In this document: positions 1 through 64,000 of the stretch, one piece after another
Position numbering within the stretch: the first letter of the stretch is position 1
Layout: each line of letters opens with the position of its first letter
Assembly: GCF_003664585.1 (NCBI RefSeq)
Contig: NZ_RCHI01000016.1
Coordinates: 1-64,000, forward strand
Direction: 5' to 3'
DNA: 64,000 nt
From: Paenirhodobacter hankyongi
GTDB taxonomy: Bacteria; Pseudomonadota; Alphaproteobacteria; Rhodobacterales; Rhodobacteraceae
Position numbers and translations under genes: made by a program
Notes under the pieces: generated by a model
Databases searched by the model: none
What the model saw: only the letters and a program-made list of their open reading frames with translations
Told to the model about the DNA's origin: nothing

Positions 1-1
1 C

Positions 2-238
2 GAGGCCTTCGCGAGCCAGGGCCTCGCCACGCTGCGCGCGCTTGGCATTGCCGATGACGATGCGCGGGTGAACCCGAACGGCGGCGCGATCGCGCTTGGC
101 CATCCGCTTGGCATGTCCGGCGCGCGGATCACCGGCACGGCAGCGCTCGAGCTGCTGAAGACCGCCGGCAAGCGCTCGCTCTCCACCATGTGCATCGGCG
201 TCGGTCAGGGCATCGCCATCGCCCTCGAACGGGTCTGA
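2..238 (+). CDS. Thiolase (acetyl-CoA C-acyltransferase), C-terminal end only
   Basis: The last 78 residues of a thiolase; the gene begins left of the window. The sequence shows the two C-terminal thiolase signatures: [19 protein letters not shown], containing the catalytic His of the GHP motif, and [16 protein letters not shown], containing the catalytic Cys that acts as general base. The family cleaves 3-ketoacyl-CoA with CoA, or condenses two acyl-CoAs, in the cytoplasm. The ending is of the PcaF/AtoB/PhaA type, but the specific substrate cannot be told from this fragment. It is followed by a strong hairpin and converges on the cytochrome gene. Confidence 0.93.
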
Positions 239-251
239 GCCGCAAAGGAAA

Positions 252-280
252 CGGCCGGCCCCGGGACGAGGGGCCGGCCG
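252..280. terminator. Convergent GC hairpin between thiolase and cytochrome genes
   Basis: An 11-bp perfect inverted repeat (CGGCCGGCCCC at 252-262 and its complement at 270-280) with a 7-nt loop lies between two convergent stop codons at 238 and 306. No T-tract follows on either strand, so it is a likely but not textbook terminator. Confidence 0.6.
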
Positions 281-305
281 CGGACGCAGGACGCGGAATG
301 TGGGA

Positions 306-2390
306 TCAGTAGCGCGCGTCCTTCGGTTTCGGGTCCTTCGGCCAGTCCTTCACCTTGTCGGGGAAGTCGGGGCGCGGCATGTGGCTGAAGTATTCCGCCA
401 CGTCGATCGCGTCCTGGTCCGACAGCCCCCCCTGCCCGAGCGGGAACTTGCCATGCGCCGCAATCGGCATGTTCTGCTTGACGAAGGCGGCAGCGGTGAA
501 GGTGCGCGCCATGCCGGCGCCGATGTTGAAGGAATGATCCCCCCAGAGCGGCGGATAGACCATGCGCCCGGCGACATCGGTCAGCCCCTCGCCGTTCTCG
601 CCATGGCAGGCGGCGCATTGCTCGGCATAGATCGTCTTGCCGCGCACCGGGTCGGGGATCAGCGAGGTATCGACCTTGCCCACGCCGCGGCCCTCGACCT
701 TGTCCTCGGGCTTGGTCTCGCCCTTCATCCAGTCGAAATAGGCCAGCATCGCCTTCATGTCGGGGCTGTCCTTGGCCAGCGGCTTGCCGTTCATCGAGCG
801 GCGGAAGCAGCCGTTGATGCGGTCCTCCATGTCGATCACCTTGCCCGCCCGCTTCTGGTAGGAGGGGAAGAAGGCGGTGATGCCGACATAGGGCGAGCCA
901 TTCGCCACCGTGCCCGCGTTCAGGTGGCACGAGGTGCAGTTCAGCGCGTCGCCGACATGATCGGGCAGCAGGTCGCGGGTCTCGGCATTCAGCCGCATGC
1001 CGCGCACCAGCTGATCGGCATTCGGCGCGCCGAGCATCGCGGCAAGCCGCGGCGTCTCGAAGGTCGAGCTGTCGACCTCGGGGCCGATCGCCTTGCGCGC
1101 CTTGGCCACCGCCTCGGGCGTCACCGGCGCGGCGCCCGCACCGAAGTTCTCGCGCACGAAGCTGAGGATCTGCGCGATCTCGTCATCGCCGAGCTTGGCG
1201 AAGCCCGGCATGTGGAAGGCGCGCGGATGCGCCGCGGTCATCGCGCTTTGCCCGCCGGTCAGGGTGATGTGGATGAGCGTCGCGGGATCTTCGGCCGAGA
1301 TCGTGTGGTTGCCGCCGAAGGGCGGGAAGACGCCCGGCACGCCCTCGCCGTTCGGGCGGTGGCAATCCGAGCAGAACTGCGCATAGCCAAGCCCGCCCGG
1401 CGTGGTCCAGGTGGTCTCGGGCACCAGCGCGGCGACCACGTCGGCGGGGCTGGTCGGCTGCTCCGGCCGGTCGGCGGGCAGCGATTTCATGTAGACCGCC
1501 ATCGCCGTCAGATCGAGGTCGGAGAAATGCTGCGTCGAGTGCGAGATCACGTCGACCATGCTGCCCGAGACGGTGGCAAAGCGGTTCTGCCCGGTCTTCA
1601 GCAGACGCACCATGTCGGACACGGTCCACAGGTTGCGCAGGTTGACGGCGTTCCAGTTCTCGACCTGCGCGCCCGACAGGAACTTGTCCCCCTGCGGCCC
1701 GGTGCCGTCCATGGTGACCTCCTGGAAGCCGATGCCGCGGGGCGTGTGGCAGGCGCCGCAATGGCCGAGGCTCTGCACCAGATAGGCGCCGCGGTTCCAC
1801 ACCGCATCCTTCGACGGATCGGGGGTGAAGGGGGCGCCTTTCAGGAAGGCTGTGTTCCAGTAGGCCAATCCCCAGCGCTGGTTGAACGGAAAACCGAGGT
1901 CGGTTTCCGGCGCGGCCTGTTTCACCGGCGCAAGGCCCTGGCTGAGATAGGCCCAAAGCGCGCCCATGTCGGCCTCGGTCATCTTCGCATAGGAGGGATA
2001 GGGCATCGCCGGATAGAGGTGATGGCCGTCCGCCGCCACGCCCTTGCGCATCGCGCGGTCGAACTCGGCATAGCTCCAGCCGCCGATGCCGGTCTCGGGA
2101 TCGGGGGTGATGTTGGTCGAGTAAATCGTGCCCATCGGGCTTTCGAGGGCAAGCCCGCCCGCCATCTCCACCCCGTCCTTGGCGGTGTGGCAGGCGACGC
2201 AATCGCCAAGCTCGGCGATGTAGCGGCCGCGCGCGATCAGCTCGGCGCTGGCCTCGCCGGTGAAACCGGGCGTCACCGCCTCGAGCGCCGGAGGCCGGGC
2301 GAGGAACAGCGCCGTCCCCCCGGCCAGCACCGCGACCCCCCCGACGGCGGCTGCATATTTCCCCTTGCGACTTGTCTTGTCCGTAGCCAT
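306..2390 (-). CDS. Five-haem cytochrome c: alcohol-dehydrogenase-type triple-haem part fused to a TsdA-like diheme part
   Basis: Five CxxCH haem sites are present. Counted from an upstream GTG at 2405 they are CVACH 69-73, CGACH 216-220, CSDCH 345-349, CTSCH 490-494 and CAACH 597-601; subtract 5 for the start used here. The first three, with spacing near 130-150, look like the triple-haem cytochrome subunit of membrane alcohol or gluconate dehydrogenases. The last two match TsdA thiosulfate dehydrogenase: CTSCHLNAGT, then RINGCFRRSMNGKP, whose Cys lies 39 residues after the haem His. In TsdA a Cys at a similar distance (43) is an axial haem ligand. An N-terminal hydrophobic stretch (about residues 12-31) is a signal or anchor, so the protein is periplasmic. 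I chose ATG 2390 because GGAAG lies 8 nt upstream. No dehydrogenase subunit gene is adjacent. Confidence 0.88.
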   Translation of the reverse strand: MATDKTSRKGKYAAAVGGVAVLAGGTALFLARPPALEAVTPGFTGEASAELIARGRYIAELGDCVACHTAKDGVEMAGGLALESPMGTIYSTNITPDPETGIGGWSYAEFDRAMRKGVAADGHHLYPAMPYPSYAKMTEADMGALWAYLSQGLAPVKQAAPETDLGFPFNQRWGLAYWNTAFLKGAPFTPDPSKDAVWNRGAYLVQSLGHCGACHTPRGIGFQEVTMDGTGPQGDKFLSGAQVENWNAVNLRNLWTVSDMVRLLKTGQNRFATVSGSMVDVISHSTQHFSDLDLTAMAVYMKSLPADRPEQPTSPADVVAALVPETTWTTPGGLGYAQFCSDCHRPNGEGVPGVFPPFGGNHTISAEDPATLIHITLTGGQSAMTAAHPRAFHMPGFAKLGDDEIAQILSFVRENFGAGAAPVTPEAVAKARKAIGPEVDSSTFETPRLAAMLGAPNADQLVRGMRLNAETRDLLPDHVGDALNCTSCHLNAGTVANGSPYVGITAFFPSYQKRAGKVIDMEDRINGCFRRSMNGKPLAKDSPDMKAMLAYFDWMKGETKPEDKVEGRGVGKVDTSLIPDPVRGKTIYAEQCAACHGENGEGLTDVAGRMVYPPLWGDHSFNIGAGMARTFTAAAFVKQNMPIAAHGKFPLGQGGLSDQDAIDVAEYFSHMPRPDFPDKVKDWPKDPKPKDARY

Positions 2391-2740
2391 GGCGATCACT
2401 TCCACTCTTCTGCGCTTGTCCGAGGCTAGGAAGAGGCCCCCTTGCGGGCAATCCGGGGTTAGCCCGCAGCCTCTAGGGGTTTACCCGAGGGGGAAAGCGC
2501 GCGACGTCAGAAAGACGGCCTCAGCGCCGGGTCGCGCCACGTCTCTCAATGCACTGAAATCAATATGGATTCCTGACATCTGACCGTGCAAACGCGCCAC
2601 CCGGGAGTGCCCGCACCTCGGGGCGCGGCACAATGACACGGGGCGCGCCCCCGGTGGATGTGGAAAGGCCCGCGCGGCACCGTGAAGGTGCGGCGCGGGC
2701 CCGATGGGGCAGCGGGGCGCCCTGCCCCGCCACCAGGGGG
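2391..2740. other. Intergenic region upstream of the cytochrome gene
   Basis: No convincing gene is present. The stretch around 2545-2595 is noticeably A/T-richer than its surroundings and is the likely promoter region for the minus-strand cytochrome gene, though I could not pick a confident -35/-10 pair. The right-hand part holds the patD terminator hairpin, annotated separately. Confidence 0.5.
2667..2701 (-). terminator. Hairpin terminator after patD
   Basis: A 9-bp stem (GGCCCGCGC and its complement), one G/G mismatch, then a 5-bp stem (GCACC/GGTGC) with a 5-nt loop sits 40 nt past the patD stop in its direction of transcription. It is followed on the minus strand by TTTCC, a weak T-tract. 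Confidence 0.65.
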
Positions 2741-4165
2741 TCAGAGCGCGATCATCACATGCCGCACGACCGAGTAATCCTCGAGCGCATAGATCGACAT
2801 GTCCTTGCCATAGCCCGACTGCTTCAGCCCGCCATGCGGCATCTCGTTGGTCAACATGAAATGGGTGTTCACCCAGGTGCAGCCGTATTGCAGCCGCGAG
2901 GCGACCGAGAGGCCCTTGCTCACGTCCTTGGTCCAGACCGACGACGCCAGACCATAGTCCGAGTCATTCGCCCAGCCGATCGCCTCTTCCGGCTCGTCGA
3001 AGCGGGTGACCGAGACGACGGGGCCGAAGACCTCGCGCCGGACGATCTCGTCCGACTGCAGGGCGCCCGCGATGACGGTCGGCTTGTAGAAGAAGCCCTT
3101 GCCCTCGGGGATCTCGCCGCCGGTGGCGACCTCGATGTGGTTCTGTTCGCGGGCGCGGGCGACGAAGGAGGCCACGCGGTCGCGCTGCCGCGGCGAAATC
3201 AGCGGCCCCATCTCGTTCAGGCTGTCGTCCTCGTTGCCGAAGCCGATGGTCGAGACCGCGGCGGCGAGGTCCGCCACGAATTTCTCGTAGACGCCCGATT
3301 GCGCATAGATCCGGCAGGCGGCGGTGCAGTCCTGCCCGGCGTTGTAATAGCCGAAGGCACGCAGCCCCGCGACGGCCGCCTCGACATCGGCATCGTCGAA
3401 CAGGATCACCGGCGCCTTGCCGCCCAGTTCCAGATGCGTGCGCTTGATCGTGCGGGTCGCGGCCTCGAGCATCTTGCGCCCGGTCGCGATGTCGCCGGTG
3501 AGCGAGATCATCGCCACCTTCGGGTGGTTGATCAGCGCCGAACCCACGGTCTCGCCACGGCCCAGAACGATGTTGACGACGCCCTCGGGCAGCACCTCGG
3601 CAAAGATCTTCGCCATCGCCAGCGCCGTCAGCGGCGTCTGTTCCGAGGGCTTGAACACCACGGTGTTGCCCGCGCCGATCGCCGGGGCGATCTTCCAGGC
3701 CATCATCATCAGCGGATAGTTCCAGGGCGCGATCGAGGCGACGACGCCGATCGGGTCGCGCCGGATCATCGAGGTGTGGCCCGGCAGGTATTCGCCCGCG
3801 ACCGGCCCGTGCATCGTGCGCACCGCCCCCGCAAAGAAGCGGAAGCAGTCGATGATCGCCGGCAGTTCATCGCCAAGCGCCATGTGCCCGGGCTTGCCGC
3901 AGTTCAGCGCCTCGAGCCCGGCAAGCGTCGCCGCCTCGGCCTCGATCTTCTCGGCGATCTTCAGCAGATAGCCCGAGCGCTCGGCCGGCGTGGTGCGCGA
4001 CCAGGTGGTGAAGGCCTTCGTCGCGGCCGTGACCGCCGCCTCGACCTGCGCGAGCGAGGCCTCGGGAAGGGTGACGATCACCTCGCCGGTGCGGGGGTTG
4101 AGGATCTGTTCCTCGGTCTCGGTGCCCGCAACGAGGGTGGCGCCGATCAGCATCTGCGTTTGCAT
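2741..4165 (-). CDS. patD: 4-aminobutyraldehyde dehydrogenase (PatD/YdcW type)
   Basis: An NAD-dependent aldehyde dehydrogenase of 474 residues. It shows the substrate and cofactor motifs [12 protein letters not shown], the catalytic Glu in ELGGKAP and the catalytic Cys in [11 protein letters not shown]. In E. coli the ydcSTUV-ydcW(patD) operon has the same order, and PatD oxidises 4-aminobutyraldehyde (from putrescine) to GABA. The N-terminus [14 protein letters not shown] resembles E. coli PatD. I chose ATG 4165 because GGGAG lies 6 nt upstream. An in-frame ATG at 4186 overlaps the preceding stop (ATGA) but has no better ribosome site. It is the last gene of the operon. The assignment rests on both sequence and gene order. 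Confidence 0.88.
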
Positions 4166-4182
4166 GGAGGTCTCCCAGTCAG

Positions 4183-4992
4183 TCATTTCTCGGAACCGGC
4201 GGTGTTTTCGCCGTCTTTGGTCAGGTAATAGGCGGCAAGGATCGGCAGCACCGTCACCAGCACCACGGCCATGGCGACGACGTTGGTCACCGGGCGCTGG
4301 CGCGGGCGGACGAGTTCCTCAAGCATCCAGATCGGCAGGGTCGACTGGTTGCCGGCGGTGAAGGTGGTCACGATCACCTCGTCGAAGGACAGCGCGAAGG
4401 CGAGCATGCCGCCGGCCAGAAGCGCCGTGCCGATATTGGGCAGGATCACCAGACGGAAGGTCTGCACCCCGTCCGCGCCGAGATCCATCGCCGCGTCAAT
4501 GAGCGAGCCCGAGGTGCGGCGGAACCGCGCCACGGCGTTGTTGTAGACGACCACGATGCAGAAGGTCGCGTGGCCAAGGACGATCGTCCAGGTGCTGAAC
4601 GGGATGTCGAGCAGCGCGAAAGCCGAGCGCAGCGAGATCCCGGTGATGATGCCCGGCAGCGCGATCGGCAGGATCACGAGGAGCGAAATCGCCTCGCGTC
4701 CGAAGAAGCGCGAGCGGGCGACGGCGGCGGCGGTCAGCGTGCCCAGCACCAGCGCGATCGAGGTCGAGATCGCCGCGACCTTCAGCGACAGGCCAAGCGC
4801 CTGCCAGACGTCGCCACGCCCGAGCGTCACGCCCAGCCACTTCAGCGTCAGCCCCGGCGGCGGGAACTGATAGCTCTTTTCCTCGGTGGTGAAGGCGTAA
4901 AGGAAGATCAGCGCGATCGGGGCGAGCAGGAACACGAGCCCGCCGATGGCCGAGAGTTTGAGCGCAAGCGGCGCCTTGGTGTCAGAGTGCAT
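4183..4992 (-). CDS. ydcV: ABC transporter permease, YdcV/PotC type
   Basis: A 269-residue inner-membrane permease with about six hydrophobic segments, the first at residues 13-33 ([18 protein letters not shown]). It carries the cytoplasmic EAA-type loop [20 protein letters not shown], which contacts the ATPase. It belongs to the PotC family of spermidine/putrescine transporters and stands where ydcV stands in E. coli. Its start overlaps the end of the ydcU-like gene by 11 nt, and its stop lies 18 nt before the patD start, so translation is probably coupled. The substrate (putrescine, another polyamine or a related amine) is inferred. Confidence 0.88.
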
Positions 4993-5923
4993 CGAAAGCC
5001 CCCATCTTGCGCGCGCCCCACAGGTAGAAGCCCATGAGCACGATCGGAACCACGGTGAAGGCGGCGGCGAGCGGGATGTTCCCGGCCGTGCCCTGCTGGG
5101 TGTAGACCGCCTGGCCGATGAACAGCCGGCCCGAGCCGATGATCTGCGGGATGATGTAATCGCCGAGCGTCAGCGAGAAGGTGAAGATCGAGCCCGCGAC
5201 GATGCCCGGCAGGGCCAGCGGGAACAGCACCATGCGGAACGACTGCCGCGGCGTCGCGCCAAGGTCCGAGGCGGCCTCGAGCAGCGGTCCCGGCACCCGT
5301 TCAAGCGAGGCCTGCACCGGGATGATCATATAGGGCAGCCAGATGTAGACGAAGACGATGAAGGTGCCGAGATAGCTGACCGAGAGCGAGTTGCCACCGA
5401 TGACCGGCAGCGACAGGATGCCGTCGAGCGCCCAGGTCAGATGCAGCTTGGCAAAGACCCAGTTCAGGATGCCTTCCTTCGCCAGCACCAGCTTCCAGGC
5501 GTAGACCTTGACCAGATAGCTCGACCACAGCGGCAGCATGACGCCGATGTAGAAGAGCGCCTTCCATTTCCCCCTGGCATAGCGCGCGGCGAAATAGGCG
5601 ATCGGGAAGGCCAGCACCGCCGAGGCGAGCGTGACCGAGCCCGCCATCACCACGGTGCGTGCGATGATGTCGAAATTCGAGGGCCGCAGCAGCTCGGCAT
5701 AGGTGGAAAGGGTGAACTCGTGCTTCACCACGCCCGAGAACTCGTCGATCGAGAAGAAGCTCTGCATCAGCAGCGCGATCAGCGCGCCGATGTAGACGAT
5801 GCCGAGCCACAGCACGATCGGCAGGATCATCAGGAAGGTGAACATCCGCGGATGGCGGATCACCCAGTCGACGCCCCGCGCGACAAGCCCCGCGCGCGGC
5901 GGGAAGATCGCGTGATCGGTCAT
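4982..5923 (-). CDS. ydcU: ABC transporter permease, YdcU/PotB type
   Basis: A 313-residue inner-membrane permease with a long N-terminal cytoplasmic stretch, a first membrane segment near residues 25-50 ([21 protein letters not shown]) and an EAA loop reading [20 protein letters not shown]. It is the PotB-like partner of the next permease. The start codon overlaps the stop of the upstream ATPase gene by four bases (ATGA), so it is the third gene of a tightly coupled operon. The family imports polyamines or similar cations. Confidence 0.88.
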
Positions 5924-6903
5924 GCGCCCGGCTCCATCACATGCACCTTCGCCGCATCCCAGCCGATGCGGGCGGTCTGGCCGGGTTCGGGCAGGGTCTC
6001 GGCGGGCGAGACGAGCGCGGTCAGCGTCTGGCCGTCCAGCTCGAGGCCAAGCTTGACCACCCGGCCGTGATAGGCGCGCGCGGTGACCCGGGCCTCGCGG
6101 CCGGCGGGATCGAGGCGGATGTCCTCGGGGCGCAGGCTGGCCCAGCAGCCGGCGGGACCGGCGCCGACGAACTCGGCCGGCAGCACGTTCGAGGAGCCGA
6201 CGAAATCGGCGACGAAGCGGCTTGCCGGGCGGCGGTAGATCTCTTCGGGGGTGCCGACCTGCTGGATCGTGCCATGCGCGAAGACCGCGACGCGGTCGGC
6301 CATCGACAGCGCCTCTTCCTGGTCATGGGTGACGAAGACGAAGGTCATGCCAAGGGCGCGCTGCAGCCGGCGCAGCTCTTCCTGCATCTGCTCGCGCAGC
6401 TTCAGGTCGAGCGCGCCGAGCGGCTCGTCCAGAAGCAGCACGCGCGGCTTGTTGACGAGCGCCCGAGCGAGCGCCACACGCTGCCGCTGACCGCCCGAAA
6501 GCGCCCCCGCACGGCGGTCGCCATAGCCCGCGAGTTCCACCAGCTCGAGCGCCTCCTCGGCGGCGCGATTGCGCTCGGCCCGGCCCACGCCCTTCACCCG
6601 CAGCCCGAAGGCCACGTTGTCGCGCACGTCCATATGCGGGAAGAGCGCATAGTTCTGGAACACGGTGTTGACGTTGCGCCGATAGGGCGGCACGCCTTCG
6701 GCCCGTTCGCCATAGATCTCGATATGGCCGGCGGTCGGCTGCTCGAAGCCCGCGATCAGGCGCAGACAGGTGGTCTTGCCGGAACCCGAGGGCCCCAGCA
6801 TGGCGAAGAACTCGCCATCGGCGATGTCGAGGTCAACACCGTCGACGGCCCGGACGATGCCGAAATGCCGACAGACGCCGCGGAAACTCACAGCTTGGGT
6901 CAT
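5920..6903 (-). CDS. ydcT: ABC transporter ATPase, YdcT/PotA type
   Basis: A 327-residue ABC ATPase with Walker A GPSGSGKT at 37-44, Q-loop FQNYALFPH near 82-90, signature LSGGQ at 135-139 and Walker B LLLDE at 156-160, then a TOBE-like C-terminal domain from about 235 that usually takes part in regulation. I chose ATG 6903 (MTQAVSF), which starts at the normal N-terminus of PotA proteins. An in-frame upstream ATG at 6951 would add 16 residues without homology and would overlap a hairpin. It powers the ydcU/ydcV permease pair. Confidence 0.9.
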   Translation of the reverse strand: MTQAVSFRGVCRHFGIVRAVDGVDLDIADGEFFAMLGPSGSGKTTCLRLIAGFEQPTAGHIEIYGERAEGVPPYRRNVNTVFQNYALFPHMDVRDNVAFGLRVKGVGRAERNRAAEEALELVELAGYGDRRAGALSGGQRQRVALARALVNKPRVLLLDEPLGALDLKLREQMQEELRRLQRALGMTFVFVTHDQEEALSMADRVAVFAHGTIQQVGTPEEIYRRPASRFVADFVGSSNVLPAEFVGAGPAGCWASLRPEDIRLDPAGREARVTARAYHGRVVKLGLELDGQTLTALVSPAETLPEPGQTARIGWDAAKVHVMEPGA

Positions 6904-6938
6904 GCTTGGTCTTTCAGGGGAGGAAGTCAGGAAGGGGG

Positions 6939-6960
6939 GCCCGGGCGTCACCGCCCGGGC
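6939..6960 (-). terminator. Intra-operon hairpin between ydcS and ydcT
   Basis: A perfect 9-bp stem (GCCCGGGCG and its complement) with a 4-nt loop lies just after the binding-protein stop codon and before the ATPase start. It lacks a T-tract. Such hairpins commonly protect the binding-protein mRNA or partly stop transcription, giving more binding protein than membrane components. That role here is inferred. Confidence 0.55.
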
Positions 6961-6970
6961 GCAGGGCGGA

Positions 6971-8125
6971 TCAGCCGCCCATCACGGCGATGTAGTCGGA
7001 CACCCAGCGGTGATAGGGCACGCAGCCGCCGGCCTCGCATTTCGAGGTGGGGGTGCGCCAGAACCAGATCTTGTCGAAGTCCTTCAGCCCGTTCGCGTCG
7101 CAGCCCTCGGCGGTCTGCATCCCCGACTTGTCGGTGCAGGCCTCGGGGACCGAGGGCACGGCGCCGAACCAGACCGACAGGTCCGACTGCAGGTTCGAGT
7201 TCAGCGAATGCTCCATCCACAGATAGGCGCAGGTCGGGTGCTTGGCGTCCGAGTGCAGCATCAGCGTGTCGGCCCAGCCCGAGGCGCCTTCCTTCGGCAC
7301 GACCGAGCCGACCGGCGCGCCGTCGGCCTTCAGCAGGTTGACCTGGAACGGCCAGGCCGAGGAGGCGACGACGCCCTCGTTCTTGAAGTCGTCGATCTGC
7401 ACCATCGCGTCATGCCAGTAGCGCGAGACGAGCTGGCGCTGGCCCTTCAGGAGTTCAAGCGCGGCGGCATACTGGTCCTCGTTCAGCTCGTAGGGGTTCT
7501 CGATGCCGAGCTCGGGCTTGTGCGCCTTCAGATACATCGCGGCATCGGCGATGTAGATCGGGCCGTCATAGGCCTGCACCCGGCCCTTGTTCGTCTTGCC
7601 GTCGGGAAGCGTCTGTTCGTTGAACACGACATCCCAGCTGTCGGGCGCGGTCTTGAACACCTCGGTGTTGTACATCAGCACGTTCGGGCCCCACATGAAG
7701 GGCACGCCGTAATGGGTGCCGTCGACGGTGTGCCAGGGGGCATCCTTCAGCCGGTCGTCGACGCGCTTCCAGTCGGGGATCAGATCGATGTTGACCGGCT
7801 GCACCTTGCCGCCCGCGATCAGCCGCAGCGAGGCATCGCCCGAGGCCGTCACCAGGTCGAACCCGCCCTGGTTCATCAGCGACACCATTTCATCGGAGGT
7901 GCCCGCGGTCTTCACCTCGACCTTGCAGCCGGTGGTCTGCTCGAACTTGGTGACCCAGTCATAGGCCGGATCGGTCTCGCCGCGCTCGATATAGCCCGGC
8001 CAGGCAACGATCGAGAGCGCGCCCTCGGGCTTGCCCAGTTCCTTCAGCATCTCGGCCTGCGCCGGCAGCGACAGCGCTGCGCCGAGGGCAATCCCCGAGG
8101 CGCAGAGGTTCAGAAGCTTTTTCAT
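6971..8125 (-). CDS. ydcS: Periplasmic substrate-binding protein, YdcS type
   Basis: A 384-residue binding protein with a signal peptide (MKKLLNLCASGIALGAALSL, cleavage probably after PAQA near 24). It carries several blocks I recognise from E. coli YdcS: IAWPGYIERG (here VAWPGYIERG), TSDEMVSLM, DLVTASGDASLRLI, NKGRVQAYDGPIYIADAA and DFKNEGVVASSAWP. It should bind putrescine or a related amine in the periplasm and deliver it to YdcUV. I chose ATG 8125 because AGGGA lies 8 nt upstream and a signal peptide starts there. It is the first gene of the ydcSTUV-patD operon. Confidence 0.9.
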   Translation of the reverse strand: MKKLLNLCASGIALGAALSLPAQAEMLKELGKPEGALSIVAWPGYIERGETDPAYDWVTKFEQTTGCKVEVKTAGTSDEMVSLMNQGGFDLVTASGDASLRLIAGGKVQPVNIDLIPDWKRVDDRLKDAPWHTVDGTHYGVPFMWGPNVLMYNTEVFKTAPDSWDVVFNEQTLPDGKTNKGRVQAYDGPIYIADAAMYLKAHKPELGIENPYELNEDQYAAALELLKGQRQLVSRYWHDAMVQIDDFKNEGVVASSAWPFQVNLLKADGAPVGSVVPKEGASGWADTLMLHSDAKHPTCAYLWMEHSLNSNLQSDLSVWFGAVPSVPEACTDKSGMQTAEGCDANGLKDFDKIWFWRTPTSKCEAGGCVPYHRWVSDYIAVMGG

Positions 8126-8223
8126 CAAAATGTTCCCTGTTGTCGCGGGGCAAGTTGGGGCCCCTCGCACGGAAGCGTGATGGAGATGGCACGTTTTCGC
8201 AAATTCAATTGACAGAAGCGCAC

Positions 8224-8253
8224 TATCGGAAAAGTCGATACCGGAATTTATCG
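8224..8253. promoter_or_regulatory. Tandem TATCG/CGATA inverted repeats upstream of ydcS
   Basis: TATCG (8224-8228), CGATA (8236-8240) and TATCG (8249-8253) form two overlapping inverted repeats with 7- and 8-nt spacers. The first contains a T-N11-A core typical of LysR-type regulator sites. It lies about 100 nt upstream of the ydcS start, overlapping the end of the neighbouring LysR gene, so that regulator is the obvious candidate. Confidence 0.4.
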
Positions 8254-9150
8254 TTGCGCCGAATAGCTTTGCGCGGCGCGGATAAATTCACGCGCGGTCT
8301 CGGGAAGGGGCGCGCCCTTGCGCCAGACCACCCCCACCTGCACCACCGGCAGCTTGCCCGAGACATCGCGCGAGACGATCCGGTCACCTTCGAGCGACCA
8401 GCGGCGATAGACGAGCTCGGGCAGAAGGGCGATTCCCGCCCCCGTCGCCACCAGCGAGCGCACCGCCTCGACCGACCGGGTGCGGAAGGCCACGCGCGGG
8501 CGCGCGCCGAGCGCGCTCAACAGGCCCCGCGTCGCCTCCTCGATCTCGTCGAGGCGCAGCATGATCATCGGCTCGCCCACCAGATCCTCGATCGCGACCG
8601 AGGTCGCCTCGGTCAGCCGGTGGCCGTTCGGCAGCCACAGCTGATAGGGCGAGACCTCGAGGATCTCGGTCTGCAGCGCCATCCGGTCGCGCAGCGCCGA
8701 GGTCACCATCACCGCCACATCCAGCTCGCCGCCGATCAGCAGGTGTTCGAGGTAATCGCCGCTGTCCTCGAGCGCGGTGACATCGACATTGGGGTTCGCC
8801 CGGCGAAACCGGGCCAGGATGTCCGAGAGCACATAGCCCGCGACCAGCGAGGTCACGCCGACATGCAGCGACCCGCTGAGCTTTTCGGTGTCCGAGACCA
8901 CCGCCTGCCGGGCGTCGGCGATGCTGGCCAGAATGCCCTGCGCGTGGCGCAGGAACTGGTGCCCCTTCTGGGTGATCTCGAGCCCGCGCGGGTGACGCTC
9001 GAAAAGCGCGACGCCCAGGTCGGCCTCGAGGTCGCGGATCGCCTCGGTCACCGCCGATTGCGAGATCGACAGCGCCAGCGCCGCCCCCGAAACCGTGCCG
9101 CTTTCGGCGGCGGCGATGAAATAGCGCAGCTGGCGGATGGTGAAGGCCAT
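8248..9150 (-). CDS. LysR-type regulator, probable regulator of the ydc operon
   Basis: A 300-residue LysR-type transcriptional regulator. The N-terminal winged helix-turn-helix reads FIAAAESGTVSGAALALSIS followed by QSAVTEAIRDLEADLGVALF, ahead of a substrate-binding domain. I chose ATG 9150 (MAFTIRQLRYF) because GGGAG lies 7 nt upstream and LysR proteins normally begin this way. It is encoded upstream of and in the same direction as ydcSTUV-patD. The TATCG repeats lie at its 3' end, in the ydcS promoter region. The inducer is unknown. Control of the ydc operon is inferred from position. Confidence 0.87.
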   Translation of the reverse strand: MAFTIRQLRYFIAAAESGTVSGAALALSISQSAVTEAIRDLEADLGVALFERHPRGLEITQKGHQFLRHAQGILASIADARQAVVSDTEKLSGSLHVGVTSLVAGYVLSDILARFRRANPNVDVTALEDSGDYLEHLLIGGELDVAVMVTSALRDRMALQTEILEVSPYQLWLPNGHRLTEATSVAIEDLVGEPMIMLRLDEIEEATRGLLSALGARPRVAFRTRSVEAVRSLVATGAGIALLPELVYRRWSLEGDRIVSRDVSGKLPVVQVGVVWRKGAPLPETAREFIRAAQSYSAQR

Positions 9151-9219
9151 GCGGGGGCTCCCTCTCTTGCCCGGGACAAGACCCGCCCGCGCCGGCGCGG
9201 TCAAGCCCCGCGGGCGGGC

Positions 9220-10119
9220 TCAGGGCAGCTCGGCCGGCTCGCCCCAGTCATAGCCGCGCACCAGATCGAGCCAGGCCTGCGCCGCGGCCGACAGATAGGC
9301 GCCGCGGCGCCAGACCATCGCCATCACCCAATCGGTGCCCGGCTCGCTCAGCGGCACGCAGCGCACCGCCTTGCCGGCCCGCTGCTGCGCGATCATCCGC
9401 GGCAGGAAGGTGGTGCCCATCCCCGCCGCGACCAGTTTCACCATGAAGTCGATCTGGCTGCTCACCGCCACCACCTTCGGCTCGAGTTCCGCCCGGCGGC
9501 AGGCGTCGAGGATCACCCGGTGCAGCGCGAAGCCGCTCTCGAACATGATGAAGGGGGTCTCGCGCAGCTCGGCCAGCGCGATCCGCCGCCGCCGCGCCAG
9601 CGGATGGCCAGGCGGCAACAGCGCCACCAGCGGCTCGCGCCGCACAAGCTGCACCTCGAAATCCTCCGAGGTCGGCAGAAGCGCGCCGGCAAAGTCGATC
9701 TCGCCCGCGCGCAGGCTTTCCTCGAGCCGGTCGCTGCCGTGCTCGGTCAGCTGCACCTCGACGCCGGGATAGCGCTGCCGGTAGGTGGCGAAGAGCGGCG
9801 CGAAAAGCGTGCTCGACCCGATCGGCGGCAGGCCGAGCCGCAGCACGCCGCGGCCGAGCCCGCGCAGATCGTCGAGCTCGGCCAGCAGGTCGTCACGGTC
9901 CGCGAGCAACCGCACGCCGCGGCGATAGACGATCTCGCCCGCCGTGGTCAGCACGCTGCGATGCCCGATCCGGTCAAGCAGCGGCACGCCGATCTCGTCC
10001 TCGAGCTGCTTCACCGCCTTGCTGATCGTCGATTGCGTCGCGTTCACCTCGCGCGCGGCCTGGGAAAACCCGCCCTGGCGGACGACCTCGACGAACATGC
10101 GCAGCGGGCGGAATTCCAA
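9220..10119 (-). CDS. LysR-type regulator divergent from cidA/lrgB
   Basis: A 299-residue LysR-type regulator with the HTH at its N-terminus (FSQAAREVNATQSTISKAVK) and an effector domain after residue 90. A TTG start at 10119 is favoured: AAGGAG ends 7 nt before it, and the product then begins MEFRPLRMFVEV, a normal LysR start. The in-frame ATG at 10125 has only 1 nt between it and the same ribosome site. It is divergently transcribed from the CidA/LrgB pair, matching the CidR arrangement of Gram-positive bacteria, where the regulator responds to acetate-type metabolism. The effector here is unknown. Confidence 0.85.
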   Translation of the reverse strand: MEFRPLRMFVEVVRQGGFSQAAREVNATQSTISKAVKQLEDEIGVPLLDRIGHRSVLTTAGEIVYRRGVRLLADRDDLLAELDDLRGLGRGVLRLGLPPIGSSTLFAPLFATYRQRYPGVEVQLTEHGSDRLEESLRAGEIDFAGALLPTSEDFEVQLVRREPLVALLPPGHPLARRRRIALAELRETPFIMFESGFALHRVILDACRRAELEPKVVAVSSQIDFMVKLVAAGMGTTFLPRMIAQQRAGKAVRCVPLSEPGTDWVMAMVWRRGAYLSAAAQAWLDLVRGYDWGEPAELP

Positions 10120-10213
10120 GACCATTCTCCTTGGGAATAGTTTTCAGTCAATCAATTCATTTCACTCATGGCAAGCCCTTCCCTAGATAAGAGCGATCGA
10201 AAGGAGGGCCGCG
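10120..10213. promoter_or_regulatory. Divergent promoter region, LysR gene / cidA
   Basis: About 94 bp separate the divergent starts. The stretch 10130-10175 is unusually A/T-rich for this genome (GGAATAGTTTTCAGTCAATC and following), as expected of a promoter and regulator site. I could not define a convincing inverted repeat. AAGGAGG at 10200-10206 is the cidA ribosome site. Confidence 0.5.
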
Positions 10214-10606
10214 ATGTCGACTCACTATGCTGTTTCAAAGCGGCTGCACCGCAGCACCGCGCTGCAGATCGGGGCGGTGCTGGTCTTCTGGGGCCTTGGC
10301 ACCGCGCTCGCCGTCGCCTCGGGCGTGCCGCTGCCGGGGGGCATCCTCGGCCTTGCGCTGCTGCTCGCGCTGCTGCTCAGCCGCCGTCTCAGCGCCCTCA
10401 GCCTGCGCCGCGGCACCAGCTGGTTCCTGGCCGAGATGCTTTTGTTCTTCGTGCCCGCCGTGCTTGCGGTGCTTGGCCATCGCGAGTTCTTCGGCCTGAT
10501 CGGGCTGAAGATCCTTGCCGTCATCCTGGTCAGCACGATCTCGGTGATGGTGTCGACCGCGCTCGCCGTCGAGGCCTGCTATCGCTGGACGTCCCGCCAT
10601 GCCTGA
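10214..10606 (+). CDS. cidA: CidA/LrgA family membrane protein
   Basis: A 130-residue very hydrophobic protein with about four membrane segments (residues 17-37, 42-56, 70-87 and 96-115) and the family loop PGGILGL after segment one, corresponding to PGSIxG in LrgA/CidA. Family members are holin-like or act in export of pyruvate/acetate-type metabolites and in envelope stress. AAGGAGG precedes the ATG by 7 nt. The stop overlaps the next start by 8 nt, so the two proteins are co-produced. It could equally be called LrgA. Confidence 0.85.
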   Translation: MSTHYAVSKRLHRSTALQIGAVLVFWGLGTALAVASGVPLPGGILGLALLLALLLSRRLSALSLRRGTSWFLAEMLLFFVPAVLAVLGHREFFGLIGLKILAVILVSTISVMVSTALAVEACYRWTSRHA

Positions 10607-11324
10607 TCTTTCCCTCGCCACGCTCGATCCGATGGCGCTGACCGGCGCGAATGTGCTGCTGTGGTCGGTGCTGACGATCGGCTCCTATGCGATCGCCAAG
10701 CGGATCTACCGGCGCTGGACGCATTGGTGGCTGATGCCGCTCGCGGTGGCGCCGGTGCTGGTCGCCGCGGCGGTGCTGGCGCTGCATGTCAGCTACCGCG
10801 ACTACATGCGCTGGACCCATTGGCTGGTGCTGCTGCTGGGGCCGGCGACCGTCGCCTTCGCGGTGCCGATCTACGAACAGCGCCTGCTGATCCGCCGGCA
10901 CTGGCCGGTGCTGCTGGTGGGCATGATCGCCGGCAGCCTGACCGCGATCGTCACCAGCTGGGGCCTGGCCTCGCTGCTCGGTCTTGACGAGGCGCTGCGG
11001 CTGAGCCTGGTGCCGCGCTCGATCAGCACCCCCTTCGCGATGGAGGTCTCGGGCGACATCGGCGGTGTGCCGGACCTGACGGCGGTCTTCGTGGTGATCA
11101 CCGGCATCACCGGTGCGGCGCTCGGCGACATGATCCTCGCCCGCCTGCCCTTCGCCTCGGCGCTGGCACGGGGCGCGCTCTTCGGCATGGGCGCGCATGG
11201 CGCGGGCACGGCGCGCGCGCATCAGATCGGCTCGGCCGAGGGCGCGATCGCCGGCCTCGTGATGGTGCTCGTGGGCATCCTCAACGTGCTGATGGCGCCG
11301 GTCGTGGCGATGATCCTCGCCTGA
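10599..11324 (+). CDS. lrgB: LrgB/CidB family membrane protein
   Basis: A 241-residue membrane protein with multiple hydrophobic segments and the LrgB hallmark SLVPRSISTPFAMEVS, followed by GGVPDLTAVFVVITGITGA and a glycine-rich GALFGMGAHGAGTARAHQIG. LrgB works with LrgA/CidA; the pair is linked to transport of short organic acids and to cell lysis control. It is the second gene of a two-gene operon and is followed by a good intrinsic terminator. Confidence 0.9.
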   Translation: MPDLSLATLDPMALTGANVLLWSVLTIGSYAIAKRIYRRWTHWWLMPLAVAPVLVAAAVLALHVSYRDYMRWTHWLVLLLGPATVAFAVPIYEQRLLIRRHWPVLLVGMIAGSLTAIVTSWGLASLLGLDEALRLSLVPRSISTPFAMEVSGDIGGVPDLTAVFVVITGITGAALGDMILARLPFASALARGALFGMGAHGAGTARAHQIGSAEGAIAGLVMVLVGILNVLMAPVVAMILA

Positions 11325-11347
11325 ATCCCGCCTGCCCGAAACCGCTG

Positions 11348-11379
11348 CGGCGCGCGCCTTCGGGCCCGCGCCGTTTTTT
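11348..11379 (+). terminator. Intrinsic terminator after lrgB
   Basis: CGGCGCG (11348-11354) pairs with CGCGCCG (11367-11373), and inside it GCC-TTCG-GGC forms a stable tetraloop tip with one mismatch. A run of six T follows (11374-11379). It ends the plus-strand cidA-lrgB operon just before the convergent pip gene. Confidence 0.85.
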
Positions 11380-11384
11380 ACGGC

Positions 11385-12314
11385 TCAGACGCCCGCGGCC
11401 TCGACCCCGGTCAGGAAGTCGGACACCGTGCGCAGGCACAGCTCCTTTTCCTCGACATGGGGCATGTGGGCCGAGTGCTCGAACAGCACCCAGCGGGCGC
11501 CGGGGATATTCTCGACCAGGGGCTTCGTCACCAGCGGCGTCGCCTCGTCATACTTGCCCGAGATCACCAGCGCCGGCACGTTCACCAGATGCAGCCGGTC
11601 CTCGATCGTCCAGTCCTTCATCGTGCCGATGACGTGGAACTCGGTCGGCCCGTTCATCGCGCGATAGACGGTGTTGTCGAGATCCATCAGCTCGAAGGTG
11701 CGGGTCACCTCGGGCGGCCAGGGGTCAAGCCGGCAGACGTGGCGCAGATAGAAGACGCGCGAGGCCGCCAGGTAGTCCGGATCGGTCAGCGTGCCCGCAG
11801 CCTCGTGGCGCAACAGCGTCTGCTGCACCTCGGCCGGCAGTTCGGCGCGCAGCCGGTTCGCCTCGGCGACCCAGGTCGGCATGCTGGCCAGACTGTTGGC
11901 GAAGATGATCGCCTTCAGCCCCGCGGGCCGGCGCACCGCATGCTCGCCGCCCAGCATCCCGCCCCAGGACTGGCCGAGATAGGCATAGCGGTCGCGGATG
12001 CCCAGATGGTCAAGCAGGTGGTCGAGCTCGTCGAGGAACAGATCGACCGTCCAGAACTCGGGCCCCTTCTCGGGCAGGTGGGTGGAATTGCCGTTGCCGA
12101 GCTGGTCGTAATGGATCACCGCCCGGCCATCGAGCGCGGCGATCTCCCTGAAGCTGTCGACATAGTCATGCGTGCAGCCCGGCCCGCCATGCGCGATGAC
12201 GAGCGGCAGCTTGCCGTTCTCAAGATCGCCGGTGACCCGATACCAGGTCTGCCAGTCGCGAAACGGCATGAAGCCCTCGCGCGTCGGAAGTTCCGCCTGC
12301 GTCCGATCCTGCAT
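11385..12314 (-). CDS. pip: Proline iminopeptidase family hydrolase (Pip), probable LuxR-solo target
   Basis: An alpha/beta hydrolase of 309 residues, peptidase family S33. The oxyanion motif HGGPG lies at 42-46, the nucleophile Ser116 in GQSWGG (114-119), and the later catalytic Asp and His candidates in GKYDEATP and EHSAHMPH. The family releases N-terminal proline or cleaves small amino-acid amides in the cytoplasm. AGGAGG lies 6 nt before the ATG. It lies directly downstream of a LuxR solo gene, and a lux-box-like sequence sits 58 nt upstream of its start. This is the pip/LuxR arrangement known from plant-associated bacteria, where the LuxR protein activates pip. True substrates may be amides or peptides rather than proline peptides. 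Confidence 0.88.
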
Positions 12315-12372
12315 CTTCGCCCTCCTGTGCCGGTTCCCCGAAACTCTATCGGCGGCGGCAGGCGGCGAGCAG

Positions 12373-12388
12373 CTATCAAAAATGAGGG
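12373..12388 (-). promoter_or_regulatory. lux-box-like operator upstream of pip
   Basis: CTATCAAAAATGAGGG matches 14 of 16 bases of one strand of the perfect palindrome found upstream of the LuxR gene at 13193-13208. It lies between the luxR stop and the pip start, 58 nt before the pip ATG, where an activator site would be expected. Confidence 0.65.
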
Positions 12389-12390
12389 GG

Positions 12391-13152
12391 TCAGATCAGC
12401 CCGCGCCGCACCGCCTCGGCCACGGCATGGCTGCGGTTGCGCGCGCCGAGCTTGCGCACCGCGGCGTTGAGATGCATCACCACCGTCGGCACCGAGCGCT
12501 CGATCAGCCGCGAGGTCTCCTTGGCCGAAAGCCCGCGCGCGGCATGGTCGAGGCATTCGCGCTCGCGCGCGCTCAGCACCGGGCGGGCGGCAGTCAGCCG
12601 CCGTCCGGGCGAGCCGATCTCGTTCTGGAACGCCTGCGCCATCAGCGCAAAGCCCGGCAGCACCTGCAGCGCGACGCGGCCGAAGGCCTGTCCGGGCCCG
12701 TTCCACAGCCCGTTCACCGTGACATAGCCGCCATCGGGCAGATGGATCGGCACGGTGATGCCGTTGACGAAGCCGCTCGCCGAGATGAACTCGACCACCG
12801 GGCGGGAATGCTTGGTCAGATAGCTCTGGCTCAGCTCGCCCGCCTCGGCGTCATAGCTCCAGATGAAGGGCGCGACCGAATTCACCGCCACCGCCTGCAC
12901 CGGATCGTGGCGCGCATAACCGCGCCCGCACCAATAGTCGATCATTCCCGGATCGAGATTGCGCACCACCATCACCGAGGGCGGCATCACCGCCCCGTCC
13001 GCCTCGTGCCGCGCGGGGGTGTAATCATAGATCAGCGCCGCCGCACCGAAGCCGCGCGCGACCTCGAAGAAGCGGTCCACCCCGTCCTCGAGCGTCTCCG
13101 CCCCGAGCCCGGGCCCGAAGCCTCCGACCAGATGCGAGGCAACCGTCAGCAT
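12391..13152 (-). CDS. LuxR solo of the plant-responsive (OryR/XccR/PipR) type
   Basis: A 253-residue LuxR-family regulator: N-terminal autoinducer-binding domain (about 15-175) and C-terminal HTH (194-253, [20 protein letters not shown] onward). Aligning GYARHDP with LasR GYARVDP places Met70 and Trp74 where acyl-homoserine-lactone receptors have Trp and Tyr (TraR W57, Y61); Asp83, Pro84 and Trp98 are kept. This Met/Trp pair is the mark of LuxR solos that answer plant-derived compounds. No luxI is present. The gene sits beside pip and divergent from a peptide transporter, the same neighbourhood as Pseudomonas PipR. GGGGA lies 5 nt before the ATG. The ligand is unknown. Confidence 0.9.
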
Positions 13153-13453
13153 CGCCGTCCCCCTGAACCGCCCCGGTCGCCGGACCGGGCCACTATCATT
13201 TTTGATAGGTTACGCGGGACCGAGCCTTGCCACAATATCGACAGGCAGAGCGCCCGGTGCGCCCGAAACGTGAGAAACGATGCCGACCCGTGGCGAATGG
13301 CCTGAAATTCGAGCAGTCTTCTTGTGCGATCCGTCCAACCCCGCGGACGGTCCGACCTGCTCCGGCCGCCGCCGCGACTCGGGAAAAAACACCGTGCAGC
13401 GCAGGGGCCTTCCCCGCCCTGCCCGGACAAAACAATCCAACAAGGAGTTGACC
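13153..13453. other. Divergent control region between luxR solo and peptide transporter
   Basis: This 301-bp region holds no convincing gene. It contains the perfect lux-box-like palindrome at 13193-13208. The remainder up to the AAGGAG ribosome site at 13442-13447 should hold the promoter and leader of the peptide-transporter operon. I found no second copy of the palindrome within it. Confidence 0.6.
13193..13208. promoter_or_regulatory. Perfect lux-box-like palindrome upstream of luxR solo
   Basis: CTATCA-TTTT-TGATAG is a perfect 6-4-6 inverted repeat. It lies 41 nt upstream of the LuxR start and about 245 nt upstream of the divergent binding-protein start, so it could control both. A near copy lies in front of pip. 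Confidence 0.7.
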
Positions 13454-15136
13454 ATGATCACGAAGCTCACCCCCGCGCGCCCCGGACGCTGGGCGGCGAC
13501 GGTCGCGACGATCGCCCTTCTGGCCGGGCTCGCGCCCGGCTTCGCCGCGGCCCAGGACGCGCATCGCGGCGGCACGCTCAGGCTGGTGTCGGTGTCCTCG
13601 CAGGGCACGCTCGACCCGCATGTGAACTACACCTCGCAGTTCTGGCAGCTGTACGCCTTCCTCTATGACGGGCTCGTCGGCTTCAAGAAGGTCGGCGGCC
13701 CGGAAAGCAAGGAGGTCGTCGCCGATCTCGCCGCGGCCCTGCCCGAGGTGTCGAACGACGGCAAGACCTATACCTTCACCCTGCGCAAGGGGGTGAAGTT
13801 CTCGAACGGCAAGGAGATGACCACCGACGACGTGGTGGCCTCGTTCCAGCGCATCTTCAAGGTGCTGGGCCCGACCGCGGGCACCTTCTACAACGGCATC
13901 GTCGGCGCCGATCAGTGCCTTGCCGCGCCGGCCGACTGCACGCTTGCGGGCGGCATCGTGGCCGACAAGGCCGCCGGCACGGTGACGATCAATCTCGTCG
14001 CGCCCGATCCGGAATTCCTGTTCAAGCTGAGCGCGCCGCATGCCTCGATCCTGCCGGCCGAGACGACGGCCAAGGACAACGGCAACGCGCCGATCCCGGG
14101 CACCGGCGCCTACATGGTGAAAAGCTATGATCCGAACAACTCGATGGTGATCGTGCGCAACCCGGCCTTCAGCGAATGGAGCAAGGACGCGCAGCCCGAA
14201 GGCCATGTCGACGAGATCGACTATACCTTCGGCGGCACCGAGGAAGCCGCGGTGAACGCGATCCTGAACGGCCAGGCCGACTGGATGTTCGACCAGCCGC
14301 CGGCCGACCGTCTGGCCGAACTGAGCACCGCCGCCCCCGACCAGATCCACCTCGCGCCGCTGTCGGCGTGGTGGTACGCGCCGATGAATGTGAACCTCGC
14401 GCCCTTCAACGACGTGCGCGTGCGCCAGGCGCTGAACTACGCCATCGACCGCGACGCGCTCGTCTCGCTCTTCGGCGGGCCGGCGCTCGCGCAGCCCGTC
14501 TGTCAGGTGCTGCCGCCCGAGTTCCCGGGCCATGTGGATCAATGCCAATACACGCTCGATCCCGGCGACAGCTGGAGCGCGCCCGACATGGACAAGGCGA
14601 TGCAGCTGGTCGAGGAAAGCGGCACCAAGGGCGAGAAGGTCACCATCGTGACCGAGGACAACGCCGCCTCGCGCGGGATCGGCACCTATCTGCAGTCGGT
14701 GCTGAGCGATCTGGGCTACGAGGCCGCGGTGCAGACGATCTCGGGCGATATCCAGTTCACCTATATCCAGAACACCAACAACAAGGTGCAGCTGTCGATC
14801 AGCCAGTGGTATGCCGATTATCCGGCCGCCTCGAACTTCCTCAACGTGCTCTTCGGCTGTGACTCGTTCCACCCCGGTTCGGATGCCTCGATCAACATCG
14901 CGGGCTTCTGCGACAAGGGCATCGACGACCGGATGAAGGCCGCGATCGCGCTTGGCGCGACCGATCCGGCCGCCGCCGATGCGGAATGGGCGAAGATCGA
15001 CGGCGCGGTGATGGAGGCCGCGCCGGCGCTGCCGCTCTTCACCCCGAAGCAGGTCGACCTGCTCAGCACCCGGGTCGGCAACTATGCCTTCTCGAACCAG
15101 TATCACTGGCTGATCGCGAACGCCTGGGTGCAGTGA
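13454..15136 (+). CDS. Peptide ABC transporter substrate-binding protein (DppA/OppA family)
   Basis: A 560-residue family-5 binding protein. The signal peptide (residues 1-33, ending GFAAA) directs it to the periplasm. Family motifs are LDPHVNY near 50, YTFTLRKGVKFSNGKEMTTDDV near 105, PIPGTGAYMVKSY and VRQALNYAIDRDALV. It should bind peptides or related small compounds. I chose ATG 13454, preceded by AAGGAG at 6 nt and starting a signal peptide. It is the first gene of the operon dppA-dppC-dppB-ATPase-pepA divergent from the LuxR solo. In PipR-type systems the neighbouring peptide transporter is needed for response to the signal, so this protein is a candidate signal importer. Confidence 0.88.
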   Translation: MITKLTPARPGRWAATVATIALLAGLAPGFAAAQDAHRGGTLRLVSVSSQGTLDPHVNYTSQFWQLYAFLYDGLVGFKKVGGPESKEVVADLAAALPEVSNDGKTYTFTLRKGVKFSNGKEMTTDDVVASFQRIFKVLGPTAGTFYNGIVGADQCLAAPADCTLAGGIVADKAAGTVTINLVAPDPEFLFKLSAPHASILPAETTAKDNGNAPIPGTGAYMVKSYDPNNSMVIVRNPAFSEWSKDAQPEGHVDEIDYTFGGTEEAAVNAILNGQADWMFDQPPADRLAELSTAAPDQIHLAPLSAWWYAPMNVNLAPFNDVRVRQALNYAIDRDALVSLFGGPALAQPVCQVLPPEFPGHVDQCQYTLDPGDSWSAPDMDKAMQLVEESGTKGEKVTIVTEDNAASRGIGTYLQSVLSDLGYEAAVQTISGDIQFTYIQNTNNKVQLSISQWYADYPAASNFLNVLFGCDSFHPGSDASINIAGFCDKGIDDRMKAAIALGATDPAAADAEWAKIDGAVMEAAPALPLFTPKQVDLLSTRVGNYAFSNQYHWLIANAWVQ

Positions 15137-15161
15137 GCCGCGACAAGAACAGGGGCCCGAG

Positions 15162-16205
15162 ATGACGACCGACCAACCCGAAACGGGCTCCATGCCTCCG
15201 GCGGATGCGGCCGGGGGCGCGCTGCCGCCGCCCGCCGGCCCCTGGCGCCGTGCGCTTCAGGGCCTTGCCTCGAGCCGCACCGCGGTGCTCTCGGGGCTCG
15301 GTCTTGTGCTCATCGTGCTGGCGACGGTGCTGGCGCCGGTCTATGCGAAACATGTCGCGCAGACCGATCCCTTCCGCTCGGGGCTGAGCGCCAAGATCAT
15401 GATCGACGGCAAGCGCAGCCCGGTGATGGAGCGCTCGACCGAGGGGCTTGGCCTTGGCGTCACGCCGATCGGGCCGACCTGGGGGCCGAAATATTTCCTC
15501 GGCGCCGACACCCAGGGCCGCGACGTCGCGGCGCGGCTGCTCTATGGCGGGCAGAATTCGCTGGTTATCGCCGGGGCGGCAACGCTGCTGTGCCTGGTCT
15601 GCGCCGCGGTGATCGGCATCGTCGCGGGCTATGCCGGTGGCAGGGTCGATACCGTGCTGTCGAACCTGATCGACATGATCTGGGCCTTTCCGGTCTATCT
15701 GCTGGCGATCTCGCTCTCGATCGTGATGCTCGGCAAGACCTTCGAGATCGGGCCGATCCACATCAGTTCCTCGAGCCTCGTGGTGCCGATCATCATCATC
15801 GGGCTGGTCTATGTGCCCTATGTCGCGCGGCCGGTGCGCGGCCGGGTGATCGCCATCACCAACAGCGACTTCGTGCTGGCGGCGCGCGGGCTGGGCATCC
15901 GCCCCTCGCGCATCCTGTGGCGCCACATCCTGCCCAATGTCGCGACCACGCTGATCGTCTTTGCGCCGATGCTGATGGCGCTGAACATCGTCACCGAAAG
16001 CTCGCTGTCCTTCCTGTCGGTCGGCGTGCAGGCGCCGAATGCCAGCTGGGGCACGATCTTGCAGGACGGTCAGGCGCTGCTCTACTCGCGCCCGGTCGTG
16101 TCGATGGCGCCCGGCATCGCGATCATGGTGACGGTGATGCTGCTCAACCTGTTCGGGGACGTGCTGCGCGACATCCTCGACCCGAAATCCGTGCGGGGGC
16201 GCTGA
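15162..16205 (+). CDS. Peptide ABC transporter permease (DppC family)
   Basis: A 347-residue inner-membrane permease with an N-terminal cytoplasmic tail, a first membrane segment near residues 45-65, the DppC-type motif FLGADTQGRDVAARLLYGGQ and the ATPase-contact loop AARGLGIRPSRILWRHILPN. It pairs with the DppB-type permease encoded next, whose start overlaps its stop by one base (TGATG). It imports peptides or similar compounds with the other operon products. Confidence 0.88.
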   Translation: MTTDQPETGSMPPADAAGGALPPPAGPWRRALQGLASSRTAVLSGLGLVLIVLATVLAPVYAKHVAQTDPFRSGLSAKIMIDGKRSPVMERSTEGLGLGVTPIGPTWGPKYFLGADTQGRDVAARLLYGGQNSLVIAGAATLLCLVCAAVIGIVAGYAGGRVDTVLSNLIDMIWAFPVYLLAISLSIVMLGKTFEIGPIHISSSSLVVPIIIIGLVYVPYVARPVRGRVIAITNSDFVLAARGLGIRPSRILWRHILPNVATTLIVFAPMLMALNIVTESSLSFLSVGVQAPNASWGTILQDGQALLYSRPVVSMAPGIAIMVTVMLLNLFGDVLRDILDPKSVRGR

Positions 16206-17176
16206 TGCTGGCCGTGATCCTGTCGCGCCTCGCGCGGATGGTGGTGGTGATGGTCGGCATCAGCGTCATCACCTTCCTGATCTTCTTCGCCACCCCGGGC
16301 GCCGACCCGGCGGCGCGCATTGCCGGCCGCAACGCCGCCCCCGAGACGGTGACCGCCGTGCGCCACGACTTCGGCCTCGATCGGCCGATCTGGGTGCAAT
16401 ACGGGGTGATGATGCGCAAGATGTTCGTCACCGGCGACCTGACCTCCTTCGTCAACCGCGGCCAGAAGATCGTGCCGACGCTGACCGCCGCCGCGCCGGT
16501 GACGCTGTCGCTCGTCGCGGGCGCCGCGGTGCTGTGGATGGCGCTTGGCGCCGCCACCGGGATCATCGCCGCCGCCTTCAAGGACCGGCTGCCCGACAAG
16601 ATCCTGATGGGCGTGTCGATGATGGCGGTCGCCATGCCGGTGTTCTGGGTCGGCGAGATGGTGAACCTTGTCACCCAGAGCCGGCTGCATGACACCTGGG
16701 CCTTCTCCTGGGTGCCGCCGCTCGGCTATGTGCCGCTGAGCGAAAGCCCGGCGCGCTGGTTCCTCGCCCTCATCTTCCCGTGGATCACGCTCTCGTTCCT
16801 CTACATCGGGCTTTACGGCCGGATGCTGCGCACCGGGATCATCGAGACCTATCAGGAAGATTATATCCGCACTGCCCGCGCCAAGGGGCTGACGGCGCGG
16901 CGGGTGCTGCTCAAGCATGCCACCCGCGCCGCGATCATCCCGGTCGTCATCATGTTCGGCATGGATTTCGGCGTGCTCGTCGGCGGCGCCGCGGTCCTGA
17001 CCGAGGTCGTCTTCGGCCTGAACGGCGTCGGCCGGCTGACCTATCAGGCGCTGAAGGTGCTCGACCTGCCGATGATCATGGCCGCGGTGCTCTACGCCTC
17101 CTTCTTCGTCGTGCTCGCGAATGCGGTCGTCGACCTTCTGTGCATCCTGATCGACCCGAGGCTGCGGCGCAAATGA
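16205..17176 (+). CDS. Peptide ABC transporter permease (DppB family)
   Basis: A 323-residue inner-membrane permease: N-terminal membrane segment (VVVMVGISVITFLIFF), then the family features PAARIAGRNAAPETVTAVRH and the contact loop RTARAKGLTARRVLLKHATR. The open frame continues far upstream, but the true start is ATG 16205, which overlaps the preceding stop and gives the normal DppB N-terminus. Its stop overlaps the next start (ATGA), so translation is coupled. Confidence 0.88.
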   Translation: MLAVILSRLARMVVVMVGISVITFLIFFATPGADPAARIAGRNAAPETVTAVRHDFGLDRPIWVQYGVMMRKMFVTGDLTSFVNRGQKIVPTLTAAAPVTLSLVAGAAVLWMALGAATGIIAAAFKDRLPDKILMGVSMMAVAMPVFWVGEMVNLVTQSRLHDTWAFSWVPPLGYVPLSESPARWFLALIFPWITLSFLYIGLYGRMLRTGIIETYQEDYIRTARAKGLTARRVLLKHATRAAIIPVVIMFGMDFGVLVGGAAVLTEVVFGLNGVGRLTYQALKVLDLPMIMAAVLYASFFVVLANAVVDLLCILIDPRLRRK

Positions 17177-19035
17177 CCGAAAGACCGACCTTCCCCATGG
17201 CGGACCACCCCACCCCCGGCGCGCCCTCCCCGATCCTGTCGATCCGTAACCTGCGTGTCGCCTTCCAGGGCGCCCGCGGCGCCTGGAACGAGGTGGTGCA
17301 CGGGCTGTCGCTGACCGTCGCGGCGGGCGAGACCGTCGCGCTGGTGGGCGAATCCGGCTCCGGCAAGAGCGTCACCTCGCTTGCGCTGATGCGGCTTCTC
17401 GACCCCGCGACCAGCCGCATCACCGGCCAGGTCACCCTCGACGGCGCCGAGGTGCTGTCGCTCTCCGAGGCCGAGATGGTCGCACGGGTGCGCGGCCGCA
17501 TTGCGGCGATGATCTTCCAGGAGCCGATGACCAGCCTGCACCCGATCTACACGGTCGGCGAGCAGCTGATCGAGGCGCTGTGCTGTCACCGCCCGATGCC
17601 GCGCGCCGAGGCGCGCCGCGCCGCCGTCGCGCTGATGGAGCGGGTGCGCATCCCCGATGCCGCGCGCCGGCTCGATGACTATCCGCACGCCTTCTCGGGC
17701 GGGATGCGGCAGCGGGTGATGATCGCGATGGCGCTGGCCTCGCGGCCGAAGCTGCTGATCGCAGACGAACCGACGACCGCGCTCGATGTCACCGTTCAGG
17801 GCGAGATCCTGTCGCTTCTCAAGGAGTTGCAGGAAGACTACGGGATGGCGATGCTGTTCATCACGCATGACATGGGGGTGGTGGCCGAGATGGCCGACCG
17901 CACCGTCGTGATGCTGCGCGGCGATGTCGTCGAGGAAGGCCCGACGGCGCAGGTGTTCCACGCGCCGCGCGCGCCCTACACCCGCGCGCTGCTGGCAAGC
18001 GTGCCGGCGCTCGGCTCGATGCGGGGCGAACCGGTGCCGCTGCGCTTTCCCGCGATCGATCCGGCGAGCGGGGCCGCGACGCCGGGCCTGCCGCTCGCCC
18101 GCCAGCCCGACCTCGGCACGCCGCTTCTCGAGGTGCGCGACCTCGTCAACCGGTTCGACGTGCGCGGCGGGCTGCTGCGGCGCAAGGTGGCGCGGGTGCA
18201 TGCGGTCGAGAACGTCTCCTTCGCGATCCACCCGGCCGAGACGCTGGCGCTGGTGGGCGAGTCGGGCTGCGGCAAGTCGACCACCGGGCGCTCGATCATC
18301 CGGCTTGCCGGGGGCACCTCGTCAGGCTCGGTGCGACTGGATGCGACCGAACTCTTCACCCTCTCGCCCGGCCGGCTGCGGCTGCAGCGGCGCGAGATCC
18401 AGATGATCCCGCAAGACCCGCTCGCCAGCCTCAACCCGCGCATGACGATCGGCGAGGCACTGGTCGAGCCCTTCCTCGAGCACCGCATGGGCCCCGCCGC
18501 CGAGGCCCGCGCCAAGGCCGCGCGGCTGATGGATCAGGTCGGGCTGAGCCCCGCCATGCTCGAGCGCTTTCCGCATGAATTCTCGGGCGGGCAGCGGCAG
18601 CGGCTGTGCATCGCCCGCGCGCTGATGCTCGACCCGCGGGTGATCATCGCCGACGAAAGCGTCTCGGCGCTCGATGTCTCGGTGAAGGCGCAGGTGGTGA
18701 ACCTGCTGCTCGACATCCAGGAGCGCACCGGCATCGCCTTCCTCTTCATCTCGCATGACATCGCCGTGGTCGAGCGGATCAGCCATCGCATCGCGGTGAT
18801 GTATCAGGGCGAGATCGTCGAGATCGGGCCGCGCGCCGCGGTGATGGAGACGCCGCAGCACCCCTATACCCGCCGCCTGATCGAGGCGGTGGCCGTGCCC
18901 GACCCGGCCCGGCGTCACCTGCGCCGCACACAGCCGCCGTCCGAGCTGATGAACCCGATCCGTCCGCTCGATTTCGTGCCGCCCGAACGGCGCTACCGCG
19001 AGGCCGGCCCCGGCCATTTCGTGCGCGAGGACTGA
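17173..19035 (+). CDS. Fused peptide ABC transporter ATPase (DppD-DppF type)
   Basis: A 620-residue protein with two complete ABC domains in tandem, equal to DppD and DppF joined. Domain one has Walker A GESGSGKS and signature FSGGMRQR; domain two (from about residue 315) has Walker A GESGCGKS and signature FSGGQRQR. Each is followed by an oligopeptide-ATPase C-terminal region ([11 protein letters not shown] and [13 protein letters not shown]). One polypeptide therefore supplies both nucleotide-binding sites, as in GsiA. It overlaps the permease gene by four bases and energises that transporter. Confidence 0.9.
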
Positions 19036-19089
19036 TCCGGGCGGCCCGCCCGGCCGCCCTCCCCCGTTTTTCCCTGAGGTCTTGATCCC

Positions 19090-20547
19090 ATGCCCGTCAC
19101 CCTGTCCGCCGTTGCCACCACGTCCCGCACGCTTGTCCTGCCGCTCGATGCGACGCTCGCCCTTGGGCCGCGCGCCGCGGCCCTTGATGCCGCGGCGGGC
19201 GGCGCGATCACCCGCGCGCTTGCCGCCGCCCGCTTCACTGCCGCCGAGGGCACCTGCCTCGACCTCTTCGCGCTGCCGGGTCTTGATGCCGCGCGGATCG
19301 TGGTGCTGGGCCTCGGCGCGCCCGGCGCCGGGGCGCTGGCCGCCGCGCGCGCGGGGGCCGCGCTTGCCCGCCATCTGGAGACCGCCGGCGAAAGCACCGC
19401 GACGCTGATCTTCGACGGCACGGATGCCGCGCAGCTTGCGGCGCTGGTGCATGGCGTCCGGCTGGGGAACTATCGTTTCGGGCTGACCGCGCAGGGAGAA
19501 AGCCCCTTCGCGCTGAGCCTGACGCTTGCCACCGATCTCGAGCCCGGCGCGGCGCTCTCGCGGATGGAGGCGGTGGCCGAGGGCGTGTGCCTTGCCCGCG
19601 ACCTGGTGAACTATCCGGCCAGCCACCTGAACCCCGACAGCTTCGCCGATTTCCTTGCCCCGCTCGCCGCCGCCGGCATCGCGATCGAGGTGCTCGATGC
19701 CGAGGCGCTGGCGCGGATGGGGATGAACGCGGTGCTGGCCGTCGGCGCGGGCTCGGCCCGCGCGCCGAAGGTGATCGTGCTGCGCTATCGCCCGGCGGGC
19801 AGCCCCGTCGCGCCGATCGCCCTTGTCGGCAAGGGGATCTGCTTCGACGCCGGCGGACTGGCGATCAAGTCGGGCCCGCAGATGTTCGACATGCGCGCCG
19901 ACATGAGCGGTGCCGCCGCGGTCGCCGGCACGATGCTGGCCCTTGCCCGGCAGGGCAGCCGCGAGCATGTCGTGGGCGTTCTGGGCATCGCCGAGAACCT
20001 GCTCTCGGGCAGCTCCTACAAGCCCGGCGACATCGTCACCACCTTCGCCGGCAAGACCGTCGAGGTCTATGACACCGATTGCGAGGGGCGCATGGTCCTG
20101 GCCGACATCCTTGCCCTTGCCGCGCGCAGCGAGCCGCGGGTGATCGTCGATCTCGCGACGCTGACCTATTCGGTGATGCAGGGGCTGGGCCATGTCTTCG
20201 CCGGGCTCTTCGCCACCGACGACGGGCTGGCCGAGGCACTGCTGCGCGCCGGCGAGACGGTGGGCGAGCGGTTCTGGCGACTGCCGCTCGATCCGGCCTA
20301 TCAGGAGGCGCTGCGCTCGCCGGTGGCCGATCTGCGCCAGCACGCCGAGGACCTGCACGACGGCGACGCGCCCCATGCCGCGGCCTTCCTGCACGCGTTC
20401 ACCGGCGGCTTCCCCTGGGCGCATCTCGACATCGCCGGCAAGGAGCTTGCGGCGAAGGAGATGCCCCTTGCCCGCCGCGGCGGCACCGGCTTCGGCGTGC
20501 GCCTGCTCGAGGAATGGATCGCCGGCCTCGCCCCCGCCGAGGGCTGA
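19090..20547 (+). CDS. pepA: Leucyl aminopeptidase, family M17, variant signature
   Basis: A 485-residue cytosolic aminopeptidase. Metal and catalytic residues are visible: Lys248 and Asp253 in VGKGICFD, Lys260, Asp271 in RADMSGAAA, and Asp330/Glu332 in DTDCEGRMVL with Arg334. The usual family signature is NTDAEGRL, so the changes to D, C and M are atypical though the ligands are kept. It would cut N-terminal residues from peptides brought in by the transporter. It lies 54 nt after the ATPase gene in the same operon and is the last gene before a 320-bp leader region. Its partnership with Pip suggests complete peptide breakdown. Confidence 0.88.
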   Translation: MPVTLSAVATTSRTLVLPLDATLALGPRAAALDAAAGGAITRALAAARFTAAEGTCLDLFALPGLDAARIVVLGLGAPGAGALAAARAGAALARHLETAGESTATLIFDGTDAAQLAALVHGVRLGNYRFGLTAQGESPFALSLTLATDLEPGAALSRMEAVAEGVCLARDLVNYPASHLNPDSFADFLAPLAAAGIAIEVLDAEALARMGMNAVLAVGAGSARAPKVIVLRYRPAGSPVAPIALVGKGICFDAGGLAIKSGPQMFDMRADMSGAAAVAGTMLALARQGSREHVVGVLGIAENLLSGSSYKPGDIVTTFAGKTVEVYDTDCEGRMVLADILALAARSEPRVIVDLATLTYSVMQGLGHVFAGLFATDDGLAEALLRAGETVGERFWRLPLDPAYQEALRSPVADLRQHAEDLHDGDAPHAAAFLHAFTGGFPWAHLDIAGKELAAKEMPLARRGGTGFGVRLLEEWIAGLAPAEG

Positions 20548-20615
20548 CGCCCCCGACTCCGCCGCGGGCGGGCGCCCCGGACGGGCCCACCCCGGCACTG
20601 GTTGCGATTCAGGAT

Positions 20616-20665
20616 CAGCCCGTTTTCGGATCACTCTCCGGGTAAAGAGATCAAAAAACGGGCTG
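20616..20665. repeat. Inverted repeat after pepA
   Basis: CAGCCCGTTTT (20616-20626) and AAAACGGGCTG (20655-20665) are perfect complements around a 28-nt loop that can itself pair further (CTCT with AGAG). It lies 69 nt past the pepA stop. It could be a processed 3' structure or part of the amide leader. There is no T-tract after it on the plus strand. Confidence 0.5.
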
Positions 20666-20802
20666 AAATCCGCGGCATCGCCGCGCAGCACCTGTCCATT
20701 CGGACCATCGGCCGATTTTACGCTTGTCTCGCGCGGCCGGCCGATGCCAGCTTCAGGGCACATCGGACACTCCCGAACGGCATTCGCGCCTCGCTTCGAC
20801 AC

Positions 20803-20834
20803 CGCCTCCCGCGGCTCGTCGGCGGGGCGTTTTT
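20803..20834 (+). terminator. Leader terminator (attenuator) before amiC
   Basis: CGCC (20803-20806) pairs with GGCG (20826-20829) and CCGC (20809-20812) with GCGG (20822-20825), a 2-nt bulge between them, with loop GGCTCGTCG. Five T follow at once (20830-20834). It stands 33 nt before the amiC ATG, so transcription must read through it. AmiR-type ANTAR proteins are known antiterminators. Confidence 0.65.
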
Positions 20835-20867
20835 GCGTTTCGGACATCGCACAGGCGTCAGGCGGAC

Positions 20868-21968
20868 ATGAAGACACAGGTCGAACTCGGATTGCTCTAC
20901 TCCCGTTCCGGGAGCTATTCGCTGATCTCCGAGGCCTGCCGCACCGGGGCGCTGAGCGCCATCGACCATATCAACGCCGATCCCGCGGTTCCGCTGCGCT
21001 TCGTGCCGGTCGAGCGCGACCCGCGCGGCAATATCGACGCCTACGGCCCGCTGTGCGAGGAAATCCTGCGCGACAGCTCGGCGCGGCACGTGATCGGCTG
21101 CGTCACCTCCTGGAGCCGCAAGGAGGTGATCCCGACCCTCGAGAAGGCCGGCGGCACGCTGTGGTATCCGGTGCCCTATGAGGGCTTCGAGGCCTCGGAC
21201 CACGTCGTCTACACCCACGCCTGCCCGAACCAGCACCTGCTGCCGCTGCTGGGCTGGGCCTTCGCCCGGCTCGGCCGGCGCGGCTATCTGACCGGCTCGA
21301 ACTACATCTGGGGCTGGGAGATGAACCGGCTGGCGCGCGAGGTGATCTCGGGCGCGGGCGGCGAGGTGCTGGGCGAGCGCTATCTGCCGCTCGGCTCGGT
21401 CGATATCGGCCGGATGATCGAGGAGATCCGCGCCACCCGCCCCGATTTCATCCTGAACAACCTGATCGGCCCGTCGCAATATGCCTTCCTCGCCGCCTAT
21501 CGCCGGCTTGGCGAGGAGGTCGCGCATTTCCGCCCCGAGACCTGCCCGATCCTGTCGTGCAACCTCACCGAATGCGAGCTGGCCGCGATCGAGCCCGCCG
21601 CGGCCGAGGGGCTGGTCGCCGCCGGCCCCTATTTCCGCGGCGCGACCGGCTGGCCCGGGGCGCAGCGCAGCTTCGGCTCCTCGCACGAGGCGGCGGCCTG
21701 GTCGGCGGTGCACCGGCTGGCGCGGCTGCTGTCGGGCCATGCGGGGGCAACGCGCGAAAGCCTCGCGCAGCTGCTCGCCCATGCGCCGGGCGGCACCGAG
21801 GGCATCGACCCCGCCACCCATCACACCGAACTGCCGGTGCTGATCGCACAGGTCGAGAACGGCGCCTTCGCGATCCGCGAACGCTTCGCGGCGCGGATGG
21901 GCGACCCCTATCTTTCCCATGGGCGCGAGGCGGCGCTGCCCGCCGCGCCGCGGCTGAAGGTGGTGTGA
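20868..21968 (+). CDS. amiC: AmiC-like amide-sensing binding protein
   Basis: A 366-residue type I periplasmic-binding-fold protein without a signal peptide, as for Pseudomonas AmiC (385 residues), a cytoplasmic amide sensor that holds AmiR inactive. The start MKTQVELGLLYSRSGSYSLI, the run YLTGSNYIWGWEMNR and the C-terminal AQVENGAFAI resemble AmiC and related UrtA proteins. I chose ATG 20868. Its stop overlaps the amiR-like start by one base, as expected for partners made in fixed ratio. The ligand should be a short amide or amide-like compound. Confidence 0.85.
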   Translation: MKTQVELGLLYSRSGSYSLISEACRTGALSAIDHINADPAVPLRFVPVERDPRGNIDAYGPLCEEILRDSSARHVIGCVTSWSRKEVIPTLEKAGGTLWYPVPYEGFEASDHVVYTHACPNQHLLPLLGWAFARLGRRGYLTGSNYIWGWEMNRLAREVISGAGGEVLGERYLPLGSVDIGRMIEEIRATRPDFILNNLIGPSQYAFLAAYRRLGEEVAHFRPETCPILSCNLTECELAAIEPAAAEGLVAAGPYFRGATGWPGAQRSFGSSHEAAAWSAVHRLARLLSGHAGATRESLAQLLAHAPGGTEGIDPATHHTELPVLIAQVENGAFAIRERFAARMGDPYLSHGREAALPAAPRLKVV

Positions 21969-22576
21969 TGAAGCGCAAGGTCCGGATCGCGAACCTCGGC
22001 GGCGCGCGCGCCTATATCCTGCACCGGCCGCACCCGACGGTGCAGGCGCTCGAGCGCCAGCTGCGCGCCATCGGGCTGACGGTGGTGCAATGCTGGCCCG
22101 AGCTGCCGGCCGAGGCGATCGCCGCCGATTTCCTGTTCTTCGACGTCGACCAGGGCTTCGACGAGCAATTCCCCTGGCGCCCGGGCGAAAGCCCGATGCC
22201 GATGATCGCGCTGATCGGATCGGAGGCACCGGGCCGGATCGAATGGTCGCTCGAGGCCGGGGCGCATGCGCAGCTGCTCAAGCCCGTGGGCGACGGCGGC
22301 GCCTATTCGGCGCTGCTGATCGCGCGGCTCGCCTTCGAGGCACGGCAGTCGCTCTCGGCACAGATCGCCGATTTGCGCCGCCGCCTCGACGAGCGCCAGA
22401 CCGTGGTGCGCGCCGTCACCCTTTTGGCCGCGCGCGGCAAGGGCGAGGCCGCGGCCTATGACCAGCTGCGGCAGATGGCGATGGCCTGGCAGGTGAGTTT
22501 CGAGGATGCGGCGCGGCGCGTCGTGGCCAGTCATGACAGACAGGAGGACGGCAATGACCGACGTGATCTCGGCTGA
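21968..22576 (+). CDS. amiR: AmiR-like ANTAR antiterminator
   Basis: A 202-residue regulator: N-terminal pseudo-receiver fold (about 1-125), a helical linker (LSAQIADLRRRLDERQTVV) and a C-terminal ANTAR RNA-binding domain (about 145-195: VRAVTLLAARGKGEAAAYDQ followed by LRQMAMAWQVSFEDAARRVV). AmiR acts by binding leader RNA and preventing termination; AmiC sequesters it without amide. A strong terminator before amiC gives it a plausible target. ATG 21968 overlaps the amiC stop. Its 3' end overlaps the next gene by 23 nt. Confidence 0.87.
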   Translation: MKRKVRIANLGGARAYILHRPHPTVQALERQLRAIGLTVVQCWPELPAEAIAADFLFFDVDQGFDEQFPWRPGESPMPMIALIGSEAPGRIEWSLEAGAHAQLLKPVGDGGAYSALLIARLAFEARQSLSAQIADLRRRLDERQTVVRAVTLLAARGKGEAAAYDQLRQMAMAWQVSFEDAARRVVASHDRQEDGNDRRDLG

Positions 22577-23441
22577 GGCCGCCCCGCAACCGCAAGGCGC
22601 GCTGCGCCGGCTGCTGCAGTGCAAGCTTGCCCTGATCGGGCTGGCGCTGATCGTGGTGGTGACGGCGGGGGCCATCTTCGCCCCCTGGATCGCCCCCTTC
22701 GCGCCCGAGGACCAGATGTTCGACGGGCTCACGCTCGAGGGCGCGCCGATGCCGCCCGGCGACAAGTTCTGGCTCGGCACCGACCTGCTCGGCCGCGACC
22801 TGTTCTCGCGCATCCTGTTCGGGGCGCGCACCTCGCTGGTGATCGGCGTGGTGGCGAACGGGCTCGCGCTGCTGATCGGCACGCTGATCGGCGTCACCGC
22901 GGGCTATTTCCGCGGCTGGATCGGCGCCGTGCTGATGCGCTTCACCGATCTGATGATGGCCTTCCCGGCGCTCTTGCTGGCGATCTGCCTCGCGGCGATC
23001 TTCACCCCCTCGCTGTGGATCGTGGCGATGGTGATCGCGCTGGTGAACTGGGTGCAGACCGCCCGCGTCGTCTACACCGAGACCTCGGCGCTGGCCGAGC
23101 GCGAATTCGTCGCGGCCGAGCGCACGCTCGGCGCCGGCACCGCGCGGATCCTGTTTCGCCACATCCTGCCGCATCTGGTGCCGATGATCATCGTCTGGGG
23201 CACGCTCGGGATCTCGACCACGGTGCTGCTCGAGGCGACGCTCAGCTATCTGGGCGTGGGGGTGCAGCCGCCGACGCCGAGCTGGGGCAACATCATCTTC
23301 GAGAACCAGACCTATTTCCAGGCCGCGCCGTGGCTTGTCTTCATCCCCGGCGCCGCGATCCTTGCGCTCGCGCTGGCCTTCAACCTTGTGGGCGACGCGC
23401 TGCGTGACGTGCTCGACCCGACCCAGCGGGGGCGTGACTGA
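22554..23441 (+). CDS. ABC transporter permease (DppC family), amide operon
   Basis: A 295-residue inner-membrane permease with a first membrane segment at about 24-44, the DppC motif FWLGTDLLGRDLFSRILFGA and the ATPase-contact loop AAERTLGAGTARILFRHILP. I chose ATG 22554, preceded by AGGAGG at 6 nt, which gives a normal N-terminus; a longer frame begins inside amiR. It is part of a second Dpp-type transporter. Because it sits among amiC, amiR and an amidase gene, the substrate is more likely an amide-bearing compound than a plain peptide. Confidence 0.87.
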   Translation: MTDVISAEAAPQPQGALRRLLQCKLALIGLALIVVVTAGAIFAPWIAPFAPEDQMFDGLTLEGAPMPPGDKFWLGTDLLGRDLFSRILFGARTSLVIGVVANGLALLIGTLIGVTAGYFRGWIGAVLMRFTDLMMAFPALLLAICLAAIFTPSLWIVAMVIALVNWVQTARVVYTETSALAEREFVAAERTLGAGTARILFRHILPHLVPMIIVWGTLGISTTVLLEATLSYLGVGVQPPTPSWGNIIFENQTYFQAAPWLVFIPGAAILALALAFNLVGDALRDVLDPTQRGRD

Positions 23442-24361
23442 TGCTGGCCTATGTGTTCCGCCGCCTCGTGCAATCCGCACTGATCCTGCTTGGCGTGTCC
23501 TTCATCACCTTCCTGCTGCTCTATGTGCTGCCCGCCGACCCGGTGCGCCAGATCGCCGGGCGCTCGGCCACCCCCGAGACGGTCGAGAACATCCGCCGGC
23601 AGCTGGGCCTCGACCAGCCCTTCGTGGTGCAATACGGTCGCTATCTGGCCGGGCTGTTCCAGGGCGACATGGGCCGCAGCTACCTGCAGAAGACCGAGGT
23701 CGCGGCGCTGATCATGGCGCGGCTGCCGGCGACGCTGCTGCTGATGCTGGGCGCGATCGTGGCCGAGCTGGCGATCGGGCTCAGCCTCGGCGTTCTGGCC
23801 GCGGTGCGCCGCGGCGGTGCGCTTGACCAGTCGCTGATGATCACCTCCTTCGTCGCGGTCTCGGCGCCGCAATTCGTCGTCGGGCTGCTGCTGCTCTACG
23901 TCTTCGCGGTCAAGCTCGGCTGGTTCCCGATCGGCGGCTATGGCCATGCCTCGAACCTCGTGCTGCCGGCGATGACGCTCGGGATCATGGGCTCGGGCTG
24001 GTACAGCCGGATGATGCGCTCCTCGATGATCGACGTGCTGCGTTCGGACTACATCCGCACCGCCCGCGCCAAGGGGCTCGGCCGGGCCCGGGTGCTGGCG
24101 CTGCATGCGATGCCGAACGCGATCCTGCCGATCATCGCGATGATCGGCATCGACATCGGCATCTTCATGTCGGGCATCGTCGTCGTCGAGAGCGTCTTCG
24201 GCTGGCCCGGCATCGGCCAGCTCGCCTGGCAGGCGATCCAGCGCGTCGACATCCCGATCATCATGGGCGTCACGCTGGTCTCGGCCTGCGCCATCGTGCT
24301 CGGCAACCTTCTGGCCGACCTCGTCACCCCCTTCATCGATCCGCGCATCAAGCTGCGCTGA
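23441..24361 (+). CDS. ABC transporter permease (DppB family), amide operon
   Basis: A 306-residue inner-membrane permease beginning MLAYVFRRLVQSALILLGVS, with the DppB features PVRQIAGRSATPETVENIRR, GDMGRSYLQKTEV and the contact loop RTARAKGLGRARVLALHAMP. The start overlaps the previous stop by one base (TGATG). It is followed by a short hairpin (CCCCG at 24376-24380, CGGGG at 24386-24390) before the binding-protein gene. Confidence 0.88.
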   Translation: MLAYVFRRLVQSALILLGVSFITFLLLYVLPADPVRQIAGRSATPETVENIRRQLGLDQPFVVQYGRYLAGLFQGDMGRSYLQKTEVAALIMARLPATLLLMLGAIVAELAIGLSLGVLAAVRRGGALDQSLMITSFVAVSAPQFVVGLLLLYVFAVKLGWFPIGGYGHASNLVLPAMTLGIMGSGWYSRMMRSSMIDVLRSDYIRTARAKGLGRARVLALHAMPNAILPIIAMIGIDIGIFMSGIVVVESVFGWPGIGQLAWQAIQRVDIPIIMGVTLVSACAIVLGNLLADLVTPFIDPRIKLR

Positions 24362-24432
24362 GCCTTTCCCGAAGACCCCGCCTTACGGGGCCCCACTCAC
24401 GACCACCACCGATCCAACAGACGGAGACCAAG

Positions 24433-26073
24433 ATGAGCCTGATGAACAAGCTGCTGGCGACGAGCGCTCTTGCGGTGTCGCTGTCCTTCGCAAGCCTCGC
24501 CGCGGCGCAGGACTATACCCCCGATCCGAACGCCAAACCCGGCGGCAACATCGTCATCACCTACAAGGACGACGTCGCCACGCTCGACCCGGCGATCGGC
24601 TATGACTGGCAGAACTGGTCGATGATCAAGTCGATCTTCGACGGGCTGATGGATTACGTGCCCGGCACCACCGAGCTGCGCCCGGGCCTTGCCGAAAGCT
24701 ACGAGATCTCGCCCGACGGCAAGACCTACACCTTCCACCTGCGCAAGGGCGTGAAGTTCCACAACGGCCGCGAGATGACCGCCGAGGACGTGAAATATTC
24801 GCTCGACCGCGTCACCACGCCCGCGACGCAATCGCCCGGCGCGGGCTTCTTCGGCTCGATCGCCGGCTATGACGCGATGGCCGACGGCTCGGCCACCAGC
24901 CTGTCGGGCGTGACCGTCCTCGACCCCGCCACCGTGAAGATCGAGCTGTCGCGCCCGGACGCCACCTTCCTGCACGTGATGGCGCTGAACTTCTCCTCGG
25001 TCGTGCCGAAGGAGGAAGTCGAGAAATGGGGCGCCGATTTCGGCAAGCACCCGGTCGGCACCGGCGCCTTCAAGCTGAGCGACTGGACGATCGGGCAGAA
25101 GTTGCTGCTGACGAAGAACGCCGACTACTGGCGCGCCGGCCTGCCCTATCTCGACAGCGTCACCTTCGAGGTCGGCCAGGAGCCGATCGTGGCACTGCTG
25201 CGCCTGCAGAAGGGCGAGGTCGACATCCCCGGCGACGGCATCCCGCCGGCGAAATTCACCGAGGTGATGAACAACCCCGACGAGAAGAAGCAGGTCGTCG
25301 TCGGCGGCCAGCTGCAGACCGGCTACATCACGCTGAACGTCGAGATGAAGCCCTTCGACAACGTCGAGGTCCGCCGCGCGATCAACATGGCGATCAACAA
25401 GGACCGGATCGTGCAGATGATCAACGGCCGCGCCACCCCCGCGACGCAGCCGCTGCCGCCCTCGATGCCGGGCTACACCAAGGATTACACGGGCTATGCC
25501 TTCGATCCGGCGAAGGCCAAGGCGATGCTGGCCGAGGCGGGCTATCCCGACGGCTTCCAGACCCAGCTCTATGTGATGAACACCGACCCGAACCCGCGCA
25601 TCGCGCAGGCGATCCAGCAGGATCTGGCGGCGATCGGGGTCAAGGCCGAGATCAAGGCGCTGGCCCAGGCGAACGTGATCGAAGCGGGCGGCACGCCGAA
25701 GACCGCACCGATGATCTGGTCGGGCGGCATGGCCTGGATCGCCGACTTCCCCGATCCGTCGAACTTCTACGGCCCGATCCTCGGCTGTGCCGGCGCGGTC
25801 GAGGGCGGCTGGAACTGGTCGTGGTACTGCAACAAGGATCTCGATGCCGAGGCGGCCAAGGCCGATTCCATCGTCGATCCGGCGAAGCAGGACGAGCGGC
25901 TGGCGCTGTGGTCGGATGTCTACATGAAGATCATGCAGGACGCCCCCTGGGTGCCGGTGTTCAACGAGAACCGCTACACGATGAAGTCGGCGCGCATGGG
26001 CGGCAGCGATGACCTCTATGTCGATCCGGTCTCGATCCCGGTGAACTATGATTATGTCTATGTGACGGAGTGA
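24433..26073 (+). CDS. ABC transporter substrate-binding protein (family 5), amide operon
   Basis: A 546-residue periplasmic binding protein with a signal peptide (1-26, ending SLAAA). Family-5 motifs: TLDPAIGYDWQ, SPDGKTYTFHLRKGVKFHNG, HPVGTGAFKLSDW and VRRAINMAINKDRIVQM. It delivers its ligand to the two permeases encoded upstream. Compared with the first binding protein of the window it is clearly a separate branch. Its position between permeases and the formamidase gene, in an AmiC/AmiR-controlled operon, suggests a substrate with an amide bond. Confidence 0.88.
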   Translation: MSLMNKLLATSALAVSLSFASLAAAQDYTPDPNAKPGGNIVITYKDDVATLDPAIGYDWQNWSMIKSIFDGLMDYVPGTTELRPGLAESYEISPDGKTYTFHLRKGVKFHNGREMTAEDVKYSLDRVTTPATQSPGAGFFGSIAGYDAMADGSATSLSGVTVLDPATVKIELSRPDATFLHVMALNFSSVVPKEEVEKWGADFGKHPVGTGAFKLSDWTIGQKLLLTKNADYWRAGLPYLDSVTFEVGQEPIVALLRLQKGEVDIPGDGIPPAKFTEVMNNPDEKKQVVVGGQLQTGYITLNVEMKPFDNVEVRRAINMAINKDRIVQMINGRATPATQPLPPSMPGYTKDYTGYAFDPAKAKAMLAEAGYPDGFQTQLYVMNTDPNPRIAQAIQQDLAAIGVKAEIKALAQANVIEAGGTPKTAPMIWSGGMAWIADFPDPSNFYGPILGCAGAVEGGWNWSWYCNKDLDAEAAKADSIVDPAKQDERLALWSDVYMKIMQDAPWVPVFNENRYTMKSARMGGSDDLYVDPVSIPVNYDYVYVTE

Positions 26074-26079
26074 ACGCAT

Positions 26080-27039
26080 ATGTGCAAAGCCTGCGGCTAC
26101 ACGATCCACGGCGCGCAGCACCATTTCGGCTGGGACAACTCGCTTGCCCCGGTCGAGACGGTGGCGCCGGGCGCGACCATCCTCTTCCACTGTCTTGACG
26201 CCTCGGCGGGCCAGCTTGGCCCGTCCTCGACGGTCGAGGATGTGAAGACGCTCGATTTCGGCAAGATCAACCCGGTCTCCGGCCCCGTCTATATCGACGG
26301 GGCGATGCCCGGCGACGTGCTGAAGGTGACGATCGACAGCTTCGCCCCGCGCGAGGAAGAGGGCACCGCCTGGGGCTGGACGGCGAATATCCCGGGCTTC
26401 GGCCTGCTGGCCGACCAGTTCACCGAAGCGGCGCTGAACATCTGGAAATATGACGCCGCCGCGCCTGGTCAGGCGCTCTGGGGCCGCCACGGCAAGGTGC
26501 CGCTGAAGCCCTTCTGCGGCACCATCGGCGTCGCCCCCGCCGCGCCGGGCGAGCATTCGATCGTGCCGCCGCGCCGGGTCGGCGGTAACCTCGACATCCG
26601 CGATCTGGCGGCGGGCACCACGCTCTACCTGCCGGTCGAGGTCGAGGGCGCGCTGTTCTCGGTGGGCGATACCCATGCCGCGCAGGGCGACGGCGAGGTC
26701 TGCGGCACCGCGATCGAAAGCCCGATCGACACCGTGCTGACCTTCGACGTGGTGAAGGGCGAAAGCCTGAAGTTCCCCCGCTTCACCACGCCCGGCCCGG
26801 TCACCCGCCATCTCGACACCGCGGGCTACGAGGTCACCACCGGCATCGGTCCCGACCTGATGGTCGCGGCGCGCGATGCGGTCGCGGGCATGGTCGACCT
26901 GCTTTCGGCACGGCACGGCATGGCGGCGGTCGACGCCTACATGCTGGTCTCGACCTGTGGCGATCTGCGGATCTCGGAGATCGTCGACATGCCGAACTGG
27001 GTGGTCAGCTTCTACTTCCCGCGCAGCGTGTTCGAATGA
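26080..27039 (+). CDS. fmdA: Acetamidase/formamidase family protein (FmdA type)
   Basis: A 319-residue cytosolic amidase of the FmdA/AmdA family, which hydrolyses short amides to acid and ammonia. Family features are FGWDNSLAPVETVAPG at the start, NPVSGPVYIDGAMPGDVLKV, the central FCGTIGVAP and GGNLDIRDLAAGTTLYLPVE, and GDTHAAQGDGEVCGTAIE. It starts 7 nt after the binding-protein gene and overlaps the ATPase gene by four bases. In Pseudomonas the AmiC/AmiR pair controls a nitrilase-fold amidase (AmiE); here an FmdA-type enzyme of a different fold fills the place. The exact amide is unknown. Confidence 0.9.
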   Translation: MCKACGYTIHGAQHHFGWDNSLAPVETVAPGATILFHCLDASAGQLGPSSTVEDVKTLDFGKINPVSGPVYIDGAMPGDVLKVTIDSFAPREEEGTAWGWTANIPGFGLLADQFTEAALNIWKYDAAAPGQALWGRHGKVPLKPFCGTIGVAPAAPGEHSIVPPRRVGGNLDIRDLAAGTTLYLPVEVEGALFSVGDTHAAQGDGEVCGTAIESPIDTVLTFDVVKGESLKFPRFTTPGPVTRHLDTAGYEVTTGIGPDLMVAARDAVAGMVDLLSARHGMAAVDAYMLVSTCGDLRISEIVDMPNWVVSFYFPRSVFE

Positions 27040-28841
27040 GCGCCACAGCGGAACTCCGGTCCGGGGCCATGACGGCCCCGGATGCCCCGCCCCGCCCGGT
27101 GCTGTCGGTCGAGGGGCTGACGATCTCGGTCCGGGCCGAGGGGCGCGAGCGGGCGCTGGTGCACGATCTCAGCTTCACCCTTGCACCGGGCGAGACCATC
27201 GCCATCGCCGGCGAGAGCGGCTCGGGCAAGTCGCTGACCTCGCTCGCGATCATGGGGCTGCTGCCGCCGCCCGCGCTGCGCGTCAGCGCCGGCGCGATCC
27301 GCCTTGACGGCGAGGATCTGACCCGCCTGCCCGAGGGCCGGATGCGGGCCATTCGCGGCAACCGCATCGCGATGATCTTCCAGGAGCCGATGACCTCGCT
27401 GAACCCGGTGCTGTCGATCGGGCGCCAGCTTTCCGAGGCGATCCGCGCCCATGCGCCGGTCTCGCGCGCCGCGGCCCGTCGCCGCGCCCTCGAGGCGCTG
27501 CAGGCGGTGCGGATCTCGGAACCCGAGCGCCGGCTCGACCAGTTCCCGCACGAGCTGTCGGGCGGCATGCGGCAGCGCGTGATGATCGCGATGGCGCTCG
27601 CGCTCCGCCCCGATGTGCTGATCGCCGACGAGCCGACCACCGCGCTTGACGTCACCGTGCAGCGCGAGGTGCTCGACCTGCTGCGCGACCTGCAGCGCGA
27701 GATGGGCACCGCGATCATCCTGATCACCCATGACATGGGGGTGGTGGCCGAAATGGCCGAGCGGGTGATCGTGATGAAACAGGGCCAGGTGGTCGAGACC
27801 GGCCCGGTCGCGCAGATCTTCGACACGCCGCAACAGCCCTACACCCGCGACCTGCTGGCCGCGGTGCCGCGGATGGGCGACGGCAGCGGCGCCCCTGCCC
27901 CCGCCGCCGAGACAGACCCCGTCGCGCGGCTGCGCGATCTCTGCGTGCGCTTCGACATCCGCGGCGGGTTGCTGTCGCGCGTCACCCACCGCGTCCACGC
28001 GGTCGAGGGCGTCAGCTTCGACATCCGCGCCGGCGAGACCTTCTCGCTCGTCGGCGAAAGCGGCTGCGGCAAGTCGACGATCGCCAAGGCGCTGACCGGC
28101 CTCGTGCCGCATCAGGGCAGCATCGAGGTGGCGGGCCACCGGCTGGGCGGTCTGTCCCCGCGCGAGATGAAGGCGCTGCGCCGCGACGTGCAGATCGTGT
28201 TCCAGGATCCGATGGCGGCGCTTGATCCGCGGATGCGGGTGGGCGATCTGGTGGGCGAGCCGCTTCTCATCCACGGCATCGGCACGCCCGAGACCCGGCG
28301 CGCCCGTGTCGCCACGCTGTTCGAGCGGGTCGGGCTCGACCGCGATCAGCTCGACCGCTATCCGCACGAGTTCTCGGGGGGCCAGCGCCAGCGGATCTGC
28401 ATCGCCCGCGCCCTCGCGCTGCAGCCGAAGCTCATCATCGCCGACGAGAGCGTCTCGGCACTTGACGTCTCGGTGCAGGCGCGGGTGCTCGACCTGCTCG
28501 CCGCGCTGAAACGCGAGTTTGGCATCGCCTATCTCTTCATCAGCCATGACATGGCGGTGGTCGAGAACATCTCGGACCGGGTGGCGGTGATGTTCATGGG
28601 CCAGATGGTCGAGATGGGCACCCGCGCGCAGATCTTCGGCAATCCGCAGCACCCCTATACCCGGCGGCTGATGGCGGCGGTGCCGGTGCCCGACCCGGGG
28701 TTCGAACGGCCGCCGCTGCCGCGTCTGGCGGGCGAGGTGCCAAGCCCGGTCCACCCGCTGGGCGAAGCGCCGCGGCGCCAGATCCTGCGCGACATCGGCG
28801 GCGGGCATCTGGTGGCCGGGGCCGACACGGAGGGGCGCTGA
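27036..28841 (+). CDS. Fused ABC transporter ATPase (DppD-DppF type), amide operon
   Basis: A 601-residue protein with two ABC domains: Walker A GESGSGKS with signature LSGGMRQR in the first half, and GESGCGKS with FSGGQRQR in the second (from about residue 285). Both halves carry the oligopeptide C-terminal motif (PYTRDLLAAVP, PYTRRLMAAVPVP). It is the last gene of the amide operon, joined by a four-base overlap to the formamidase gene. It energises the permease pair at 22.6-24.4 kb. It repeats the fused design of the first transporter (17.2-19.0 kb). Confidence 0.9.
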   Translation: MSATAELRSGAMTAPDAPPRPVLSVEGLTISVRAEGRERALVHDLSFTLAPGETIAIAGESGSGKSLTSLAIMGLLPPPALRVSAGAIRLDGEDLTRLPEGRMRAIRGNRIAMIFQEPMTSLNPVLSIGRQLSEAIRAHAPVSRAAARRRALEALQAVRISEPERRLDQFPHELSGGMRQRVMIAMALALRPDVLIADEPTTALDVTVQREVLDLLRDLQREMGTAIILITHDMGVVAEMAERVIVMKQGQVVETGPVAQIFDTPQQPYTRDLLAAVPRMGDGSGAPAPAAETDPVARLRDLCVRFDIRGGLLSRVTHRVHAVEGVSFDIRAGETFSLVGESGCGKSTIAKALTGLVPHQGSIEVAGHRLGGLSPREMKALRRDVQIVFQDPMAALDPRMRVGDLVGEPLLIHGIGTPETRRARVATLFERVGLDRDQLDRYPHEFSGGQRQRICIARALALQPKLIIADESVSALDVSVQARVLDLLAALKREFGIAYLFISHDMAVVENISDRVAVMFMGQMVEMGTRAQIFGNPQHPYTRRLMAAVPVPDPGFERPPLPRLAGEVPSPVHPLGEAPRRQILRDIGGGHLVAGADTEGR

Positions 28842-29345
28842 GGCGCCCCCCTTGCCCGCCCCTGCGGAACTTGCACGAAACGCGCAGAATGCTGCCCTCC
28901 GCCCCCTGCGCCTATCCGGTCGACACGCTCGTGCGGATGCACGGTTTCCGCGACTGTCTGACCTCGGCGGCCCGCCAGCATCGCGAAATCCGTCAGCTCG
29001 GATTCTGGCAGCAGCATTCTGCATGACCTGATCGCCGGCGCGGTCTTCGCCTGCCCCTTCGTCGCGATCAGCGTCTTCACCCGGATCAGGCCGGCCGGAT
29101 CGATGAGGGCACGTTCACGCGCGACAGCCCGACGTTGTCGCTCAAGCCCCCCGCGCCGGCTCCCCGAGATCAGGACGCCGCGCTTTCGCAGCAGGGTCTG
29201 ATCGTCCACCGGGCAATATCGCCGCCCCGCGGTCGGCGTGGTGACCCCGTCGCGGCGCCGCTGGCCGGCACCGGCTGGATCCCGGGGCGCACGGGCGTCT
29301 GAAACCGGCGGGGCGCGGGGGTCATCCCCCGCCCCGTCCGCAATC
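28842..29345. other. Intergenic stretch with a distant 12-bp inverted repeat
   Basis: About 500 bp between convergent operons with no convincing gene. GCAGAATGCTGC (28884-28895) and its exact complement GCAGCATTCTGC (29011-29022) bracket 115 bp, like the ends of a small decayed element. Short open frames here have no recognisable domain. The far end holds the terminator of the leftward operon. Confidence 0.5.
29309..29336 (-). terminator. Terminator of the 29.3-38.5 kb leftward operon
   Basis: CGGGG (29309-29313) and CGGGGG (29316-29321) pair with CCCCCG and CCCCG (29326-29336) across a TCAT loop with a 2-nt bulge. It lies 10 nt past the tautomerase stop on the minus strand. The following minus-strand sequence has only a weak T stretch. 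Confidence 0.65.
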
Positions 29346-29681
29346 TCACTTCAGCGCGACATAGGTCTCGGGATCGAGGCTGGCAAAGCGCACGGCGACC
29401 GAAGCGCCCCCCGCCACCGGCCCGATCAGGGCGCGCAGCTCGCCGCCAAGGGCGCGCAGCTTCTCGGCCGTGCGCTCGGGCCGCGGCAGGATCATCAGCT
29501 CGATGTTCACCGCCGGCTGATCGGCCAGCCCCCAGACCGGCACGATCACCACCTGACAGGCGGCCGGCGGCACGGCAAGATCGCGGCACAGCAGCGCGCG
29601 CAGCTCGGGCAGCGCCGCGATCAGCGCCGGCTTGTGCGCGGGCCAGAGCGCCTCGTCGACATAGAGTTTCACATTCGGCAT
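29346..29681 (-). CDS. Small tautomerase-superfamily protein
   Basis: A 111-residue protein beginning MPNVKLYVDE. After removal of Met, Pro would be the N-terminal residue, as in the catalytic Pro1 of the tautomerase superfamily (4-oxalocrotonate tautomerase, CHMI, MIF). Size is close to CHMI-type members. The rest is weakly similar by eye, so the assignment is tentative. I chose ATG 29681 because GGAG lies 8 nt upstream; the longer frame has no homology. It is the last gene of a catabolic operon, where an isomerase acting on a ring-cleavage or enol product would fit. Confidence 0.6.
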   Translation of the reverse strand: MPNVKLYVDEALWPAHKPALIAALPELRALLCRDLAVPPAACQVVIVPVWGLADQPAVNIELMILPRPERTAEKLRALGGELRALIGPVAGGASVAVRFASLDPETYVALK

Positions 29682-29755
29682 GGGCGTCTCCTGAAAATGC
29701 GCCGGGGCCCCGGCCCGCGGTCCGGCCCGGATATCAGACCGGGAACCGCGCGAAG

Positions 29756-30853
29756 TCAAATGGCGCGCGCCAGAACCTCGGCGCAGAGCGCAAGCTGGCT
29801 GCGGGCGATCGACTCGTCGGGCTGGTGGCCGTCGTCCATCGTGCCCGGGCCGCACACGACGGTGGGCAGGCCGAGCGCCGCGAAGAAGCCCGCCTCGGTA
29901 CCATAGGAGACCTTGACCGGCGCGGCCTCGGGCAGAAGCGCGGCAAACCGCGCGATCGCCGGCACGGCCGGGTCGGTGTCGAGCCCGGGATAGGCGCCGG
30001 TCTGCGCGATCTCGATGCCCGCGGGCAGGCCCGCGGCGATCCGCGACAGGATCTCCTCGGCGCTTTCGGCGGCCAGGTGACGGATCTCGAACTCGACTTC
30101 GGCATGGTCAGGCACGATGTTCAGCGCGACGCCGCCGCGCAGGAGGCCGGCGTGAACGGTCGAGCTGGCCACGTCATAGGCTGCGTCCTGCGCCCCCTCG
30201 CGCGTCAGCCGCGCCTGTTCCGCCCTGAGCGCACCGATCAGGTCCGCCGCCAGATGCAGCGCATTGGTGAAGCGCGGCGCCATCGCGGAATGGCCGGCCT
30301 CGCCGTGGCAGGTGGCGCGGTAGCTCGCCTTGCCCTTGTGGCCAAGGCCGAGCCGCATCGAGGTCGGCTCGCCCACCACGCACAGATCGGGCCGGCCGAG
30401 GGTGGGGATCACCCGGTCGATCATCTGCGGAATGCCGCGACAGCCAAGCTCCTCGTCCCAGCTCAGCGCGATGCGCACCGGGCGCGCGGGCGGCGCGGCG
30501 CGCAGGGTCTCTGCCAGCGCCAGCACGCAGGCGATGAAGCCCTTCATGTCGGTCGTGCCGCGGCCGTGCAGGCGATCGCCGCGCCCGGTCAGCGCGAAGG
30601 GCTCGACGCTCCAGCGCTGCCCCTCGACCGGCACGACATCGGTATGGGCCGAGAACAGCGTGCCGCCCTCGCCCGCGCCGAAACGCGCCAGCAACCCGGC
30701 CTTCGGTTCGTCCCGGGCGGCGATGCGGGTGACGGCGAAACCCGCCCCGGTCAGGAAGGCCTCGACCCAGTCGATCAGCGCAAGGTTCGAGCGCGCCGAG
30801 ACGGTCGGGAAGGCGACGAGTGTGGCGAGGATTTCCTCGATCCGGGTCAGCAT
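29756..30853 (-). CDS. M20 family deacylase (ArgE/acetylornithine deacetylase type)
   Basis: A 365-residue metallohydrolase of peptidase family M20. Metal ligands and catalytic residues are visible in FSAHTDVVPV (His, Asp), GTTDMKGF (bridging Asp), DEELGC (general-base Glu) and the dimerisation-domain run GEAGHSAMAPRFTNALH. ArgE cleaves N-acetylornithine; relatives cleave other N-acyl amino compounds. I chose ATG 30853 because GGAGA lies 7 nt upstream and it overlaps the previous stop by 7 nt. In an amine-transport operon it more likely deacylates a catabolic intermediate than serves arginine synthesis. Confidence 0.82.
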   Translation of the reverse strand: MLTRIEEILATLVAFPTVSARSNLALIDWVEAFLTGAGFAVTRIAARDEPKAGLLARFGAGEGGTLFSAHTDVVPVEGQRWSVEPFALTGRGDRLHGRGTTDMKGFIACVLALAETLRAAPPARPVRIALSWDEELGCRGIPQMIDRVIPTLGRPDLCVVGEPTSMRLGLGHKGKASYRATCHGEAGHSAMAPRFTNALHLAADLIGALRAEQARLTREGAQDAAYDVASSTVHAGLLRGGVALNIVPDHAEVEFEIRHLAAESAEEILSRIAAGLPAGIEIAQTGAYPGLDTDPAVPAIARFAALLPEAAPVKVSYGTEAGFFAALGLPTVVCGPGTMDDGHQPDESIARSQLALCAEVLARAI

Positions 30854-32499
30854 GACAGATTCTCCTCGTGCACGATCTCGCCCGCGCAGATCGTCAGCGC
30901 GGCGCGGCAGGCACCGGCATCCTCGCGCAGCGCACGCGGATCGCCCTCGAGAAGGACAAGATCGGCCGCCATCCCGGGCGCGAGCCGACCGCGGCCCGCC
31001 TCGGCGAACAGCGCCTGCGCCCCGCCCGCGGTATAGGCGGCCATCACCGCCTCGAACGACAGGCGCTGATCGGGCACATCCGCGGCCCAGGGCGCGCGCG
31101 ACAGCGCCGCATGGATCGCGCCAAAGGGCGAGAGCGGCGCCGTCGGCCAGTCGGTGCCGAATGCAAGCGGCACGCCCGCCCCGGCAATCGCCGCCCAGGG
31201 AAAGGTGTCCTTCCACCGCGCACGCCCCATGATCGAGATCGTGGGTTCCAGCGGCAACCCGCTCGAGCCCGGCGGGTGCACCGGCTGCATCGAGGCGATC
31301 ACGCCGAGGTCGCGCAGCCGCGCCAAGTCGTCGGGGTGCAGCATGTCGATATGCTCGATCCGGTGGCGGGCGTCGCGCGGCCCGTTCGCGGCCCGCGCCG
31401 CGGCATAGCCGTCAAGCGCCATGCGCACGGCGCCGTCACCCACGCAATGCACCTGGATCTGCAGCCCGCGCGCATCGGCCGCGATGCAGAGCGCGTTGAA
31501 GCGTTCGGGGCTGAACAACGGTTCGCTGCGAAAGCCGGCCCGGCCCGGGTAATCGTCGGTGCGATAGGCGGTCCAGGTGTCGAAGACGCCATCGAGGAAC
31601 ATCTTGATCCGGCCGAAGCCGAGCTTGCCCTGCGCCGGCCGCGCCGCTGCCGCGATCAGTTCGGCGATGCGGGCCTCGTCATGGGCGGGCGAGAGCCGCA
31701 TCGCGGTCGAGACGCGGATCGGCAGCGCGCCCTCGCCCTCCATCTCGGAGAGCAGATCGGCAAGGTAGAGGTTGCCGTCCATGTTCACCGCGGTGGTGAT
31801 GCCATGGGCGGCGCAGGCGGCAAGCGCCGCGGCCAGCGTCGCCTTGTCGGCGGCGCGCTCCTCGGGCGTCACCCTGTCGGGTTCGTCGCCCGCCATCGCC
31901 AGCCCGTCACGCCCGCCATTCACGGACATCCGCAGCACCAGCGCCATCGCCGCGCCCTCGCGCAGCTCGCCATTCGGCCGGCCATCGGCGCCGCGCACGA
32001 CCTCGGCGCCCTCGAGCGCAGGCACATCGGTCATCAGCCCGGCGGCCGCAAGCGCCGCGGTGTTCGCCCAGGCGGCATGACCGTCGACGGCCAGCACCAG
32101 AAGCGGCCGCGCGGGGCACAGCGCATCGAGCGCATGCCGGTCGGGGCGCGTGCCGGGGCCCAGAAGCTCGTAATTCGCCGAATAGGCGACAAGCAGCGGC
32201 ACCGCGGGGTTTGCCGCCGCAAAGCCGGCAATCGCCTGCCCTGCGGCCGCGGCCCCCTCGATGCCGAGCAGGTTCAGCTGCGACAGCGTCGCGCCGCCCC
32301 AGAAAAGATGCAGGTGGCTTTCGCAGAACCCCGGCGCGATCCGCCGCCCGCCGGCCGCGATCCGCCGCGTGGGTGGCGGGCCTCCGGGCTGGGTGCCGGG
32401 CGCGCCGATCCAGGCGATGCGGCCCCCTTCAAGGCGCAGGGAAAGGGGCGCATCGGTGAAGATGTCGCGCGCGTCGTCGATCTCGATCGTCGGGGTCAT
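30847..32499 (-). CDS. Amidohydrolase family 3 protein (YtcJ-like)
   Basis: A 550-residue amidohydrolase. Metal-binding motifs: HLH in CESHLHLFWGG near residue 70, His in HCVGDGAV, His in RHRIEHIDMLHPDD, and Asp in FGTDWP. Proteins of this group hydrolyse cyclic or linear amide and ester bonds; substrates are rarely known. I chose ATG 32499 (MTPTIEIDD) because a GGA-type ribosome site lies just upstream and the extra N-terminal residues are not conserved-looking. It is encoded between the binding-protein and ArgE-like genes, so it may open an amide in the imported compound. Confidence 0.83.
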   Translation of the reverse strand: MTPTIEIDDARDIFTDAPLSLRLEGGRIAWIGAPGTQPGGPPPTRRIAAGGRRIAPGFCESHLHLFWGGATLSQLNLLGIEGAAAAGQAIAGFAAANPAVPLLVAYSANYELLGPGTRPDRHALDALCPARPLLVLAVDGHAAWANTAALAAAGLMTDVPALEGAEVVRGADGRPNGELREGAAMALVLRMSVNGGRDGLAMAGDEPDRVTPEERAADKATLAAALAACAAHGITTAVNMDGNLYLADLLSEMEGEGALPIRVSTAMRLSPAHDEARIAELIAAAARPAQGKLGFGRIKMFLDGVFDTWTAYRTDDYPGRAGFRSEPLFSPERFNALCIAADARGLQIQVHCVGDGAVRMALDGYAAARAANGPRDARHRIEHIDMLHPDDLARLRDLGVIASMQPVHPPGSSGLPLEPTISIMGRARWKDTFPWAAIAGAGVPLAFGTDWPTAPLSPFGAIHAALSRAPWAADVPDQRLSFEAVMAAYTAGGAQALFAEAGRGRLAPGMAADLVLLEGDPRALREDAGACRAALTICAGEIVHEENLSC

Positions 32500-32518
32500 C
32501 GGGTCTGTCCTGAGGGAA

Positions 32519-32547
32519 CCCCCGGCCGGCACGGCGCCGGCCGGGGG
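32519..32547 (-). terminator. Intra-operon hairpin after the PotD-like gene
   Basis: A perfect 12-bp stem (CCCCCGGCCGGC and its complement) with a 5-nt loop lies directly after the binding-protein stop at 32555. It has no T-tract, so it is more likely an mRNA-protecting or partly terminating element. The same design is seen after ydcS at 6939-6960. Confidence 0.6.
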
Positions 32548-32554
32548 GCATGCG

Positions 32555-33574
32555 TCACTTCAGCAGGTCGGTCCAGACCTTGGTCACCAGATCCTGCGCG
32601 GCGGGCGAGCAGGCCTGCGAGAAGGTCACCGGCACCGTCGGGAACAGCTCGGGCGCGTTCTCGGGGGTGTAATCGGCCTTCGCGAGATCGATCTTCACCG
32701 GCGAGGAATGGGCATAATAGTTATACTGCACCGTCGCGTTCTCCTCTTCCGACATGAAGTCGATGAACGCCTTCGCCGCCTCGACATTGGCCGCGCCCTT
32801 CGGCACGACGAAGCTGTCGAGCCAGCCGACAAGCCCTTCCTTCGGCATCGCGTATTCGATGTTCGCACCGTCGCGGCGGGTCTTCAGCGAATTGCCGTCC
32901 CACCAGAAATGCGCCGCGACCTCGCCCGAGCCGATGCGGTTCTCGATATTGTCCGAGGAATAGGCGGCGACGTCGGGCTTCTGCGCCTTCAGCAGGTCGT
33001 AGACCTTCTTCATCTCGGCCTTGTCCTCCGAGCAGAAGGGCACGCCCAGGAACAGCTCGGCCGCGCCCACCACCTCGTCGGGCGCCGCGAGATCCGCGAT
33101 CTTGCCCTTCAGCTCGGCGCCCGGGGTGAAGAACACCGACCAGCTGTCGACCGGCCCCTTGTAGAGGTCGCGGTTCACGGTGAAGCCCGCGGTGCCATAG
33201 GCGAGCGGGATCGAGTATTCGCTCGTCGGGTCCCACCACTGGTTCTTCCACTTATCGTCGACCTGGGCGAAGGCCGGCATGTCCTTGGCGTCGATGTCCT
33301 CGAGCAGCCCCTGCTCGATCATGATCTTCACGAAATGCTGCGAGGGGGTGACGACGTCATAGCCCGACGAGCCCGCCTGCAGCTTGGTCAGCGCGTCCTC
33401 GTTCGAGTTGAAGCCGTCGACATTCACGGTGATGCCGGTCTTTTCCTCGAACTTCTTGATCAGGTCGGGCGAGATCGAGTCGGACCAGGTGTAGAGGTTG
33501 AGCGTGCCGCCCGCGAAGGCCGGAGCCGCCAGCACAAGGCCAAGCGCGGCGCCGAGGATCAGTTTCGTTTTCAT
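32555..33574 (-). CDS. Periplasmic binding protein, PotD family
   Basis: A 339-residue binding protein with a signal peptide (MKTKLILGAALGLVLAAPAFA, cleaved after residue 21). The mature start GGTLNLYTWSDSISPDLIKKF and the motifs SGYDVVTPSQHFV and PLAYGTAGFTVNRDLY mark the PotD/PotF family for polyamines and related cations. It is encoded with a PotA-like ATPase and two permeases. Given the neighbouring dehydrogenase, amidohydrolase and deacylase, the ligand may be a modified amine rather than spermidine itself. Confidence 0.88.
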   Translation of the reverse strand: MKTKLILGAALGLVLAAPAFAGGTLNLYTWSDSISPDLIKKFEEKTGITVNVDGFNSNEDALTKLQAGSSGYDVVTPSQHFVKIMIEQGLLEDIDAKDMPAFAQVDDKWKNQWWDPTSEYSIPLAYGTAGFTVNRDLYKGPVDSWSVFFTPGAELKGKIADLAAPDEVVGAAELFLGVPFCSEDKAEMKKVYDLLKAQKPDVAAYSSDNIENRIGSGEVAAHFWWDGNSLKTRRDGANIEYAMPKEGLVGWLDSFVVPKGAANVEAAKAFIDFMSEEENATVQYNYYAHSSPVKIDLAKADYTPENAPELFPTVPVTFSQACSPAAQDLVTKVWTDLLK

Positions 33575-33610
33575 GAGTGGTCTCTCCTGTTGGGTCTTTT
33601 CTTCTGGCGA

Positions 33611-34411
33611 TCAGCCGCGCCGCATCGCCCGGGCCGAAATGGCCAGGGCCAGCGTCGCGATGATGAGGGAGGCGAGGATCAGAAGGGTCGAGATCGCGTT
33701 CAGTTCGGGCGTCGTGCCCTTCTTGATCAGGCTGAAGATATAGACGGGCAGCGTCGTGGTGCCGCCGGTGTTGAGCATGTTCGAGGTGATGAAATCGTCC
33801 ATCGAGATCACGAAGGCGAGCATCGCGCCGGCAAAGACGCCGGGCAGGATGAGCGGGAACGTGACCCGGCGAAAGGCGGTGAAGGGCGCGGCGTAGAGGT
33901 CCTGCGCCGCCTCCTCGTAATCCGCGCTCATGCCGGCAAGGCGCGCCCGGATCGGCAGGAAGGCGAAGGGCGTGCAGAAGGCCGAATGCGCCACGATCAG
34001 CCGCGCCAGCCCGTTGGTGAAGCCGATCTGCGAGAACAGGATCAGCGAGGCGACGGCGATGACGATCTCGGGCAGCAGCAGCGGCAGGTTCACCACCGTC
34101 TCGGACAGGCGGCGGAACTTGAGATCCGCATGGCGGGTCAGCACCATCGCGGCCGAGAGCGCGACCAGCGTCGCCACCACCGTCGCGGTGACGGCCACGG
34201 TGAGCGAGGTGCGCAGCGCGCCAAGCAGCGCGTCGTTTTCCAGCGCCGCGGCATACCATTTCGTCGAGAAGCCGCTCCAGACCGAGACGAGGCGGTTCTC
34301 GTTGAAGGAAAACCAGATCACCACCGCGATCGGCGCATAAAGCCACAGGAAGAAGGCCCAGGTGACGAGCCCCGCCCCGGGGTAATGGCGGACGTCATGC
34401 TGCGTGCTCAT
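33611..34411 (-). CDS. ABC transporter permease, PotC family
   Basis: A 266-residue inner-membrane permease with about six hydrophobic segments, starting near residue 15 (VTWAFFLWLYAPIAVVIWFS). The ATPase-contact loop reads EEAAQDLYAAPFTAFRRVTF, with the usual Gly of EAA loops replaced by Tyr. It overlaps the PotB-like gene by four bases (ATGA). It is the second permease of the 32.5-36.3 kb transporter. Confidence 0.87.
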   Translation of the reverse strand: MSTQHDVRHYPGAGLVTWAFFLWLYAPIAVVIWFSFNENRLVSVWSGFSTKWYAAALENDALLGALRTSLTVAVTATVVATLVALSAAMVLTRHADLKFRRLSETVVNLPLLLPEIVIAVASLILFSQIGFTNGLARLIVAHSAFCTPFAFLPIRARLAGMSADYEEAAQDLYAAPFTAFRRVTFPLILPGVFAGAMLAFVISMDDFITSNMLNTGGTTTLPVYIFSLIKKGTTPELNAISTLLILASLIIATLALAISARAMRRG

Positions 34412-35271
34412 GCCCGGGCCTCCTTGCGCATCGCGCGTCGTGCATTGGCGATCAGCACCAGCACCACCATCGCCATCAGGACAAGCGCCACCGCCGCGCC
34501 GAAGGGCCAGTTGCGCGCGCCGCCGAATTGCGACTGGATCAGCGTGCCCATCATCATCTGCTTGCCACCGCCAAGCAGCATCGGCTCGAGCACGGTGCCA
34601 AGCGCCGGCACGAAGACGAGGATCGCCCCCGCGGCAAGTCCGGGCCAGGTCAGCGGCAGGATCACCCGCCGCGCCGTGGTCCAGCGGCTGGCATACAGGT
34701 CGGCGCCGGCCTCGAGCAGTGCCGGGTCCAGTTTCTCGATCGCGGCAAAGACCGGCAGCACCATCAGCGGGATATAGCTGTAGACCATGCCCACCAGCAT
34801 CGCGCCCGAGGTGAAGAGCAGCGTCCCCTCCCCGCCAAGCGCCGCCCAGGCCCGGCCGACGACACCGTCATTGCCGAGGATGATGAGCCAGGCATAGACC
34901 CGCACGATCATCGACACCCAGAACGGCAGGGTCACCAGATAGATCAGCGCCGCCTTCATCCGCGGCGTGCGGGTGGCGATGACATAGGCGACGGGCAGCG
35001 CCAGCGCCATGCAGATCGCCGTGGTCGCGGCGGCAAGCGCCAGCGTGCGGCCGATGATCGCCAGATATTTCGGATCGAAGACGAGGTTGCCGTCCCAGTC
35101 CTCGGAGAACAGGATCTCCTTGTAGGGCTCGAGCGTGAAGGCCCAGGCGAACCCGCCATAGGCGCCGCGCTCGGCCACCGAGACGAGGGCGACGATGACG
35201 AGCGGCACCATCAGCGTCGCCACCATCAGCCCCCAGGCGGGGACAAGGCCCCAGAAGCGGAACCCCCTCAT
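34408..35271 (-). CDS. ABC transporter permease, PotB family
   Basis: A 287-residue inner-membrane permease with a first membrane segment at about 10-32 (VPAWGLMVATLMVPLVIVAL) and the contact loop LEAGADLYASRWTTARRVIL. It overlaps the ATPase gene by four bases, giving a coupled potA-B-C-D order. It shares the tyrosine variant of the loop with its partner permease. Confidence 0.87.
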   Translation of the reverse strand: MRGFRFWGLVPAWGLMVATLMVPLVIVALVSVAERGAYGGFAWAFTLEPYKEILFSEDWDGNLVFDPKYLAIIGRTLALAAATTAICMALALPVAYVIATRTPRMKAALIYLVTLPFWVSMIVRVYAWLIILGNDGVVGRAWAALGGEGTLLFTSGAMLVGMVYSYIPLMVLPVFAAIEKLDPALLEAGADLYASRWTTARRVILPLTWPGLAAGAILVFVPALGTVLEPMLLGGGKQMMMGTLIQSQFGGARNWPFGAAVALVLMAMVVLVLIANARRAMRKEARA

Positions 35272-36341
35272 TGCGCCAGCACCCGCGCGCTGTCGTCGCG
35301 AAAGCCAAGGCGGACCTCGCGACCGATCTCGTAGCTCTGCGCCTGGCTCACCGCGTTGCGCCGCGACACCCGCAGCACCCCCGCCGGCGTGTCGACGGTG
35401 TAATGGGTATAGCCGCCCATGTAGTTCTTCGCCGAGACGGTGCCGGTCAGCAGATTGCCCGCCGCCTGGTCCTCCATCCCGATCTTCTCGGGGCGCAGCG
35501 ACAGCGTCGCCCTGCCCGGCCCGGTCAGCCCCTTCTGGAAGGTGGTGATCTCGAAGCCGAAGGCGGTGCGCACGCGCGCCGTCGCGCCCTCGACCGCGAT
35601 CACCTCGGCCTCGAGGAAATTCGTCTCGCCGATGAAATCCGCGACGAAGCGGTTTTCGGGTTCCTCGTAGATCTCGGACGGCGTGCCGATCTGCTGGATC
35701 TGGCCCTTGCCCAGCACGCAGATCCGGTCGGACATGTCGAGCGCCTCGTCCTGATCATGGGTGACGAAGATGAAGGTGATGCCGGTCATGCGCTGCAACT
35801 CGCGCAGCTCGTCGCGCATCGCCTGGCGCAGCTTGAGATCAAGCGCCGAAAGCGGCTCGTCGAGCAGCAGAACCTTGGGTTCGGGCGCGAGCGCACGGGC
35901 GAGTGCGATGCGCTGACGCTGGCCCCCCGAAAGCTGCGCCGGGCGGCGGCGCGCGAAGGGCGTCATGTGCACCATCTCGAGCATCTCGGCCACCCGCGCC
36001 TGCCGCCGCGCCTTGTCCCAGCCGAGGTTCTCGAGCCCGAAGGCGATGTTCTGCTCGAGCGTCATGTGCGGGAACAGCGCATAGCTCTGGAACACCGTGT
36101 TCACGTGGCGCTTGTGCGGCGGCAGCGTCGCGATTTCGGTGCCGAACAGGCTGATCGCCCCCTCGCTCGGGGTCTCGAAGCCCGCGATCATCCGCAACAG
36201 CGTGGTCTTGCCGCAGCCCGAGGGGCCAAGGAGCGTGAAGAACTCGTTCTCGTGGATCGTGAAGCTGACCTGATCGAGGGCCAGATAATCGCCGAAGCGC
36301 TTGGTGACGTTGAAGACTTCGACCGCTTTTCCGCGTGTCAT
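35268..36341 (-). CDS. ABC transporter ATPase, PotA family
   Basis: A 357-residue ABC ATPase with Walker A GPSGCGKT at 39-46, Q-loop FQSYALFPH, signature LSGGQRQR and Walker B LLLDEPLSALD, then a TOBE-type regulatory domain after about residue 240. I chose ATG 36341 (MTRGKAVEVF) because GGGAG lies 9 nt upstream; an in-frame extension lacks homology. It lies 61 nt downstream of the flavoenzyme gene, with a hairpin between. Confidence 0.9.
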   Translation of the reverse strand: MTRGKAVEVFNVTKRFGDYLALDQVSFTIHENEFFTLLGPSGCGKTTLLRMIAGFETPSEGAISLFGTEIATLPPHKRHVNTVFQSYALFPHMTLEQNIAFGLENLGWDKARRQARVAEMLEMVHMTPFARRRPAQLSGGQRQRIALARALAPEPKVLLLDEPLSALDLKLRQAMRDELRELQRMTGITFIFVTHDQDEALDMSDRICVLGKGQIQQIGTPSEIYEEPENRFVADFIGETNFLEAEVIAVEGATARVRTAFGFEITTFQKGLTGPGRATLSLRPEKIGMEDQAAGNLLTGTVSAKNYMGGYTHYTVDTPAGVLRVSRRNAVSQAQSYEIGREVRLGFRDDSARVLAQ

Positions 36342-36368
36342 GGCTGAGCTCCCTGTTGCTCTTCGGGG

Positions 36369-36396
36369 CCGGCGCCGCCCTCCCCCTCGGCGCCGG
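36369..36396 (-). terminator. Intra-operon hairpin between the flavoenzyme and PotA-like genes
   Basis: CCGGCGCCG (36369-36377) and CGGCGCCGG (36388-36396) form a perfect 9-bp stem with a 10-nt loop just after the flavoenzyme stop. No T-tract follows. It may set the ratio between enzyme and transporter mRNA. Confidence 0.45.
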
Positions 36397-36402
36397 ACGC
36401 AT

Positions 36403-38466
36403 TCATGCGAGTTGCGTGACCTCGCGGCGGAACGGCAGCGCATCGCCGATGTCGGGCTGGTCAAGCTCGCGCGCATAGCGGTGCCCGGCATAGGTCGCCC
36501 AGGCGATCGGCCCGGGCGCGCAGGCGTCGCCGATCACCTTGACCGAGCGGATGCCGGCATCGGCCCAGTCGCCCTGCCGCGCCAGAAGGTCGTGATAGAG
36601 CGCGTCGTCCGAGATCCGCGAGGCGACCATGACGACCGCGTCGCAGCCAAGCCGCGCCGTCGCGCCGGTGTAGACGCATTCGGTCTCGACGCCGCCCGCA
36701 TGCAGCGCCGCGATGCCGGTGTTCAGCGTGATCTTCACGCCGTTTTCGACCAGCCGGCGATGGATCGCCCCCTGTTCGAGCGTGTTCAGCGTCCAGTCCG
36801 AGACATAGGCCGAGGGGGTGACGAGGGTGACGGTGCAGCCGGCCTTCGCCAGCAGCTCGGCCATCACCCCGCCCATGTAATAATGGTCATCGTCGAACAC
36901 GACGACCGCGCCCTTCGGCAGGCGCCCGGCCATGATGTCGTCCGGCGTGAAGACCGGCATCGCCGGATCGGCGGGCATCGGCACGACATGCTGGCGCGCG
37001 ACGCCATCGGCGCGCCAGTGCGCCCCGGTGGCGATGCAGACATTCTCGAAGCCGAAATCGAGGATCTCCTGCGCGCTCAGACGGCTGTCGAAATAGGTCT
37101 CGACGTTCGGGCGCTGGCTCAGCTGATAGGCGCGGTAATCCGCGACCCGGCCCCAGGCCGAAAGCCCCGGCAGCTTGCGCTCGCGCGCGACGCGGCCGCC
37201 CAGCTCGGTGCCGGCCTCGGCGAGCGCCACGTCATAGCCGCGCAAGGAAAGCGCGCGGGCGGCCTCAAGCCCCGCAGGCCCCGCCCCGACGATCAGCACG
37301 TTGCTGCTGTCGCCCTTGGCGTTCATCTTTTCCGGGTGCCAGCCCTTGCGCCACTCTTCCATGAAGGTCGGGTTCTGCGTGCAGCGGCTGATCGACATCG
37401 TCATGTCGCCGGTGATGCAGATGTTGCAGCCGATGCATTCGCGGATGTCCTCGATCCGGCCTTCCTCGATCTTCTTCGGCAGGAAGGGATCGGCGATCGA
37501 GGGCCGCGCGCAGCCGATGAAATCGAGCACGCCCTGCCGCACCAGCCGCGCCATCACGTCGGGCGAGGTGAAGCGGCCGACGCCGACGACGGGCTTCGAG
37601 GTCAGCTCGCGGATGCCGGTCACCAGCACCTCCTGTGCCGCCTCTTCCTTGAAGCGGGAGGGACCCGAGCAATCCTCCCAGGTGCCCTGCGCCAGATCCC
37701 ACAGGTCGGGCAGATCGGCGTTCATCTCGATGAATTCGCGCAGCTCGGCGTTCGAGAAACCGAGCGCGCCAATATGCTCGTCGAGGCTCACCCGCAGGGT
37801 GATCCCCATCGTGTCGCCGACCGCGTCGCGCATGTCGGCGATCACCTCGTTCACGAACCGCGCCCGGTTCTCGAGCGAGCCACCGTATTCATCCGAGCGC
37901 TGGTTCGTCGCGCGGCTGAGGAAATGCTGGAAGATGCCGAAGCCATGCGCACCGTAAAGGCAGATCAGATCGAAACCCGCGAGTTTCGAGCGCTTGGCCG
38001 CGTTCACGAACCAGCGGCGGAGGTTCCTGATGTCGGTCTTGTCCATCGCGCGCGCCTGCACCGGGTCGTTGGTGAAGGTGCGAATGGGCAGCGCCGAGGG
38101 AGCGAGCGGCACTTCCTTGGTATAGAGGTTCGGGCCGTTGATGCCGGAATAGGCAAGCTGGATGCCGGCGAGCGCGCCGCGCGTCTTCATCGCGTCCGAC
38201 ATCCGGTTCAGCGCCGGAATGTCGGCATCGTCCCACAGCCGCAGCTCGATGAAGGGGGTGATTTCCGAGGTGTGGTGCATCTCGGTCTGCTCGGTGAAGA
38301 TCACGCCCCAGCCGCCCTCGGCCTTGATCCCGCGCATCGCGGCGGCGGCAGAGGGGTCGCGATAGCCGCCGCCATTGCAATGCGGAACCTGATAGAAGCG
38401 GTTCTTCGCGGTCAGGGGCCCGATCTTCGCGGGCTCGAACAGGATGTCATAGGCTGGGTTTCGCAC
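36403..38466 (-). CDS. Trimethylamine-dehydrogenase-like iron-sulfur flavoprotein
   Basis: A 687-residue protein of the TMADH/DMADH/DgcA group: FMN barrel (1-335), 4Fe-4S motif with Cys344, Cys347, Cys350 and Cys362, then an ADP/FAD-binding part (GAGPAGLEAARAL). Numbering matches TMADH at the start: Cys30, the covalent FMN attachment Cys, is kept, as are Tyr171 and His174 of the YGAH motif. Of the TMADH aromatic bowl, Tyr60 is Gln (as in dimethylamine dehydrogenase), Trp264 is kept (Trp263 here), and Trp355 is Asp354. The substrate is therefore probably not trimethylamine but another N-methyl or secondary amine. GTG 38466 has AAGGAG 5 nt upstream. It leads the leftward operon. Confidence 0.88.
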   Translation of the reverse strand: MRNPAYDILFEPAKIGPLTAKNRFYQVPHCNGGGYRDPSAAAAMRGIKAEGGWGVIFTEQTEMHHTSEITPFIELRLWDDADIPALNRMSDAMKTRGALAGIQLAYSGINGPNLYTKEVPLAPSALPIRTFTNDPVQARAMDKTDIRNLRRWFVNAAKRSKLAGFDLICLYGAHGFGIFQHFLSRATNQRSDEYGGSLENRARFVNEVIADMRDAVGDTMGITLRVSLDEHIGALGFSNAELREFIEMNADLPDLWDLAQGTWEDCSGPSRFKEEAAQEVLVTGIRELTSKPVVGVGRFTSPDVMARLVRQGVLDFIGCARPSIADPFLPKKIEEGRIEDIRECIGCNICITGDMTMSISRCTQNPTFMEEWRKGWHPEKMNAKGDSSNVLIVGAGPAGLEAARALSLRGYDVALAEAGTELGGRVARERKLPGLSAWGRVADYRAYQLSQRPNVETYFDSRLSAQEILDFGFENVCIATGAHWRADGVARQHVVPMPADPAMPVFTPDDIMAGRLPKGAVVVFDDDHYYMGGVMAELLAKAGCTVTLVTPSAYVSDWTLNTLEQGAIHRRLVENGVKITLNTGIAALHAGGVETECVYTGATARLGCDAVVMVASRISDDALYHDLLARQGDWADAGIRSVKVIGDACAPGPIAWATYAGHRYARELDQPDIGDALPFRREVTQLA

Positions 38467-38558
38467 GTCGTCTCCTTGCCGGCCGCAGGTCTGGCCGGGC
38501 TGAGAGGACGATCCGGCGCCGGGGCGCCCAAGTAAATTACACCTTCCGGAAGCCTGAC

Positions 38559-38573
38559 TTAGGCTGCGCCTAA
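38559..38573 (-). promoter_or_regulatory. TTAGG-N5-CCTAA operator upstream of the flavoenzyme operon
   Basis: TTAGG-CTGCG-CCTAA is a perfect inverted repeat (arms TTAGGC/GCCTAA) with a T-N11-A core typical of LysR-type sites. It lies 93 nt upstream of the GTG start at 38466, between that gene and the LysR gene. Matching sites are at 39602, 45230 and 46902. Confidence 0.7.
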
Positions 38574-38624
38574 TCACTTAATTCCGTGGCGAAGTGCACG
38601 CATAATGTGCAGTTGGCGAAGCCG

Positions 38625-39578
38625 TCAGAAGTCGCGCCGCACGCCCTTTGCCTGGACCTGCAGCCCCGGCGCGCGCAAGGGCGTGATCTCGGCCCGGGCA
38701 TGGTCGATGAAGGCGCGCACGGTGCGCGAATTCTGCGCCCCCTCGCTCATCATCAGACCCAGCTTGAGCGTGCGCACCGGCCCCGTCAGCGGGATGAACC
38801 GCAGCCGCCGCCCGTCCGGGGCAAGTTCGGTGATCGGGCGCACGTTCGCCAGACCGTAGCCGAAGCCGTTCGCCACCATCGAGCGCATCACCGCGATGTC
38901 GCGGGTACGTTCCGCGATCATCGGGGTGATGCCGAGCGCGGTGAAGAAGGACAGGAAGTAATCCGAGCTCATCGGCAGGTCGAGCAGCACCATCGGATAG
39001 TCGGACAGCTCGGCCGGCGACACCGCCTCGAGATGGGCAAGCTCGTGCGTCTCGTGCAGAAGCGCGAAGGGCGGCAAGCCGATCAGCGGCACGAAATCGA
39101 GGTCGGGTGGCACGTTCAGGTCATAGGTCAGCGCGATATCGAGCTTGGCCGAGCGCAAGGCGTCGAACAGCTCCTGCTGGTCGCGCTCGAACTGGTGGAA
39201 CTCGACCTCCGGGTAGGTGTCGACGAAGCTGCGGCGCAGCTGTGGCAGCACGATCTGCGCGAAGGACACAAGGCAGCCGATGTTCAGCGGCCCGCGCACC
39301 TTGCCGGTGATGTCATTCGCGAGATCGTTCAGCGCGCCCGCCTTTTCAAGCACTTCGCGCGCCAGATCCATGAAGCGCGCGCCGCCCTGGGTGAGCGACA
39401 GCCCATGCGCATGGCGCCGGATGAAGAGCTGCAGCCCGAATTCCGCCTCGAGCTGCGAGATCGCCGAGGAGATCGAGGGCGAGGAGACATTCACCTTCTC
39501 GGCGGCGAGCGCGATCGAGCCGCACTCGCCCACGGCGACGAAATATTCCAGCTGTCGCAGCGTGATGCGTAAGGGCAC
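38625..39578 (-). CDS. LysR-type regulator, probable master of the TTAGG-N5-CCTAA regulon
   Basis: A 317-residue LysR-type regulator. The N-terminal winged HTH reads RQLEYFVAVGECGSIALAAE followed by KVNVSSPSISSAISQLEAEF; the effector domain begins near residue 93. The start is GTG 39578 with a weak GGGGAT ribosome site. A near-palindromic TTAGG-type site lies 24-38 nt upstream of its own start, and the same site precedes the flavoenzyme, GMC oxidoreductase and HpaB-like genes, so it is the likely regulator of both catabolic blocks. The inducer is unknown. Confidence 0.88.
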   Translation of the reverse strand: MPLRITLRQLEYFVAVGECGSIALAAEKVNVSSPSISSAISQLEAEFGLQLFIRRHAHGLSLTQGGARFMDLAREVLEKAGALNDLANDITGKVRGPLNIGCLVSFAQIVLPQLRRSFVDTYPEVEFHQFERDQQELFDALRSAKLDIALTYDLNVPPDLDFVPLIGLPPFALLHETHELAHLEAVSPAELSDYPMVLLDLPMSSDYFLSFFTALGITPMIAERTRDIAVMRSMVANGFGYGLANVRPITELAPDGRRLRFIPLTGPVRTLKLGLMMSEGAQNSRTVRAFIDHARAEITPLRAPGLQVQAKGVRRDF

Positions 39579-39601
39579 GGCTTATCCCCGGTTGTCTTGC
39601 G

Positions 39602-39616
39602 TCAGGTTTTTCCTAA
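39602..39616 (-). promoter_or_regulatory. TTAGG-N5-CCTAA-like site upstream of the LysR gene
   Basis: TCAGG-TTTTT-CCTAA (one mismatch to the consensus) sits within a longer near-perfect inverted repeat: TTGCGTCAGG (39597-39606) and CCTAACGCAA (39612-39621), 9 of 10 paired. It lies just upstream of the LysR start, the expected place for autoregulation. It might also act as the 3' end of the aldehyde dehydrogenase transcript. Confidence 0.6.
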
Positions 39617-39644
39617 CGCAAGCTGATCCGCCGCGCCCTTGCCG

Positions 39645-41129
39645 TCAATAGCTGATCCAGACCGTCTTCAGCGCCGAATACTTGTCGAAGGAATGGATCG
39701 ACAGGTCGCGACCAAAGCCCGACTGCTTCATGCCGCCAAAGGGCGTCATCGCGGAAAGCGCGTCGACCGTGTTGACCGAGACGGTGCCCGCGACGAGTGC
39801 GTCCGAGACCGCCATCGCCCGGCTCAGATCGCGCGTCCAGACCGAGGCGGCCAGCCCATAGACCGTGTCGTTCGCGATCGCGACCGCCTCGGCGTCGTCG
39901 CGGAAGGTCTGCACCGCAAGCACCGGGCCGAAGATCTCCTCGCGCGCGATGCGGGCGTCGCGCGGCACATCGGCGAAGATCGTCGGCGCGATGAAGGCGT
40001 CCGAACCGCCGATGGTCAGCCGTTCCCCGCCGGTCACCAGACGCGCGGATTGCTTGCCCGAGGCCAGGAACCCCGCCACCCGCTCGGCATGGCGCGCATC
40101 GACCATCGCGCCCATCGTGGTTTCGGGGTCGAGCGGGTTGCCCGGCCGGATCGCCTCGGCCCGCACCTTCATCCGGTCGAGCATCTCCTCGGCGATGCTC
40201 TCGTGCACCAGCATCCGCGAATTGGCCGAACAGACCTCGCCCTGGTTGAAGAAGATGCCGAAGGCGGCCTTGTCGGCGGCGGCATCCAGATCGGCATCGG
40301 CAAAGATCAGGTTCGGGCTTTTGCCGCCGGTCTCGAGCCAGACCTGCTTCATGTTGCTCTCGCCGGCATAGCGCTGGAACAGCTTGCCGACCTCGGTCGA
40401 GCCGGTGAAGACGAGGCAATCGACGTCCGGGTGCCGGCCAAGCGCCTGCCCCGCATCCTCGCCAAAGCCCGGCACGACGTTCAGCACGCCATCGGGCAGC
40501 CCAGCCTCGGCGGCGAGCTCGGCCAGACGCAGCGCCGAAAGCGGCGATTGCTCGGCGGGTTTGAGCACCACCGAATTGCCCGCGGCCAAGGCCGGCGCAA
40601 GCTTCCAGGTCGCCATGTCGAGCGGGAAATTCCAGGGCACCACCGCGCCAATGACCCCAAGCGGCACGCGGCGGATCAGCGCGATGTCCCGCCCGCCGGT
40701 CGGCGCGACCTCGTCATAGAGCTTGTCGATCGCCTCGGCATGCCACTGGAAGAAATGCGCCGAGCCCGGCACGTCGACGTTCACCGTCTCGGCAATCGGC
40801 TTGCCCATGTCGAGCGTGTCGAGAAGCGCGAATTCCTCGAGGTTCTCGCGCAGAAGATTCGCCAGACGCAGGAGCACCTCCTTGCGCGCGCCGGGCGTCT
40901 GCTTCGACCAGCGGCCATCCTCGAAGGCGCGACGCGACGCGCGCACGGCGCGGTCGATATCCTCGGCGCCGCCGCGCGCGACATCGGTGAGCGCAAGGCC
41001 GGTCGCCGGGTTCACGCTTTCGAACCGCGCGCCCGAGGCTGCGGGCACGAAGCGGCCGTCGATCCAGCACTGGTTGCGCATCATCAGCGCGCCCGCGCGG
41101 GCGGTGTAATGGGCGAGGCTTTGCATCAT
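39645..41129 (-). CDS. Aldehyde dehydrogenase, PuuC-like
   Basis: A 494-residue NAD(P)-dependent aldehyde dehydrogenase with PWNFPLDMATWKLAPALAAG, the catalytic Glu in LETGGKSP and the catalytic Cys in NQGEVCSANSR. The C-terminal run NTVDALSAMTPFGGMKQSGF resembles PuuC, which oxidises gamma-glutamyl-gamma-aminobutyraldehyde and other amino-aldehydes. AGGAG lies 4 nt before the ATG, which overlaps the DUF1028 stop by four bases. It would oxidise an aldehyde made by the amine dehydrogenase or GMC enzyme. The specific substrate is inferred only. Confidence 0.86.
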   Translation of the reverse strand: MMQSLAHYTARAGALMMRNQCWIDGRFVPAASGARFESVNPATGLALTDVARGGAEDIDRAVRASRRAFEDGRWSKQTPGARKEVLLRLANLLRENLEEFALLDTLDMGKPIAETVNVDVPGSAHFFQWHAEAIDKLYDEVAPTGGRDIALIRRVPLGVIGAVVPWNFPLDMATWKLAPALAAGNSVVLKPAEQSPLSALRLAELAAEAGLPDGVLNVVPGFGEDAGQALGRHPDVDCLVFTGSTEVGKLFQRYAGESNMKQVWLETGGKSPNLIFADADLDAAADKAAFGIFFNQGEVCSANSRMLVHESIAEEMLDRMKVRAEAIRPGNPLDPETTMGAMVDARHAERVAGFLASGKQSARLVTGGERLTIGGSDAFIAPTIFADVPRDARIAREEIFGPVLAVQTFRDDAEAVAIANDTVYGLAASVWTRDLSRAMAVSDALVAGTVSVNTVDALSAMTPFGGMKQSGFGRDLSIHSFDKYSALKTVWISY

Positions 41130-41803
41130 TCGTCTCCTGGAACGCCGTAGGAAGGGGCCGCGACCGGGTTCAGCGCGCGGGTCACATAGTCATTTGCCTG
41201 CGGCGCATAGACCTCCCAGGCGCGGGCGAGCGCCGCAATCGGGCAGCCGTCATCCAGCCAGTCGATGCGCAGCTCGGCCCAGGGCCAGGCCTGGCGGTCG
41301 ACGATCAGAAGGCCTGCCGAATGCACCGGCCCCGCCTCGCCACCAAGCGCCGAGCCCGCCTGCATCGCGGCGATCAGCCGCTCGCCAAGGCCCCCGGTCG
41401 CCGCCTCGAACCCCGCGACCATCGCCGCGGGCACGCCGGCGTCCGCCAGCAGATTGCCGCCCGCGGCGCAATCGGTGCCCGTGGCCGAGGACCAGACCCC
41501 AAGCGCATTCGGGCCGGAATGGATCGCGGGCGCGCCCGTGACGCCGATCGCCAGCAACTGACGATAGGCCGCAAAGCCATCCGCCGCCACGGCCGCCGAA
41601 ACCGCCGCTTCGGCGCTCTCGCCCGCCGCAAGCCGGTCGAGCATCAGCGGCCCGAGGCCCGGGTTCGTCACGTTCTGCGTCGCCACCGCGCCCACGCCCG
41701 CCCGGGCAAAGGCACAGCGCGCCGCCACCGCGGGCGAAGAGGACGAGATCGCCATCCCGAACTGCCCGCTCTCGGCGCAACGCGCCACGATCGAAAAGGT
41801 CAT
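41126..41803 (-). CDS. DUF1028 family protein
   Basis: A 225-residue protein of DUF1028, a group with an Ntn-hydrolase-like fold and no settled function. Visible family features are the start MTFSIVARCAESGQFGMAIS, GVGAVATQNVTNPGLGPLML and the later GPNALGVWSSATGTDCAAGG. DUF1028 genes often lie beside RidA genes in amine and purine/pyrimidine catabolic clusters, as here. The start follows a GC hairpin after the RidA-like gene; the stop overlaps the aldehyde dehydrogenase start. Confidence 0.8.
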   Translation of the reverse strand: MTFSIVARCAESGQFGMAISSSSPAVAARCAFARAGVGAVATQNVTNPGLGPLMLDRLAAGESAEAAVSAAVAADGFAAYRQLLAIGVTGAPAIHSGPNALGVWSSATGTDCAAGGNLLADAGVPAAMVAGFEAATGGLGERLIAAMQAGSALGGEAGPVHSAGLLIVDRQAWPWAELRIDWLDDGCPIAALARAWEVYAPQANDYVTRALNPVAAPSYGVPGDE

Positions 41804-41847
41804 CGCAACCCCATCCCTTTCATCTTGCCCGAAATACCTCGGGGGGT

Positions 41848-41868
41848 CCGGGGGGCGGCGCCCCCCGG
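41848..41868 (-). repeat. GC hairpin with CCGAGGTATTT tail (Rhodobacterales-style intergenic element)
   Basis: CCGGGGGG and its complement (41848-41855 and 41861-41868), with a further C-G pair, form a 9-bp stem with a 3-nt loop. On the minus strand it is followed by ACCCCCCGAGGTATTTCGGG. From memory, very similar hairpin-plus-GAGGTATTT sequences recur between genes in Rhodobacterales. It lies between the RidA and DUF1028 genes. Confidence 0.6.
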
Positions 41869-41873
41869 CGCTC

Positions 41874-42287
41874 TCAGTCCGGAATCACCGCCGTCGCGTC
41901 GATCTCCACGAGCCACGAGGGCCGCGCGAGGCAGGTCACCACCACCCCGGTCGAGACTGGATGCACGCCCTTGATATATTCGCCCATCGTCCGATAGACC
42001 GCCTCGCGGTGGCGCACGTCGGTCAGATAGACGGTGACCTTGCACAGATGTTCCATCTTGCCGCCGGCCTCCTCGATCAGCTGGCGGATGTTTTGCATAA
42101 CCTTGTGGGTCTGCTCGACCGGATCCATCGAGCCGATATCCTCGGCGGTGTCCAGATCCTGCGGACACTGGCCGCGCAGGAAGACCGTCGCGCCGCGCGC
42201 GACCACGGCCTGGCAGAGGTCGTTGTCGAGCTTCTGCTCGGGATAGGTGTCCTTGGTGTTGAATTTGCGGATGCGAGTATGGGCCAT
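41874..42287 (-). CDS. RidA/YjgF family protein
   Basis: A 137-residue RidA-family protein. RidA members hydrolyse reactive enamines/imines made during amine and amino-acid breakdown, or serve as specific deaminases in catabolic clusters. Typical features are ARGATVFLRGQCPQDLDTAE, the central EEAGGKMEHLCKVTVYLTD with the following VRHREAVY, and the C-terminal RPSWLVEIDATAVIPD; the canonical substrate-binding Arg region is changed to LARPSWLVEIDA. I chose ATG 42287, with GGAG 8 nt upstream. It fits a pathway that yields an imine by amine oxidation. Confidence 0.88.
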   Translation of the reverse strand: MAHTRIRKFNTKDTYPEQKLDNDLCQAVVARGATVFLRGQCPQDLDTAEDIGSMDPVEQTHKVMQNIRQLIEEAGGKMEHLCKVTVYLTDVRHREAVYRTMGEYIKGVHPVSTGVVVTCLARPSWLVEIDATAVIPD

Positions 42288-42303
42288 GTCGGGTCTCCGG
42301 AAA

Positions 42304-43572
42304 TCAGGCGGTCTTGGTGACGGGTTCGGCGGCGGGCGCATAGGCGAGATAGCCGCGCTGCTTGGCGATGTGATCGGCGACGAATTTCGCGTCGTGCCAG
42401 CACCCCCAGATGAAGGAGGAGCCACGGCGCGTCTGCCACGGCAGGCCGAGGAAATAGATCCCCGCCTCGGTCGAGACGCCCCGCGAATGGCGCGGCTTGC
42501 CGGCGGCGTCGAGCGCGCCCTCGGGCAGCCAGGAGTAATCCGAGCTGAAGCCCGTGGCCCAGAGGATCGTGGTGATCCCGGCCTCGGCCAGATCGAGCGC
42601 AAGGATCGGATCGGTCATGCAGGCGGGATCGGCACCGATCACCCGGGCCTGCGGCTCCTCGGGCAGATCGAGCCCGTTGCGTGCGACATAGGCGTCGGCG
42701 GCATCGAGCAGCGACAGATAATTCGCGTCGCCCCCCGCGACGTTCTTCGCGAGATCCGGGGCGAAACGCATCGTGCCGCCCTCGAACCCCTCGGTCCGGC
42801 CCAGCAGCACCATCCCCCGCGCGGCGAGCTTGCGGAAATCGACGGTCTGGCCGCCATGCGCGCCGCTCACCGCAATGGTGGTGTGCTCGGAAGACGGGTT
42901 CGCATCGGCATCCCAGAGGTTCAGCACACCGAGCCACCAGACGAAATCGCGGCCGCGATAGCTCCGCGGCGGGCGGTCATGCGGCCCGACCGACAGATAG
43001 ACCTTGCGCCCCGCGGCGAGAAGCTCGTCGGCGATCTGCACGCCCGAGGAGCCGGCGCCGACGACCAGCACCGCGCCCGGCGCGATCTGGGCGGGGTTGC
43101 GATAGTCGCTCGAATGGATCTGGGTGATGCCGGTGCTTGCGGGCACCAGCGGCGGGATCGAGGGCGTCTGGAAGGCGCCGGTCGCGGCGATCACATACTC
43201 CGCCTCGATCACGCCGGTCGCGGTCTCGACGCGGAACCCGGGGCGGCCTTCGAGGCGGGCAACCCGGTTCACCTCGACGCCGCAGCGCACCGGCGCGCCG
43301 ATGTGGCTTGCGTAGGCTTCCATGTAATCGGCGACCGCGTCCTTCGCCACGAAGGCGTCGGGATCGGCGTCGAATTCGAGCGTCGGGAAGCGGTCGTGCC
43401 AGGCGGGGCCATTGGCGACGAGCGAATCCCAGCGCGCCGTGCGCCAGCGCTCGGCGATCCGGCTGCGCTCGAGCACGAGATGGGGAATGCCGGCGCGGCC
43501 GAGATGCTCGCTCGCGGCGAGGCCGGCCTGTCCGGCGCCCACGACCAGGGCTTCGATCTTTTCAACTGACAT
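42304..43572 (-). CDS. FAD/NADPH-dependent monooxygenase (flavin-containing type)
   Basis: A 422-residue flavoprotein with an N-terminal FAD motif VVGAGQAGLAASEHL (near 10-24), a second dinucleotide motif VVGAGSSGVQIADEL in the middle (near 168-182), and the C-terminal ATGFSSDYSWL, resembling class B flavin monooxygenases such as the CzcO-like group. These add oxygen to N, S or C atoms using NADPH. AAGGA lies 7 nt before the ATG. It is encoded between an HpaB-type hydroxylase and RidA, so it may oxygenate a nitrogen or ring carbon of the same compound. Substrate not known. Confidence 0.83.
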   Translation of the reverse strand: MSVEKIEALVVGAGQAGLAASEHLGRAGIPHLVLERSRIAERWRTARWDSLVANGPAWHDRFPTLEFDADPDAFVAKDAVADYMEAYASHIGAPVRCGVEVNRVARLEGRPGFRVETATGVIEAEYVIAATGAFQTPSIPPLVPASTGITQIHSSDYRNPAQIAPGAVLVVGAGSSGVQIADELLAAGRKVYLSVGPHDRPPRSYRGRDFVWWLGVLNLWDADANPSSEHTTIAVSGAHGGQTVDFRKLAARGMVLLGRTEGFEGGTMRFAPDLAKNVAGGDANYLSLLDAADAYVARNGLDLPEEPQARVIGADPACMTDPILALDLAEAGITTILWATGFSSDYSWLPEGALDAAGKPRHSRGVSTEAGIYFLGLPWQTRRGSSFIWGCWHDAKFVADHIAKQRGYLAYAPAAEPVTKTA

Positions 43573-43632
43573 CGTTCAGTCCTTCTGTGAAATCGGGGAA
43601 GCGCCCGGGGGCGCGCGAAATTCTGGCCGGGC

Positions 43633-45144
43633 TCAGGGGCCGGCGCGTTCGGTGGCGAACCAGCGGCTCGCCGGGCTGTCGGCGCAGCTCCGCGTGGCCG
43701 TGCCCATGACCCGCTCGCTCAGCCCCGCGGCCTGGCGCACGCAGTCGAGCGGGCCGTCCCAGTCGAAGTTGCGATAGACCGCGGCGAGATGGGCGAAGGG
43801 CGGCGATTGCGCGAAAAGCTCAAAGGTCAGCCGGTGGCCGGCATAATCGGAATTGAGCAGGTCGCGCGCGAAGGCCATCAGCCGGCGACGATCCTCGGCC
43901 TGCCATTCGTCATTGATGCCGTAGAATTTCTCGAGCCAGGGCGCGGTTTCGGGCGCGCGGAAGGCGGCCGCGTCGGGGGTGAGCCCGATCTGCCCGCCGC
44001 AAAGCTCGCGCGCCAGATGCATCATCGCCGCCATCTGCCCCGCCGCAAAGACGCGGCCGGCATAGATCAGCGACTGGTTCGGCATCATCAGACCGGCCGG
44101 GCTCCGCTCGGCCATCGCGATCGCCGAGGTCAGATGCGCGTCGATCCCCTCGCGCCAGCAGGCGAGCTGCGCAAGCTTCTCCTGCACGCCCTGCAGCCGG
44201 TCGAGCCCGGTCTGGCGCAGATTGAAGAGCGCCGCGCCGATCATCATGTCGGCGAATTTCAGGCTGCGCTGCACGAAGGCGAAGGCGGAATAGCGGTGCA
44301 GCGTGGCGCGCATCGCCATCGCCGAGGCCACGTGGCGATGGAAGAGCACGTTCTCCCAGGGGATCAGCACGTCGTCGAAGATCACCAGCGCCTCGATCTC
44401 GTCGAAACGGTTCGAGAGCGGGTAATCCTCGGCGGGCGCGCGGGTCGCGAAACCGGTGCGGCAGATGAACTTCAGCCCCGGCGTGCCCAGGTCGCAGATG
44501 AAGCCCACGGCATAGGGCGACAGCACCCCCTCGCCCCAGGTCGCGATCGTCGGCTTGGTGAAGGCCTGGTTCGCATAGGCCGCCGCGGTCTCGAACTTCG
44601 CGCCGCGCACAATGAGGCCGGCATCGGTCTCGCGCACCACATGCAGGAGCATGTCGGGGTCCTGTTCGCCGGGCGTCTTCGAGCGGTCGCCCTTCGGGTC
44701 GGTATTGGCCGAGACGTGGAACGGATCGGCGCGCACGACGCGCGCGATATGGGCGGCGATGTTCGGCGCGAATTGCGGGTCGATCTCGTTCAGCGTCGCG
44801 GCGCAATCGTGCAGCGACCACATCTCGCCCACGGTCTCGTCGCCCACGCGCGTCACCACGCCGCCCACCACATCGAGCACCGCCTCGGTCGCGCGCCGCT
44901 TCGCCCACCAGTCAGCCTGGCTGAAGGGCAGCGCGTTGGCCTGCGCGTTCACCTCGCCCTCGCCGCGCACAGTCATCACCGCGGCGGTCTCGGGCGCATG
45001 CGCCATGTCGAAGATCCGCGCGCGGATGTCGACCAGGGGCTTGAACATCGGATGGGCGGTCACGTCGGCGACACGCTCGCCGTTGACGTGGATCTCGCGC
45101 CCGTCCCGGATCGACTCCCTGTAGTCAGTGCCTGTGCGGATCAT
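43633..45144 (-). CDS. 4-hydroxyphenylacetate 3-hydroxylase (HpaB) family oxygenase
   Basis: A 503-residue flavin-dependent oxygenase of the HpaB family with the acyl-CoA-dehydrogenase-like fold. It begins RTGTDYRESIRDGREIHVNG, shows the middle-domain runs SANTDPKGDRSKTPGEQDPD and NRFDEIEALVIFDDVLIPWE, and the C-terminal LCGGQIGLTPDAAAF. HpaB enzymes use free FADH2, made by a separate reductase (HpaC), to hydroxylate phenols next to an existing hydroxyl. No HpaC-like gene is visible in the window, so a reductase from elsewhere must serve it. A TTAGG-N5-CCTAA operator lies 86 nt upstream. Substrate unknown; a phenolic amine would fit. Confidence 0.85.
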   Translation of the reverse strand: MIRTGTDYRESIRDGREIHVNGERVADVTAHPMFKPLVDIRARIFDMAHAPETAAVMTVRGEGEVNAQANALPFSQADWWAKRRATEAVLDVVGGVVTRVGDETVGEMWSLHDCAATLNEIDPQFAPNIAAHIARVVRADPFHVSANTDPKGDRSKTPGEQDPDMLLHVVRETDAGLIVRGAKFETAAAYANQAFTKPTIATWGEGVLSPYAVGFICDLGTPGLKFICRTGFATRAPAEDYPLSNRFDEIEALVIFDDVLIPWENVLFHRHVASAMAMRATLHRYSAFAFVQRSLKFADMMIGAALFNLRQTGLDRLQGVQEKLAQLACWREGIDAHLTSAIAMAERSPAGLMMPNQSLIYAGRVFAAGQMAAMMHLARELCGGQIGLTPDAAAFRAPETAPWLEKFYGINDEWQAEDRRRLMAFARDLLNSDYAGHRLTFELFAQSPPFAHLAAVYRNFDWDGPLDCVRQAAGLSERVMGTATRSCADSPASRWFATERAGP

Positions 45145-45180
45145 CGCGGAAAACTCTGGTTCATCGCCTTGCAGGAAGAG

Positions 45181-45224
45181 GGTGACGCAGGATTGGCTGA
45201 GGAAAAAGAAATTCCTGCGTCACC
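45181..45224. repeat. Perfect 12-bp inverted repeat upstream of the HpaB-like gene
   Basis: GGTGACGCAGGA (45181-45192) and its exact complement TCCTGCGTCACC (45213-45224) flank a 20-nt A-rich loop. It lies between the GMC stop and the HpaB-like start, next to the TTAGG operator. It may end the GMC transcript or be a second regulator site. Its GCGTCA/TGACGC core resembles that of the repeat at 39597-39621. Confidence 0.6.
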
Positions 45225-45229
45225 ACGGC

Positions 45230-45244
45230 TTAGGATCAGCCTAA
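45230..45244 (-). promoter_or_regulatory. TTAGG-N5-CCTAA operator upstream of the HpaB-like gene
   Basis: TTAGG-ATCAG-CCTAA is a perfect inverted repeat (arms GCTTAGG/CCTAAGC). It overlaps the GMC stop codon and lies 86 nt upstream of the HpaB-like start, at nearly the same distance as in front of the flavoenzyme gene. Confidence 0.7.
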
Positions 45245-46833
45245 GCAGAGAGCACCATCCGCGCGCAGCGCTCGCCGATCATCATCGAGGGCACGTTGGT
45301 GTTGCCGCCAATCAGCGTCGGCATGACCGAGGCATCGGCCACACGCAGCCCCTCGATCCCGCGCACCTTCAGCGTCGCCGGATCGGTGACGGCGAGGGCA
45401 TCGCGGCCCATCTTGCAGGTGCCGACGGGGTGATAGACGGTGAGCGCCTCGGCCCGCAGATAGGCCAGGATCTCGGCGTCGCTTTGCACCTTCGGGCCGG
45501 GCAGCATCTCGGGGCCGCGGACCTCGTCAAAGGCGCTGTCGGCAAAGATCGCACGGGCGATCTTGATCCCCTCGACCAGCGTCTTCGCATCCTGCGGATC
45601 GGTGAAGAAGCGATGGTCGATCTCGGCGCCGCCATCCTTGGCAAGGCGAATTTCCCCCACCGATTTCGGCCGCAGCACGCAGGTATGGACCGCATAGCCG
45701 TGACCATATTCGACGAGCCGCCCGCGGTGGCTGCGGTAGCCGGGCACGAAGTGGAACTGGATGTCGGGCTCGGCTCCGGCGAATTTCGTGCGCGCGAACC
45801 CGCCTGCCTCGACGTAATTCGTGCTCAGCATCCCCTTGCGCGCAAAGAGATATCTGAAGGGCGCCGCGATCATCGCCGGCAGGTTGGCGAGCGAGAGGCC
45901 GAGCGTCTTCGTCGAGCGCGAGCGCACGGTGATCATGCCGTCGATATGGTCGCGCAGGTTCTGCCCCACCCCCGGCAGGTCATGGGCGACGGCGACGCCC
46001 GCCGCCTTCAGCATCGCCGCCGGCCCGATGCCCGAGCGCATCAGGATCGCGGGCGAGCCGATCGCGCCCGCGCTGAGGATCACCTCGCGGCGTGCGGTGA
46101 GCACCCGCCGCCCGCTGGCGTCGCTGACCTCGACCCCGGTCGCGCGGGTGCCATCCAGCACCACGCGATGCGTCTCGGTGCCTGTCAGAACGGTGAGGTT
46201 CTTGCGCTCCCGCACCGGTTTCAGGAAGGCGCGATAGGAGGACCAGCGCGTGCCGTTCTTCTGCGTGACGTTGTAGACGCCCAGCCCCTCCTGCGTGCCG
46301 GCGTTGAAATCGGTGTTCTCGCGCAAGCCCACCGCGCGGCCCGCGGCGATGAACATCCGGTCGAGCACGTTCGGATCGCGCGCGGCGCTGACGAAAAGCT
46401 CGCCCCCCGTGCCGTGCCACTCGGGCGACTGCCCGATCTGGTTCGCCTCGAGCGACTTGAACACCGGCATCACGTCGTCCCAGCCCCAGCCCGCGCAGCC
46501 AAGATCGCGCCATTCGTCGTAATCGGAACAGGCGCCGCGGATGAACACCATCGAGTTGATGGTGGAGGAGCCGCCAAGCGCCTTGCCGCGGTTCACCGGG
46601 ATGCGGCGGTTGTTCAGCTCGGGCTGCGGCGTGCCGACAAATGCATAATCGTATTTCGGATTGCCGTAGAGCGACAGGATCCCCGCCGGCACGGTGACGT
46701 TCGGCGCGCTTTCCGTGCCGCCCCCTTCGATCACGCAGACCGTCGCACGGCCCCCGGCCGAGAGCCGGTTCGCCAGCACGCAGCCCGCCGATCCTGCGCC
46801 CACGATGATGTAATCGAACTCGGTTGCGGTCAT
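45241..46833 (-). CDS. GMC oxidoreductase (choline-dehydrogenase-like)
   Basis: A 530-residue FAD enzyme of the glucose-methanol-choline family. The FAD motif YIIVGAGSAGCVLANRLS lies near residue 8-25, GMC signature one reads NRGKALGGSSTINSMVFIRG, signature two GAIGSPAILMRSGIG, and the catalytic His lies in VYHPVGTCKMG. It oxidises an alcohol to an aldehyde, which the PuuC-like enzyme could take further. I chose ATG 46833 because AGGAGG lies 7 nt upstream. A degenerate TTAGG-type site lies 69 nt upstream. Choline itself is possible but unproven. Confidence 0.88.
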   Translation of the reverse strand: MTATEFDYIIVGAGSAGCVLANRLSAGGRATVCVIEGGGTESAPNVTVPAGILSLYGNPKYDYAFVGTPQPELNNRRIPVNRGKALGGSSTINSMVFIRGACSDYDEWRDLGCAGWGWDDVMPVFKSLEANQIGQSPEWHGTGGELFVSAARDPNVLDRMFIAAGRAVGLRENTDFNAGTQEGLGVYNVTQKNGTRWSSYRAFLKPVRERKNLTVLTGTETHRVVLDGTRATGVEVSDASGRRVLTARREVILSAGAIGSPAILMRSGIGPAAMLKAAGVAVAHDLPGVGQNLRDHIDGMITVRSRSTKTLGLSLANLPAMIAAPFRYLFARKGMLSTNYVEAGGFARTKFAGAEPDIQFHFVPGYRSHRGRLVEYGHGYAVHTCVLRPKSVGEIRLAKDGGAEIDHRFFTDPQDAKTLVEGIKIARAIFADSAFDEVRGPEMLPGPKVQSDAEILAYLRAEALTVYHPVGTCKMGRDALAVTDPATLKVRGIEGLRVADASVMPTLIGGNTNVPSMMIGERCARMVLSA

Positions 46834-47167
46834 GTCCCGGCCTCCTGCTTGCGTCCCGGCGACCATGACCGGCGATCGGCTGAGGCTGCAGAAGCATTTT
46901 CCTAGGCTTGGCTTAGGAGAAACCGAAGCTTGTCACCATGCCCCGTAAGTCACTGATTTTGCTTGAGACACCATCCGGCGGGGTTTTCGTCCGCGGCGGG
47001 CGGCGGCGCGGGGCGGCGCCGGAATGGGCAAGGCGGCGCGCGAACGGGCGCCGCGCGAACCCGCGTGCCCTACGACCAAGGTCGCAGAGCCCGGCCCGCG
47101 GAGTTTGCCCACGGCCCGCCCTGGCCGTGCTAGCATGTCCCTCACAGCAGAGCGCGGGGAGGGCGTC
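46834..47167. other. Divergent region between the GMC gene and AraC gene
   Basis: No convincing gene in these 334 bp. The left part holds the TTAGG-like site and the GMC promoter. An A/T-richer stretch near 46885-46970 is the likely promoter zone. The right end carries GGGGAGG at 47156-47162, the ribosome site of the AraC gene. Confidence 0.5.
46902..46916 (-). promoter_or_regulatory. Degenerate TTAGG-N5-CCTAA site upstream of the GMC gene
   Basis: CTAGG-CTTGG-CTTAG keeps the T-N11-A core and 7 of the 10 fixed bases of the consensus. It lies 69 nt upstream of the GMC start, comparable to the other sites (86 and 93 nt). Weaker evidence than the perfect copies. Confidence 0.45.
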
Positions 47168-48169
47168 ATGTTGGAGGAGGCCTTGCTGGTCGATGCGTCC
47201 GGCGCAGCGATCCGCCATGACCGGCGGACGCGCTCGACCGACTGGGAGGAGGTGCAGGCGTTCTGCAAGACGGCCTACATGCCCTATCGGGTGCGGCCGC
47301 TCGACCGCCTTGCGTTGCCCGATGCGACGATGATCTCGGCGCCCGCCGGACGCGTGCTGCTGACCCGGTTTTCCTATGGCACCGGCATCCACCTCGACCG
47401 GTTCGACCCCGAGGCAGGCAACATCCTCGTGCTGACCACCCTGCGCGGCGCGCTGCGTCACCAGACCGGGGCCACGCCCGCCACCACCGGCGCGGGCGAA
47501 AGCTTCGTCGTCGATTGCGCGCGCACCGACTACTGGCTCGATGGCGATGACGACCACATGCAGCTGAACCTGACGCTGCCGCACCGGCTGATGGAGGAGA
47601 CCGCCGCGCGCTGGTTCGGCTTCGTGCCCGACGACGCGCTCTGGACGCGCCGGGTGAAGATCGGCGGACGGGACTCGGCCTGGCTGCGGCTGCTCGATTA
47701 CGCCGCGCGCAGGCTCGGCGGCACGCTGCCCGGCACCGAGGTGATCGGGCGCCACCTCGAGGAGATGCTCTGCCTCGAGCTGCTGCGCGAATGGGCAGGC
47801 CAAACCGGCCTGCGCCTCGAGGACGGCGCCCGCGCCGCCGCCCCCTTCTACGTGCGCCGCGCCGAGGAGATGCTGACCGCCGAGGCCCGCGACCCGCCGA
47901 CGATCGGCACCGTGGCGGCGCGGCTCGGGGTCTCGGCGCGCACGCTTTCGGAAGGGTTCCGCCGCTTTCGCGGGATCTCGCCGCACGCGTTTCTGGCCGC
48001 GCGCCGGCTGGAAGGACTGCATGCCGAGCTGACCTCGGCGCCGCCCGAGCGCTCGATCGGCGAGATCGCGAGCGGCTGGGGCTTCGTCAATTTCGGCGCG
48101 CTGGCCGGGCAGTATCGCCGCCGCTTCGGCGAGTTGCCATCGCAGACGCGGGCGCGCCGGCGGCTTTGA
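47168..48169 (+). CDS. AraC-family regulator
   Basis: A 333-residue AraC-type activator with an N-terminal ligand domain (about 1-215) resembling the AraC-binding-like group, and a C-terminal double HTH: IGTVAARLGVSARTLSEGFR then SIGEIASGWGFVNFGALAGQ with YRRRFGELPSQTR. I chose ATG 47168 because GGGGAGG lies 5 nt upstream. It is followed after 109 bp by a serine hydrolase gene whose upstream region carries two direct copies of AAACCGGACAG one double helical turn apart, a likely binding site for this protein. Confidence 0.86.
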   Translation: MLEEALLVDASGAAIRHDRRTRSTDWEEVQAFCKTAYMPYRVRPLDRLALPDATMISAPAGRVLLTRFSYGTGIHLDRFDPEAGNILVLTTLRGALRHQTGATPATTGAGESFVVDCARTDYWLDGDDDHMQLNLTLPHRLMEETAARWFGFVPDDALWTRRVKIGGRDSAWLRLLDYAARRLGGTLPGTEVIGRHLEEMLCLELLREWAGQTGLRLEDGARAAAPFYVRRAEEMLTAEARDPPTIGTVAARLGVSARTLSEGFRRFRGISPHAFLAARRLEGLHAELTSAPPERSIGEIASGWGFVNFGALAGQYRRRFGELPSQTRARRRL

Positions 48170-48192
48170 CCGGGCGCCGCATTTGCCTTCCG

Positions 48193-48223
48193 AAACCGGA
48201 CAGCGCCTGCGCAAACCGGACAG
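48193..48223 (+). promoter_or_regulatory. Tandem AAACCGGACAG direct repeats (AraC-type operator)
   Basis: AAACCGGACAG occurs at 48193-48203 and again at 48213-48223, with starts 20 bp apart, about two helical turns. This is the usual geometry for two AraC-family subunits on one DNA face. It lies 55-86 nt upstream of the serine hydrolase start, placed for activation. Confidence 0.6.
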
Positions 48224-48278
48224 ACCGCGCCCCGGCGTCATGGCAGGCTGAGGGGAGCGAAAGCTCAGGGAGGACGAC

Positions 48279-49472
48279 ATGAAGGATCTGAAGACGGCCT
48301 GCGATGCGGTGCTGCACGGCGTCACCGCGGGTGCGGCGCGGGTGCCGGGCGTGGTGGCGATGGTCACCGACCGCGACGGGACCCTCTATTCCGGGGCGGC
48401 GGGGGAGCGCCGGCTCGGTGGCACGCCGATGGACGAGGAGACGGTCTTCGCCATCTTCTCGACGACCAAGGCGATCACCGGCACCGCGGCGCTGCAATGC
48501 GTCGAGGACGGGCTTCTCGACCTGGACGCGCCGGCAAAGACCTATGCCCCGGCGCTTGGCCGGCTGCAGGTGATCGAGGGCTTCGACGCCGACGGCACGC
48601 CGCGGCTGCGCGCGCCGAAGACCGACGTCACCACGCGCCAGCTGCTGCTGCACACCGGCGGTTTCGGCTATGACTTCTTCAACGCGACCTATCGGCGGCT
48701 CGCCGAGGAGCACGGTCAGCCCTCGGTGGTCACCGCCTCGCGCGGCTGCATCGAGACGCCGCTGCTGTTCGATCCGGGCACGCGGTGGGAATACGGCACC
48801 AACATCGACTGGGCGGGCCAGGTGGTCGAGGGGATCCGCGGCAAGAGCCTTGGCGCGGTGATGCGCGAGCGCATCTTCGACCGGCTCGGCATGGAGGAGA
48901 TCGCCTTCACCCGCACCCCGGCGATGAAGACCCGCACCGCGATCATCCATGCCCGCGGCGCCGATGGCGCGCTGACGCCGATGGACGAGTTCTTCCTGCC
49001 CGACGACCCCGAGGTCGAGATGGGCGGGCACGGGCTGTATGCCACGATCCCGGAATACATGAAGTTCATCCGGATGTGGCTGAACGACGGCGACGGCCCG
49101 AACGGCCGCGTGCTGCGCCCCGAGACCGTCGGCTGGGCGGTGCAGAACGGGCTGCAGGCGCATCAGAAGGTGGGGATGCTGCCCGGCGTGATCCCCGAGC
49201 TGTCGAATGACGCCGAATTCTTCCCGGGGCTGAAGAAGGGCTGGTCCTACACCTTCATGACCAACGAGGAAGAGGCGCCGACGGGCCGGCCCGCGGGGTC
49301 GATCGGCTGGGCGGGGCTGGCCAACAGCTTCTACTGGATCGACCGCAAGACCGGCGTCGGCGGCTATTGGGCGACGCAGATCCTGCCCTTCGGCGACCCC
49401 GTCTCCTTCACCGGCTACCTCGATTTCGAAAGCGCGGTCTATCGCGCGATGGCCGCCGCCCGCGCCGCCTGA
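48279..49472 (+). CDS. Serine hydrolase of the beta-lactamase (class C) superfamily
   Basis: A 397-residue penicillin-binding-protein-like hydrolase. The nucleophile motif SxxK appears as STTK (near residue 61), and YxN as YGTN in [12 protein letters not shown] (near 175). No signal peptide is apparent, so it is probably cytoplasmic, like esterases of family VIII rather than true beta-lactamases. These cleave esters or amides. GGGAGG lies 6 nt before the ATG. It sits between two AraC genes with a repeat operator upstream. Confidence 0.86.
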
Positions 49473-49545
49473 GGCCTGAAGGGGCGCCGCAAGATCGCGG
49501 GGTGCGGACACCGCTCCCCGCCCGTTCGCCGTTTGGGAGGAGGGC

Positions 49546-50430
49546 ATGAACGGGCTGATCCCTTTCGAGGAGCTGCCGGACTGGGTGCCGGGGCGGCTGC
49601 TGCTGGCAAGCGACACGCTCGGCTGGCGGCATGTGCAGCTGCGCGCCTATCACTACGAGGGACAGGAGGTCATCGTGCCGGCGATGCGCGACTTCCTGCT
49701 GGTGGGCTACAGCGCCGGCACCACGCCGATGCGGCGCCGCTTCGACGGGCGCTGGACGAATGACACGCTCGGCCCCGGGGCGGCCTCGCTGCTGACCCGG
49801 GCGCAGCGCGCGAACTGGAGCTGGCACGCGCCGATCGACGTCACCCATCTCTATCTCGACGGGAAATTCGTTGCCGAGGTGGCAAGCGAGGTGATGGATT
49901 GCTGCGTGAACGAGGTGGCGCTGGCCGATGTGCTGCGCACCGAGGACCCGGTGGTCACCCATGCGATGGCGGCGATCGCGGCCGAGGCGCGCGAGCGCGG
50001 CATGGGCGGCGCGCTTTACGTGGAATCGCTTGCCCGCGCGCTCGTCGTGCATCTGCTGCGCCGCTATGCCTCGGTGCAGTCGCGCGACACGGTGGTGCCC
50101 GGCGCGCTCGGGCCGCGGCAGCAGCGGGTGATTGCCGATTACGTCGAGACGCATCTGGCCGAGGCGCTGGACCTGAAGGGGATGGCGGCGGTGCTGGGCC
50201 TGCCGCCCTGCCTCTTCGCGCGGCAATTCCGCAAGAGCTTCGGCCGGCCGCCCTATGCCTGGGTGATGGCGCGGCGGATCGAGCGCGCGCGCGAGATGCT
50301 GGCCCGCTCGGCGCTGCCGATCAAGGCGGTGGCGGCGGAATGCGGCTTTTCCGATCAGGCGCATCTGACGCGGGTGTTCGCGGCCACCACCGGCGAAACG
50401 CCCGCCGCCTTCCGGCGACGGGCGGAGTGA
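49546..50430 (+). CDS. AraC-family regulator
   Basis: A 294-residue AraC-type regulator: N-terminal sensor region to about residue 185, then the double HTH LDLKGMAAVLGLPPCLFARQ and PIKAVAAECGFSDQAHLTRV followed by FAATTGETPAAFRR, a typical AraC end. GGAGGAGG lies 2-3 nt before the ATG. It converges with the Baeyer-Villiger monooxygenase gene, 46 bp apart, and may control it; similar regulators control ketone oxidation genes. That link is only positional. Confidence 0.87.
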   Translation: MNGLIPFEELPDWVPGRLLLASDTLGWRHVQLRAYHYEGQEVIVPAMRDFLLVGYSAGTTPMRRRFDGRWTNDTLGPGAASLLTRAQRANWSWHAPIDVTHLYLDGKFVAEVASEVMDCCVNEVALADVLRTEDPVVTHAMAAIAAEARERGMGGALYVESLARALVVHLLRRYASVQSRDTVVPGALGPRQQRVIADYVETHLAEALDLKGMAAVLGLPPCLFARQFRKSFGRPPYAWVMARRIERAREMLARSALPIKAVAAECGFSDQAHLTRVFAATTGETPAAFRRRAE

Positions 50431-50476
50431 CCGGGGCCAGCCGGGACGGTGCCACATTCCGCCCCGCCCGTCCGGG

Positions 50477-52081
50477 TCAGCTCATCGCGAAGCCCTGATA
50501 GCCCGCCTCGGCCGCCTCCCGGCATTTCTGCCGATAGGTGCCGACGCCGCCGGTATAGGACAGCACCCGGCGCGGCTTGCCCGGCACGTTCGAGCCCGTG
50601 TACCACGAGTTCGTCCGTGCGATCAGCGTCGCGTTCGCCACCTCGTCATGGTGCCGCACCCAGGCCTCCTCGCCCTCGGCGGTGGGTTCGATCACCGTCT
50701 TGTTCGAACCGCGCAGCGAGCGGATGCAGTCGGTGATCCATTCCGTCTGCTGCTGCAGGCAGGTGGTCATGTTGCACAGCGCGGCCGAGGGGGCGAGCGG
50801 TGCGCCGGTCATGAACAGGTTCGGGAAGCCGTGCTTCTGCATGCCGAGCGTGGTGCGGATCTCGCGGCCCCATTCCTCGGCAAGCTTCATCCCGTCGCGG
50901 CCGGTGATGTCGATGCGCGACAGCGCCCCCGAGCCCGCGTCGAAGCCCACCGCCATGATGATGACATCGAGCGGATAGACCGTGCCGTCGGCAAGCTTCA
51001 CCCCCTCGGGCACGATCTCGGCGATCGGGTTGTCGCGCACGCTCACCGCCTCGACATTGTCGCGCAGATAGACCTCGAGATAGTTCATCTCGAGCGGCAC
51101 ACGATGCGTGCCGAAGCCATAGTCGCCGGGCTTCGGCACCAGGATGTCGATGAGCTTCGGGTCCTTCAGCCGCGCCGTCATCTTCTCGCGCACGAAATCC
51201 GAAACCTCGGCACTCACCGCCTCGTCGAAGAAGATCTCGGCGAAGGAGGCCAGCCACAGCCTCAGCGAGCCGTCGGCATGGATCTCCTCGAGCACCGCGC
51301 GGCGCTCCTCGGGGCTCAGATCGGCCCATTTGTGCTGGAAGTCGTATTCGAAGCCGGTGAAGCTGTGCGGCAGGTTCTGCTTCAGCTCGCCGAAGCGGCC
51401 CTTGTACCAGTGTTCCTCGTCCGGACCGTATTTCGGGTTCTTCATCGGCAGCACGTATTGCGGCGTGCGCACGAAGACCTTGAGATCGCCGACCTCGTTC
51501 GCGATCGTCTGGATCACCTGGATCCCGGTCGCGCCGATGCCGATCACGCCGACCCGCTTGCCGGCAAGGTCGAGCCCGCCCTTCGGATAGCGCGCGGTGT
51601 GCAGGATCGTGCCGTTGAAGCTCTCCTGCCCCGGAAAGCGGTTCTCGAGTGGCGCCGAGAGCATGCCGGTGCAGCCGATCAGGAATTGCGTGTCCCAGCT
51701 TTCGCCGGTGTCGGTCTCGACGCGCCAGCGCCCGGTCGCGGCGTCGAACTCGGCCTTCGTCACCCGCGCACCGAAGGTGTAGTCCTTGCGCAGGTCGAGC
51801 CGGTCGGCGATGTAGTTCATCCAGCGCTCGATCTCGGGCTGGGCCGGGAAGCGCTCGCTCCAGGTCCAGTCCTTGTAGAGATCCTCGTCGAAGAGATACT
51901 GGTAGATATAGCTCTCGGAGTCGAATTTCGCGCCCGGGTAGCGGTTCCAGTACCAGGTGCCGCCGACATTGGTGCCGGCCTCGACGCCGTGCACGCTCAT
52001 GCCTTCCTGGCGCAGCTGGTAAAGCTGGTACAGCCCCGCGACCCCGGCCCCGATGATGAGCGCGTCGATTTTCTGTGTCAC
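50477..52081 (-). CDS. Baeyer-Villiger monooxygenase (cyclohexanone-monooxygenase type)
   Basis: A 534-residue FAD/NADPH enzyme. The first dinucleotide motif GAGVAG lies near 11-16, the second GIGATG in the middle, and between them the BVMO fingerprint FNGTILHTARYP (consensus FxGxxxHTxxW/YP). The preceding GGTWYWNRYPGAKFDSES is also typical. It turns a ketone into an ester or lactone with O2. I chose GTG 52081 because GGGAGG lies 6 nt upstream. It is divergent from the TetR gene that heads a ketone carboxylase operon, so two ketone-using routes share one locus. Confidence 0.9.
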   Translation of the reverse strand: MTQKIDALIIGAGVAGLYQLYQLRQEGMSVHGVEAGTNVGGTWYWNRYPGAKFDSESYIYQYLFDEDLYKDWTWSERFPAQPEIERWMNYIADRLDLRKDYTFGARVTKAEFDAATGRWRVETDTGESWDTQFLIGCTGMLSAPLENRFPGQESFNGTILHTARYPKGGLDLAGKRVGVIGIGATGIQVIQTIANEVGDLKVFVRTPQYVLPMKNPKYGPDEEHWYKGRFGELKQNLPHSFTGFEYDFQHKWADLSPEERRAVLEEIHADGSLRLWLASFAEIFFDEAVSAEVSDFVREKMTARLKDPKLIDILVPKPGDYGFGTHRVPLEMNYLEVYLRDNVEAVSVRDNPIAEIVPEGVKLADGTVYPLDVIIMAVGFDAGSGALSRIDITGRDGMKLAEEWGREIRTTLGMQKHGFPNLFMTGAPLAPSAALCNMTTCLQQQTEWITDCIRSLRGSNKTVIEPTAEGEEAWVRHHDEVANATLIARTNSWYTGSNVPGKPRRVLSYTGGVGTYRQKCREAAEAGYQGFAMS

Positions 52082-52429
52082 GTCGATCCTCCCTTGATCT
52101 GCATGTGGTCCTGCATCGGCCCGGCCGCCTCCCAACGGTCGGGCTGTGACAAGGCTAGGCGAGGGCCGTGGCGCGGGTCTTGAAGGTTTCGCGGCGATCT
52201 TTGAACGAAACGGGAGGGCGCGGTGCGGCCATCCGCACGCGCAGCGCGCCCGGTCCCGGGGCCGGGACGACCGGCATGATCGACCCGGCGCGGAACGCAG
52301 TCGCCGTCGGCCCGCGGAAAAGCGGATTTTCAGCCCCTCCCCGCTCGCCGTTCTTGACAGAAAGCCGCGCAGGCCTGCTTATAGAACGAACGTTCGAACC
52401 ATGATTCGGACGGAGGGAGGAACATTCTG
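52082..52429. promoter_or_regulatory. Divergent control region BVMO / TetR with palindromic operator
   Basis: No convincing gene in these 348 bp. TTGACA (52354-52359) followed by CTTATA (52378-52383, 18-nt spacer) or TTATAG (19-nt) is a good promoter for the TetR gene. The palindrome CGAACGTTCG (52387-52396) sits just after the -10 element, 33 nt before the TetR ATG, ideal for autorepression. The remaining left part should hold the monooxygenase promoter. Confidence 0.65.
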
Positions 52430-53038
52430 ATGGCAACACCCGGCAACAGTCGCGGCACTGTGGTCGATCAGGCGGACATGCGTGAAAGCCTGCTTGAAAC
52501 CGCAGTCGAGATGTTTTCCGAGAAGGGGTTCAGCGGGACCTCCATTCGCGACATCGCGCGCGAACATGGCGTCAGCCTGTCGAACATCTATTACTACTTC
52601 AGCAACAAGGAAGGCCTGTGGCGCGAGATCATGAACCGCTCGGTGCGCAGCCTGCCGGGCCGGTTGCGGGCCGCCATCGCCCAGGCCGACACCCCGCGCG
52701 CCCAGCTTGACGCGCTGATCCGCGAACATCTGCGCGCCGGAGTGGAGCATCAGCGCGAGCTTCTGATGCTGCTGACCGAACAGGGGCAGCTCGGCGAGGA
52801 CAGCTCGCGCGAGACGCTCGAGATCCAGCGCGAGATCCTCGAGATCTACACCGCTGTCCTCGAGGCGCTCTCGGCCGAGGGCGCGCTGCACGAAGGCCAC
52901 ATCCGCGTCGCGGTCTTCAACATCCTCGGCGTCGTCAACTGGCACCTGCGCTGGTACCGCGCCGACGGCCCGCTGCCCGCCGACACGCTGCATCAGGAAA
53001 TCACCAACTTCATCAGCCGCGCCGTCTGCCGCGACTGA
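52430..53038 (+). CDS. TetR-family repressor of the ketone carboxylase locus
   Basis: A 202-residue TetR-type regulator. The N-terminal HTH region (about 18-65) reads LLETAVEMFSEKGFSGTSIR, then DIAREHGVSLSNIYYYFSNK; the rest is the helical ligand domain. GGAGG lies upstream of the ATG. A palindrome CGAACGTTCG overlaps its own promoter. It is followed after 74 bp by the large carboxylase operon and is divergent from the BVMO gene, so it probably represses one or both. The ligand may be a ketone or an acyl-CoA from the pathway. Confidence 0.88.
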   Translation: MATPGNSRGTVVDQADMRESLLETAVEMFSEKGFSGTSIRDIAREHGVSLSNIYYYFSNKEGLWREIMNRSVRSLPGRLRAAIAQADTPRAQLDALIREHLRAGVEHQRELLMLLTEQGQLGEDSSRETLEIQREILEIYTAVLEALSAEGALHEGHIRVAVFNILGVVNWHLRWYRADGPLPADTLHQEITNFISRAVCRD

Positions 53039-53112
53039 GGTCGGCTGAACCGGACCCGTCATCACGGACGATAAAAGAACGGAGCGGCCCTGCCGCGCCG
53101 AAGGGAGGAGAC

Positions 53113-55080
53113 ATGGCTTTTACAATCGACATCGACACCGGCGGCACCTTCACCGACGGTTTCGTTTCCGGGCCGGGCGTGGCACGCGCGGTCAAGACCC
53201 CCACCACCCCGCACGACCTGACCGAGTGCTTCCTGGCCTGCATCACGGCCGGCGCCGGGGCGGTCGGTCTGAGCGTCGAGGCATTCCTCGAACAGACCGA
53301 CGTGGTGCGCTTCGCCTCGACCGTCGGCACCAATGCGCTGATCGAGCGCAACGGCGCGAAGATCGGGCTGATCCTGTCGGAGGGCGGGCGGGCGCTGGCG
53401 CCGCTCGAAGCCGAAGGCAAGCCCGGCATCGTCAGCCCCGACATGGCGATCGAGATCGGCGCCGGGCTCAGCCCCTCGCAGGTGCTCGACCGCGCGCAGG
53501 CGCTGATCGACGCGGGCGCGCAATGCCTGGTCGTGGCGCTCGACGGCAGCGAGACCGACCCGACCCGCGAACGGGCGGTGCGGCAGGTCATCAAGGCGGA
53601 GTATCCGCGCGATTTCCTCGGTTCGATCCCGGTCTTCCTGTCGTCGGACATCACTGTGCGCAGCGGCTATGGCGAGCGGATCAACAGCGCCGTCGTCTCG
53701 GCCTATTCGCACAGCCGTCTGGCGCGGCTGCTCTACAAGGCCGAGCAGGAGCTGCGGGCGCGGCGCTATCGCGGCCCGTTCCTGATCGGCCACAATGACG
53801 GCGCGGTCGCCCGCGTGGCCAAGACCCGCGCCATCAGCACCTACAACTCGGGCCCCGCCGCGGGGCTGGTCGGCGCCCGCGCGATCGGCCGGCTCTATGG
53901 CGAAAGCGACGTGATCTCGGCCGACATGGGGGGCACCTCCTTCGACATCGGGCTGGTGAGCGACGGTCAGCTGAATGTCGCGCTGCGCCCGGGCATCGAG
54001 GGCTATCGCACCAACGTGCCGATGAACGAGGTCGAGGCGCTTGGCGCCGGCGGCGGCTCGATCGCCGCGGTGGTCGACGGGGTGCTTGTCGTCGGGCCGC
54101 GCTCGGCCGGGGCGATGCCGGGGCCGGCGTGCTTCGGGCTGGGCGGCAGCGAGCCGACGGTGACCGATTGCAACCTGGTCCTCGGCCGGATCGATCCCGA
54201 CAACTTCCTCGGCGGTGCGCGCCGGCTGGACGCCGGCAAGGCCCGCGAGGCGGTGCGCCAGCATCTGGCGGAGCCGCTCGGGATCAGCCTCGAGGAGGCG
54301 GCGCTGAGCGTCGTCAACCAGGTTGACAGCAGCGTGGGCGCGGCCATCGCGGCGCTGCGACACACCGCCAAGAGCGACCCGCTGCTCACGGTCTATGGCG
54401 GGGCCGGTCCGCTCCACGCCTGCCGCGTGGCCGAGATGGCGGGGCTGAGCCGGATCGCGATCACCCCCTTCTCGGCGGTGTTCTCGGCCTTTTCCTCCTC
54501 GCTGATGGATGTCGGGCACGGCTACATGTGCGCGGTCGAGGCCGAGGGCGGCACGCCCGGGCTGCGCGAGAAGGTGGCGGGGCTCGTCGCCGGCATGCAG
54601 GCGACCGCGCTGCGCGACATGCGCGGCGAGGGCTTCGACCCCGACAGCCTGTCGTGGCACCTGAACGCGATCCTGCGCCGCAAGGACGGGTCCGAGGCGC
54701 AGGTCTCGGTCGAGGTGGCCGACCCGCTCGCCCCGGCGACCCTTGCCGCCCTGCACGAGGCGATCGCGGCGCGCGTTCCCGATGCGGCGCAATTCGCCAC
54801 CGTCGGCCTTTTCGCCTCGGCCCCGGTGCCGCATTTCAGCTTTGCCGAGCGCACCCTCGGCGCGCCTGCCGCCGATGCGGCGCAGACCGGCCGGCGCGCG
54901 GTGATCTGCGGCCCGGGCCCGGCCGCCGATGTGCCGGTCTTCGACCTCGAGCGGCTCTGCCCCGGCCATGCCCTGACCGGCCCGGCCCTGCTCGAAAGCG
55001 ACAAGACCACGATCTGGGTCGCGCCCGGCTGGCAGGCCCGCATCGACCGTTTCGCCAACCTGCTGCTGACGAAAGGCTGA
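53113..55080 (+). CDS. HyuA-type ATPase subunit 1 of acetophenone/acetone-carboxylase-like complex
   Basis: A 655-residue hydantoinase A/oxoprolinase family protein with the actin-like ATPase start IDIDTGGTFTDGFVSGPG, TVGTNALIERNG, GPAAGLVGARAIG, SADMGGTSFDIGLVSDGQ and GAGGGSIAAVVDG. In acetophenone carboxylase two such subunits (alpha and alpha-prime) carry out the ATP-dependent phosphorylations for carboxylating the ketone to a beta-keto acid. GGAGGAG lies just before the ATG. A second HyuA-type gene follows at 56260. N-methylhydantoinase is the alternative, but the small zinc protein next to it favours a carboxylase. Confidence 0.82.
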   Translation: MAFTIDIDTGGTFTDGFVSGPGVARAVKTPTTPHDLTECFLACITAGAGAVGLSVEAFLEQTDVVRFASTVGTNALIERNGAKIGLILSEGGRALAPLEAEGKPGIVSPDMAIEIGAGLSPSQVLDRAQALIDAGAQCLVVALDGSETDPTRERAVRQVIKAEYPRDFLGSIPVFLSSDITVRSGYGERINSAVVSAYSHSRLARLLYKAEQELRARRYRGPFLIGHNDGAVARVAKTRAISTYNSGPAAGLVGARAIGRLYGESDVISADMGGTSFDIGLVSDGQLNVALRPGIEGYRTNVPMNEVEALGAGGGSIAAVVDGVLVVGPRSAGAMPGPACFGLGGSEPTVTDCNLVLGRIDPDNFLGGARRLDAGKAREAVRQHLAEPLGISLEEAALSVVNQVDSSVGAAIAALRHTAKSDPLLTVYGGAGPLHACRVAEMAGLSRIAITPFSAVFSAFSSSLMDVGHGYMCAVEAEGGTPGLREKVAGLVAGMQATALRDMRGEGFDPDSLSWHLNAILRRKDGSEAQVSVEVADPLAPATLAALHEAIAARVPDAAQFATVGLFASAPVPHFSFAERTLGAPAADAAQTGRRAVICGPGPAADVPVFDLERLCPGHALTGPALLESDKTTIWVAPGWQARIDRFANLLLTKG

Positions 55081-55084
55081 GGAC

Positions 55085-55420
55085 ATGACCCTTCGCATCA
55101 CGGAAAACCTGGCCATCGACCTTGCCACCGAGGAATGGTGCTGCGTCGCCTGCGGCCACCGCCTTGCCCCGGCGCGGGCGAATTACAAGACCGGCTGCCT
55201 CGTCGCCGAGGTGCCGCTGGCCGAGGCGCATCCGCCGCTGGTCCAGGGCGCGGCCTACAGCTTCACCCCCGACCCGGACTTCTGCCGGCTGGTGGAGTTC
55301 TACTGCCCGTCCTGCGCCACGGTGCTGGAAAACGAATACCTGCCGCCGGGCCATCCGCTGACCCATGACATCGAGCTCGACATCGATGCGCTGAAGGCAA
55401 AGCACGGGGGCGCGGCATGA
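55085..55420 (+). CDS. Small zinc-binding subunit (acetone/acetophenone carboxylase gamma type)
   Basis: A 111-residue protein with two CxxC pairs, Cys20/Cys23 (CVAC) and Cys74/Cys77 (CPSC), plus Cys38 and Cys67. This is the pattern of the small gamma subunit of acetone and acetophenone carboxylases, which binds zinc and contacts the HyuA and HyuB parts. It begins 4 nt after the first HyuA gene, and its stop overlaps the next start by four bases. Its presence separates this operon from hydantoin-hydrolysing ones, which lack such a subunit. Confidence 0.82.
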   Translation: MTLRITENLAIDLATEEWCCVACGHRLAPARANYKTGCLVAEVPLAEAHPPLVQGAAYSFTPDPDFCRLVEFYCPSCATVLENEYLPPGHPLTHDIELDIDALKAKHGGAA

Positions 55421-56232
55421 GCGGCCTCGGCGCCATCGAGGCCCTGCGCGGCGGGCTGCACTGGACCGCCCCGATCCTGATGCCCTCGGCCGCCGCCTTC
55501 GGCGCAAGGCTCGAGGCAAGGCCGCTCGCCGATCTCGCCGAACCGCAGGCGCTGGCCGGCGCCGCGGTGGCGGCGGCGCGGTTCCTCGGCGCGGATGCGG
55601 TCTGGGTCAGCGCGGCCCCCGCCGCCGGCCTCACCCTGTCGGCCGCCGCGCATCGCGATGCGGTGACCCGGGCCGCGGCCGCAGCGGGGCGGCTGAAACT
55701 CGCGGTGCTGGCCGAGATCCCCGGCCCGATCGCCCGCGCCCGGGCCCTTGGCGGCGATCTGGACGCGGCGCTGCGCGAGATCAAGCCGGGGCTGATCGAG
55801 GAGTTCGAGGCGCTGTCGCGGCTGCGTCCCGACATCATCGTGCTGCGCGAACCTGCGGCAAGCGGCGAGGAGGCCGCAAACCGCAGCCTGCCACGCCTCT
55901 ATGGCGCGCTGAAACGCCTGGCCGAGCATTTCGACATCCTGAAGGGCATGTGGCCCGCCCTGCCCGAGATGACCGGCCCGGCCCGTCCGGACCTGTCCTT
56001 CGCCCCCGCTCCGGACGCGCCGGAGGCCGGGCCGGTGACGGGCGAGCGGGCGCTGGCCATCGCGCCGGACTGGTCGGACGCGCCAGGCTTCGGCGCCGCC
56101 CTGCAACGTGGCCGCGGCGCCGCGGCCGCAGCCGGCCTGCCGCTGATCGTCAGCGGCTGTGCGGGCCTTGCCCATGACACCGAACCGCAGCTGGCCCGCG
56201 CGGCCATCGCAACCATAACGGAGCGCGCCTGA
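55417..56232 (+). CDS. Unassigned protein in the carboxylase operon, possible fifth subunit
   Basis: A 271-residue alanine-rich protein with no signal peptide or membrane segment. I do not recognise a clear family; the alternation of short hydrophobic strands and helices (AAARFLGADAVWVS, KLAVLAEIPGPIARARALGG, PDIIVLREPAA) would fit a TIM barrel, faintly like uroporphyrinogen-decarboxylase-type proteins. Its position between the gamma and second HyuA genes, with four-base overlap, suggests a role in the complex. Acetophenone carboxylase has a fifth (epsilon) subunit of about 34 kDa needed for activity; this 27-28 kDa protein could be its counterpart. That is inference. Confidence 0.55.
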   Translation: MSGLGAIEALRGGLHWTAPILMPSAAAFGARLEARPLADLAEPQALAGAAVAAARFLGADAVWVSAAPAAGLTLSAAAHRDAVTRAAAAAGRLKLAVLAEIPGPIARARALGGDLDAALREIKPGLIEEFEALSRLRPDIIVLREPAASGEEAANRSLPRLYGALKRLAEHFDILKGMWPALPEMTGPARPDLSFAPAPDAPEAGPVTGERALAIAPDWSDAPGFGAALQRGRGAAAAAGLPLIVSGCAGLAHDTEPQLARAAIATITERA

Positions 56233-56259
56233 GGCGCCGCTTCGATCAGGGAGGAACCC

Positions 56260-58392
56260 ATGACTTACGATGTTGGCATCGACATCGGCGGCACCTTTAC
56301 CGATCTGTGCGCCATCGCCGAAGATGGCACGCTGATCACCGCCAAATCGCCCACCACCCATTACGACCTGTCGGTCGGACTGATCCGCGGCCTGCGCGAG
56401 CTGGGCAAGCGCGCCGGTCTGGCCCAGGACAGCTTCCTCGGCCAGGTCGAGGCGCTGCGCTATTCCACCACGATCGGCACCAACGCGCTGATCGAGCGCA
56501 AGGGGCCGCGCCTCGGGCTGATCACCACCGCGGGCTTCGAGGACACGATCTTCATCGGCCGCTCGCGCAGCTGGGCCGACGGCATGGCCTTCCACGAGAT
56601 CCGCGACATGGCGGTGATCCGCAAGCCCGAGCCGCTGGTCGCCCCCGACATGGTGATGGGCCTGTCCGAGCGGCTCGATTGCAACGGCCGGGTGATCCGC
56701 GCCCTCGACCCCGACGAGCTGCGCGAGAAGCTGCAGACGCTGGTCGACCGCGGCGTGCAGGGGATCGTGGTCAGCCTGCTGTGGTCGTTCATGAACCCCG
56801 CGCATGAGCGCGAGATCCGCCGCATCATCGAGGAGGAATATCCCGAGGAATTCCTCGGCTCGATGCCGGTCACGCTGGCCTCCGAGGTCTCGCCCAAGGC
56901 GGGCGAATACACCCGCACGATGACGGCGCTGGTCAACGCCTACATCCACGGCGTGATGATGCAGGAACTGGGCGATCTGACCCACAACCTGCGCCGGGCG
57001 AACTATCGCCGGCCGCTGATCCTCGTGCACAACACCGGCGGATCGAAGAAGGTCTCGCGCACCCGGGCGGTGCTGACCCACAACGCGGGGCCGGTGGCGG
57101 GGATGTACGGCGCCGCGCTGATCGGCGCGCAGGAGGGCGTGAAGGACATCGTCTTCGCCGACATGGGGGGCACCTCCTTCGACATCGGCGTGCTCGCCGG
57201 GGGGGTGCTGCGGGCGCAGGACTTCATTCCGGTCATCGACCGCTGGCGCACCAATATCCCGGCGATCGAGGTGCGCTCGATCGGCGCGGGCGGCGGTTCG
57301 ATCGCCTGGATCAACCAGGCCATGGGCGGCCAGCTCGAGGTCGGGCCGCAGTCGGCGGGCTCGGTGCCGGGCCCGGCGTGCTACGACCAGGGCGGGCAGG
57401 AACCGACCGTGACCGATGCCGATCTGGTGCTCGGCTATGTCAACCCGGACAACTACCTCGGCGGCGCCATGCTGCTTGATCCCGATGCCGCGCACGAGGC
57501 GATCCGCAGCCGCATCGCCGAGCCGCTGGGGATCTCGGTGCTCGAGGCCGCCTGGCGCATCCGCCGCCTGATCGACGCCCGCATGGGGCAGGAGATGTTC
57601 AACGAGGTCGCGCTCAAGGGCCATAACCCGCGCAGGTTCGCGGTCTATGCCTGCGGCGGCGCAGGGGCGGGCCATGCCTGCGGCTTCGCGCGCCATGTCG
57701 GCGCCACCACGATCATCGTGCCGGCGATGTCCTCGGTCTCGGGGGCCTTCGGCGCCTCGTCGATGGAGATCCGCCAGGTCTGGGAGCAGTCGCGCAGCCT
57801 GCGGCTGTTCGACTTCAGGACCCAGACCTATCTGGCCGATCCCGAAGCGCTGAACGCGGTGATCGCCGATCTGACCGACCGCGCCACCCGCGATCTCAAG
57901 CTCGAGGGGTTCGACGCCGACCGCATCGCCTTCACGCTTGAATTCGACATGCGCTATGGCTCGCAATACCACCTGACGCGGGTGACCTCGCCGACGCTGA
58001 GCTTTGCCGGTGCCGATGACTTCCGTGCCCTGTGCGACCGGTTCGAGGCGCAATATGCCACGGTCTATTCGCCCGAGGCGGCCTTCCCCTCGGGCGGGAT
58101 CGCGATCGAGGCGATCTTCGTCACCGCCGCCATCCGGCAGGAGCCGCGCCGGCTGAACGGCAGCGACGAGACCCCGCATCACCCCGAGCCCGGCGCGATC
58201 CGCCCGGCCTGCTTCGACGCGGCCGAGGGCATGGTCGACACCCCGGTCCACGACTGGACCGCGCTGCGCCCCGGCGCCGAGATCCCCGGTCCCGCGATCA
58301 TCGAGGCGCCCGACACGACCTATGTGATCGAACCGGGCTGGATCTACCGCATGAACCGCCTGCGCAACGGCATCATTACCGCGCAGGGCTGA
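56260..58392 (+). CDS. HyuA-type ATPase subunit 2 of the carboxylase-like complex
   Basis: A 710-residue hydantoinase A family protein: DIGGTFTDLCAIAEDGTLIT at the start, TIGTNALIERKGPRLGLITT, FADMGGTSFDIGVLAGGVL, RSIGAGGGSIAWINQA and the C-terminal PGPAIIEAPDTTYVIEPGW. It is longer than the first HyuA subunit (655) and clearly not a recent copy. Two unlike HyuA proteins in one operon match the alpha/alpha-prime pair of acetophenone carboxylase, whereas acetone carboxylase has one. GGGAGG lies 7 nt before the ATG. Confidence 0.83.
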   Translation: MTYDVGIDIGGTFTDLCAIAEDGTLITAKSPTTHYDLSVGLIRGLRELGKRAGLAQDSFLGQVEALRYSTTIGTNALIERKGPRLGLITTAGFEDTIFIGRSRSWADGMAFHEIRDMAVIRKPEPLVAPDMVMGLSERLDCNGRVIRALDPDELREKLQTLVDRGVQGIVVSLLWSFMNPAHEREIRRIIEEEYPEEFLGSMPVTLASEVSPKAGEYTRTMTALVNAYIHGVMMQELGDLTHNLRRANYRRPLILVHNTGGSKKVSRTRAVLTHNAGPVAGMYGAALIGAQEGVKDIVFADMGGTSFDIGVLAGGVLRAQDFIPVIDRWRTNIPAIEVRSIGAGGGSIAWINQAMGGQLEVGPQSAGSVPGPACYDQGGQEPTVTDADLVLGYVNPDNYLGGAMLLDPDAAHEAIRSRIAEPLGISVLEAAWRIRRLIDARMGQEMFNEVALKGHNPRRFAVYACGGAGAGHACGFARHVGATTIIVPAMSSVSGAFGASSMEIRQVWEQSRSLRLFDFRTQTYLADPEALNAVIADLTDRATRDLKLEGFDADRIAFTLEFDMRYGSQYHLTRVTSPTLSFAGADDFRALCDRFEAQYATVYSPEAAFPSGGIAIEAIFVTAAIRQEPRRLNGSDETPHHPEPGAIRPACFDAAEGMVDTPVHDWTALRPGAEIPGPAIIEAPDTTYVIEPGWIYRMNRLRNGIITAQG

Positions 58393-58449
58393 AACGGCAC
58401 AACAGGGCGGCGGTCCCGCCACGGGACTGCCCGTCCAAGGGAGGACAGA

Positions 58450-60498
58450 ATGAACGCACCGATGACCATCCGCTACAGCCGCGACACCGAGGTCGTGCAA
58501 CGGCTGCGCCCGGAACCGCCCTCCGACCGCGAGGCGCGGGCGATGGAGGGGCTGAACGATCTGGAATACGAGATCTTCACCCACAAGCTGCACATGATCG
58601 CGCTCGAGGGCAAGGAAACCACGATGAAGCTGGGCGCTTCGACCGCGATGCGGTGGGGCGACGTGGCCTTCGGCATCTATACCGCACAGGGCGATCTGGC
58701 GGTCTGTGCCACCGGCATCTATCACCACGCGGTGCTGAGCCAGCTGCCGGTGAAATACCTCGTCAAGCATCTGGCCCATGACCCGACCGTGGGCCTGAAG
58801 GAGGGCGACGCCTTCTTCTACAACGACCCCTTCTATGGCGGCGTGCACAATGCCGACATGGGCCTGTGCATCCCGGTCTTCTCCGGCGGCGAGCTGGTGT
58901 GCTTCATCGGCGCGGCGGTCCACACCGGCGAATGCGGCGGCTCGGAGCCGGGCGGCATGGTGAACGGGGCGAAGTCGCGCTACGACGAGGGGCTGATGTG
59001 CCCGCCGATCAAGATCGGCGAGAACTTCGCGCTGAAGGAGGATCTTCTGGGTCTTCTGGCCACCGCGACCCGCGATCCGCGCACCATGGTGCTCGACATC
59101 AAGGCGCGCCTTGCCGCCGCGCGCATCGCCGAGCGGCGCCTGCACGACTATCTGGCCGAGATCGGCCCGGATTTCCTCGTCGGCGGGCTGCGCCGGATCC
59201 TGAAGCAGACCGGCGAGGCGGCGCGCGCGCGCATCGCCACGCTCAATGACGGCATCTATCGCCAGCCGCGCTTCATGGACACGACCGGGCCGGAATCGGC
59301 GCTGCTGAAGATCAATCTGACGATCGAGAAGAAGGGCGACCGGATCAAGCTGATCCTGAACGGATCCTCGCCGATGCTGCACGACCGGCCGGTGAACACC
59401 TATTTCCAGGGCCTGCTGGGGATGGCGATGGTCTATGTCTGCGGCTGGCTGATGCCCGACCTGCCCGCCAACAACGGCCTGCTCGAGGCGGTGGACTGGG
59501 AGTTCCCGGAAAACAGCTTCATCAATCCCAACGGCGACGTGCCGGTGTCCTATGCCCCCGCGACGATGGTGGCCTTCAGCCAGGGCATGTTCATGGCCGG
59601 GGCGAAGCTCGCCTATGCCACCGATCCCTCGCGCGCGGCCGGGGCCTGGTACACCGGCTTTGCGGTGACGGTCTTCGGCGGCTTCAACCAGTGGGGCGAG
59701 CCGATGGCCGACATCACCCCCGAGATCAACGCCACCGGTGCGGGCGGCCGCCCGGGCATGGATGGCGTCGATGTCGCCGGCGCCTTCTTCGCCACGATGA
59801 GCGATTGCGGCGATGTCGAAACCACCGAGGCCGAGCGCCCCTTCCTCTATACCTTCCGGAATTTCTTCGACAATTCCTATGGTCACGGGAAATACCGCGG
59901 CGGTTCCGGCGTCGGCATGGGGATCAAGGTGCACGGCGTGCCGATGGTGGCGCTCGGCTCGATGGGGTTCGGCTCGCATTTCCCGGCCACGCTCGGCATC
60001 TTCGGCGGGCGGGCGGCGCCGCCGGCCTTCGTGCAGACGGTGCGCGGATCGAACCTCGAGGCGCTGATGGCGGAAGGCGCCCCCCTGCCCCGCACCATGG
60101 CCGAGCTTTACGCCGGCACCCCCGAGGAAGGGCAGCGCGACTACCTCAACCTTGCCCATGCGCCGGCGCTGTTCCAGGGCGGCGACACCTTCTATGTGCC
60201 GATCTCGGGCGGGGCGGGCTATGGCGACGTGCTGCAGCGCGACCCCGAGGCGGTGGCGCGCGACGTGGCGATGGGGCGCTGTGCCGCCTCCGCGGCGCGG
60301 GACATCTACGCCGTCGCGATCAATCCCCGCACCGGACTGGCCGATCCGGCCGAGACCGACGCCCTGCGCGCGACCCGGCGCAAGGCCCGGCTCGCCCGCG
60401 CCAAACCCTATGACGCCTTCGTCGCCGAATGGGCGCAGCAATCGCCGCCCGAAGCGGTGCTGCGCTACTACGGCCCCTGGCAGGACGCGGCCGCCTGA
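58450..60498 (+). CDS. HyuB-type catalytic subunit of the carboxylase-like complex
   Basis: A 682-residue hydantoinase B family protein. Features are LEYEIFTHKLHMIALEGKET, the metal-site region DAFFYNDPFYGGVHNADMGL and the following VHTGECGG, SPMLHDRPVNTY, and the late YGHGKYRGGSGVGMGIK. In the carboxylases this beta subunit joins the activated carboxyl group to the ketone enolate. GGGAGG lies 6 nt before the ATG. It is 57 nt after the second HyuA gene and 25 nt before a CoA ligase gene. Confidence 0.85.
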   Translation: MNAPMTIRYSRDTEVVQRLRPEPPSDREARAMEGLNDLEYEIFTHKLHMIALEGKETTMKLGASTAMRWGDVAFGIYTAQGDLAVCATGIYHHAVLSQLPVKYLVKHLAHDPTVGLKEGDAFFYNDPFYGGVHNADMGLCIPVFSGGELVCFIGAAVHTGECGGSEPGGMVNGAKSRYDEGLMCPPIKIGENFALKEDLLGLLATATRDPRTMVLDIKARLAAARIAERRLHDYLAEIGPDFLVGGLRRILKQTGEAARARIATLNDGIYRQPRFMDTTGPESALLKINLTIEKKGDRIKLILNGSSPMLHDRPVNTYFQGLLGMAMVYVCGWLMPDLPANNGLLEAVDWEFPENSFINPNGDVPVSYAPATMVAFSQGMFMAGAKLAYATDPSRAAGAWYTGFAVTVFGGFNQWGEPMADITPEINATGAGGRPGMDGVDVAGAFFATMSDCGDVETTEAERPFLYTFRNFFDNSYGHGKYRGGSGVGMGIKVHGVPMVALGSMGFGSHFPATLGIFGGRAAPPAFVQTVRGSNLEALMAEGAPLPRTMAELYAGTPEEGQRDYLNLAHAPALFQGGDTFYVPISGGAGYGDVLQRDPEAVARDVAMGRCAASAARDIYAVAINPRTGLADPAETDALRATRRKARLARAKPYDAFVAEWAQQSPPEAVLRYYGPWQDAAA

Positions 60499-60523
60499 GC
60501 GGGCGGGGAAAGGAAGACACGCG

Positions 60524-62089
60524 ATGACGACCCCGACCACCATCCACGGCCTGCTGTCCCGGCAGGCCGCCCGATACGGGCAACGCCGGTTCCTGACCTT
60601 CGGCGAGACCGAGCTCAGCTTTGCCGGGATGGAGGCCCTCTCCTGCCGGGCGGCGGCGGGCCTTGCCGGCCTCGGCGTCGGCAAGGGCGACGCCGTCGCC
60701 CTGATGCTCGACAATTGCGTCGAATACCTGGCGCTGTGGTTCGGCCTGTCGCGTCTCGGCGCGGTGGAAGTGCCGCTGAACACGGCCCACCGCGGCGCGG
60801 TTCTCGCGCATATGCTGCGGCTGTCGAAGGCCCGGGTCGTCATCCTCGACCCCGGCTACCTGCCGGCGCTCGACGCGGTGCGGGGGGAAATCCCCTGGCC
60901 GCTGACGGTGGTGACGCGCGGTGCGGCGCCTGCGGGATGCCTGCCGCTCGAGCGGCTGATGGCAAGCGAGACGCCCCCGCCCGAGGTGACGGTCTCGGCC
61001 GGCGATCCCTATGCGATCATGTTCACCTCGGGCACCACCGGGCTGTCGAAGGGCGCGCTGATGCCGCAAGGCTATGCGATCGCCGCCGCAAGCCAGGTCT
61101 GCGCCGCCACCGGCTATGGCGAGGACGACTGCCTCTACAACGCCCTGCCGCTGTTTCACGGCAATGCGCAGATCCTGTCGGCCCTGCCCGCTCTGATGGC
61201 CGGCGCGCGCACCGTGCTGGTGCCGAAATTCTCCGCCAGCCGCTTCTGGGAGGATCTGCGCAGCCAGGGCTGCACCGCCTTCAACTACATCGGCACCATC
61301 CTCTCGGTGCTGATGAAGGCCCCCGAAAGCCCCGCGGACCGCGCCCACAGCCTGCGGGTGATGATGGGCGCCGGCGCCGGCAAGGGCCTGTTCGAGGCCT
61401 TCGAGGCGCGCTTCGGCGTCACCCTGATCGAGGGCTATGGCATGAGCGAGATCGGCGTGCCGATCATGGCCGATCCCGCCCGCGCCCGTCCCGGCTCCTG
61501 CGGCCGGCAGACCCCGCATTACGAGCTGATGCTGATCGACGCGGCGGGCGAACCGATCACCACCCCCGACACCCCCGGCCAGCTCCTGGTGCGGCCGAAG
61601 GCGCCGCATGGCATGATGATCGAATATGTCGGCATGCCGGAAAAGACCGTCGAGGCCTTCCGCGACCTGTGGTTCCACACCGGCGATCTGTTGCAGGTGG
61701 ATGCCGAGGGCTTCTGGTATTTCCTCGACCGCGACAAGGATGCCCTGCGCCGGCGCGGCGAGAACATCTCGTCCTTCGAAGTTGAAAGGATCCTGAACGC
61801 CGAGGCGAGCGTGCGCGAATGCGCGGTGATCCCGGTGCCCTCCGAGCTGGGCGAGGACGAGGTGATGGCCTGCGTCGTGGCGGCCGAGGGCGCGCCGCGC
61901 GACCCGGCCGCACTGCGCGCCGCCTGTGCGGGCAAGATGGCCGAGTTCATGCTGCCGCGCTTCATCCGCTATGTGCCGGATCTGCCCAAGACCGCCACCG
62001 CCCGGGTCGAGAAGCACCGGCTGAAGGCCGAGGGCGTCACCCCCGACACCTGGGATTACGAGGCGGGCGGGAAGGCGGCGCGGGCATGA
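60524..62089 (+). CDS. Acyl-CoA ligase (AMP-forming), probable beta-keto acid activator
   Basis: A 521-residue adenylate-forming ligase. Motifs: AMP-binding loop MFTSGTTGLSKGAL, YGMSEIG, TGDLLQVDAEGFWYFLDRDKD and RGENISSFEVERILN, overall like crotonobetaine/long-chain ligases. I chose ATG 60524 because AGGAAG lies 7 nt upstream; the frame extends further up without homology. Right after a ketone-carboxylase operon, the expected substrate is the beta-keto acid product, as benzoylacetate is in acetophenone breakdown. Its stop overlaps the next start (ATGA). Substrate not proven. Confidence 0.87.
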   Translation: MTTPTTIHGLLSRQAARYGQRRFLTFGETELSFAGMEALSCRAAAGLAGLGVGKGDAVALMLDNCVEYLALWFGLSRLGAVEVPLNTAHRGAVLAHMLRLSKARVVILDPGYLPALDAVRGEIPWPLTVVTRGAAPAGCLPLERLMASETPPPEVTVSAGDPYAIMFTSGTTGLSKGALMPQGYAIAAASQVCAATGYGEDDCLYNALPLFHGNAQILSALPALMAGARTVLVPKFSASRFWEDLRSQGCTAFNYIGTILSVLMKAPESPADRAHSLRVMMGAGAGKGLFEAFEARFGVTLIEGYGMSEIGVPIMADPARARPGSCGRQTPHYELMLIDAAGEPITTPDTPGQLLVRPKAPHGMMIEYVGMPEKTVEAFRDLWFHTGDLLQVDAEGFWYFLDRDKDALRRRGENISSFEVERILNAEASVRECAVIPVPSELGEDEVMACVVAAEGAPRDPAALRAACAGKMAEFMLPRFIRYVPDLPKTATARVEKHRLKAEGVTPDTWDYEAGGKAARA

Positions 62090-62529
62090 CCGGCGTCCCC
62101 GCTCCCGAACTCCCGCCCGAGCTGGCCGCGCAATTCGCGCTGGCCGCGGATGGCACCGTGCTGCTGCGGGCGTCGCGGCCGGCGCAGGGCGACGCGGTGA
62201 TCTTTCCGCCGCGGCTCTATGCCGGCGACGGGCTCGACACGACGACCGAAGTGCTGATCCCGGGCGACGGCCGGGTGAATTGCCTGACGCGGGTGCGGGT
62301 GCGCCCGCCCTATGGGCTGCCGCCGGGCTATGTCATCGGCTTCGTCGACCTCGAGGCCGCGCCGCTGCGCCTGTTCGGCCTGTTCGCGCCCGAGGATGCC
62401 GACAGCCTGGCCCCGGGCAGCCGGGTGCGGCTGAGCCTGATGCCGCTTGGCACCGACAATGACGCAACCCCCTGCCTGCGCCCGGTCTTCGTGCCCGCCG
62501 CAGAGCCCCTGACGGAGACCCGGCCATGA
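62086..62529 (+). CDS. DUF35-type OB-fold protein without zinc ribbon
   Basis: A 147-residue protein resembling the OB-fold half of DUF35 proteins, which pair with thiolases: VIFPPRLYAGDG, then GRVNCLTRVRVRPPYGLPPG and YVIGFVDLEAAPLRLFGLF. DUF35 proteins usually carry an N-terminal rubredoxin-like zinc ribbon with four Cys before this part; only two Cys are present here and no CxxC. It overlaps both neighbours by four bases (ligase upstream, thiolase downstream), so it probably forms a complex with the thiolase. DUF35/thiolase complexes are known for substrate channelling. Confidence 0.72.
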   Translation: MTGVPAPELPPELAAQFALAADGTVLLRASRPAQGDAVIFPPRLYAGDGLDTTTEVLIPGDGRVNCLTRVRVRPPYGLPPGYVIGFVDLEAAPLRLFGLFAPEDADSLAPGSRVRLSLMPLGTDNDATPCLRPVFVPAAEPLTETRP

Positions 62530-63659
62530 CCCAGCCCTGGATTGCAGGTTGCGGCCTGACCGCCTTCGGCCGGCACGAGGACACCAGCCTCGAGGCCCTG
62601 GCCGCGCGCGCCGCGCGCGAGGCGCTGCTGCAGGCCGGGCTGCCCCCGCGCCGCATCGGCATGGCCGTCTTCGCCAATGCGCTGGCGGCACGGCTGTCGG
62701 GCAGCCTGACCATGGGGCAGGACGTGCTGGCCCATGTCGGCATCGCCGGCTGCGCGGTGATGAATGTGGAAAACGCCTGCACCTCGGGTTCGACCGCGGT
62801 CCATATCGCCGCGCTGGCGATCCGCGCCGGCGAGGTGGACGCCGCGCTGGTGGTCGGGGCGGAGAAGATGTTCCACCCCGCGCTCGGGCTGATCGATTCC
62901 GGCAAGACGCTCGCCGACACGCTGCTCGGCCGGGTCACGCCGGCGGGATTTGCGCTGCGGGCAAGCCGCCACATGGCGCGCTTCGGCACCACCGCCGACC
63001 AGCTTGCGGCGGTGTCGGTGAAGAACCGGCGCGCGGCCGCGGGCAACCCGCTCGCGATGATGCGCACGCCGCTGACGCTGGCCGAGGTGCTGGCCGCGCC
63101 GCTGGTCGTCGACCCGCTGACGCGGCTGCAATGCTCGCCCGTCGCCGATGGCGCGGCGGCCCTCGTGCTGGTCAGCGAGCGGCTGGCGCGGCAGTGCGGC
63201 GCGCGGGCCCGGCTGCGCGCCACCGTGCTGACCAGCGGGTCCTATGACCCGATGGCGGAGCTGTCGGAATGGGAGACCGACAGCCGCACCGCCCGCCTCG
63301 CGTGGGAGCGCGCGGAGGCGGGCGTCGAGGAGATCTCGGTCGTCGAATGCCATGACGCCTTCTCGATCGCGGAGATCCTGCATTACGAGGGGCTCGGCCT
63401 GTGCCCCGTCGGCGAGGGCGGACGCTATGCCGAACGGCTGCTCGCGGGCGACAGCGCCTGCGTGCCGGTGAACCCCTCGGGCGGGCTCCTGTCGCGCGGC
63501 CATCCGGTCGCCGCGACCGGCATCGCCCAGATCATCGAAGTCACGCGCCATCTGCACCGGCAGGGCGCGCCGGGCCGCCTTGGCCTTGCCCATTGCATGG
63601 GCGGCGACAAGGAGGCCGACACCAAATCCTGCACCATCGCGATCGTCGAAAGCGCCTGA
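62526..63659 (+). CDS. Thiolase (SCP-x/acetyl-CoA acetyltransferase type)
   Basis: A 377-residue thiolase of the SCP-x-like branch. The nucleophilic Cys lies in ENACTSGSTAVHIAAL, a catalytic His in VVECHDAFSIAEI, another in PSGGLLSRGHPVAATG, and the late CMGG replaces the usual CxGxG. This branch often works with a DUF35 OB-fold partner, here the gene upstream. Cleavage of the beta-ketoacyl-CoA from the CoA ligase would finish ketone breakdown. It is followed by an SDR gene after 34 bp. Confidence 0.88.
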   Translation: MTQPWIAGCGLTAFGRHEDTSLEALAARAAREALLQAGLPPRRIGMAVFANALAARLSGSLTMGQDVLAHVGIAGCAVMNVENACTSGSTAVHIAALAIRAGEVDAALVVGAEKMFHPALGLIDSGKTLADTLLGRVTPAGFALRASRHMARFGTTADQLAAVSVKNRRAAAGNPLAMMRTPLTLAEVLAAPLVVDPLTRLQCSPVADGAAALVLVSERLARQCGARARLRATVLTSGSYDPMAELSEWETDSRTARLAWERAEAGVEEISVVECHDAFSIAEILHYEGLGLCPVGEGGRYAERLLAGDSACVPVNPSGGLLSRGHPVAATGIAQIIEVTRHLHRQGAPGRLGLAHCMGGDKEADTKSCTIAIVESA

Positions 63660-63693
63660 GTGCAGGGCAATTTCCAGGGAGGAGACCACGGAA

Positions 63694-64000
63694 ATGACGG
63701 ACAGACAGAGACTTGACGGCAAGGTCGCGCTGATCACCGGCGCGGGCGGGGCGATCGGCGGCGCGGCGGCGCGGCTGATGGCGGCACGCGGCGCGCGGAT
63801 CGTCGGGGTGGACCGCGACCCGGCGGCGCTCGACCGGCTGGCGGAGGCAATCCCCGGCTGCATCACCACCACCGCCGACGTCTCGCGCGAGGAAGATGTC
63901 GGCGCCTATGTGAAGACGGCGGTGGAGGCCGCGGGCCGCATCGACATCTTCTTCAACAATGCCGGGATCGAGGGGCAGTTCCACCCGATCGGCGCCTATC
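63694..64000 (+). CDS. Short-chain dehydrogenase/reductase, N-terminal part
   Basis: The first 102 residues of an SDR; the gene runs off the window. The cofactor motif TGAGGAIG lies at about 15-22, an acidic residue after the second strand (VGVDRDP) suggests NAD rather than NADP, and NNAG lies near 91-94. AGGGAGGAG lies upstream of the ATG. It may oxidise a secondary alcohol to the ketone used by the carboxylase, or act on the beta-keto product; 1-phenylethanol dehydrogenase in the acetophenone pathway is also an SDR. The substrate cannot be told here. Confidence 0.85.
   Translation, partial: MTDRQRLDGKVALITGAGGAIGGAAARLMAARGARIVGVDRDPAALDRLAEAIPGCITTTADVSREEDVGAYVKTAVEAAGRIDIFFNNAGIEGQFHPIGAY

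Follow-up and report, generated by a model that had tools for sequence, protein, structure and literature searches.

Is the luxR-pip-peptide transporter locus of Paenirhodobacter hankyongi equivalent to the PipR and NesR loci, or does it place the same kind of regulator beside a different importer? The window is the whole stretch of 64,000 nucleotides analysed here. The gene map of the first-pass annotation was borne out in it. The pip gene (11385..12314, minus strand) encodes an S33 proline iminopeptidase-family hydrolase of 309 aa with the motifs HGGPG and GQSWGG, and lies directly downstream of luxR (12391..13152, minus strand; 253 aa), as had been claimed. Its product scored 263.7 bits against NCBIfam TIGR01250 (cut-off 167.65) and matched 7a6g in the PDB (E 2e-143), and its identity was also supported by a tree. 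Divergent from luxR, a plus-strand run (13454-20547) encodes an Opp-type solute-binding protein (SBP) with a signal-peptide-like start (13454..15136; Pfam SBP_bac_5, E 1.5e-72), an OppC-like permease recognized by domain profile matches (15162..16205), an OppB-like permease (16205..17176), whose start overlaps the preceding stop (TGATG), a GsiA-like double ABC ATPase with two ABC_tran stretches (17173..19035; 737 bits against NF007613, under the cut-off of 1077) and an M17 leucyl-aminopeptidase-type enzyme (19090..20547; Peptidase_M17, E 8.2e-106; motifs GKGICFDAGG and DTDCEGR). The importer start is best placed at 13454, with AAGGAG just upstream and the signal-peptide-like start; a longer in-frame start at 13280, read from the sequence, was less favoured. 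A possible leader ORF beginning at 13280 was dismissed as a conserved peptide because L013 and L123 do not keep the reading. Over the interval 5-32 kb, GC content taken in 1-kb steps stayed at 65-74%, with no patch of foreign composition at the locus. No tRNA was found in the window, no Rfam match in 11000-29500, and neither a consensus sigma-70 promoter nor an intrinsic terminator in 13100-13500 or 20400-22600.

The LuxR protein has Autoind_bind (E 3.5e-19) and GerE (E 2.2e-9) domains. Alignment gave M-W-D-P-W at positions 70/74/83/84/98, which confirmed the reported Met70 and Trp74 with Asp83, Pro84 and Trp98 kept; in TraR numbering, these are W57M and Y61W with D70, P71 and W85 kept. In this genome, the two LuxRs paired with a luxI have W-Y-D-P-W; the window protein lacks the Trp and Tyr of the AHL-receptor (LuxR/TraR/LasR) pocket. 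In a tree of 48 rows, in which the outgroup branches are long, it fell in a 31-row alphaproteobacterial group (96/99) nested in a 41-row PAB group (94/98), beside Rhizobiales NesR-type proteins inside the PAB/OryR ("plant-associated bacteria") clade. Clustering with AHL receptors was looked for in this tree and not found, and four LuxRs encoded beside an AHL synthase gene stood apart from the PAB group. A pip gene was present within the stretch seen for 39 of the 41 PAB-group rows (exceptions, L067 and L139), and the DNA-binding-domain stretch VPTVVMHLN was identical in 16/16 aligned rows. No luxI occurs within the window or adjoins the LuxR gene, but the genome holds two, on contigs C9 and C34; the statement that luxI is missing thus stands for the window and fails for the genome. 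The tree, the residues, the pip neighbour and the lux-box-like candidate operators described below support the assignment, from sequence, to the LuxR solos of the PAB/OryR subfamily. This basic interpretation is not new, because 'Rhodobacter' is already listed in the PAB-solo group in PMC4338825 and PMC10134790.

The importer gave a different answer. The window SBP showed 25.5% identity to S. meliloti AapF over 415 columns, and its best PDB match was 8upi, while the solved AapF came last, 30th of 30 sequences under E 1e-10. In the ortholog test for AapB-F, five own-genome matches were obtained (E up to 1e-20), and not one of them exceeded 33% identity; no orthologous AapB-F importer was thus found. 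The divergent operon also contains no S33 peptidase AapA; the M17 enzyme stands in the position that AapA has in aap-type loci. An AlphaFold model of the SBP, with 11 sequences as input, was of low quality (mean pLDDT 56.8). Judged by the identity and PDB comparisons, the window SBP is not orthologous to AapF. Locus L081 of Sinorhizobium meliloti, which we take as the ortholog of the NesR locus, carries an M/W LuxR 46% identical to that of the window, a downstream pip 74% identical, and both operators at 11/12 positions; it differs in its divergent aapA-F operon, with the S33 peptidase first and the SBP last, as against the SBP-first Opp importer plus M17 in the window. Equivalence of the window to the PipR/NesR locus, as proposed at first, could not be upheld: the operon divergent from luxR is of another kind than aapA-F, with an SBP 25.5% identical to AapF and a second peptidase that is M17 and not S33.

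The PipR/PipA/AapA-F system of Pseudomonas sp. GM79 (PMC4981722) likewise has a LuxR solo between pip and a peptidase-importer operon, and an inverted repeat before pip. Its importer and second peptidase differ from those of the window, and PipR keeps the first Trp where the window LuxR has Met70; the M/W pair is therefore not the mark of PipR that it had been taken for. OryR and XccR of Xanthomonas share the PAB subfamily and the pip neighbour; PMC4981722 describes an APC-family transporter and no linked ABC importer for them, whereas a table in PMC10134790 lists a peptide transporter. PsrR of Kosakonia is also a PAB solo with pip; it is gammaproteobacterial, its neighbouring transporter is listed as a glutathione transporter (PMC10134790), and its putative boxes have another sequence (PMC7301841).

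Two operator-like sites lie in the expected gaps. Between luxR and the importer, the perfect palindrome CTATCATTTTTGATAG (CTATCA-N4-TGATAG; 13193..13208, unstranded) is a candidate operator with the CT-N12-AG layout of a lux box. It is the sole exact match in the genome, is kept in relatives, and is centred 49 bp from the luxR start and 253 bp from the SBP start. The inverted repeat of the pip promoter region is present though imperfect: a degenerate copy in the gap between the luxR stop and the pip start (12373..12388, unstranded), centred 67 bp before pip, matches 10/12 specified positions, a score reached by 0/100 shuffles of this gap. The pip-side site is imperfect in 3/4 window-type genomes. 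A CACAWTAT block (13231..13238, plus strand), conserved in the alignment of four genomes, is a candidate -10 region; a transcript might then start near 13245, with the operator centred some 43-45 bp ahead of it. A sigma-70 consensus scan near the main site found no promoter. In 79 aap-type loci, the distance between the operator and aapA is 59-75 bp, versus 253 bp to the SBP start in the window. With this spacing, the importer could come under its control only through an unmapped promoter followed by a long leader, and the 13193 site could serve luxR alone.

The comparison set comprised 80 related loci, the best 80 of 135, retrieved with peptide patterns covering the M/W stretch. Selection therefore accounts in part for the M/W signature of the set; most of its members are Rhizobiales, and they are not independent of one another. 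Among these best 80, pip was directly downstream in 79, and aapA-F genes, whose place in the window is taken by an unrelated Opp-type importer and an M17 aminopeptidase, were present in 76. The window-derived pattern was found with at least 11/12 positions matched in 78/78 luxR-importer gaps and 77/77 luxR-pip gaps of aap-type loci, which fall into 14 clusters at about 80% LuxR identity. As controls, 0/1989 random 200-bp windows of the examined loci reached this score, and the reversed pattern reached it in 0 gaps. The operator pattern is thus conserved across loci with different importers. Weaker cases were also seen: Pannonibacter L145 scored 11 and 10 and Rahnella L146 8 and 9 (of 12), the pip-side best match in L111, L112 and L114 was 8/12, within chance (reached by 14-22/100 shuffles), and L119 and L120 had no operator-like site. 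Four loci that we take as Pseudomonas-like have CTAGC-N6-GCTAG before pip instead of CTATCA-N4-TGATAG. The genome-wide regulon scan (<=2 mismatches) gave 15 sites versus 17 for a control pattern, and nothing is therefore claimed beyond the locus. Within the genus, luxR, the SBP and the exact operator co-occur, all or none, in the same 4/18 genomes, the operator once in each and in no other of the 18. One of the carriers is named Rhodobacter maris. What is new here is the perfect palindrome between luxR and the importer with its degenerate pip-side copy, recurring as a pattern in aap-type loci; no description of this consensus or of an importer swap was found in the literature searched, in which PMC4338825 refers to a supplementary table of palindromes.

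We consider the locus to be, with good probability, a PAB/OryR-type LuxR-solo core (LuxR, operator and pip) with an exchanged signal importer. The SBP and the Opp-type transporter would import a small compound, either peptide-like or an amide, which LuxR, with a pocket free of the AHL-receptor Trp/Tyr pair, would bind. The ligand-bound LuxR may then dock at CTATCA-N4-TGATAG and raise transcription of pip, of the importer-M17 operon and perhaps of luxR. The compound or related peptides would be trimmed by the M17 enzyme together with Pip, so that the cell is fed and the signal damped. In the PipR system, the importer mutant lost the response and peptidase mutants over-responded (PMC4981722), which supports this mechanism by analogy.

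A plain nutrient-peptide uptake operon, in which LuxR senses imported dietary peptides of any source and plants are irrelevant, has about an even chance; it overlaps the exchanged-importer explanation and differs from it in the origin of the ligand. An Opp importer, Pip and M17 make up a set for peptide uptake and trimming, and both peptone and the tripeptide SHS elicit a PipR response (PMC4981722). The carrier named R. maris also fits, as do pip-importer operons of this type in G284, G077 and G166, where no luxR was detected in the stretches examined; the 300 bp upstream of pip in three such operons (L115-L117) scored only 7-8/12. Against this, plant material elicits a response in some members of the regulator's group (PMC4981722 and PMC10134790), although PsaR2 and PsrR gave no such response in published work.

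Downstream of the M17 gene lies a plus-strand amide module (20868..28841), consisting of AmiC-like (20868-21968), AmiR/ANTAR (21968-22576), OppC (22506-23441), OppB (23441-24361), SBP (24433-26073), acetamidase/formamidase FmdA (26080-27039) and double ATPase (27036-28841) genes. It recurs beside some other Pip loci and is a possible functional partner. A supersystem in which the Pip core and this AmiC-AmiR-FmdA-Opp module act jointly on amides is nevertheless unlikely. HEHEAA, the known PipR ligand, is an acetamide, and the module or its parts stand beside Pip loci in several arrangements: in the window and G046, adjoining aapF in L024, L027 and L050, adjoining pip in L089, and as FmdA beside pip-SBP in G166. 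However, a strong (at least 60%) module importer or FmdA gene was found in only 4 of the best 80 of 135 loci within the flanks examined, FmdA is common in the family (44/295 genomes) and in G077, G239 and G284 is encoded at a distance from the Pip importer, and no AmiC was found in the ~1.7-2.5 kb beyond M17 in R. maris and G297. That LuxR responds to AHLs made by the two LuxI enzymes of the cell itself is highly improbable, since, despite the two luxI genes in the genome, the pocket Trp and Tyr are replaced, the tree position is apart from luxI-paired LuxRs, and no luxI is adjacent.

Returning to the exchanged importer, the set of regulator, operator and pip resembles a portable core to which different importers can be joined. 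Going further, we tentatively propose that this module acquired an SBP-first Opp importer unrelated to AapB-F on two occasions, in the window type, where the LuxR is NesR-like, and in a separate deep PAB LuxR branch (G239, G255 and G263), with an operator variant particular to each. A change of importer would retune the compound sensed with the DNA circuit unchanged, and the recurrent AmiC-AmiR-FmdA neighbour may point to amides as the ligand class.

Loci with a swapped importer bear on the question of the ligands of PAB LuxR solos. According to PMC10134790, HEHEAA is not bound by a close homolog of the transporter protein linked to PipR, and other compounds must therefore exist. Loci in which another importer accompanies a retained set of regulator, operator and pip amount to a natural swap experiment that asks if specificity depends on the importer, and the operator is a ready reporter and a handle for finding further loci by sequence.

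The gene order proposed in the first-pass annotation, namely pip, luxR, a divergent peptide-type transporter and an aminopeptidase, was confirmed at 11385–20547 of the window (bases 1–64,000 of contig C8 of the 3.80 Mb genome). The pip gene (11385–12314, minus strand), encoding an S33 proline iminopeptidase-family protein, is the first gene and adjoins luxR (12391–13152, minus strand). Divergent from luxR are the genes for an Opp-type solute-binding protein (SBP; 13454–15136), an OppC-like and then an OppB-like permease, a double ATPase and, last, an M17 aminopeptidase ending at 20547. Two luxR–luxI pairs were seen elsewhere in the genome (stretch L124, 8284–8721 (−), 8783–9430 (+) and 9479–10165 (+); stretch L125, 7884–8495 and 8548–9138), and the first of them has an extra 145-aa ORF, which matches the autoinducer-binding domain only and is oriented divergently from the full-length luxR gene.

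In the alignment, the window LuxR reads Met, Trp, Asp, Pro and Trp at W57, Y61, D70, P71 and W85 of TraR, which bears out the Met/Trp substitution pair with the other three residues kept. Its nearest named relatives are those of Sinirhodobacter (now Paenirhodobacter) ferrireducens (96%) and Rhodobacter maris (79%); those of other Alphaproteobacteria, mainly Rhizobiales, come next at 44–53%. In a maximum likelihood tree of 48 rows, the S. ferrireducens and R. maris proteins, the window LuxR and a further genus member form a group of four (100/98) within an alphaproteobacterial set of 31 rows (96/99), itself inside a 41-row set of the plant-associated bacteria (PAB) subfamily (94/98). A pip gene was present in the stretch seen for 39 of the 41 rows, the exceptions being L067 and L139. 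Outside the PAB set lie four LuxRs that read Trp-Tyr, two of them paired with luxI in this genome and two encoded on plasmids next to an AHL synthase gene; the outgroup branches are long, and the separation, not the branching order, was used. This separation agrees with the earlier assignment of the regulator to the OryR-type solos rather than the AHL receptors. The DNA-binding-domain stretch VPTVVMHLN was identical in 16 of 16 aligned rows.

Four rows of family f44, which we take to be Pseudomonas-like, read Trp-Trp instead of Met-Trp. This accords with the first Trp that PipR retains according to the available part of PMC4981722, and the Met/Trp pair is thus not a mark of PipR, contrary to the first-pass annotation. 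Because the 80 named loci (the best 80 of 135 confirmed) were partly retrieved with a pattern containing the Met/Trp stretch, their signature is not independent evidence. Two further loci (L119, L120) have a PAB-like LuxR with Leu-Trp and a nearby, non-adjacent pip; neither a divergent importer nor an operator match was found in them. In L139 (genome G692), a Met/Trp LuxR of the PAB clade, pip and the full aap set were not detected in the 19-kb stretch. LuxR matches (E up to 1e-3) turned up in 561 records of the plasmid collection, 295 of which are from Rhizobium, and every match was below 60% identity; many higher-scoring rows among those listed look NesR-type, and the lower ones belong to other LuxR families.

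Among the best 80 of the 135 loci, pip lies directly downstream of luxR in 79, and 76 carry aapA with the full aapB–F set of the PipR/NesR-like loci. L023 is without aapA, L067 is without aapB–F and pip, and the remaining two, from S. ferrireducens and R. maris, bear the window-type importer. Over 415 alignment columns, the window SBP shares 25.5% identity with the AapF of the S. meliloti locus, the AapF entry 7kz8 was the last, and a partial, match of 30 PDB sequences at E <1e-10, and no AapF match above 33% identity was found in the window's own genome. The second peptidase is of family S33 in aap-type loci, whereas it is M17 here. As judged from sequence, the window importer is not the known aapB–F importer. 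The proposed likeness to the PipR-type locus holds for the PAB-clade regulator and its pip neighbor, but not for the importer and the M17 peptidase. L067, from a Neorhizobium MAG, still has luxR, aapA and the operator on its importer side, and is possibly a decaying locus.

The locus is patchy, since relatives of the window LuxR occur in 8 of 295 family genomes (E up to 1e-30) and 12 of 398 phylum genomes (E up to 1e-25), both evenly sampled. Within the genus, luxR, the SBP and the exact operator pattern (once each) are confined to the same 4 of 18 genomes, with none in the other fourteen. The window-type importer was found in 8 of 295 family genomes (E up to 1e-100). In G239, G255 and G263 it accompanies pip and a Met/Trp LuxR 33–34% identical to that of the window; in G284, G077 and G166 it lies downstream of pip, and luxR (E 1e-15) was not found in stretches of 7.5–19 kb. 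The G239/G255/G263 regulators form a separate deep branch of the LuxR tree, and the window pip groups with aap-type alphaproteobacterial pips, not with theirs, at modest support (90/88). From these two placements, we read one importer type as having been coupled twice, to two PAB regulator lineages. The operons of this importer type in which no luxR was found in the stretch (L115–L117) have the order pip-SBP-permease-permease-ATPase. A second importer copy in G255 (L113) is accompanied by an M17 gene; pip and luxR were both missing from its 19-kb stretch.

The luxR-importer gap contains an operator-like site, CTATCATTTTTGATAG (13193–13208), which is perfectly palindromic and arranged like a lux box (CT-N12-AG). 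A copy matching 10 of 12 positions lies just past the end of luxR, centred 67 bp ahead of the pip start. The pattern CTATCA-N4-TGATAG, derived from the window, was scored in other loci. Loci were counted as aap-type when the nearest divergent gene was aapA or aapB; in these, 11 or 12 of the 12 positions matched in 78 of 78 luxR-importer gaps and, excluding pip-less L067, in 77 of 77 luxR-pip gaps; 46 of the 78 loci fall in just two of 14 LuxR clusters (about 80% ungapped identity). Among 1989 randomly drawn 200-bp windows of aap-type and window-type loci, the best score was 10, attained by two, and no gap reached 11 with the reversed pattern. All four window-type genomes have a perfect site on the importer side, and their pip-side site scores 11 in one and 10 in the others. 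On the importer side, G239, G255 and G263 carry CTATAAGATTCGATAG or a sequence close to it, which is related to this pattern; on the pip side, their best match of 8 of 12 is no better than chance. The f44 loci carry CTAGC-N6-GCTAG ahead of pip, and the available part of PMC4981722 describes an inverted repeat ahead of pipA in GM79. The site is absent from the 300 bp before pip in L115–L117. If the conserved CACAWTAT block on the importer side is a promoter part, the operator centre would lie about 43–45 bp before the transcript start, with a leader of about 210 nt; the promoter scan called no consensus promoter near this operator. A leader stretch at 13255–13310 is conserved in the four window-type genomes; it was rejected as a conserved reading frame, as the frame is not kept in L013 and L123.

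Directly after the M17 gene, at 20868–28841, lie genes for AmiC-like and AmiR/ANTAR proteins, a second Opp importer and an acetamidase/formamidase (FmdA). Such genes adjoin Pip loci in the window and G046; the whole run is beside pip in Ciceribacter (L089), aapF has AmiC, AmiR and OppC as neighbors in three loci of Rhizobium type (L024, L027, L050), and FmdA alone is beside pip-SBP in G166. Counted by locus, the other Pip loci with the module or parts of it alongside are L024, L027, L050, L089 and L117. A link is weighed against by the flanks, only 4 of the best 80 of 135 loci having a strong (at least 60%) module importer or FmdA gene, and by the gene frequencies: 44 of 295 family genomes have FmdA, and AmiC matches were obtained in 25 of 40 genomes searched, of which four (L012, L024, L027, L050; five counting a 27% match in L023) have AmiC inside flanks of about 9 kb. 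The module is a lead as a partner of the Pip locus because HEHEAA, the PipR ligand in the part of PMC10134790 available and named in full as an acetamide in that of PMC7301841, is an amide.

The accessible parts of PMC4338825 and PMC10134790 already list PAB solos from Rhodobacter that are accompanied by pip and a peptide transporter. Transporter variety at PAB loci is known, with an APC-type transporter in Xanthomonas (PMC4981722, in part) and a glutathione-type one in Kosakonia (PMC10134790, in part). Neither the SBP-first Opp/M17 variant as such nor an operator consensus common to loci with non-orthologous importers was found in the accessible text of the papers searched; PMC4338825 mentions a supplementary table of palindromes. 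The PAB members PsrR and PsaR2 gave no response to plant material in the published tests, as far as the partial sources go.

In the PipR system, mutation of the importer abolished the response, and peptidase mutants responded excessively, as described in the available part of PMC4981722. By analogy with these mutants, a compound that is peptide-like or an amide would enter through the window importer and be bound by LuxR, which would act at both putative operators, and Pip and the M17 peptidase would consume the compound. We infer the ligand, its binding by LuxR, the direction of control and the plant link. The locus probably works by import, LuxR sensing at both sites and consumption by the peptidases.
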